Shown in pieces: positions 1 to 31,090 of a stretch of 31,090 bases of DNA. Each line of letters starts with the position of its first letter. The stretch's first letter is position 1. The translations under genes and the position numbers were made by a program. The stretch comes from a virus, in the IMG/VR virus record IMGVR_UViG_3300032235_000179, positions 1-31,090 of that record; one strand, given 5' to 3'. The notes under the pieces were generated by a model. The model saw only the letters and a list, made by a program, of their open reading frames with translations, searched no databases and had not been told where the DNA came from.

Positions 1-3000
1 GCACAATTTGCATTAAATGCACAAAGTATAGATACTGGTTCATTCTTATTACTTAGAGGAAATCAAAGATTTACTGGTAGTTTGGCAATAACTGGTAGTT
101 TAGATATTACTGGTAGTGTATTTGTAGCTCAATTTTATACAGGTTCTGAATCTCAATTAGTTGTAACTTGGGACCCTACTACTAAAAAGTTAGAAACAAG
201 AGATGTTCAACAGGCAGCAGGTACTTCTGGTACTTCTGGTACAAGTGGTACTTCTGGTACAACTGGTTCGGATGGTACTTCTGGTACGTCTGGAACAAGC
301 GGAACATCTGGTACTTCTGGAACAAGCGGTATTGATGGAACTTCGGGTACATCTGGAACTTCTGGAACTTCTGGGACAAGTGGTATAGACGGTACAAGCG
401 GTAGTTCTGGAACAAGTGGTACATCGGGTACATCTGGAACTTCTGGTTCATCCGGCTCATCTGGAACATCTGGTAGTGGTGGTACTTCTGGTTCATCTGG
501 TTCTACTGGTACTGACGGAACATCGGGTACATCTGGTACAAGCGGAACATCTGGTACTTCTGGCACATCTGGTACTTCTGGAACAAGTGGTAGTGGTGGA
601 ACATCTGGGACAAGTGGGAGTAGTGGTACTAGAGGTAGTGCTGGTACATCAGGTACATCTGGAACATCTGGTACATCCGCAACATCAGGTTCATCTGGTA
701 CTTCTGGTTCAGCAGGTTCAACTGGAACTGCTGGTAGTGGTGGTACAAGCGGAACATCTGGTACTTCTGGAACAACTGGTTCATCTGGTACTTCTGGAAC
801 AAGCGGTGTAGATGGTACAAGTGGAACATCTGGGACAAGTGGAACATCTGGAACTTCGGGTTCATCTGGTTCAGCTGGTAGTGGTGGTTCGGCTGGTTCA
901 TCTGGATTGGATGGTACATCTGGAACAAGTGGTTTAGATGGAACTTCTGGAACAAGTGGTACTTCTGGTTCATCTGGAACTTCTGGTTCATCTGGTACGG
1001 CTGGTTTGGCTGGTACTTCTGGAACAAGCGGAACTTCTGGAACATCTGGTACAAGCGGTACAACTGGTTCATCTGGTACAACGGGTTCTTCTGGAACAAG
1101 TGGAACATCGGGAACCTCTGGAACTTCTGGTACTAATGGTACTTCTGGAACTTCTGGAACTTCTGGAACTTCTGGAACTTCTGGAACAAGCGGAACATCT
1201 GGTACAAGTGGTACTTCTGGTACTGATGGTACTTCGGGTTCATCTGGTTCAAGCGGTAGCAGTGGTACAACTGGTTCTGATGGTACTTCTGGAACAAGTG
1301 GTACAAGCGGTACATCTGGAACCGATGGTACTTCTGGAACAAGTGGTACAAGCGGTAGTAGTGGTACAACGGGTTCGGATGGAACTTCTGGTACAAGCGG
1401 AACAAGCGGTACTTCTGGAAGTGATGGAACTTCTGGTACAAGCGGTACAAGTGGAACTGATGGTTCTGAAGGTACTTCTGGTACAAGTGGTACTTCTGGA
1501 AGTGATGGTACAAGCGGTACTTCTGGTACTGATGGCACATCTGGAACTTCTGGTACGGATGGCACATCTGGAACTTCTGGTACGGATGGCACATCTGGGA
1601 CTTCTGGAACAAGCGGTACATCTGGCAGTGATGGTACAAGCGGAACATCTGGTTTGGATGGTACAAATGGTAGTGATGGAACTTCTGGTACAAGCGGTAG
1701 TAGTGGTACATCAGCAGAGGGTTCATCTGGAACAAGCGGAACATCTGGAACAAGCGGAAGTGATGGAACATCTGGTACAAGCGGAACATCTGGAACTTCC
1801 GGAACAAGCGGAGTTGGTACGGATGGAACATCTGGAACAAGCGGTACTTCTGGAACAAGCGGAAGTGATGGTACATCTGGAACATCTGGAACGGATGGTA
1901 CAAGCGGAACTTCTGGTACAAGTGGTTTAGATGGAACTTTCTTTGGTTCATCTGGAACATCGGGTACATCTGGTGTAAGTGGAACTTCTGGGGTAAGTGG
2001 AACTTCTGGTGAAAGCGGAAGTAGTGGAGTTGCTGGAGCTGATGGTAGTTCTGGAACAAGCGGTGTAGATGGTACATTCTTTGGTAGTAGTGGAACATCT
2101 GGGACAAGTGGAACTTCTGGAACGTCTGGTACGGATGGAACATCTGGTACAAGCGGAGAAAGTGGTACATCTGGTGTAGATGGTACTTTCTTTGGTAGTA
2201 GTGGTACATCTGGTACAAGTGGAAGTGATGGAACTTCGGGTACAAGCGGAGAAAATGGTACTTCTGGTACTTCTGGTACTTCTGGAACTTCGGGTAAAGA
2301 TGGAACTTTCTTTGGTTCTTCTGGTACATCGGGTACTTCTGGTACAAGTGGAGAAAGTGGAACTTCTGGCTCAAGCGGAAGTAGTGGAACTTCTGGTACA
2401 AGCGGTTTGGATGGAACTTATTTTGGTTCATCTGGTACTTCTGGTACAAGCGGAACTTCTGGTATTGATGCTACTGATGGTACATCTGGAACAAGTGGAA
2501 CTTCTGGTTCATCTGGTTTGGATGGTACATTTTTTGGTTCATCTGGAACATCTGGAGCAGATGGTACTTCTGGTACTTCTGGAGCTGGTACATCGGGTAC
2601 ATCTGGAACTTCTGGAACATCTGGTGTAGATGGAACTTTCTTTGGAAGTTCGGGTACATCTGGTAGTAGTGGTGCTGATGGAACTTCTGGTACTTCTGGT
2701 GCTGGTACATCTGGTTCAAGTGGTTCAAGTGGTGAAAGTGGTACATCTGGTTTAGATGGAACATTCTTTGGTTCATCGGGTACTTCTGGAGAAAGTGGTA
2801 CGTCTGGTACAAGCGGTTTAAGTGGTTCAAGCGGTTCAAGTGGTACAAGTGGTACATCTGGTTTAGATGGAACTTTATTTGGTAGTAGTGGAACATCTGG
2901 TACATCTGGAACTTCTGGTACATCTGGTTTAGATGGTTCATCTGGAACATCTGGTACTTCTGGAACTTCTGGTTTAAATGGAACTTTATTTGGTTCTTCG

Positions 3001-3771
3001 GGTACTTCTGGAGAAGCTGGAACATCTGGTACATCTGGAACATCTGGAGCTATTGGTACGGATGGTACATCTGGTTCTTCGGGTTCTTCTGGATTGGATG
3101 GTACAAACTTTGGTTCTTCGGGTACTTCTGGAACATCTGGAACATCTGGAACATCTGGTGCTGGAACATCTGGTTCTTCTGGTGTATTAACATTAACTGG
3201 AACAACTGATAATGGTTTAATTACTCTAAATGGAGCAGCACCAAACGCAGCGGTTGAAAGTAATTTAACATTTGATGGTAGTACATTGACTGTAACTGGT
3301 ACAATTCAGGCAACTGGACCTGTATCCGCATCGGCATTTAACATTTATACTGGTGGAACTCCTAATTTAACTTCACCAACATCGTTAAACATAATTGCAA
3401 CCAATGGTGTTAATCTATCGACTAGTTTAACAACAACTGGATTTACAACATCAACAACTTTCAGAGAAACTTATTCTGATTTAGGTAGTGGTAGTGGTGC
3501 ATCAATTGATTTATCAACTGCAAACAACTTTAAGAGAACTTTCACTGGAAATGGTTCAATATCATTCTCAAATGCGCCTGCTGGAAAAGCATTTGGATTT
3601 ACATTATTAGCAGTAAACGCAGGAAATTACTCATTAGCTTGGAGTGGTGTTAATTGGGTAGGTGGTACACCTCCAATTTTAACTTCATCTGGTGAAGATA
3701 TATTAGTATTTTACACATTTGATGGTGGCACATCTTATTATGGATTTGTAACCGGATTAAACATGAATTAA
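1..3771 (+). CDS. Giant collagen-like tail fibre protein, 5'-truncated by the window edge
   Basis: The frame is open from base 1, so the gene begins upstream; the in-frame TTG at 82 is not a credible start. At least 1256 residues are visible. The first ~70 residues hold GS-rich beta-type repeats (ITGSLDITGSVFV). Then come ~990 residues of Gly-X-Y repeat, mostly Gly-Thr-Ser with Asp, Leu, Val and Ala substitutions (220-3183). A module starting LTLTGTTDNG (3184-3300) follows, and then a C-terminal domain with FSNAPAGKAF and YSLAWSGVNWVGG, a pattern I associate with phage fibre tips. Expected role: a long trimeric receptor-binding fibre. It heads a block with an adhesin and a fibre assembly chaperone, and shares the TTDNG module with the 2477-residue fibre downstream. 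Fibre role is well supported by architecture; receptor and exact virion position are unknown. Confidence 0.85.
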   Translation, partial: AQFALNAQSIDTGSFLLLRGNQRFTGSLAITGSLDITGSVFVAQFYTGSESQLVVTWDPTTKKLETRDVQQAAGTSGTSGTSGTSGTTGSDGTSGTSGTSGTSGTSGTSGIDGTSGTSGTSGTSGTSGIDGTSGSSGTSGTSGTSGTSGSSGSSGTSGSGGTSGSSGSTGTDGTSGTSGTSGTSGTSGTSGTSGTSGSGGTSGTSGSSGTRGSAGTSGTSGTSGTSATSGSSGTSGSAGSTGTAGSGGTSGTSGTSGTTGSSGTSGTSGVDGTSGTSGTSGTSGTSGSSGSAGSGGSAGSSGLDGTSGTSGLDGTSGTSGTSGSSGTSGSSGTAGLAGTSGTSGTSGTSGTSGTTGSSGTTGSSGTSGTSGTSGTSGTNGTSGTSGTSGTSGTSGTSGTSGTSGTSGTDGTSGSSGSSGSSGTTGSDGTSGTSGTSGTSGTDGTSGTSGTSGSSGTTGSDGTSGTSGTSGTSGSDGTSGTSGTSGTDGSEGTSGTSGTSGSDGTSGTSGTDGTSGTSGTDGTSGTSGTDGTSGTSGTSGTSGSDGTSGTSGLDGTNGSDGTSGTSGSSGTSAEGSSGTSGTSGTSGSDGTSGTSGTSGTSGTSGVGTDGTSGTSGTSGTSGSDGTSGTSGTDGTSGTSGTSGLDGTFFGSSGTSGTSGVSGTSGVSGTSGESGSSGVAGADGSSGTSGVDGTFFGSSGTSGTSGTSGTSGTDGTSGTSGESGTSGVDGTFFGSSGTSGTSGSDGTSGTSGENGTSGTSGTSGTSGKDGTFFGSSGTSGTSGTSGESGTSGSSGSSGTSGTSGLDGTYFGSSGTSGTSGTSGIDATDGTSGTSGTSGSSGLDGTFFGSSGTSGADGTSGTSGAGTSGTSGTSGTSGVDGTFFGSSGTSGSSGADGTSGTSGAGTSGSSGSSGESGTSGLDGTFFGSSGTSGESGTSGTSGLSGSSGSSGTSGTSGLDGTLFGSSGTSGTSGTSGTSGLDGSSGTSGTSGTSGLNGTLFGSSGTSGEAGTSGTSGTSGAIGTDGTSGSSGSSGLDGTNFGSSGTSGTSGTSGTSGAGTSGSSGVLTLTGTTDNGLITLNGAAPNAAVESNLTFDGSTLTVTGTIQATGPVSASAFNIYTGGTPNLTSPTSLNIIATNGVNLSTSLTTTGFTTSTTFRETYSDLGSGSGASIDLSTANNFKRTFTGNGSISFSNAPAGKAFGFTLLAVNAGNYSLAWSGVNWVGGTPPILTSSGEDILVFYTFDGGTSYYGFVTGLNMN
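220..3183 (+). repeat. Collagen-like Gly-Thr-Ser tract of the first fibre (~988 residues)
   Basis: Almost uninterrupted Gly-X-Y triplets, dominated by G-T-S and G-S-S, with essentially no proline. Synonymous codons are heavily mixed (GGT/GGA/GGC/GGG, ACT/ACA/ACG, TCT/TCA/TCG/AGC/AGT), so DNA identity between neighbouring triplets is lower than protein identity. From about 1921 onward, eleven copies of a DGT-[FYLN]-FGSS block interrupt the triplet register. Expected to form a thin, rod-like triple-helix-type shaft. Confidence 0.9.
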
Positions 3772-3775
3772 AGTT

Positions 3776-4678
3776 ATGGGAATATTTAGAAGATTAACAT
3801 CATCAGGAGCAGGTAGTGAATTATTTCCGTTTAAGGTTGAAATAACAACTACAACGGCCAATAGAGCATTTAGATTACCTATTTTTGATTATGAAGGATT
3901 AACACCTAATATTGTTGTTGATTGGGGAGATGGTAGTAGTAGTGTGATAACATCATCATCTGATATAGCATTAACTCACACATATGTAACCGCTGATACT
4001 TATGAAATTAGTATAAGTGGGTTTATGCCTGCATTTACTGTAAATAATAATACATCTAATCGTGGATTATATACTGCTATTATACAGTTTGGTATAAATG
4101 GGTTAAGAAGATTAAACTTTCAGGGTTGTAATCTTTTAACATCAATACCATCATCTGCATCTTTATCGGCTGTTGGTGGATATGGTGGATTAGATGAAAT
4201 TATTGATTGGACTGGATTTATGTCAAGAACTGGATTAACATCAATTCCATCTGATATATTTGATTATTCACCAAATTCTCAACTATTTAATTCAGCATTT
4301 TCATTTACACCAATAACTTCAGTTCCTTCTGGATTATTTGATAATGTACCATTGGCAGTTGATTTTACATCTACATTTTATGGATGTACATCATTAACAA
4401 CAGTACCATTAACTTTATTTGATTTATGTTCTAATGTAGTAAACTTTTCACAAACATTTAGACAATGTGCAGCAATAACATCTGGTGTAATTCAATTTAC
4501 CTTTAATACAGCGGTTTCAACTTTTCAAAATGTATATTTTATGAGTTCAACTACCAATAGTATTAGTGGAACTGCTCCTACAATTTGGTTAAGAACACCA
4601 ACACCTTTTGGAACTGGTGCATTTAGAAATTGTACTGGATTAACTAACTTTGCATCAATACCATCAACTTTCAAATAA
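3776..4678 (+). CDS. PKD-like plus BspA-type leucine-rich-repeat adhesin
   Basis: A 300-residue protein starting 4 bases after the previous stop. Residues ~45-82 look like a PKD/Ig-like beta domain: DWGDG at 49-53 and HTY at 68-70 are the hallmark positions. The remainder carries BspA/DUF285-type leucine-rich repeats with the recurrent pattern TSIPS-xLFD, FYGCTSLTTVP and TFRQCAAIT, ending in FRNCTGLTNF. These repeats mediate surface adhesion in Bacteroides and Mycoplasma proteins. No signal peptide is visible, which fits a virion component and not a secreted one. Position between a giant fibre and a fibre assembly chaperone suggests a fibre-tip or accessory receptor-binding protein. Fold assignment is fairly sure; adhesin role is inferred. 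Confidence 0.7.
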   Translation: MGIFRRLTSSGAGSELFPFKVEITTTTANRAFRLPIFDYEGLTPNIVVDWGDGSSSVITSSSDIALTHTYVTADTYEISISGFMPAFTVNNNTSNRGLYTAIIQFGINGLRRLNFQGCNLLTSIPSSASLSAVGGYGGLDEIIDWTGFMSRTGLTSIPSDIFDYSPNSQLFNSAFSFTPITSVPSGLFDNVPLAVDFTSTFYGCTSLTTVPLTLFDLCSNVVNFSQTFRQCAAITSGVIQFTFNTAVSTFQNVYFMSSTTNSISGTAPTIWLRTPTPFGTGAFRNCTGLTNFASIPSTFK

Positions 4679-4679
4679 T

Positions 4680-5123
4680 ATGTATTTAAGAATAATAGAT
4701 AACGAAGTAACATATCCATACTCTTTAAAACAATTTAGGGTAGATAATAAGAATTATACATTTCCGTTAAATATACCAACTGAAACATTAAATGAGTTTG
4801 GAGTATTTGAGGTATTGATAACTCCAAAGCCAAACGATTACACAAAAAATATATCAGAGGGTACTCCAAATTTAGTAGATGGTGTATATTATCAAAATTG
4901 GGTACAAACTAATGCTTCTGATTCTGAAAAAGAATTAAGATTAGCAATAAAATGGAGTGAAATTAGAGAATTAAGAAATCAGTTATTATCAGAGTGTGAT
5001 TGGACACAATTGGGAGATGTTACTGAAAGTATTAAAACTTTTTACCAATCATATAGACAAGATTTGAGAGATATTACAAATCAATCAGACCCTTTCAGTA
5101 TAGTTTGGCCGGAGAAACCATAA
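4680..5123 (+). CDS. Tail fibre assembly chaperone-like protein
   Basis: I chose ATG 4680 (MYLRIIDNEV), which overlaps closely with the stop of the adhesin gene, over an in-frame ATG at 4650 lying inside that gene; this gives 147 residues. The C-terminal half carries LRNQLLSECDWTQLGD followed by FYQSYRQDLRDI and ends in IVWPEKP. This pattern (R-x-x-RN-x-LL-x-x-[CT]DW ... W/F-x-x-YRQ-LRD ... WP-x-P) is typical of the phage tail assembly chaperone family (Pfam PF16778 as I recall it), found directly downstream of fibre genes. Expected role: folding or trimerisation of the adjacent fibre proteins; not necessarily in the virion. Family assignment by motif only. Confidence 0.75.
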   Translation: MYLRIIDNEVTYPYSLKQFRVDNKNYTFPLNIPTETLNEFGVFEVLITPKPNDYTKNISEGTPNLVDGVYYQNWVQTNASDSEKELRLAIKWSEIRELRNQLLSECDWTQLGDVTESIKTFYQSYRQDLRDITNQSDPFSIVWPEKP

Positions 5124-5137
5124 AAGATAGATAACTT

Positions 5138-5146
5138 ATATTTATA
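5138..5146 (+). promoter_or_regulatory. Putative phage promoter motif ATATTTATA
   Basis: ATATTTATA in the 46-base gap before the 5170 gene, ending exactly 23 bases before its ATG. It lies inside a weak inverted repeat (ATAGATA at 5127-5133 with TATCTAT at 5145-5151). The same motif at the same 23-base spacing occurs before 13708, 16624 and 17225. Confidence 0.5.
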
Positions 5147-5169
5147 TCTATAACATTACAAACTATTAA

Positions 5170-5499
5170 ATGAAAATACAAAGTCCTATATTTTCAGGTT
5201 CGATAATTCAATCGGCAAATGCCTATGCGAATTTAAGTGGTTCATTTACTGGTTCATTCACTGGTTCATTTAAAGGTGAGATTGAAGTAAATACTGCTAC
5301 TTTTGAAAACCTTACAATTACAAGAACAGTAACTCTTGGAACTTTTTCGGATGATAGGCAACGGATTACTGGTTCTGTGTTTATAAGTGGTTCTGAACAA
5401 ATTCAAGGTAGTGTAAATGTAGTTGATGGAGGGCAATTTCAAGTAGATGGTGTAAACGTATTAGATACCGCATTAGCTTATGCTATTGCATTAGGATAA
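5170..5499 (+). CDS. Small virion protein with GSFTGSF repeats
   Basis: A 109-residue protein. It opens MKIQSPIFSGSIIQ and has three tandem GSFTGSFTGSFKG units at residues ~24-35, then GS-punctuated beta segments (ITGSVFISGS, IQGSVNVVDGG). The same ITGSVF/SGS style is seen in the N-terminal parts of both giant fibres, so this is probably a free-standing version of the fibre's beta-helix-like segment or a fibre connector. It has its own ATATTTATA motif upstream and is followed after 7 bases by the next small gene. Not recognised as a named family. Confidence 0.6.
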   Translation: MKIQSPIFSGSIIQSANAYANLSGSFTGSFTGSFKGEIEVNTATFENLTITRTVTLGTFSDDRQRITGSVFISGSEQIQGSVNVVDGGQFQVDGVNVLDTALAYAIALG

Positions 5500-5506
5500 A
5501 TAAAAG

Positions 5507-5839
5507 ATGGCAAACGTATTTAAAAATAGTATAACTGGTTCAATTGGTTCAACGGGAGTTGGTGTGTACACTACACCATCTGCAACCACAACAACGGTAA
5601 TTGGTGTAAATGTGGCTAATGTAGCTGCACAAAATATATCGGTTAGTGTGATGTTGAAAGATACTTCGGCGAATAAAGTAGTATATTTAGTAAAAGATGC
5701 TTTAATTGTACAAGGTGGTTCAACTGTATTAGTTGGTGGAGAGCAGAAAGTGGTGATGGAAGCAAGTGATTTACTTTCCGTAACTTCATCATTAGCTAAT
5801 TCAGCAGATGTGATTGTTTCAGTATTAGAATTAACATAA
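5507..5839 (+). CDS. Small conserved phage structural protein
   Basis: A 110-residue protein with no signal peptide or membrane segment. It begins MANVFKNSITGSIGS and contains VYTTPSATTTTVIGVNVAN, VSVMLKDTSANKVVYLVKDALI and VVMEASDLLSVTSS, ending DVIVSVLELT. This layout (an N-terminal MANVFKN stretch, then an eight-stranded beta-sandwich-like pattern closing with a 'D-hydrophobic-S-hydrophobic-E' strand) is one I associate with small decoration or fibre-associated proteins of tailed phages. Exact role is unknown. It sits between the small GSFTGSF protein and the S74 fibre and is probably co-transcribed with both. Confidence 0.55.
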   Translation: MANVFKNSITGSIGSTGVGVYTTPSATTTTVIGVNVANVAAQNISVSVMLKDTSANKVVYLVKDALIVQGGSTVLVGGEQKVVMEASDLLSVTSSLANSADVIVSVLELT

Positions 5840-5856
5840 AATAAAAATATAATTGA

Positions 5857-8800
5857 ATGGAGTTCAACGGTAAAAGTCCTAATGGGTTAAATCAGTTAAG
5901 TGCAAGTTTAGTATCACTTTTTGTAAGTGGTGGGGCTGTAATTAATGTATCACCCCAATCGGTAAATGTTTTAACAGATATTACAGCATCTGGAGTTCAA
6001 ACTTCGGAAATAAATTCTCCAAATGGTGGAACATTATCCATTCAAAACAATGTAAAAATAACAGGTTCATTATTAGTATCATCATCCGTTTCCGCATCAT
6101 CTGTGGTTGCTAATACATTTGTTGGTGATGGTAGTGGAATAACAAATATACCCGCATCATCAATCGGTGATATTGATAGATTAAAATCAGGTTCAGCTCA
6201 GGCGGTAATCTCACCAAATAAAGGTTTGGAAGTACAAACATCATTGACAGTAAAAGACTTTTTAGTTGTAACTGGTAGTGGTATTTTTAGAGGAGATTTA
6301 AGTGTAGCTGGTACAATTAATACAACTGAATTAAAAGCAACTTATATATCATCTTCTATTATTTTCGCAAGTGGAAGTAATAAATTTGGTGATAATGTAG
6401 TTGATAAGCATGAATTTACTGGAAGTCTTGGTATTAGTGGTTCAATATTTGTAACTGGAAATACGATTGCAACTGATGTTACTACCGATGAAGTATTGGT
6501 ATTAAACACAACCACAGGTAGAATTGGTAGAAAGTTTGCAGCTGCATCTTCTGGTACTTCTGGAACAAGCGGTACATCTGGTACAACTGGTTCATCTGGT
6601 ACAACTGGTTCATCTGGTACAACTGGTTCGGAAGGTACTTCTGGTAGTGGTGGAACAAGCGGTAGTGGTGGTACATCTGGAACATCTGGTAGTGGTGGTA
6701 CATCTGGAACATCTGGTACGAGCGGAACATCTGGTAGTGGAGGAACTTCTGGTTCTTCTGGTTCATCGGGTTCGGCTGGTACAACGGGTTCCGCTGGTAC
6801 TACTGGTTCAAGCGGAACTTCTGGAACTTCTGGAACAAGTGGTACTTCTGGAACTTCTGGTTCATCAGGAACTTCTGGTAGTGGTGGTACATCTGGGACA
6901 AGTGGTAGTAGTGGAAGTAGTGGTTCAACTGGTTCTGCTGGTACAACCGGTTCTGCTGGTACAACTGGTTCTGCTGGTACAACTGGTTCTTCAGGAACAA
7001 CTGGTTCTTCGGGAACATCTGGTACATCGGGTACATCTGGAACAAGCGGTACTTCTGGGACAAGTGGAACAAGTGGTATAACTGGAGCTGGTGGTTCATC
7101 GGGTTCAAGTGGTTCATCTGGTTCTTCTGGAAGTAGTGGTAGTGGTGGTACAACAGGTTCGTCTGGTACATCTGGTAGTGGAGGAAGTGGTGGAACATCT
7201 GGAACTTCTGGTTCAAGTGGTTTAACTGGAGCTGGTGGTGGTAGTGGTTCATCTGGTAGTGGTGGTACATCTGGTACTTCTGGAACAAGCGGAACATCTG
7301 GAACATCTGGTACAAGTGGTACATCGGGAACTTCTGGTTCAAGTGGTAGTTCTGGTTCAAGTGGTACAATGGGAACTGCTGGTAGTGGTGGTACATCTGG
7401 TACTTCTGGAACAAGCGGAACATCTGGCACATCTGGTACAAATGGTACATCAGGTACATCTGGTACAAGTGGCACATCTGGTACTTCTGGTACTTCTGGA
7501 ACTTCTGGTTCCGCTGGTGCAACTGGTTCATCTGGTTCTGCTGGTACATCTGGTACTTCTGGTACTTCTGGAGCATTATCTATAACAGGTACAACCGATA
7601 ATGGTGTAATAACACTAAATGGTTCATCACCAAACGTAACTGCGGAGGCAAATTTAAGATTTGATGGTACTACATTAACTGTGACAGGAAACGAAACTAT
7701 TAGTGGTAACTTAACTGTTGGTGGTACAATCAGAGCACAACAAATATTTGTACAATACATTTCCGCATCTTTAATCTACGCAAGTGGTAGTAATATATTT
7801 GGAGATGCAACAAATGATAAGCAAGAATTTACTGGTTCGGTTGAAATTAGAGATTCAATCACAATTCCAGCATTCTCATCCAATCCTGTTGGTACAAAAG
7901 CTGGACAAATATATTATAATACTTCAGATACTAACATTTACCGATATAATGGTACAACTTGGTTAGCAGCAGCTGGTACTTCTGGTTCTGCTGGTACATC
8001 TGGAACTTCTGGTACAAGTGGAAGTAGTGGTACTTCAGGTACAAGCGGTACTTCTGGAACTTCTGGTTCATCTGGAAGTAGTGGAACAATGGGAACTGCT
8101 GGTACTGGTGGAACTTCGGGCACATCTGGTACATCTGGAACTTCGGGCACATCTGGTACATCTGGAACATCTGGTACATCCGGTTCAAGTGGCACAATGG
8201 GAACTGCCGGAAGTGGTGGAAGTAGTGGAACATCTGGAACTTCTGGAACAAGAGGTACTTCTGGTTCATCTGGAAGTAGTGGTTCATCTGGAAGTAGTGG
8301 AAATGCTGGTGTACCTGGTTCACCTGGTACGCCGGGAGCAAGTGGTTCATCTGGTTCGTCTGGTTCATCCGGCTCTTCTGGTTCATCCGGCTCTTCTGGT
8401 TCATCCGGCTCTTCTGGTATAAATGCGGGTATTACTTCGTTTACAAACCCCGCTGATAATAGAGTATTAACTGCGGTAAGTGCAAATACAATAAATGCAG
8501 AAGCAAACTTAACTTTTGATGGAAGTACATTGGCATTAAATGGTGCATTTTCAAATGGTAACTTTTATATAAATGGTTATGGATATGATACATCAAATGT
8601 AGACCAGTGGCCACACATTTATTGGTTAAGAAACACAGGTGCTGGTTGGGATGAAGGATTGATTAAAAATAGTAGTAGTAGAGGTTTCTTTGGTAAAGCT
8701 GGATTTGGTATTCATATGGATTCATCAAAAGCATTCCATATATTCTCATCTGGTTGGACAGCTAACTTTGGAGTTGAGCATGGTGGTACTGCAATTGCTG

Positions 8801-11800
8801 CTGGTTCATTTAGAGCACCAATATTTTATGATAGTGCAAATACATCATATTATTTAGATGCTAATTCATATTCAAGATTTAGTAGTTTAGCATTAGACCA
8901 ATCAAGAGTTGATAGTAGTAGATATCCAATTGGACATTACACACCCGGTGAAACTGTATTTGAATTTGACCCTATTTGGAATAATACTCAATTACAGGCA
9001 TACTTTAATAGTAGTAACGTAAGTTGGGTAGCTGATTCAACTGCACCTGGTGGATATGCAATATCAATAGTTGGAGCGGTAAACGTTGGTGGTGTATATG
9101 GAAGTGGATTTCCTTACATTCCGGTAGATACAAATGATGTATTCTATATGGAGTGTTGGATTAAATCAATTGGTAGTTCAAATAACCATTATATGGGTTC
9201 TATTGATTTTAATGAATCTTTTGGTAATTTGGGTGGTAACCCTGGTTCATTTGGATATTGGGTAATGAGTAATACTAATACTGGAACTTCTTGGGTTAAG
9301 GTAAGTGGATATATTAGTGGTTTTGGTGGTTCGGTGGGGCAATTTAGACCTGGTACAAAATATTGGACACCACAGGCGTTATTTAACTATGTTGGTGGTG
9401 GTACTTCATATATTAGTGGTTGGAAAGTAATAAAAGTAAGTGTACCTGGTAACAGAACATTTCAGGGTAGTGTATCATTTAGTGGAGGTATTACATCAAA
9501 TATATCAACAAGCGGTAACTTATTTATAAGAAATACATCACCAACAATATATTTGCAAGATACGGATAATCGTTCTGCAATGATTCATAATAACTCTAAT
9601 ATATTTTATGTATTAAGAGGTAGTGGTAATGATAGTACATCTTGGGCAACTGCAAATGGTTATTGGCCATTAGAATTAAATTTAGAAAATAATTACGCAA
9701 CACATGGTGGCGGTGGTCTATTTGTTGGTGATTTAGATGCTGATAGATTCCGTGATAGAAACGATACTTCATATTTTGTAGACCCAGCTAGTACTACAAA
9801 CATATATAACTTAAACTTAATTGGTGGTAAGCATACATATCTTACTATTAATCCTGGCAATGGCTGGGAAGCTATGGTTCGTTATATTGGTGGTAGTGGT
9901 AGTAGTTGGTATGTTGGAAAGCGTACTTCGACGCAATTATTAGGTAGTACAGATGCATTCCATTTTTATTCTGAAACTTCTGGTAGAACTGTTGGTGGAT
10001 ATGATACTGGTGGTAATCATTGGGCAGATGGTTCATCTCGTTCACCAATATTTTATGACCATAATAATACTGGATATTATATAGACCCTACAAGTCAAAG
10101 CAGATTTGCGGGTGGTATTGATTTTGATGGAGGAGCTGGATTACGAAGTGTAACTGCTGGTACATCCTATTCAAATCGTATTCAAATTAGAGAAGTAAGT
10201 GGATATAGTGGTAATACTTCAGCAGTTGGAGCACCTGCACTTGGTTTCCATTGGGGTAATGTGGTTGCATCAAATATTGCATTAGAACCAAGTGGTAGAA
10301 TTGCAATTACTAACAATCCCGGTACTTCATATGAAAACCTTATAGCAAATGATTTTTATTCATATTCGTTAAGAGGTACTGGTAATGTGGGCGGTACTGG
10401 AGCAGCATCTTGGCACCCATCTGGTATTTATTCAGCTGGATATAACTGGATTTATGGTGGTATAAATGGTGGTGGCGGAAACTGGGAGAACGTAAATGGT
10501 ATGTACGCAAGTATCTACTATGATAGAGATAATACTACATTTAGAGTAGACGCTAATGGTTCATCAAAATTAAGTACATTAAATGTTGACAATCTTAATA
10601 CTGGTAACTATATTAACATTGGATACACAAATAATAGTGAATCGATATCAACATCTTCATTTAGAGGTATAGATTGGCATACAACAGGTGACCCTAATTA
10701 TTACATTGGTAAACCTGCTGGTGGATGGACTCAACCATTGAATATAAGATTCTATACGGGTATTAGATTACAATCTCACGAATCATATGGAGGTACACAA
10801 TTTTTTAACATCAATACAGGTAGTACTGTAATGGCAGTTAATAATGGTGATAATTTTGTGCATGTGTACACCAGAATGTATGCACCAATTTACTATGATG
10901 AGAATAATGCTGGATATTATGTAGACCCTGCTTCTTATTCAAACTTAAACGAAGGTAACTTTGCTGGTAGAGTATGGTATAGTAACTATTTGGTAAGTAG
11001 AAACAATGGTGGTTTGATGGGTGATTACAATGTAAATGGTACATCATCTAAAGTAATTTGGACAATTGGTGAAAGCTGGCCAATTGGTAACATGTACGGA
11101 TTGGGTTATGAGTACGGAAGTGGATATGACCATCACCTTGCATTAAGAAACAATGGTACAACTTATTCTCGTATAGGTTTTGCGGGCGGTATGTATATTA
11201 GTGGTGATATTATCGCAAGTAGTATTTCATATGCATATGGTTCTTCAAGAGCACCAATATTCTATGATTACAATAATACTGGATTCTATATAGACCCTAA
11301 TGCTGGTACATCAATATATGTTGCTGGTTCAATTGTAACAACTGGAGCAAACAATTCAAATTCATACTTTGCAATGAACAATTCCTCTACATATTGGGGT
11401 CTTGTTGGTAACTATGGTGTGAATGATTGGAGATTAGGATATGGTGGTACAGGTAATTTAGTTGGTTGGAATTTAAGATGGGATAATGGTAGTACAGCAT
11501 GGGCACAAAACTTCCAAGCTAACATAGTTTATGATGCACAAAATACCGGATTTTATTCAGACCCTAATGGTACATCTGTATTTAGTAGAATTAACGTAAC
11601 TGATTATCTATACGCAAATAACGGAGCAGGTAGAATTTGGTTAAATGGTAACTTACACATAGATTCATTTAGTGGTAACGCAATTTACTTAAACTACTAT
11701 TCAAATCTACCAATTAGACATTATGGACACAATTATCATAGTGGATATGATATATATGAAGTAAACTCATTATATGCAGCTATATTCTATGATAATAATA

Positions 11801-13290
11801 ATAGTGGATTTTATGTAGACCCAACGGGTGATAGAACTACAAACATCAATGGTTGGAATACAACTACGCAAGCTAGAACAGGTGAAACTTTTAAATACAA
11901 CTATTGGAGACCTTATATAACTGGAGATACTAACTATTGGACAGGACAAATGGGATGGGGTACTACGGATTTTAATACCGTAATGACATGGGGTAGTGGA
12001 TTCTTTGATAGTTGGGGACCTGGTGCAAACAACCCTGGTGATACATCTCACTGGGTTGGTATTCAAACATATCACTATGTAAACGGATATAATAGTGGAT
12101 ATGGATGGCAGATGATGGGTGGTGTAACTGATTCATTATGGTGGAGACATAGTTGGTCATCTAATAGTGGTTGGTTCAAAGTTGCAATGTATGATAACAA
12201 CGCACATACTAACCGTTCATTATACGCAAATAGATACTACGATTCTGATGATACGGGATACTATATGGACCCAAATAGTACATCCGATTCAGCAATGAGA
12301 ATTAGAGGTGGTACATTCTATGGACCTAATCCATCGTGGGGAGCATATATGTGGGCTGGTTCAAATGGTAGACCTGATGGTTGGGCATCCGTTGTTACTA
12401 CAAATGGTAACTTACACTTAGATTGCCGTAATGGATATGAAACTTATATTAACCACTATTCTGGTAATAGAACTTATCTTTATGAGATAAGAACAAACTT
12501 TATTTACGATAGAGATAATACGGGATACTATTTAGACCCTAATGGTACATCATATATGAACGTTATTTACAACGGAATTATATATGACCACGATAGTACT
12601 TGGTATTTGGATTTGAACTCCGCATCAAGAACTGCTGGTATGAACGCATTCTTTACTGGATTGTCAAATATGTATCGTATGGGTGTTTCCAATGGATGGG
12701 GTGCATACGAAGGATTTGGTATATCTAACTCTGATAATGGTGCAAACGCAACATTTGAGGTGAACGTAAATGGTAATGGTGACTGGACATCTACTGGTTT
12801 CAACTCTAACGCTCGTAAATATGAGTGGTATTGTGGATACACCAAAATGATGGACTTGGATGAAGGTGGACACTTGAGAACTAGAGGTGCACAATGGGAG
12901 TGGAATGGTTTCTCTGATGCAGATTTGAAAACCAACTTACAGGTTATTGATAATGCATTAGAAAAAATATCACAAATTAGTGGTTACACTTATGAATTTA
13001 CTGAAGATTCTCCATATAGAAACAATGATATTGAGGAAAGAACACATGGAGCTGGTTTAATAGCACAAGAAGTTGAAGCAGTATTGCCTGTATTGGTTGA
13101 TGAAGATTGGGTTGGTGGTGAATACAATAGATACTTCAAAACTCTTAACTATAATGGTGTACATGGTTTGACTGTTCAGGGTATCAAAGAATTAAAAGGA
13201 TACCATGATACATTAGAAGATAGAGTTGCTGCATTAGAAAGCAGATTAGAACAATTGGAAGCACGAATTCAAAATTTAGAAAACCAATAA
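5857..13290 (+). CDS. 2477-residue long tail fibre with collagen-like tracts, YD-type repeats and C-terminal S74 chaperone
   Basis: Residues 1-232 are beta-rich (ITGSLLVSSS, FVGDGSGITNIPASSIG). Residues 233-572 and 707-854 are collagen-like tracts. Between them lies a TTDNG module plus KAGQIYYNTSDTNIYRYNGTTW. Residues ~990-2260 carry about eleven spaced repeats of the type PIFYDxxNTgYYxDPxxxS separated by variable beta domains. The end (from ~2353) is an intramolecular chaperone/peptidase S74 domain: SDADLK with the candidate Ser2353/Lys2358 dyad, then GAGLIAQEVEAVLPVLV, LNYNGVHGLTVQGIKEL and a coiled coil (LEDRVAALESRLEQLEARI). In this family the domain drives trimerisation and then cleaves itself off before the Ser. 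ATG 5857 follows the previous stop by 17 bases. Probably the major long fibre. Confidence 0.88.
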   Translation: MEFNGKSPNGLNQLSASLVSLFVSGGAVINVSPQSVNVLTDITASGVQTSEINSPNGGTLSIQNNVKITGSLLVSSSVSASSVVANTFVGDGSGITNIPASSIGDIDRLKSGSAQAVISPNKGLEVQTSLTVKDFLVVTGSGIFRGDLSVAGTINTTELKATYISSSIIFASGSNKFGDNVVDKHEFTGSLGISGSIFVTGNTIATDVTTDEVLVLNTTTGRIGRKFAAASSGTSGTSGTSGTTGSSGTTGSSGTTGSEGTSGSGGTSGSGGTSGTSGSGGTSGTSGTSGTSGSGGTSGSSGSSGSAGTTGSAGTTGSSGTSGTSGTSGTSGTSGSSGTSGSGGTSGTSGSSGSSGSTGSAGTTGSAGTTGSAGTTGSSGTTGSSGTSGTSGTSGTSGTSGTSGTSGITGAGGSSGSSGSSGSSGSSGSGGTTGSSGTSGSGGSGGTSGTSGSSGLTGAGGGSGSSGSGGTSGTSGTSGTSGTSGTSGTSGTSGSSGSSGSSGTMGTAGSGGTSGTSGTSGTSGTSGTNGTSGTSGTSGTSGTSGTSGTSGSAGATGSSGSAGTSGTSGTSGALSITGTTDNGVITLNGSSPNVTAEANLRFDGTTLTVTGNETISGNLTVGGTIRAQQIFVQYISASLIYASGSNIFGDATNDKQEFTGSVEIRDSITIPAFSSNPVGTKAGQIYYNTSDTNIYRYNGTTWLAAAGTSGSAGTSGTSGTSGSSGTSGTSGTSGTSGSSGSSGTMGTAGTGGTSGTSGTSGTSGTSGTSGTSGTSGSSGTMGTAGSGGSSGTSGTSGTRGTSGSSGSSGSSGSSGNAGVPGSPGTPGASGSSGSSGSSGSSGSSGSSGSSGSSGINAGITSFTNPADNRVLTAVSANTINAEANLTFDGSTLALNGAFSNGNFYINGYGYDTSNVDQWPHIYWLRNTGAGWDEGLIKNSSSRGFFGKAGFGIHMDSSKAFHIFSSGWTANFGVEHGGTAIAAGSFRAPIFYDSANTSYYLDANSYSRFSSLALDQSRVDSSRYPIGHYTPGETVFEFDPIWNNTQLQAYFNSSNVSWVADSTAPGGYAISIVGAVNVGGVYGSGFPYIPVDTNDVFYMECWIKSIGSSNNHYMGSIDFNESFGNLGGNPGSFGYWVMSNTNTGTSWVKVSGYISGFGGSVGQFRPGTKYWTPQALFNYVGGGTSYISGWKVIKVSVPGNRTFQGSVSFSGGITSNISTSGNLFIRNTSPTIYLQDTDNRSAMIHNNSNIFYVLRGSGNDSTSWATANGYWPLELNLENNYATHGGGGLFVGDLDADRFRDRNDTSYFVDPASTTNIYNLNLIGGKHTYLTINPGNGWEAMVRYIGGSGSSWYVGKRTSTQLLGSTDAFHFYSETSGRTVGGYDTGGNHWADGSSRSPIFYDHNNTGYYIDPTSQSRFAGGIDFDGGAGLRSVTAGTSYSNRIQIREVSGYSGNTSAVGAPALGFHWGNVVASNIALEPSGRIAITNNPGTSYENLIANDFYSYSLRGTGNVGGTGAASWHPSGIYSAGYNWIYGGINGGGGNWENVNGMYASIYYDRDNTTFRVDANGSSKLSTLNVDNLNTGNYINIGYTNNSESISTSSFRGIDWHTTGDPNYYIGKPAGGWTQPLNIRFYTGIRLQSHESYGGTQFFNINTGSTVMAVNNGDNFVHVYTRMYAPIYYDENNAGYYVDPASYSNLNEGNFAGRVWYSNYLVSRNNGGLMGDYNVNGTSSKVIWTIGESWPIGNMYGLGYEYGSGYDHHLALRNNGTTYSRIGFAGGMYISGDIIASSISYAYGSSRAPIFYDYNNTGFYIDPNAGTSIYVAGSIVTTGANNSNSYFAMNNSSTYWGLVGNYGVNDWRLGYGGTGNLVGWNLRWDNGSTAWAQNFQANIVYDAQNTGFYSDPNGTSVFSRINVTDYLYANNGAGRIWLNGNLHIDSFSGNAIYLNYYSNLPIRHYGHNYHSGYDIYEVNSLYAAIFYDNNNSGFYVDPTGDRTTNINGWNTTTQARTGETFKYNYWRPYITGDTNYWTGQMGWGTTDFNTVMTWGSGFFDSWGPGANNPGDTSHWVGIQTYHYVNGYNSGYGWQMMGGVTDSLWWRHSWSSNSGWFKVAMYDNNAHTNRSLYANRYYDSDDTGYYMDPNSTSDSAMRIRGGTFYGPNPSWGAYMWAGSNGRPDGWASVVTTNGNLHLDCRNGYETYINHYSGNRTYLYEIRTNFIYDRDNTGYYLDPNGTSYMNVIYNGIIYDHDSTWYLDLNSASRTAGMNAFFTGLSNMYRMGVSNGWGAYEGFGISNSDNGANATFEVNVNGNGDWTSTGFNSNARKYEWYCGYTKMMDLDEGGHLRTRGAQWEWNGFSDADLKTNLQVIDNALEKISQISGYTYEFTEDSPYRNNDIEERTHGAGLIAQEVEAVLPVLVDEDWVGGEYNRYFKTLNYNGVHGLTVQGIKELKGYHDTLEDRVAALESRLEQLEARIQNLENQ
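6553..7572 (+). repeat. Collagen-like tract 1 of the S74 fibre
   Basis: Residues 233-572, about 340 residues of Gly-X-Y, mostly GTS, GSS, GTT, GSA and GGT, with no proline. Unlike the first fibre it lacks the DGT-F-FGSS interruptions. It is followed directly by the module starting LSITGTTDNG (7573 onward). Confidence 0.9.
7975..8418 (+). repeat. Collagen-like tract 2 of the S74 fibre
   Basis: Residues 707-854, about 148 residues of Gly-X-Y. It contains the only proline-bearing collagen triplets I found in the window (GVPGSPGTPG near 8309-8338). It is followed by a divergent third copy of the capping module (ADNRVLTAVSANTINAEANL). Confidence 0.9.
8815..12630 (+). repeat. Eleven dispersed 'FYDxxNTgYYxDP' protein repeats
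   Basis: Copies begin near 8815, 9745, 10039, 10507, 10882, 11251, 11518, 11776, 12226, 12496 and 12565. Consensus is roughly (A/S)-P-I-F-Y-D-x-x-N-T-G-Y-Y-x-D-P-x-x-x-S. They separate non-identical insert domains of about 60 to 300 residues, except the last pair, which are adjacent. They probably mark shaft or knob junctions that punctuate the fibre. Confidence 0.8.
12913..13290 (+). other. Peptidase S74 intramolecular chaperone domain and self-cleavage site
   Basis: This segment encodes residues 2353 to the end. The cleavage site is expected just before Ser2353 in FSDADLK, with Lys2358 as the partner of the Ser-Lys dyad known for this family. The mature fibre would end at about residue 2352 and a ~125-residue chaperone would be released. 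The terminal heptad-like LEDRVAALESRLEQLEARI is consistent with a trimeric coiled coil. Confidence 0.75.
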
Positions 13291-13311
13291 TTAAAGTTAT
13301 AAGTAATTAAT

Positions 13312-13659
13312 ATGGCAAATACATACGAATATATTATCAAAGCAATATCTACAGATACTGCTAGAATTAATAAGCAGGAGTTTCCTAATGTAATTAGGGC
13401 TATCCATTGGGATTTAAAGGCAACGGATGAAAATGGAAATGTTGAAATAATTCCAAGTATAACAACTTTTGTAAAATTTATGACAAGACATACTGGTAGT
13501 TTTACACCATATAGTAATGTAACGGAAAATCAGGTTGTAAATTGGATTGATGAAGCGGCTGATACCGATTCTATGAAATTTGGAATAGATTTGGCAATTA
13601 GTAAAGCAAATATACCTGTTTCAACAAATCATATTGATAATTTACCTTGGAAAGAATAA
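13312..13659 (+). CDS. Small conserved phage protein, paralogue A
   Basis: A 115-residue protein, ATG 21 bases after the fibre stop, probably on the same transcript. It shares a clear pattern with the next gene: an N-terminal YEY/YEW beta strand, an IRAIHWDLKATDENGN stretch, TGSFTPYSNVTENQVVNWI and a closing LPW motif. Similar small proteins with NG-turn, 'F-PY-LTE-VxxW' and LPW signatures occur in T4-like marine phages and have no assigned function. I infer a structural or assembly role from position only. Confidence 0.6.
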   Translation: MANTYEYIIKAISTDTARINKQEFPNVIRAIHWDLKATDENGNVEIIPSITTFVKFMTRHTGSFTPYSNVTENQVVNWIDEAADTDSMKFGIDLAISKANIPVSTNHIDNLPWKE

Positions 13660-13675
13660 AAAATAAAAAATAACT

Positions 13676-13684
13676 ATATTTATA
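13676..13684 (+). promoter_or_regulatory. Putative phage promoter motif ATATTTATA
   Basis: ATATTTATA ends exactly 23 bases before ATG 13708, the same spacing as at 5138, 16592 and 17193. The flanks are very AT-rich, so the spacing is the main support. Confidence 0.5.
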
Positions 13685-13707
13685 ATATATAATAAACGAA
13701 CAAAAAA

Positions 13708-14106
13708 ATGGGATATACATACGAATGGAAAGTTACTGGAATTAAAAAAGTAAATTCTGAAAATATAAATGAAGCAATAATTGGTACACAATGGAAAGTT
13801 ATTTGTACCGATGAAGATGGTAATACTGGGGAGTTTGTAGGGGCAACTCCATTTAACTTACAATCAATTGATACTGGCAGTTTTACGCCATACGAAAATT
13901 TGACTGAAGAACAAGTATTGGGATGGGTTAAAAATGTAGTAAGTGGTTCAAATAGGATGACAAATTATTGGGACCATATTCAGGGACAAATGAATAAACA
14001 AATTGACAGAAGTAAATTATCATTTACCGAAGTTAGTGATATTAGTTTACCTTGGTCACCAACAAGTGGTTCAGTAACACCTGACCCATTGGCTAAAGAT
14101 TACTAA
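13708..14106 (+). CDS. Small conserved phage protein, paralogue B
   Basis: A 132-residue protein that looks like a duplicate of the preceding gene: YEWKVTGIKKV at the start, GTQWKVICTDEDGNTGEF, TGSFTPYENLTEEQVLGWV matching the neighbour's TGSFTPYSNVTENQVVNWI, and SLPWSPTSG near the end. It extends ~17 residues past the LPW motif. It has its own ATATTTATA motif and is followed by a strong terminator, so it forms a one-gene unit ahead of the sheath gene. Function unknown. Confidence 0.6.
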   Translation: MGYTYEWKVTGIKKVNSENINEAIIGTQWKVICTDEDGNTGEFVGATPFNLQSIDTGSFTPYENLTEEQVLGWVKNVVSGSNRMTNYWDHIQGQMNKQIDRSKLSFTEVSDISLPWSPTSGSVTPDPLAKDY

Positions 14107-14129
14107 TAGTAATACAAATTATTATTTTT

Positions 14130-14178
14130 AATACCCAAAGCATATATTTAATATAAAATTTATGTTTTGGGTATTTTG
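14130..14178 (+). terminator. Intrinsic terminator before the sheath gene
   Basis: Arms AATACCCAAA (14130-14139) and TTTGGGTATT (14166-14175) pair perfectly. The stem can continue inward through one G-U pair and CATA/TATG. The loop is AT-rich and the 3' side ends in a T-run (TTTTG). Because AATA...TATT is symmetric it could also act in reverse, but no reverse gene is present. Confidence 0.75.
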
Positions 14179-14181
14179 TTT

Positions 14182-14190
14182 ATATTTATA
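14182..14190 (+). promoter_or_regulatory. Putative phage promoter motif ATATTTATA ahead of the sheath gene
   Basis: It lies 4 bases after the terminator T-run and 58 bases before ATG 14249. The longer leader is accounted for by a 27-base hairpin (14191-14217) that starts immediately after the motif. Confidence 0.5.
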
Positions 14191-14217
14191 TGTGTAAATT
14201 GGAAAACCTTTTACACA
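14191..14217 (+). other. 5' leader hairpin of the sheath mRNA
   Basis: Arms TGTGTAAA (14191-14198) and TTTACACA (14210-14217) pair perfectly. An inner GG/CC pair closes an AAAA loop. There is no T-run, so it is not a terminator. Its place at the expected 5' end of a very abundant structural mRNA suggests an mRNA-stabilising or regulatory element (inference). Confidence 0.5.
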
Positions 14218-14248
14218 ATAACAAACATAGAATTTTAGAGATAAAAAA

Positions 14249-16570
14249 ATGGCAGAAAGAATTGTATCACCCGGTGTATTCACAAGAGAAAACGATTTAT
14301 CCTTCTTAACGCAAGGAATCGGTGAAATCGGCGCAGCATTTATAGGTCCTTTCAAACAAGGACCGGCATTCGTACCAACGATTGTAAGAACTCAATCGGA
14401 ATTTGAAGAAATCTTCGGAACTCCGGATGGAACATATTATACTGAATACGCAGTACAACAGTATTTAGCAGAAGCAGGTTCAGCAACTATTGTAAGAGTA
14501 GCTGGTGTTGGTGGATATCAGCAAATAGCACCAATTGCAATTAAAGGTGTGGATATTAATGGAAACTCCAAAATAGTAGGAGTTTTATATTCAACTGCTA
14601 ATGGTGATGAAAAAGTAGGTTTTCCTTCGGCAACAATAACAACAGCAACATCACCGTCTGGTTCATTTGAAATCTCTGGTTCTGGAATTGGATATGTATC
14701 ATCTTCGATTTTTGCAACGGCTACAAATGATATAGCTGATGTATTTGGTGAATCTCCATTTGGTTCTAAGAAAGCATATTCTTACATTTATTTAGAAAAT
14801 ACTGTAAGTGCTTCTTATACTGGTTCTGGATTAGCTAGTGTTGGTGTTTCAAATTTACCAACTCAAGATTACGCATTTGATGCTAACGCAGCTGAAACAC
14901 CAACCGTTCAATCTCAATTAATTAGTGGTGAGAGATACAATTTGTTTAAATTTGTAACATTAGGACATGGTACATTATACAATACTAAATTCAAAATTGG
15001 TATTTCTAATGTTAAAGCAGCTGGTGAAGATGGAGCAACTGATTATTCTACGTTTACTGTAACAATTCGTTCTTATAGTGATACTGATAAGAGAAAAGTT
15101 GTTTTAGAAAATTACTCTAATGTAAACTTAGACCCTGCTTCTCCAAACTATATTGCAAGAAAAATTGGTGATAGATATATGACTATCGATGGTAATGGTA
15201 AAATTACTGAATTTGGTGATTACTCAAACCAATCAAAATATATAAGAGTTGAAGTTCAAAACACTACTGATTTGGGTGGACCTGGTTCATATCCTATCTC
15301 AGCAGCACCATTTGGACATGGGGCATATACAAACCCAATCAAAGCAAACAGTAACGCTGAGGCTAGACAATTCCCAGCAGTAACTTTCCAAACAAATTCA
15401 ACTGGAAACACATCATCATCTCCAATTTATTATGCTGGATTTGATTTTGAAACTACTGGAATTTCAAACGATAACAAACAATATTTAAAACCAATTCCTG
15501 TTGGAGCTCAAACTGGTTCTAACGTAGCATTTGCATTTGATTCTCAATTATCATATGTAATGACTGGTTCGGTTTCATCTGATATGGTTAAGAGACAATT
15601 TGTATTAGGATTCCAAAATGGATTCGATGGTACTAATCCAACAATACCTGTTAATTTGGGAACTGATATTAGTGCAGCTAATACACAAGGATTTAATTGT
15701 TCAACATCTACGGCATCTGGTTCAGTAGCATACGCTAAAGCAATCAACGCTGTATCAAATCCTGATGAATGGGATATCAATATGGTTGTAACTCCTGGTA
15801 TTATTAGAAGATTACATCCAGCAATTACTACGAGAGCAATTGATATGTGTGAAGATAGACAAGATTGTTTCTATATAGCTGATTTTAACTCTTCGGATGA
15901 TACTATTACTGCTGCAACTGAACAAGCTAACTCTGTTGATTCAAATTATGTAGCAACTTACTACCCTTGGGTTAAGACTATTGATAACAACACAAATAAA
16001 TTAATGAGTGTTCCACCATCAGTATTGTTACCGGCTGTTTACGCAAGTAATGATAGATTAGCAGCTGAATGGTTCGCACCTGCTGGTTTGAATAGAGGTG
16101 GTATCACTGGGGCAGTAAGTGTATTAAATAGATTAACACACTCTGAAAGAGATACTTTATATGAGAACAAAGTAAACCCAATTGCAGCATTCCCTGGACA
16201 AGGTATTGTAGCATTTGGACAAAAAACATTGCAAGATAAAGCATCTGCATTAGATAGAATTAATGTAAGAAGATTATTAATCACTGTTAAGAAATACATT
16301 GCTTCTACATCTCGTTATTTGGTGTTCGAACAAAACACAACAACAACAAGAGCTAAGTTTTTGGCAACTGTTAATCCATATTTGGAAAACATTCAAAAAA
16401 GACAAGGTTTGTTTGCATTTAGAGTGGTGATGGATGAAACTAACAACACTCCTGATGTAATTGATAGAAACATATTAGCAGGACAAATTTTCTTACAACC
16501 GGCTAAGACAGCTGAATTCATTGTAATTGATTTCAACATCTTACCAACTGGAGCAAGTTTTACAGCATAA
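14249..16570 (+). CDS. Tail sheath protein (gp18-like)
   Basis: A 773-residue protein. The N terminus (IVSPGVFTRENDLSFLTQGIG, then AAFIGPFKQGPAFVP, a SEFEEIFGTPDG stretch and YLAEAGSATIVRVAG) is the signature of contractile tail sheaths of the T4 gp18 family. The C-terminal part (RINVRRLLITVKKYIA..., RDILAGQIFLQPAKTAEFIVIDF-type ending) matches the conserved domain that contacts the tube and neighbouring subunits. T4 gp18 is about 659 residues, so the variable outer domain is larger here. It is the first gene of the tail block, has its own promoter motif and leader hairpin, and is followed by the tube gene, the usual order. ATG is preceded by GAGATAAAAAA, no strong Shine-Dalgarno. Confidence 0.93.
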   Translation: MAERIVSPGVFTRENDLSFLTQGIGEIGAAFIGPFKQGPAFVPTIVRTQSEFEEIFGTPDGTYYTEYAVQQYLAEAGSATIVRVAGVGGYQQIAPIAIKGVDINGNSKIVGVLYSTANGDEKVGFPSATITTATSPSGSFEISGSGIGYVSSSIFATATNDIADVFGESPFGSKKAYSYIYLENTVSASYTGSGLASVGVSNLPTQDYAFDANAAETPTVQSQLISGERYNLFKFVTLGHGTLYNTKFKIGISNVKAAGEDGATDYSTFTVTIRSYSDTDKRKVVLENYSNVNLDPASPNYIARKIGDRYMTIDGNGKITEFGDYSNQSKYIRVEVQNTTDLGGPGSYPISAAPFGHGAYTNPIKANSNAEARQFPAVTFQTNSTGNTSSSPIYYAGFDFETTGISNDNKQYLKPIPVGAQTGSNVAFAFDSQLSYVMTGSVSSDMVKRQFVLGFQNGFDGTNPTIPVNLGTDISAANTQGFNCSTSTASGSVAYAKAINAVSNPDEWDINMVVTPGIIRRLHPAITTRAIDMCEDRQDCFYIADFNSSDDTITAATEQANSVDSNYVATYYPWVKTIDNNTNKLMSVPPSVLLPAVYASNDRLAAEWFAPAGLNRGGITGAVSVLNRLTHSERDTLYENKVNPIAAFPGQGIVAFGQKTLQDKASALDRINVRRLLITVKKYIASTSRYLVFEQNTTTTRAKFLATVNPYLENIQKRQGLFAFRVVMDETNNTPDVIDRNILAGQIFLQPAKTAEFIVIDFNILPTGASFTA

Positions 16571-16591
16571 TATAAAAAAAACAAAAAAACA

Positions 16592-16600
16592 ATATTTATT
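16592..16600 (+). promoter_or_regulatory. Putative phage promoter motif ATATTTATT ahead of the tube gene
   Basis: A one-base variant ending exactly 23 bases before ATG 16624. It gives the tube gene its own start in addition to possible read-through from the sheath gene. Confidence 0.45.
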
Positions 16601-16623
16601 ACTAACAAAGGATATTAAATAAG

Positions 16624-17118
16624 ATGGCAGAAATATTAGAATACGGACAGATTTTCTTTCAGAATTTCGAACCCAAAATGAAAAACCGATTTGTGATGGA
16701 ATTCACTGGTACAGGAATTGAAGCATATATGGTTAAAACGGCAAATAGACCTTCAATTCAATTTGAAAAGGTAACATTAGACCACATTAATGTTAAAAGA
16801 CAATTGAAAGGTAAAGGTGAGTGGCAAGATTTAGAAGTAACTTTGTATGACCCTATTGTCCCATCAGCCGCACAAGCAGTAATGGAATGGATTCGTTTAT
16901 CACATGAATCAATTACAGGTAGAGATGGTTATGCTGATTTCTATAAAAAAGATATAACTATCAAAATGCTAGGACCGGTAGGTGATGTAGTTGAAGAATG
17001 GACATTAATGGGAGCATTTATTACTAACGCTAACTTTGGTGATTTGGATTGGTCTTCAAATGACCCAGCTATGATAACATTGACACTATCGATGGATTAT
17101 GCTATTTTACAATACTAA
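16624..17118 (+). CDS. Tail tube protein (gp19-like)
   Basis: A 164-residue protein, the same size as T4 gp19 (163 residues). Recognisable features are FEPKMKNRFVMEFTG near the start, IEAYMVKTANRPSIQFEKVTLDH, WQDLEVTLYDPI, the block KKDITIKMLGPVGDVVEEWTLMGAFI and a final LTLSMDYAILQY strand. This is the conserved hexamer-forming beta-barrel of contractile tail tubes. It sits directly behind the sheath gene and is closed by a strong terminator, so sheath plus tube form one unit that can be expressed at very high level. Confidence 0.93.
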   Translation: MAEILEYGQIFFQNFEPKMKNRFVMEFTGTGIEAYMVKTANRPSIQFEKVTLDHINVKRQLKGKGEWQDLEVTLYDPIVPSAAQAVMEWIRLSHESITGRDGYADFYKKDITIKMLGPVGDVVEEWTLMGAFITNANFGDLDWSSNDPAMITLTLSMDYAILQY

Positions 17119-17135
17119 TATTGAATAATAAAATT

Positions 17136-17166
17136 AAAAGGAGAATCAAAAGTTCTCCTTTTTTTT
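17136..17166 (+). terminator. Intrinsic terminator after the tube gene
   Basis: Perfect arms AAAAGGAGAA (17136-17145) and TTCTCCTTTT (17153-17162) enclose a 7-base loop. The 3' side continues as an eight-T run to 17166. It separates the abundant sheath/tube transcript from the chaperone gene. Confidence 0.9.
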
Positions 17167-17192
17167 ATGCTTTTCAATTTTTTTAATTTTAT

Positions 17193-17201
17193 GTATTTAT
17201 A
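17193..17201 (+). promoter_or_regulatory. Putative phage promoter motif GTATTTATA ahead of the tail chaperone gene
   Basis: A one-base variant of ATATTTATA ending exactly 23 bases before ATG 17225, in the gap just after the tube terminator. Confidence 0.45.
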
Positions 17202-17224
17202 TATACAAACAAACAAATAAAGTT

Positions 17225-17986
17225 ATGAGTCAAAAAGAATACGATTTCCCAACCGAAATATTAGATTTGCCATCTCAAGGTAAAATATATTCAAAAGATA
17301 ATCCATTATCATCCGGTCAAATTACAATAAAATATATGACTGCAAAGGAAGAAGATATTTTATCTTCTACGAATCTTATTAAAAAAGGTGTAGTTTTGGA
17401 TAAATTATTTGAATCTATAATTGTTGATAAAATAAATATAGATGATATTTGTCTTGGTGATAAAAATGCAATTATTCTTGCAACAAGAGTATTGGGATAC
17501 GGACCTGAATATGAGGTAAGTTTTTATTCAGATATACTTAATGAAACAATACAAGCAACTATTGATTTAACACAAGTAAAAACCAAAGATGTTGATTTCT
17601 CTTTATTTCAACATAAAAACGAATTTGAATTTACAACACCAATTGGTAAAAACAAAATTACTTTCAAGTTGCTTACACATGGTGATGAAAAACTAATTGA
17701 TAAAGATTTAGAAGCTATTAAGAAGCTAAATAAAGATACATCATCGGATATTACAACTAGATTACGATATATGATTTTATCGGTAGATGGTAAGAATGAT
17801 ATGGGAACTATTGGTAAATATGTAAACAATATGTTAGCTAGAGATAGTAGAGCATTTAGAGAATATGTAAAATCAATATCGCCGGATGTTAATATGAAAT
17901 TTGAATATACTCATCCAGACGGAGAGGTGGAGGAGGCGCCTATCTCTATGGGAGTAGGGTTTTTTTGGCCTTCCACCAAATCATAG
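17225..17986 (+). CDS. gp26-like baseplate hub / tail assembly chaperone, zero-frame product
   Basis: 253 residues. The N terminus (LDLPSQGKIYSKDNPLSSGQITIKYMTAKEEDILSS, split here as LPSQGKIY and MTAKEEDIL) and DICLGDKNAIILATRVLGYGPEYE fit the T4_baseplate (gp26) family (PF12322 as I recall it). The C terminus is GFFWPSTKS, and FFWP is the usual end of this domain. It lies between the tube and the tape measure, where tail assembly chaperones with programmed frameshifts are normally encoded. Its last codons overlap a second frame that continues for 68 residues; see the extension and slip-site entries. The final 40 bases use GC-rich codons (GAG, GTG, GCG, GGG) unlike the rest of the gene. Role: initiating tail or hub assembly, probably around the tape measure. 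Confidence 0.8.
   Translation: MSQKEYDFPTEILDLPSQGKIYSKDNPLSSGQITIKYMTAKEEDILSSTNLIKKGVVLDKLFESIIVDKINIDDICLGDKNAIILATRVLGYGPEYEVSFYSDILNETIQATIDLTQVKTKDVDFSLFQHKNEFEFTTPIGKNKITFKLLTHGDEKLIDKDLEAIKKLNKDTSSDITTRLRYMILSVDGKNDMGTIGKYVNNMLARDSRAFREYVKSISPDVNMKFEYTHPDGEVEEAPISMGVGFFWPSTKS
17957..17968 (+). other. Predicted programmed frameshift site (T7 run), +1 or -2
   Basis: Zero frame reads GGG TTT TTT TGG. The downstream frame is open only from just after a TAG at 17955-17957, and the zero frame stops at 17984-17986, so any slip must occur in about 27 bases. The seven T's at 17960-17966 are the only slippery run there. tRNA-Phe moving one base forward at TTT-T (or two back) enters the extension frame at GGC 17967. 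A homopolymer sequencing error is the main alternative. Confidence 0.7.
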
Positions 17987-18173
17987 TATTAATTTACATT
18001 CTCAAATATTTGATATGGTTCAATATGGGAATGCATTTACTGTGATGGATTTATATAGATTACCAACTTATTTAAGATTATTTTATTATAAAAAATTAGT
18101 AGATTCAAAGAAAAGAGAAACAGAACAAGTAAAAAGCACAAACAAATCATCAAAAGTTAGGTTTAAGAGATAA
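17958..18173 (+). CDS. Frameshift extension of the tail assembly chaperone
   Basis: After the slip, translation runs GLPPNHSINLHSQIFDMVQ and on through YGNAFTVMDLYRLPTYLRLFYYKKLVDSKKRE to a lysine-rich end at TAA 18171, adding 68 residues for a fusion of about 315. The pattern 'H-x-x-IF-x-x-x-YGN-F-x-x-x-DLY-x-LP-x-x-LR-x-FY-x-KL' resembles the short second frame or small gene that follows gp26-like proteins in T4-like phages. An internal ATG at 18015 could make a separate 52-residue product, but the coding signal continues upstream of it to the slip site and no ribosome site is visible, so a fusion is favoured. As in lambda gpGT, the extension would bind the tape measure (inference). Confidence 0.65.
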   Translation, partial: GFFGLPPNHSINLHSQIFDMVQYGNAFTVMDLYRLPTYLRLFYYKKLVDSKKRETEQVKSTNKSSKVRFKR

Positions 18174-18194
18174 CATCAAAAAACCTAACTTTTT
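18152..18194 (+). terminator. Intrinsic terminator after the chaperone extension
   Basis: Arms AAAAGTTAGGTTT (18152-18164) and AAACCTAACTTTT (18181-18193) form a perfect 13-bp stem with a 16-base loop and a T-rich tail. The 5' arm overlaps the last codons of the extension frame, which itself supports that frame as the end of a gene. Confidence 0.85.
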
Positions 18195-18204
18195 CTTTTA
18201 TATC

Positions 18205-18213
18205 ATATTTATA
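18205..18213 (+). promoter_or_regulatory. Putative phage promoter motif ATATTTATA ahead of the tape-measure block
   Basis: It lies 11 bases after the previous terminator and 30 bases before ATG 18244. It would start the long transcript covering the small ORF, tape measure, baseplate and hub genes, which have no further terminators until the tmRNA. Confidence 0.5.
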
Positions 18214-18243
18214 GATGTAGAATTGTAGCTAAATAATTAAAAT

Positions 18244-18468
18244 ATGAAAAAATATAAATTATCCGAAGGAAACTTTAATAAATTTTTGAGTTTTTTTGGA
18301 ATAAAAAGTTCGGAAAGACCAAAGTCAATGGAAGATATAATATCAAATGACCCAAAATTGAAAAAATTAGATAAGCAAATGGGTGACTTAAATAGACAAG
18401 CTGCCGATAGAATTAAAAATGACCCAAATTTACTTTACCTTTTTAAGAGAGCTGGTATAGATATATAA
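18244..18468 (+). CDS. Small protein of unknown function upstream of the tape measure
   Basis: 74 residues, charged and predicted mostly helical: MKKYKLSEGNFNKFLSFFG at the start, then SMEDIISNDPKLKKLDKQMGD and RIKNDPNLLYLFKRAGIDI. It ends 3 bases before the tape measure ATG, so the two are translationally linked. I do not recognise a family. Two repeated NDPxL segments (SNDPKL, KNDPNL) are visible. The position suggests a tail assembly accessory that acts with the tape measure. Confidence 0.6.
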   Translation: MKKYKLSEGNFNKFLSFFGIKSSERPKSMEDIISNDPKLKKLDKQMGDLNRQAADRIKNDPNLLYLFKRAGIDI

Positions 18469-18471
18469 TAA

Positions 18472-20976
18472 ATGGCTAATTTAGAAAATATTGATGATAA
18501 TTTAAAGAAACAGAATGATGCTTATGCTAAATCGCATAAAGAGCAAATCGCGTCCTTTAAACAAATTGAAAAACTAAAAAAACAAATTCTAGAGGTAGAG
18601 AAACTAGAAACAGAAGAATCTAAAAAGAAATTAGCTGTATTAAAACAACAAGAAAAACAAGAAATCAAAAGCTACACATCAAAGAAAAAAGTAGCAGATG
18701 AAAATAAAAAAGAATTAGACCATACTAAAAAATTAAAAAATGCAAGGGAAGAATCTGTAAATTTTTTTAAGGATTATGTAAGTGAGTTTAAAAAAATGGC
18801 TCCTGAAGTACAAAAACAATTAACTCTTGATAAAACAAAAGGTGAATTGTATTTAGAACTTGGTGCTAGAATGTCACAATTAAAAAGTATCATAGGAAGA
18901 ACCAGCGGAATTGTACAGCAAACAGCCCAAGCTGAATTTGATGCATTACAATCTGTTAGTGGTGAAATGCATAGTCAAGCTGATATGACGGCAGAAGCAA
19001 TTAAATTAGCTTTGGGTTTTAATGAAAGTGAATACAAAGAAAAAATAAGGTTAATAAAAGTAAACGAAAAATTAAGTAAGGCAGATAAAGAAAGAGCAAT
19101 TGCTGGATTGAAATATGCCGAACATTTAGAAGAAAAAACCGAAGTTATCAATGAATTAGCTGAAAAGCGTACTGAAATTTTTGAAGGAGTAAATGAAGAA
19201 TTAAAGAGTTCAGTAAAAGGTGCTATTGGTATGGCCGAAGCATTTAAAAAAGGAGGGTTTGCATTAGGTTTAATTGGATTGGCAGTGGCTGGAATTGCAC
19301 TTGCTGTTGAGGCATTTGTTGATTTAGATAAAGCAGCTGAAGATTATAGAAAAACAAGTGGATTTACCGTAAAACAAACGGAACACTTAGAGCATCAAGT
19401 ACATGAGGTTGAGGTTGGTATGCGAAAAATTGGAGTTGAGGCATCTCATGTATATGATGTAATAAACTCTTTAGGAAACTCTTTTAGTGATGTTGTTACA
19501 TTTTCAACTGAAACATTGGGTGCATTATCTGCTATAACTGCTAGAACGGGAGTTACATCAGATGTAGCAAGTAAAGTACAGGCACAATTCGAACAAATTG
19601 GTGGATATTCATCCGAAACAGCAGCTAGCTTACAAATGCAAGTTGCTGCATTATCACAACAAGCCGGTGTATCTCCAAAGGAAGTATTAGAAGATATTGC
19701 AGATAGTGCAGAAATAACATCTAAATTTTTTAAGGGAGATATAACACTACTAAAAAATCAAGCAATAGAAGCTCATAGATTGGGTACTAATCTGGAAAGT
19801 GTAGCAAAAGTAGCTGAAGGTTTATTAGATTTTGAAACTGGTATTGAAGAAGAATTAAAAGCAGCAACATTTGTTGGTGGGCAATTTAATTTGAGTAGAG
19901 CTAGAGCATTGGCATATGAAAATAAGATAGTAGAAGCTCAGCAAGAAACTATTTCACAAATTCAAAGAAGTGGTGATTTTCGTAAAAAAGATTTTTTCAC
20001 ACAAACTCAATTAGCTAAAGCGGCTGGTATGAGTGTTGAACAAATTACTAAACAAATTGGGATGCAAGAAAAATTATCCAAATTAAGTGGTAAGGAGTTA
20101 GAAAATGCAAAAGAAGCAGTAAACGCTGGATTAGATATATCAAATATAAAAGATGAAGATTTAAAGCAAAAAACGGAAGAGTTTGTTCAAAACCAAAAAA
20201 TTACGGGTCAATTAACGGATATGATGAATGTTGTTAAACAAATTGGTGTAACATTTGGTTCTTTTTTACTACCACCATTAAAATTAATGGCAGATGGTTT
20301 ACAATTTATGTTAGATAATAGCTGGGCATTGTATTCTGCTATGGGATTGATTGCTGGAATTATGTTTGTACAATATCAATCAGCACAAGCAGCAGCTGCG
20401 GCAACGGCTAGTAGATTGGCATTGGAGGAAGCTATATTAGTTGCAAAAGCCAGCGAATTGGGGTTATCCAGTAGTTTAATAGCAGCCGGTACTGCTCAAT
20501 CGGCAGTTAATGCATCTTCTGCAGTTGGTGGTATTTTTGGTTCATTTGCAAAAATACCATTTGGTTTAGGTATCCCATTAGCAATTGCGGCAATAGCTGG
20601 TTTATTTGGATTAATGTCCAGAAGTAAAACAGAAGCTACATCTGTACATGATGCTCAAATTAATCCGGACGGAGGATTGATGGTATCGGGTCCAAAGGGT
20701 ATGTATAGTTTAGATAAAAACGATTCAGTAATAGCTGGTACTGGTTTGGGTGGTTCGGAATCATCTGATAATACAAACTTAAATGCGGCAGCTGTTCTTG
20801 GTGCAACCGGAATAGGTGCTGGGGCTGCAGTTAATATACTTGTTCAAGAAATAAAACAAATGAGAAAAGATATGGCATCAAAAACAAATGATGTTTATAT
20901 GGATGGTTCAAAGGTTTCATCGCAATTAAAAACGCAAACAGACAAAAGCAATAGAAATAATTTTTCTTTAGCATAA
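18472..20976 (+). CDS. Tail length tape measure protein
   Basis: 834 residues. Residues 1-110 are lysine/glutamate-rich coiled coil. Hydrophobic segments occur at about 261-285 (GLIGLAVAGIALAVEAFVDL), 617-640 (SWALYSAMGLIAGIMFV) and 697-715 (PLAIAAIAGLFGLM). The C-terminal part has VHDAQINPDGGLMVSG, GMYSLDKNDSVIAGT and a glycine/alanine-rich segment, a tail seen in many tape measure proteins. At about 1.5 angstrom per residue it would set a tail near 125 nm, longer than T4 (gp29, 590 residues, ~100 nm). Its position right after the frameshifted chaperone and before the baseplate proteins fits. The hydrophobic segments may act in membrane passage of DNA. Confidence 0.87.
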   Translation: MANLENIDDNLKKQNDAYAKSHKEQIASFKQIEKLKKQILEVEKLETEESKKKLAVLKQQEKQEIKSYTSKKKVADENKKELDHTKKLKNAREESVNFFKDYVSEFKKMAPEVQKQLTLDKTKGELYLELGARMSQLKSIIGRTSGIVQQTAQAEFDALQSVSGEMHSQADMTAEAIKLALGFNESEYKEKIRLIKVNEKLSKADKERAIAGLKYAEHLEEKTEVINELAEKRTEIFEGVNEELKSSVKGAIGMAEAFKKGGFALGLIGLAVAGIALAVEAFVDLDKAAEDYRKTSGFTVKQTEHLEHQVHEVEVGMRKIGVEASHVYDVINSLGNSFSDVVTFSTETLGALSAITARTGVTSDVASKVQAQFEQIGGYSSETAASLQMQVAALSQQAGVSPKEVLEDIADSAEITSKFFKGDITLLKNQAIEAHRLGTNLESVAKVAEGLLDFETGIEEELKAATFVGGQFNLSRARALAYENKIVEAQQETISQIQRSGDFRKKDFFTQTQLAKAAGMSVEQITKQIGMQEKLSKLSGKELENAKEAVNAGLDISNIKDEDLKQKTEEFVQNQKITGQLTDMMNVVKQIGVTFGSFLLPPLKLMADGLQFMLDNSWALYSAMGLIAGIMFVQYQSAQAAAAATASRLALEEAILVAKASELGLSSSLIAAGTAQSAVNASSAVGGIFGSFAKIPFGLGIPLAIAAIAGLFGLMSRSKTEATSVHDAQINPDGGLMVSGPKGMYSLDKNDSVIAGTGLGGSESSDNTNLNAAAVLGATGIGAGAAVNILVQEIKQMRKDMASKTNDVYMDGSKVSSQLKTQTDKSNRNNFSLA

Positions 20977-20986
20977 AATTAAAAAA

Positions 20987-22933
20987 ATGCCAACATTACG
21001 TGAATTATTAAAAACTAAAGAAGTATTAGGAGGTAACAATATATTGGATACTCCAGAAGTTGAAGCTGCTTCTCAAATAAAAACATTTAGAGATAATTTT
21101 GTTGCTTCTGATGGTAGTATTATATCAAATCCAATTAAATTATATGAAACAGCTACATTTAAATCTACTAATTATAAAACATTAAGATTTTATAATGACC
21201 CAAATAAAAGACCACCAGCGTTAATCACAACTAATAATTTTTTGTTAAATAATTCATCTGTTTTTGGAATAAACCAATTAAGAAAAAATAATAAAATAGT
21301 ATTAAAAGATAGGGAAACAGTATTGGAAGCAAGTTTAACAGGATTGAGAGCATTTGCAACACTATCTCAACCCGTTTTATATGGTACACATACATTAGAA
21401 TTTATAGCACAACAAAGTAAATCTACTAAAAGACAAAAATTAGGTACATACTTTTATGAATCGGCAGCAGCTGATAAAAGTACGGATGACGATATATCAA
21501 ATCCATATGTAAATAAACCAACTAAACTTTGGTTATTAAATGATTTTAGAAGAGGTAAAATACAGGATAGACCTAAACTTATTTCTAAATTAAATGGAAC
21601 TTTTGAACAAATATTAACAAAATTAGTAACAAATCCGGCTGGAACAGTAAAAAAATTGGTTAAGGATATTGTTTTTTCTCAACCAAAAGCAAAAACAATT
21701 ATACTACCAACTGCTAATTTATATGATAACGATGGTACTGAAACCAAATCCAACACTTTAAATTATACAAGTAAACGAAAGCCAGAAGCAGATTTAAAAG
21801 AAAGAAATGACTTATCGAGTTATTTAAAGAGTATATTGGAACTTAATGAATTAACTTCCAAGGGGTTTCGTCAAACAACAATTCCAATTGAAAAAAGAGA
21901 AAGAATAAAATACACAAGCACAGATAATCCAAATAGTGTGAATAGTTTTTCATTTGAAAAATATCGTGGAATAAATGAAGCAGTAAATAAACTTACTAAT
22001 TTAAGAGGAGGGGATGTTATAAATGCTAGTAATGCTTATTTAGATACTAGCGGTGGTAGCAAATCGGGTCTTGATGATAAAGATTTTATAACTTTAAAAT
22101 TTCATTCTGTTGAAAAAAAGGCTAGTGTAAGTTTTAGAGCAACAATAAGTGGTTTAACGGAAACATTTTCTCCATCTTGGGACACTAATAAATTTATTGG
22201 TAATCCATTTAATTTTTACACATATAATAGTATTGAACGAAGTGTTACTTTTACATTTAAAGTGTATTCTAACAATGGTAATGAACATATATCAATGTGG
22301 GAACGATTATCATTTTTATCATCATTAGTATATTCACAGGGGTATGGTAGTAGTGGAATTAGATATACAATTCCACCATTTATTAGATTTACTTTAGGAA
22401 ATATGTATAAAGCTAAAGATGCTTTTATAGAATCAATGACATATACTGTACCTGATGAAGGAAACTGGGAGATAGGATTATATCAAACAAATATAAGTAA
22501 AAAAACCCAAGAAGATACTGCATTAAAAAATTATAAATTACCAAAAGTAGTTGAAGTTGCAATTACATTGAAATTAATAGAAAATGTTGGTAGTACATAT
22601 GAATTTGCAAATGATAACGGCACTTTAGTTGCAACAAATGGTAAACGAATTTATGGGTATGGGACGGATACTGTAACAAAAGGAATAGGTTCGACACAAG
22701 AATCAAAACCAATTCCAACAAAATCTGAAACAAACAATAACTTAAATCCGGATGGTTCACCAAAATCTGAACAAAAAAATGGAGTAGATAAATCATTAAA
22801 CACTCCTAAACAAGCAAATACAAATTCGCCTGGTGCAATAACTGGAGCAAGTGTACCAACTACCACCCCATCTGGTGATAAATTGGAAGAAGAAACCGCT
22901 GGTAAAACAATGAAAATAGATAAACCTGATTAA
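20987..22933 (+). CDS. Baseplate/tube-cap-like protein (possible gp48/gp54 analogue)
   Basis: 648 residues. The N-terminal ~330 residues are not recognised. The segment from about residue 365 looks like a tube-type beta domain: LKFHSVEKKASVSFRATISG, then FNFYTYNSIERSVTFTFKVYS, SMWERLSFLSSLVYSQGY, IPPFIRFTLGNMYKAKDAFIESMTYTVPDEGNWEIGL and LPKVVEVAITLKLIE. The 'PP-x-hydrophobic-R-x-T-x-G-x-M-Y ... S-x-TY-x-xPDE-x-x-WEI' pattern is common to phage baseplate proteins that cap the hub and nucleate the tube. The last ~95 residues are low-complexity and hydrophilic (Asn/Thr/Pro/Ser/Lys). Order (tape measure, this, LysM protein, hub) supports a baseplate location. The exact T4 counterpart is uncertain. 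Confidence 0.6.
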   Translation: MPTLRELLKTKEVLGGNNILDTPEVEAASQIKTFRDNFVASDGSIISNPIKLYETATFKSTNYKTLRFYNDPNKRPPALITTNNFLLNNSSVFGINQLRKNNKIVLKDRETVLEASLTGLRAFATLSQPVLYGTHTLEFIAQQSKSTKRQKLGTYFYESAAADKSTDDDISNPYVNKPTKLWLLNDFRRGKIQDRPKLISKLNGTFEQILTKLVTNPAGTVKKLVKDIVFSQPKAKTIILPTANLYDNDGTETKSNTLNYTSKRKPEADLKERNDLSSYLKSILELNELTSKGFRQTTIPIEKRERIKYTSTDNPNSVNSFSFEKYRGINEAVNKLTNLRGGDVINASNAYLDTSGGSKSGLDDKDFITLKFHSVEKKASVSFRATISGLTETFSPSWDTNKFIGNPFNFYTYNSIERSVTFTFKVYSNNGNEHISMWERLSFLSSLVYSQGYGSSGIRYTIPPFIRFTLGNMYKAKDAFIESMTYTVPDEGNWEIGLYQTNISKKTQEDTALKNYKLPKVVEVAITLKLIENVGSTYEFANDNGTLVATNGKRIYGYGTDTVTKGIGSTQESKPIPTKSETNNNLNPDGSPKSEQKNGVDKSLNTPKQANTNSPGAITGASVPTTTPSGDKLEEETAGKTMKIDKPD

Positions 22934-22940
22934 CCATACT

Positions 22941-23228
22941 ATGAATAGATACAATAATACGGAAACTAAAAAAACAATAGATGGTAGAACTGTATATAGA
23001 CAATCAATATATCCAAACATACCACCATCTGATAGAGATTTGTATGTAGCAACTGAAACCGGTGATAGATTAGATACATTAGCATATCAATTTTATAATA
23101 ATTCATCTTTATGGTGGATAATTGCATCTGCTAATAATATACACAATGCGGTATTTGGACTTGCTGATGGAACTATTATCAGAATTCCAATGAACATAGA
23201 AAATATAATAAATAATTTTAATAAATAA
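22941..23228 (+). CDS. LysM-type baseplate wedge protein (gp53-like)
   Basis: A 95-residue protein starting 7 bases after the previous stop. The core (ETGDRLDTLAYQFYNNSSLWWIIASANNI, with GTIIRIP after it) is a LysM fold signature: a GDRLDTLA strand-helix, an LWWIIA helix and an IRIP strand. Contractile machines usually encode one small LysM protein near the hub (T4 gp53, P2 gpX, PVC7-type). No signal peptide is present, so this is a baseplate part and not a secreted wall hydrolase. It may clamp inner baseplate parts together. Confidence 0.8.
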   Translation: MNRYNNTETKKTIDGRTVYRQSIYPNIPPSDRDLYVATETGDRLDTLAYQFYNNSSLWWIIASANNIHNAVFGLADGTIIRIPMNIENIINNFNK

Positions 23229-23233
23229 AGTTT

Positions 23234-25783
23234 ATGTGGCCAATACTAAGTAATATTGAGAATCCGATTTATACTAAAATGAAAAGTAGAGCATCCGGAA
23301 GCTTAAGTAATGAATTAAATTGTTGGATTAGAGTCATTTCTGGTGCTAAAACTGCTACCAATGGTAATGGTTTAATTATGCAATCTAATGAAGCTTGGGG
23401 AAATTTTGGAGATAAAGATACTCTTCCTACTGATACAATTGGAAATTATTACGGAGGACCGATGACAGGTGGTGATTTGGGTACTAATATTAATGGTGCA
23501 TTGGTAGGTAGTGGTGTAGGTAGAAAACTAGTACCAAGACCAACTATTACCGGAATAAATATAAAAGAGGGTAAAGATAATATATCAAGAGAATGTACAT
23601 TAAGTATAAAATGTTTTTCATTGGAACAAATGGAAAAAATGCAAACATATTTTTTAGAACCTGGTTATAGTTTGTACATAGAATACGGATGGAATACGAG
23701 TGATTCTGTATCATCAGCACTACCCACAGCAGGAAGAACTCAAGATAATATAGTAGATGCTGCATGTGCGTATGGATTACGATATGAGTTATTACATAAA
23801 GGTAGAATTTCATCTAATGGAGAGTGGGATTCTTTTTTTGGATTTATAACGGGTGGGTCTGTTACATCCGATGGTGAATTTTTTAATATAGAAGTAAAAT
23901 TAAGAGGACAGCCGGCACTACCAACATATATACAAAATCAACAAAAAATCCATAAATTAGATGATAAAACAAAAGGAGTAGATAAACCAAATGAAGTTCA
24001 TTATTATAAAACAAATGAATTAATTGAAAACAGAAGTCCAGCATCTGATGCAGCTCAGCGTAGATTTAAAAATATGTACAATGATTTACCATCACAAAGA
24101 CAAACTCAAACTATTAGAAATTTAATAAATAAAGTTAATAAAAGTGATTTTATAAATTTTGATAAAGTTGTTACAGAGGGAATAACTTTATACAGTGGTG
24201 TCAATGCTGGCTTATTTACTTCACTTGCACGTGGCATTGCTGATTATATTGGAATTGGAGAAGGTAATGAATTGGAAGCTAAAAGTAAAACAACAAACCA
24301 AAGTGCATCTATTGAAAAATCAAAATTATTTTCTACTAATAGATATATAAAATTTGATTTGGCTGTTGATATATTAAACAATAATAATCAAGTAGTTTCG
24401 TATAATATGGGTGGTAAAAATGAAGTTTCATTTCATATAGATATAAATACTTCTGTTATAGGTGCATTTAAGTATATGTTTTCAACAGACCCCAAAAAAT
24501 TAGTTATTCCTGGTCTGATACCTGATTTTTCAGTTTATTTTTTAAATGCCGATGATGTTACGCAATATACAAGTGCAAATTTACAAAGTTCTCAAATATT
24601 TACACCAGTTGATGCAAATGTAGATGGTGTTAGATTTGTTCAAAGTAAGGCTTTAAAGCAGGATGGGATGGAAGAAACCGCAAATCATTGGGGATATTTA
24701 AGAGATTTATATGTTAATTTTGATATGTTTGTTGAAAAATTATCACAACCAAATAAGTTAATAGGTGAGGTATTATTAGATATACTAAACGAAATGTCCG
24801 CAGCTGCTAACGGATTTTGGAATTTTCAAATTGTTGAAAAAACAAGTTCAACATCTGGTAAAACTGTATTAACTGTAATTGATGAACATTTTGTAGGAAG
24901 TCCACCAAAAAACGACCCTCCAAAGCGATTTGACCATAATGGAGCTGATTCTATATTTTTAGAAGCAACTTTAGATATATCAATACCAGGTGAAATGGCC
25001 AATAAAATTATAATGGATAGATTGGATTATACAATAAATCCACACTCACCATCTGTGAAGGCTAATTATCCAAAACAAACAGCAATATTTAATTCACAAA
25101 CAGATATTTTTTTAACCGGTGTCATTGCATCTGGTGGCACAGGCGGTACGCCTACACCCCCAACACCTACACCATCAACACCTCCACCAAGAACAGTAGC
25201 TGTAATTGAAGCTGAAATGAGAGCTGCAGCAGATGCGAGAGGAGATTTTTCCCCAACGTTAGGACAGAGTGACCCAGAGTCTCCCCTTGCAAAATATGAG
25301 AATGACACTGAACATGCACGTTATCTAAGATTAAAAGCGGAATTAAACAAATTGTTAGCAACTCAACAAACAGATGCTAAGCAAACTTTAAATAAAAATA
25401 TAGAAAAAATAGATATAGTTCCAAAACCTGTTATAAATTCATTTACAGCACCATTAAACGATGTTGTTATAACAGACCATAATAAATTTATACAAATGTT
25501 TTCAATATTTTGTCTTATAGATACACCATTTTTTGATATGTTAAAACAAGAATCATTTGCTAAAAAAGTCGGAGGAACTGGATTATCACAACCATTACCA
25601 ATAAAATATAGTTTTAAAACTTTGGGAATAAGTGGATTGCGCAGAGGTGATATGTTTAATATAGATGGTATTCCCTCAAGATATAAAGAGAGAGGTCTTT
25701 TCCAAATAACAGAACTTGAACAAATTGTTAGTGATAATAAATGGTACACAAATGTAACAGGTGAGTATAGACAAATAATTTAA
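23234..25783 (+). CDS. Large baseplate hub protein (gp27-like)
   Basis: 849 residues, ATG 5 bases after the LysM gene. N-terminal half: RPTITGINIKEG, SRECTLSIKCFSLEQMEKMQTYFLEPGYSLYIEYGWN, and FFGFITGGSVTSDGEFFNIEVKLRG, typical of hub beta-barrels that mimic tube subunits. A Pro/Thr-rich linker lies near residues 633-655 (GGTGGTPTPPTPTPSTPPP). The C-terminal ~100 residues (LGISGLRRGDMFNIDGIPSRYKERGLFQITELEQIV, then KWYTNVTGEYRQI) match the end of hub proteins in many myoviruses. It is about twice T4 gp27 (391 residues), so extra domains are inserted. No lysozyme motif is obvious. Expected to form the central trimeric hub beneath the tube. Confidence 0.7.
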   Translation: MWPILSNIENPIYTKMKSRASGSLSNELNCWIRVISGAKTATNGNGLIMQSNEAWGNFGDKDTLPTDTIGNYYGGPMTGGDLGTNINGALVGSGVGRKLVPRPTITGINIKEGKDNISRECTLSIKCFSLEQMEKMQTYFLEPGYSLYIEYGWNTSDSVSSALPTAGRTQDNIVDAACAYGLRYELLHKGRISSNGEWDSFFGFITGGSVTSDGEFFNIEVKLRGQPALPTYIQNQQKIHKLDDKTKGVDKPNEVHYYKTNELIENRSPASDAAQRRFKNMYNDLPSQRQTQTIRNLINKVNKSDFINFDKVVTEGITLYSGVNAGLFTSLARGIADYIGIGEGNELEAKSKTTNQSASIEKSKLFSTNRYIKFDLAVDILNNNNQVVSYNMGGKNEVSFHIDINTSVIGAFKYMFSTDPKKLVIPGLIPDFSVYFLNADDVTQYTSANLQSSQIFTPVDANVDGVRFVQSKALKQDGMEETANHWGYLRDLYVNFDMFVEKLSQPNKLIGEVLLDILNEMSAAANGFWNFQIVEKTSSTSGKTVLTVIDEHFVGSPPKNDPPKRFDHNGADSIFLEATLDISIPGEMANKIIMDRLDYTINPHSPSVKANYPKQTAIFNSQTDIFLTGVIASGGTGGTPTPPTPTPSTPPPRTVAVIEAEMRAAADARGDFSPTLGQSDPESPLAKYENDTEHARYLRLKAELNKLLATQQTDAKQTLNKNIEKIDIVPKPVINSFTAPLNDVVITDHNKFIQMFSIFCLIDTPFFDMLKQESFAKKVGGTGLSQPLPIKYSFKTLGISGLRRGDMFNIDGIPSRYKERGLFQITELEQIVSDNKWYTNVTGEYRQII

Positions 25784-25784
25784 T

Positions 25785-26144
25785 ATGGCAATTAATACTT
25801 ATAGATATAATACAATAAACTTAAATACTTTAGAGTTTAAAACTCGTACAATATCAACATATATACCATCTCCAACAGAAAATGATTATAAGCGTGGATA
25901 TATAACTAGATATTTTATTCAAAAAGTAAATGATTCGGATTCGTACATATATGAAATTCAGTCGGAATTATATAGAAATATGGTAGATAATCCATTTTAT
26001 TCAACTTGTTTTTTGGATTGGCGTTTAGTAGGTACTAATGAGCAAATAATAAATTCAAATTCAAAATCATTAGATATTGCTAGTAATAAAATATTAAATA
26101 TTAAATTATACCTACCAAATTTTTTACAATTTTCTAAACAATAA
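25785..26144 (+). CDS. Hypothetical baseplate-associated protein
   Basis: 119 residues, ATG one base after the hub stop, so translationally coupled to it. It is rich in Tyr, Asn, Ile and Ser, with no membrane segment and no signal peptide. Visible segments are RTISTYIPSPTENDYKRGYITRYFIQKVNDSDSYIYEI and DWRLVGTNEQIINSNSKSLD. I do not recognise the family. Position at the end of the tail transcript and coupling to the hub suggest a small baseplate part. Confidence 0.6.
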   Translation: MAINTYRYNTINLNTLEFKTRTISTYIPSPTENDYKRGYITRYFIQKVNDSDSYIYEIQSELYRNMVDNPFYSTCFLDWRLVGTNEQIINSNSKSLDIASNKILNIKLYLPNFLQFSKQ

Positions 26145-26176
26145 TTTGGAAATTACAAATATTTATTGTATATTTG
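26145..26176 (+). promoter_or_regulatory. Bacteroidota-type promoter of the tmRNA gene
   Basis: TTTG (26145-26148), a 20-base spacer, then TATATTTG (26169-26176), an exact match to the Bacteroidota -33 TTTG / -7 TAnnTTTG consensus. The predicted start is roughly 10-15 bases before the mature tmRNA 5' end at 26196, leaving a short leader for RNase P to remove. An ATATTTATT motif (26159-26167) lies inside the spacer, so a phage promoter may overlap. Confidence 0.8.
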
Positions 26177-26195
26177 TAAAAGTTCTTTAATATAT

Positions 26196-26575
26196 GGGGA
26201 TGACCGGCTTTTGACAGGTATGAAGACTGGTTGTATTGATGCAAGTAAGGTTAGATGGAAACCTTTGAAGACCTATCAAACAATAAGTGCAAACGTAGAA
26301 TTATCTACAATGACGTTCGAAGATGCTATGGCATGGATGAACTCATTCGATTACGCAGTAGCTGCCTAATCAATCCCGCATCACTCGTGGGACTTAAAAA
26401 GAAGTGAACATTTAAGTTTATCCAAACTCAAAATGGATTGGTGGAATCTGCTGAATTAACCATTCGGCCCCAATTCTTTTGGAGTGTTAGTAAGATAAAA
26501 CACTATCCTAAACTTGTGAACGATTTACATTAGAAACTTATCTGGACGCGGGTTCGAATCCCGCCATCTCCACCA
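26196..26575 (+). ncRNA. ssrA: Transfer-messenger RNA (tmRNA), phage-encoded, CCA included
   Basis: Rescues stalled ribosomes by adding a degradation tag. The 5' end GGGGATG (26196-26202) pairs with CATCTCC (26565-26571), followed by A and an encoded CCA at 26573-26575. The third pair is G-U, the alanine identity element. The D-arm region reads GGCTTTTGACAGG and the T arm is CGGGTTCGAATCCCG, with GGACGCGGG ahead as in bacterial ssrA. The tag frame starts at GCA 26289 and ends at TAA 26367-26369. A hairpin TCCCGC...GTGGGA follows the tag stop as helix 5 would. Total 380 bases, normal for a one-piece tmRNA. It has its own Bacteroidota-type promoter and terminator. An apparent 67-codon reading frame (26166-26369) over it is the tag frame extended backwards and is not a gene. 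Confidence 0.95.
26289..26369 (+). other. tmRNA proteolysis tag reading frame (26 residues)
   Basis: The resume codon is taken as GCA (Ala) in AAGTGCAAACG, matching the usual position and A-rich context. The tag begins ANVELSTM and ends NSFDYAVAA, followed by TAA; with 26 residues it is much longer than the ~10 residues of E. coli. The last residues AVAA keep the small/hydrophobic C terminus read by ClpXP-type proteases. It contains three Met and one Trp, unusual for a tag. Confidence 0.8.
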
Positions 26576-26612
26576 ATCCCACTTTTCCATTTGGATTTGT
26601 GGGATTTTTTTT
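26575..26612 (+). terminator. Intrinsic terminator of the tmRNA gene
   Basis: Arms AATCCCAC (26575-26582) and GTGGGATT (26599-26606) pair perfectly. An inner TCCA-TT-TGGA stem is centred at about 26590, and T's run to 26612. The 5' arm begins at the last base of the tmRNA CCA end. The structure overlaps the upstream element of the polymerase promoter. Confidence 0.85.
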
Positions 26613-26621
26613 GTATCTTTG
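26590..26621 (+). promoter_or_regulatory. Bacteroidota-type promoter of the polymerase gene
   Basis: TTTG (26590-26593), a 20-base spacer, then TATCTTTG (26614-26621), an exact consensus fit with the same spacing as the tmRNA promoter. The -7 element ends only 4 bases before ATG 26626, so the transcript would start at or next to the start codon and be leaderless or nearly so. Confidence 0.7.
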
Positions 26622-26625
26622 TAAA

Positions 26626-27912
26626 ATGAAGGTTGTAGAATCCATAGAGGAAGTAAATGAGTTACAAACAAAGTTGGAAAGTGAAGTATCCATATGGTAT
26701 CCTATGTGGGTGGACAACACAAAGCATCCTCTACGAACCAATCTATCCCTTATATTAGTACGATGTGTAGATGGATTATATGTTCTACCTATTCAGCACG
26801 CAGATGCTCTCTCACTCTCTCTTAATGATATCCAATCAATCCTAAATACCGCAGGTGATAAGTGGGTATTCCAAAAGAAGAAGTTATTACAATCACTTAG
26901 AGTTTCCGTAAACCTATATGATGTAGATTCTTCATACTTTATTAAGAGTGGTGAAGTAATTGACTATGAAGGGGCTTTAAATCCTCTCTTATCAACGCTA
27001 ACTCATAAAGGGTATAGAGATGACTTAATTCAATCGATTCCTCTAATGAAGATTGTGGAGGTTATAGACCCCTTATTTGGTAAGTACTTTGATAATGATT
27101 CATCTTCTAACACATATAGGTGGTACAATCAAACGTTCATACCTACACTTTCAGAAATGGAGAGATATGGGATTCAGGTCGATAGGAAAAAATTTACTGA
27201 TAGATGGAATCAAGCTATTAGACATTTAACACCGAATAGTAAAGTATATACGGAATACAATCCATTTACGGTAACGGGTAGACCATCCAATCGACATGGT
27301 GGTGTAAACTATGCCGCTCTCAATAAATCGGATGGTAGTAGGGAGTGTTTTGTTTCGGATGGGATATTCCTACAAATGGATTACAACGCATACCACCCCC
27401 GTCTCATTGGTAAGTTGATAGGATTCCAAATGCCGGATGGTAATGTGCATGAGTGGTTAGCCGAACAATATGGTTGTGATGTGAATGAGGGTAAGGGTAT
27501 TACATTCCAATTACTATATGGTGGAATTGATGATACATTCCGTCAAATCCCATACCTAAACGCAGTAGCTGATTACATTGATGAGTTATGGATTGAAACA
27601 CAAAAGTGGGGGTATTTACAAACCAAATATCGTAGAATTCCTCTAAGTTGGATTGAAGGAGCAAACCCACAAAAGGTGTTTAACTATCTTCTACAAGCCT
27701 TAGAAACTGAAATGAACATTGATAAGATGAGAAAAATATTAGATTATATTAAGGGTAGTGAAATCCGTTTTATCTTATATACTTATGATTCGTTTCTTTT
27801 TGATGTTCCTATGAATGTGGATAAGAATAAGATTAAGGATTTGAAAGAAATGATTGAAGAGGGTGGGTTTCCAATCAAAGCAAGTTGGGGTTTGGATTAT
27901 GGAAAAGTGTAG
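26626..27912 (+). CDS. Short family-A DNA polymerase-like protein with altered motifs
   Basis: 428 residues from ATG 26626; the frame-extending GTG at 26599 lies inside the terminator stem and is rejected. Residues 217-234 (TGRPSNRHGGVNYAALNK) match the template-binding loop. Motif A is MDYNAYHPR with Asp252; motif B is KGITFQLLYGG with Lys290, Phe294 and Tyr298; NYLLQALETEM fits the Q-helix; motif C is YTYDSFLFDV with Asp388. The two metal-binding Asp are kept. The steric-gate Glu (E710 in E. coli Pol I) is replaced by His257, the Arg of motif B (R754) by Val286, and the motif C His by Tyr387. The N-terminal ~150 residues look like a shrunken 3'-5' exonuclease domain without a DxE motif. It may be a specialised or repair polymerase. 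Host-type promoter. Confidence 0.75.
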   Translation: MKVVESIEEVNELQTKLESEVSIWYPMWVDNTKHPLRTNLSLILVRCVDGLYVLPIQHADALSLSLNDIQSILNTAGDKWVFQKKKLLQSLRVSVNLYDVDSSYFIKSGEVIDYEGALNPLLSTLTHKGYRDDLIQSIPLMKIVEVIDPLFGKYFDNDSSSNTYRWYNQTFIPTLSEMERYGIQVDRKKFTDRWNQAIRHLTPNSKVYTEYNPFTVTGRPSNRHGGVNYAALNKSDGSRECFVSDGIFLQMDYNAYHPRLIGKLIGFQMPDGNVHEWLAEQYGCDVNEGKGITFQLLYGGIDDTFRQIPYLNAVADYIDELWIETQKWGYLQTKYRRIPLSWIEGANPQKVFNYLLQALETEMNIDKMRKILDYIKGSEIRFILYTYDSFLFDVPMNVDKNKIKDLKEMIEEGGFPIKASWGLDYGKV

Positions 27913-27918
27913 AAAACC

Positions 27919-27927
27919 ATATTTATA
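27919..27927 (+). promoter_or_regulatory. Putative phage promoter motif ATATTTATA ahead of the nuclease gene
   Basis: It ends 26 bases before ATG 27954. An 8-bp inverted repeat, TATAGTAT (27924-27931) and ATACTATA (27942-27949), overlaps its 3' half and could be an operator or leader hairpin. Confidence 0.45.
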
Positions 27928-27953
27928 GTATATACAAAACAATACTATAACAT

Positions 27954-28583
27954 ATGAAAAAATTAGGTTTATCTCTATTGTTCTTTTTTACGTTAATCGT
28001 TGTAAGAGCACAAGACATCGTAGTAATCAAACACACAAACTACACAACACACTTTAGTAAATCAAAAAGATACCCAGTATTAGTAGAATGGACAACAACA
28101 AAAGAAATGGTAGGTTGCCCAACACCCCTAAAAAGAAAAGATAATTTCAAGCCAGACCCTCAATTAGTAGATGAAACTAATATTGCATTTTATTATGTAA
28201 AAAGTGGATACGATAGAGGACATGTAATGCCAGCAGCTGATAATCTTTGCCAAACACAAGCGGTGCAGGATGAGTGTTTCTATTTTTCAAATATGGTAGC
28301 ACAAACTCATAGATTAAACGCAGGAGATTGGAAATCATTAGAAACTGCAACAAGAGATTGGGCATTAATTGCTTCAAAAGTAAGAGTATGGAGTGGTTCG
28401 GTTGGAGAACAAAAGAAAATAGGATTAGTATCAGTTCCTACTCAATGTTGGAAAGTAGTTCAGGTTGCAGGAAAATGGCACGCATATTTATTCAATAATG
28501 ATTTATCAAATCCGGATGGTTTTCAAAATAACGAAGTACCTTTAGCACAAATAGAAAAATTGACTGGATTTAAATTTAAATAA
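27954..28583 (+). CDS. Secreted DNA/RNA non-specific endonuclease (DRGH family)
   Basis: 209 residues. An N-terminal signal peptide is visible: MKK, a hydrophobic stretch LGLSLLFFFTLIVV, then a likely cleavage after RAQ (residue ~20). The catalytic motif is YDRGHVMPAADN, with His90 as the general base. SNMVAQTHRLNAGDWKSLE provides the conserved Asn122 expected to hold Mg2+, as in Serratia nuclease (H89, N119). The product would cut DNA and RNA in the periplasm or outside the cell. Possible roles are destruction of incoming rival phage DNA, clearing of extracellular DNA, or salvage of nucleotides. It carries its own promoter motif and is 3 bases from the next gene. The family is firm; the role is inferred. 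Confidence 0.88.
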   Translation: MKKLGLSLLFFFTLIVVRAQDIVVIKHTNYTTHFSKSKRYPVLVEWTTTKEMVGCPTPLKRKDNFKPDPQLVDETNIAFYYVKSGYDRGHVMPAADNLCQTQAVQDECFYFSNMVAQTHRLNAGDWKSLETATRDWALIASKVRVWSGSVGEQKKIGLVSVPTQCWKVVQVAGKWHAYLFNNDLSNPDGFQNNEVPLAQIEKLTGFKFK

Positions 28584-28586
28584 AAT

Positions 28587-29219
28587 ATGGCTTACTTAAA
28601 CCATAACATACCAACTACAAGATGTTTGATTAGAAATGAGTTTCTTTTTAACCATACAAAAGGACATGGTGAATACACAAATTGCGATGTTCATAGTGTA
28701 GCTAGTATGGAGGGAATGACACCCGTATTTGAGGCATTTTTGGAAAATGGTGTAAATTGGACAAGAAGACCTATACATGCATTTTGTTGGAAAGAAGATG
28801 CACCGGTTTATCCACTAACGGAACACATTTATTGGGATTGTTTTTCCAATTATTGTGATGTACAAATACGAAACCGATTGAGTGGATTAAAAGCAGAATT
28901 AATAAGCCCTAGCGGTACAAAAAGAGAGGGTACATATATGTTTACATTGGATTGGGGATTTGAAAACAAAGCAGGAATGTTGGATGTATCATTTTCAGAA
29001 ACGTTTGAACATAAATGTGCACATATATTTAAAATGGATGATGGAAACTTTTTTGCATATCCAAACAATAGAATAATTTGGAAAGATAAAGCGTGGACAT
29101 TCAACCGAATAAAAGAAAACCCTGGTTATATTATAGACCATAACTTATATTCGGTAGAGGGTGAGGGTAAGTTTGAAACCGATGATTCATATTTTACAGA
29201 ATTTAAAAATAAAAAATAA
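28587..29219 (+). CDS. Conserved phage protein of unknown function
   Basis: 210 residues, no signal peptide or membrane helix. It begins MAYLNHNIPTTRCLIRNEFLF, then HTKGHGEYTNCDVHSVASM, ending in an Asp/Glu-rich tail (EGEGKFETDDSYFTEFKNKK). It is rich in aromatic residues and has six Cys plus many His (AFCWKED, YWDCFSNYCDV, HKCAHIF), so metal binding is possible. I recall similar proteins (KGHGE..., PIHAFCWK..., WDCFS...) in T4-like marine phages without known function. Its stop overlaps the start of the next gene (TAATG), so the two are translationally coupled. It follows the secreted nuclease by 3 bases, but nothing shows it is an inhibitor of that enzyme. Confidence 0.6.
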   Translation: MAYLNHNIPTTRCLIRNEFLFNHTKGHGEYTNCDVHSVASMEGMTPVFEAFLENGVNWTRRPIHAFCWKEDAPVYPLTEHIYWDCFSNYCDVQIRNRLSGLKAELISPSGTKREGTYMFTLDWGFENKAGMLDVSFSETFEHKCAHIFKMDDGNFFAYPNNRIIWKDKAWTFNRIKENPGYIIDHNLYSVEGEGKFETDDSYFTEFKNKK

Positions 29220-31090
29220 TGTCTTTAATTAATAACATATTAGAAGAGTGGGCTTATAGAGTGGATAATGGTATGCCAAATCTATCCAATCCAAATCACA
29301 TCAACGAACTATCTCAAATATTAACTGAAATGGGATTGAGTGAGATAAAAGATGAATTGATAGAAAACCTAACTGAAGCTGATAAGCAATTCAGTAATCC
29401 TCTTCTAAATAAAGTAATTTCATATCAAAACGAAAAAGGAGAAAAGAAAGAAGCACCAATTGGAAACCTTTTAAGATTAGCAGCTGACCATCCTGGCAGA
29501 AAAGCAGCTGAAGCAATGTTACCAAAAGATGGAACTCCTGAAAGAAAAGCATTAAATAAATCATTAGGTTCTGAAAAGGGTGGTAAATCAGTACCATCGC
29601 CACATAATACTAAAAAAGGTGGTGATATTAAACCAAAACCTACGGATGGTGGTGAAGATAAACCAAACGAAAAACCACAACAAAATCCAATGTTTGACCC
29701 AAAAGCTGACCCGGCTATGGCTGCTAGATTGGATACTGAAAAACAAACACTTGATAAATTGGCAAAAGGGGATGAATCGGATGAGCCTGCAAAGTTAGAA
29801 CCCGTTAGTAGTGACCCAAATTCTAAAGCAAAACAATTTAGAGGTAAACTTTCTGGTAAAGATATTCAAACTATACCAATGGAAGGTGGTGGACAGATAT
29901 ATGGTACTGTTCATAGAAATAAAAAAATGGTTGATGATATTATCAACGATGTCAAAGCAAATATTCCACAAGAAAAATGGAAAGATATTGTATTTGTAGG
30001 TGAGGGTGGTTCTACAAATGATAATGGAGAATTGGTATTTCACGATGAAATGAGATATGCGGCTCCTAAATTTAAAGAATTGGGTGCTAGTATTGATACA
30101 TTTGATGGTGATGAATTGGATGTGCATGATGACCAATCCAAATTATACAAAAGACAGATGGAAAAAACAGGTCTTAATCAATCACAGGTTAATGCTGGAA
30201 ACTGGGCAAGTATGATTGGACAAGGTGAAGGTACTGATACAATGTCTCCTGATGATTATTTAGATGCTGAAGGTAAAAGGTTTATACAAGATGAGGCAAT
30301 AAATGCTGGATTCCCACCAATAGAAAATTGGAATGAACCAACTGATAAAGATATAGATACGTTATATAGATTATCATTCCCAGAAGATTATGGTGATAAG
30401 GAAACGAAGATAAATGATATTCAAGTTGCTTTCAATGAAATTAGAGATGAAAGTATTATAGAAAAAACAAAGGAATTACAATCACAAGGTAAAATACCAA
30501 TTACGATTGCAGGTGAAAGTCATGTTGAGTTAGTAGATAAGATGATGCAAAAATCATCACAACCTGATTCCGACTTTCAACCGGTAGAACCAACTGATGT
30601 AACCAAAGAAATGCCAAAAGCAGATTCTGCTGCATTTAGTGGGCAATCGGATATTGATAAAATAACAAAGCAGGAGAGAAAAGAAATTTCAATGAAAATC
30701 GATGAGTTAAATAAAATGACTTTAGATGCAATTGCAAATGGTGAAAAAGCTCCAAATTATAATTTATGTAAAGTGACAGTTCCTGGTACAAACTTATATT
30801 GTGATAACAATTTAGGAATACCAAGAGAGGATATGCCACAATTTAAAGGAAAACCACAACCCGGAACACCTGCGGCAGATATGCCTGTTGATAAAAATGG
30901 TGAAGTGGATACTGAACCTATATTCAAAAAAATGTTGGCAGATAGAGGTATTAAAGTATTAGATACCGAAATACCATCAGATTCCCTAAAAGCAACTCAA
31001 TCGGAGTTGGTTGGTTCAAAGGTAGCTGGGATGACAAAGGCATTAGAGAAAGACCCTAATCATCCAAAAATAACTGCACCGATTTATGTA
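29219..31090 (+). CDS. Multidomain virion-associated-type protein, 3'-truncated by the window edge
   Basis: Open from ATG 29219 (overlapping the previous stop as TAATG) to the last base, 624 codons without a stop. Residues 1-50 (MSLINNILEEWAYRVDNGMPNLSNP, shown as ILEEWAYRVDNGMP) match a short N-terminal domain common to large proteins of T4-like phages. Residues ~65-100 (NPLLNKVISYQNEKGEKKEAPIGNLL) fit a second such module. A Pro/Lys/Asp-rich linker (~120-170) follows. Residues ~225-440 form a new domain with GEGGSTNDNGE at 261-271 and AGESHVELVDKMM at 431-443. The last visible residues (KATQSELVGSKVAGMTKAL, then HPKITAPIYV) look like the beginning of a ParB/sulfiredoxin-fold domain, which would continue past the window. 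Activity unknown; Cys is nearly absent. Confidence 0.6.
   Translation, partial: MSLINNILEEWAYRVDNGMPNLSNPNHINELSQILTEMGLSEIKDELIENLTEADKQFSNPLLNKVISYQNEKGEKKEAPIGNLLRLAADHPGRKAAEAMLPKDGTPERKALNKSLGSEKGGKSVPSPHNTKKGGDIKPKPTDGGEDKPNEKPQQNPMFDPKADPAMAARLDTEKQTLDKLAKGDESDEPAKLEPVSSDPNSKAKQFRGKLSGKDIQTIPMEGGGQIYGTVHRNKKMVDDIINDVKANIPQEKWKDIVFVGEGGSTNDNGELVFHDEMRYAAPKFKELGASIDTFDGDELDVHDDQSKLYKRQMEKTGLNQSQVNAGNWASMIGQGEGTDTMSPDDYLDAEGKRFIQDEAINAGFPPIENWNEPTDKDIDTLYRLSFPEDYGDKETKINDIQVAFNEIRDESIIEKTKELQSQGKIPITIAGESHVELVDKMMQKSSQPDSDFQPVEPTDVTKEMPKADSAAFSGQSDIDKITKQERKEISMKIDELNKMTLDAIANGEKAPNYNLCKVTVPGTNLYCDNNLGIPREDMPQFKGKPQPGTPAADMPVDKNGEVDTEPIFKKMLADRGIKVLDTEIPSDSLKATQSELVGSKVAGMTKALEKDPNHPKITAPIYV

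Follow-up and report, generated by a model that had tools for sequence, protein, structure and literature searches.

Frameshifting in the tail assembly chaperone gene is a textbook feature of lambda-like phages, with T4 as the listed exception. According to a 2016 review, it is widespread and conserved among long-tailed phages, T4 excepted, and in HSTV-2 the shift is very likely +1 (PMC5009743). A +1 shift at TTT-CGC has also been proposed for the HF1-like viruses (PMC7230728), Pakpunavirus and its relatives have a -1 GTTTTT site (PMC12846349), and SPP1 has a +1 shift in the tail tube gene and a putative -1 shift in the chaperone gene (PMC6316719). Some T4-like phages are reported to carry a short gene and a fused long one, an arrangement that does not involve frameshifting (Vladimirov, Gautam, Davidson 2022, cited in the PRFect paper, PMC10885494). 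Chaperone frameshifting as a kind is already known, and +1 shifts have been suspected in haloviruses. In the open-access literature searched, with subscription journals outside the search, no paper joining TTTTTTTGG with frameshifting and phages was found. Within the same limits, the +1 signal in the gp26 family, its breadth and its switches to -1 are likely to be undescribed.

The locus reported here is a gp26-like gene overlapped at its 3' end by an open reading frame (ORF) in the +1 frame, and it lies in the window, i.e., the whole 31,090-base IMG/VR virus record that was analysed. It is very likely (probability of about 0.88) that a programmed +1 ribosomal frameshift yields both a short and a long tail assembly chaperone from this one gene, a reading reached without protein or ribosome data. 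The ribosomal nature of the step, its efficiency and the chaperone function of the products are inferred and not shown.

The two-frame gene and its predicted products

The genes in this part of the window are ordered as sheath, tail tube, gp26-like gene, small ORF and tape-measure-sized gene (Table 1). The two-frame gene is thus placed between the tail tube and tape measure genes, as in G/G-T type chaperones. The 3' end of the gp26-like gene reads GGG TTT TTT TGG CCT TCC ACC AAA TCA TAG (GFFWPSTKS*) and harbors a run of seven T (T7) at 17960-17966. In the +1 frame, a TAG stop lies at 17955-17957; from 17958 this frame is open, and it ends with TAA at 18171-18173; reading from the switch point gives 68 residues (GLPPNHSI...VRFKR). 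Since the +1 frame is stopped at 17955-17957 and the zero frame ends at 17986, a change of frame is possible only within 17958-17986. The earliest ATG, GTG or TTG in the +1 ORF is the ATG at 18015, after 16 codons of the T-like domain (hereafter, T domain).

Table 1. Positions of the two-frame chaperone gene, its parts and the neighbouring genes in the window.
Feature	Position	Strand	Description
Sheath gene	14249-16570		upstream of the tail tube gene
Tail tube protein (gp19-like)	16624..17118	+	PF06841, E 5.6e-11; phrog_4542
Zero-frame ORF, gp26-like gene	17225..17986	+	253 aa; putative short tail assembly chaperone (TAC-N, lambda gpG analogue); PF12322 T4_baseplate / gp26-like
+1-frame ORF, stop to stop	17958..18173	+	sequence read directly
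Slip site TTT TTT TGG	17960..17968	+	zero-frame codons 17960-62, 17963-65, 17966-68
First +1-frame codon past the proposed shift, GGC (Gly)	17967..17969	+	predicted junction peptide ...GVG-FF-GLPPNH
T-like C-terminal extension domain	17967..18173	+	68 aa, three predicted helices; predicted long product (TAC-NC) of 315 aa
Terminator-like inverted repeat	18154..18192	+	overlaps the end of the +1 ORF, T-rich stretch after; read directly from sequence
Small ORF between the chaperone and tape-measure-sized genes	18244-18468
Tape-measure-sized protein	18472..20976	+	834 aa; same position as the tape measure genes annotated in immuto, SP-15 and LIS04

The initial annotation had described a zero frame ending in GFFWP-x-TKS and an overlapping frame open for 68 residues, and both statements held. 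The 27-base overlap it gave is close to the 29 nt obtained when the zero-frame stop is counted. It had also placed a terminator at the end of the ORF: a terminator-like inverted repeat is indeed seen there (arms AAGTTAGGTTT at 18154-18164 and AAACCTAACTT at 18182-18192, followed directly by a T-rich tract), with a 17-nt loop that exceeds the limits of the terminator scan, so that the repeat rests on sequence reading only.

The T-run by itself is not rare, as TTTTTTTGG occurs three times in the AT-rich window against 1.0 expected. What exceeds chance is its position, reading phase and conservation, and not its mere presence. A further TTTTTTTGG is found at 18291-18299 (+), 330 nt downstream and within the small ORF, where it sits in another phase (AGT TTT TTT GGA).

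The zero-frame protein matches phrog_150 (E-value, 1.8e-7) and PF12322 (E-value, 9.5e-6), the latter passing narrowly at 25.9 bits against a curated cut-off of 24.5; its relatives in SP-15 and P-SSM2 score 100 and 259 bits, respectively. The T domain is absent from the Pfam and PHROGs matches, and BLAST of this domain alone against phage records gave nothing useful, so a profile was required. The profile of the +1 T domain matches gp51 of P-SSM2 (E-value, 1.5e-4) and gave no match to T4 gp51. For the 315-residue fusion, modelled from the fusion of the window together with unshifted rows from homologous loci, a confident fold was predicted (pLDDT 94.7, pTM 0.89), in which the T domain forms three helices. 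The viral matches of this fold in the structure search were gp26/gp51-type hub proteins. The fold search of the PDB returned nothing significant (the HK97 chaperone 2ob9 was a weak hit, prob 0.23), the sequence search of solved structures revealed no relative, and the plasmid search gave no matches. Based on family membership and synteny, and without experiment, it is inferred that the gp26-like gene encodes a tail assembly chaperone of the T4 gp26/gp51 family, an analogue of lambda G/G-T.

Elsewhere in the window, a phage-encoded tmRNA was identified at 26196-26575 (+) by ARAGORN and Rfam (RF00023, 98.1 bits), with an unusually long predicted tag, ANVELSTMTFEDAMAWMNSFDYAVAA. In addition, the ORFs at 82-3771 and 5857-13290 (+) contain very long GTSGTSG-type repeats, to which the long antisense ORFs at the same positions are attributed; the second encodes 2477 aa with a tail-fibre-like C-terminus.

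Conservation of the slip site and of both frames

T7GG in the same phase, read as TTT TTT TGG, and both frames are kept in 16/16 IMG/VR homologues (72-98% identity), and likewise in two isolate phages, Microcystis phage Mel-JY01 and Rhodothermus phage RM378. The isolate Flavobacterium phage immuto has both frames and TTT_CTT_TGG at the site, and SP-15, LIS04 and GXN1 show the two-frame arrangement with other sites; all these isolates are at 25-49% identity. Profile scans of viral contigs pointed to at least several hundred more loci, and 17 others, nearly all in metagenome bins, came from genome contigs.

The motif F[FL][WY] is found near the C-terminus in 184/200 loci, and all 184 have YTT_T there. 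The variants comprise 127 TTTTTTTGG, 42 TTTTTTTAC, 4 TTTTTTTAT and 6 TTTCTTTGG, together with the rarer TTCTTTTGG (2), TTCCTTTGG (2) and TTCTTTTAC (1); T7 is retained in 173 of the 184. In a codon test on 105 clusters formed at 70% identity, the second Phe codon was TTT in 86/86 clusters, compared with 71.5% TTT elsewhere in the same genes (10^-12.5), and the first was TTT in 90/92 (p 3e-11). The +1 ORF may open as little as 5 nt 5' of the P-site codon, and the narrowest stretch permitting the change of frame is 23 nt; a slip site kept at the overlap, a feature of G/G-T type chaperones, is present. A few +1 loci use other sites (TTT_CTA, TTC_TTT_CGT_CCC_CGA, TTT_TTT_CAC, TTT_TTT_AGT and longer T-runs). 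Thus, YUU_U is the main site in gp26-type loci and not the sole one.

Downstream of the zero-frame stop, the +1 frame has a dN/dS of 0.098, while the other frames have 1.06 and 1.91 (722 pairs, 118 loci), and the substitutions in these pairs number 5286, 2782 and 11464 by codon position. Because one sequence can enter several pairs, the pairs are not independent, and no p-value is given. The first 12 +1 codons past the stop are constrained as well (dN/dS, 0.16), and within the overlap the +1 frame is the most constrained (0.56 vs 1.61 for the zero frame). In many loci, that of the window among them, these constrained early codons precede any possible start codon, and in 35/220 loci no start codon occurs before codon 25 of the T domain. 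Each of the two frames is conserved and shows the behaviour of coding sequence.

With a profile derived from 86 +1-frame domains, 245 distinct phage loci were scanned in the +1 and -1 frames. Of these, 226 have YTT_T with GG or AY after it, and among them the T domain was recognised in the +1 frame of 225 and in the -1 frame of none; the one exception is RM378, in which the +1 ORF is open and the domain was not recognised by the profile. Twelve loci without YTT_T(GG/AY) have canonical -1 heptamers and carry the same T domain in the -1 frame, so that the relation of site type to frame is 225 to 0 against 0 to 12. The requirements of a -1 site (the heptamer X_XXY_YYZ with a -1-frame ORF) are not met by the window and 224 other loci, where the T domain is in the +1 frame. 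In ten of the 12, which form a separate group of their own, the domain follows A_AAT_TTT or T_TTT_TTC; TTT_TTC_TTC is among the sites of the -1 loci. The other two, L304 and L357, came from a later scan. They have TTC_TTC_TGG where relatives have TTT_TTT_TGG, both have changed frame, and their T domain is in the -1 frame behind A_AAT_TTC. Apart from each other, their nearest relatives are +1 loci at ~50% identity.

In this pair, evolution seems to have switched the direction of the frameshift while keeping the product.

All 80 cyanophage-type gp26 genes (L205-L284) have T_TTT_TTC, and their longest shifted ORF is in the -1 frame. In the same 80/80 loci the gp26 stop is also followed, at exactly 2 nt, by an ATG, and it is possible that cyanophage gp51 comes from both a -1 fusion and re-initiation.

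Proposed mechanism and alternative explanations

In the proposed mechanism, most ribosomes would read 17225-17986 and release the 253-aa short form, while a fraction would slip with the P-site Phe-tRNA on UUU (17963-65) and the A site awaiting UGG. The same Phe-tRNA would move one base forward, re-pair with UUU (17964-66), accept GGC and read on to 18173, giving the 315-aa long form with its helical T domain. By analogy to lambda gpG/gpG-T, the short form may coat the tape measure protein and the T domain may recruit tail tube subunits. A +1 slip in the P site (YUU to UUU) is favoured because it fits all YTT_T variants: the natural variants TTT_CTT_TGG, TTC_TTT_TGG and TTC_CTT_TGG retain the +1 domain and permit this re-pairing. 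A precedent is CUU_U of prfB, and the next most slippery codons are UUU and CCC (PMC10885494).

RNA structure prediction up- and downstream of the site gave no consistent signal (z -1.7 to +1.3) and nothing conserved. With regard to a Shine-Dalgarno-like stimulator, no purine-rich element is conserved across clusters; the window itself has GAGGTGGAGGAGG upstream of the slip site. The retention of TTT as the first Phe codon exceeds what a minimal UUU_U slip needs and counts against the simple model. It may be, although this is only inferred, that weak E-site pairing or residual slippage on the run also matters.

The alternative that survives best, though very unlikely, is transcriptional slippage, in which RNA polymerase loses one U (or gains two) on the T7 run and generates +1-frame mRNAs. 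It is supported by T7 in 173/184 loci and TTT as the first Phe codon in 90/92 clusters, both beyond the UUU_U need, and by the occurrence of both shift directions in one family, a pattern tied to polymerase slippage in transposases (PMC3711429). However, loci with TTC_CTT_TGG, TTC_TTT_TGG or TTT_CTT_TGG, where only 3-4 T remain, keep the +1 domain, and the two directions pair with two distinct ribosomal slip motifs. Seven T is a short run for polymerase slippage.

A -2 ribosomal frameshift on the T-run would end in the same frame, and on T7 the P-site tRNA could re-pair with UUU at 17961-63. This is highly improbable, as the same three variants bar such re-pairing (TCT or TCC lies two bases back) and the domain is still in frame. 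Also very unlikely is the idea that the T domain is a separate gene, expressed from an internal start or by re-initiation past the zero-frame stop. Some start codon is present in the +1 ORF at many loci, and in cyanophages the ATG 2 nt past the stop is found in 80/80. In the window, however, the first start is at 18015, 16 codons into the domain; the position of the start is not conserved, 35/220 loci have none before codon 25, the early codons have a dN/dS of 0.16, and the tie between site type and frame is left unexplained. Homopolymers are error-prone, but the view that a single intact gene was split by an error of sequencing or assembly at its T-run, including the six or eight T's by read error that the initial annotation had named as refuting its proposal, is excluded by homologues: the same run and the same two frames are present in the isolates Mel-JY01 and RM378 and in metagenome contigs from many samples, and immuto has TTT_CTT_TGG.

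The programmed +1 ribosomal frameshift accordingly remains the preferred reading. The initial annotation, made from sequence alone, had proposed that a gp26-like tail assembly chaperone gene undergoes programmed frameshifting, which is strongly supported: the site and the two frames are conserved, the +1 frame is under purifying selection, and a profile links the extension to cyanophage gp51. Both the T-run and the two frames, which it had suggested following in an alignment of homologues, were found to be conserved. It had left the direction as +1 or -2, of which +1 is now favoured and -2 disfavoured from the TTT_CTT_TGG, TTC_TTT_TGG and TTC_CTT_TGG variants. It had called such a shift unusual, which is right in general; in the gp26-type family it is the rule (225/245 distinct loci).

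A bolder reading, towards which the evidence leans, is that P-site UUU/CUU slips before a sense codon (UGG/UAY) constitute a widespread +1 class that operates without a stop codon, Shine-Dalgarno element or RNA structure and is used by the gp26-type chaperones of most sampled non-T4 myophages. Direction would then have varied among lineages (-1 in two separate groups and in cyanophages) through exchange of the slip site, with the same product.

Comparison with described systems

Hundreds of natural versions of a +1 site are available in the gp26 family, although no general motif is agreed for such sites (PMC10885494), and relatives that differ in shift direction allow direct tests of what determines it. 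Current annotations either lack the T domain or list it apart: no gene covers it in immuto, and in RM378 and Mel-JY01 it is a separate hypothetical protein.

Among the described systems, prfB (RF2) shares the YUU_U geometry of the P-site slip at CUU_UGA, and CUU_U is found among gp26-type loci too. However, in prfB the A-site codon is a stop and there is an internal Shine-Dalgarno sequence, whereas gp26-type loci have UGG or UAY and no visible stimulator. The HF1-like haloviruses and HSTV-2 resemble the window in having a myovirus tail chaperone with a proposed +1 shift and UUU in the P site (PMC7230728, PMC5009743); they differ in the TTT-CGC site and archaeal hosts, and no sequence relationship to the gp26 family is claimed. 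Lambda gpG/gpG-T (Xu, Hendrix, Duda) likewise lies between the tail tube and tape measure genes, and its long form, reached by frameshifting, adds a small T domain to the C-terminus of the short one. The shift of lambda is -1, in contrast to the +1 shift proposed for the window, where the site is YUU_U and the A site holds a sense codon; the proteins of the window belong to the T4 gp26/PF12322 family. The cyanophage gp26-gp51 genes (P-SSM2 and 80 relatives) are of the same family, with the same T domain and poly-T at the gene end, but have the T_TTT_TTC heptamer, the T domain in the -1 frame and a conserved ATG 2 nt past the stop. T4 gp26 and gp51 are also of this family, gp26 resembling the short form and gp51 the long form with a T-like end; in T4 these are two separate genes, whereas the window has one gene with a putative +1 shift. 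Since relatives of the T4 chaperone are encoded by a single two-frame gene bearing a +1 signal, the two-gene state of T4 appears as one of several solutions.
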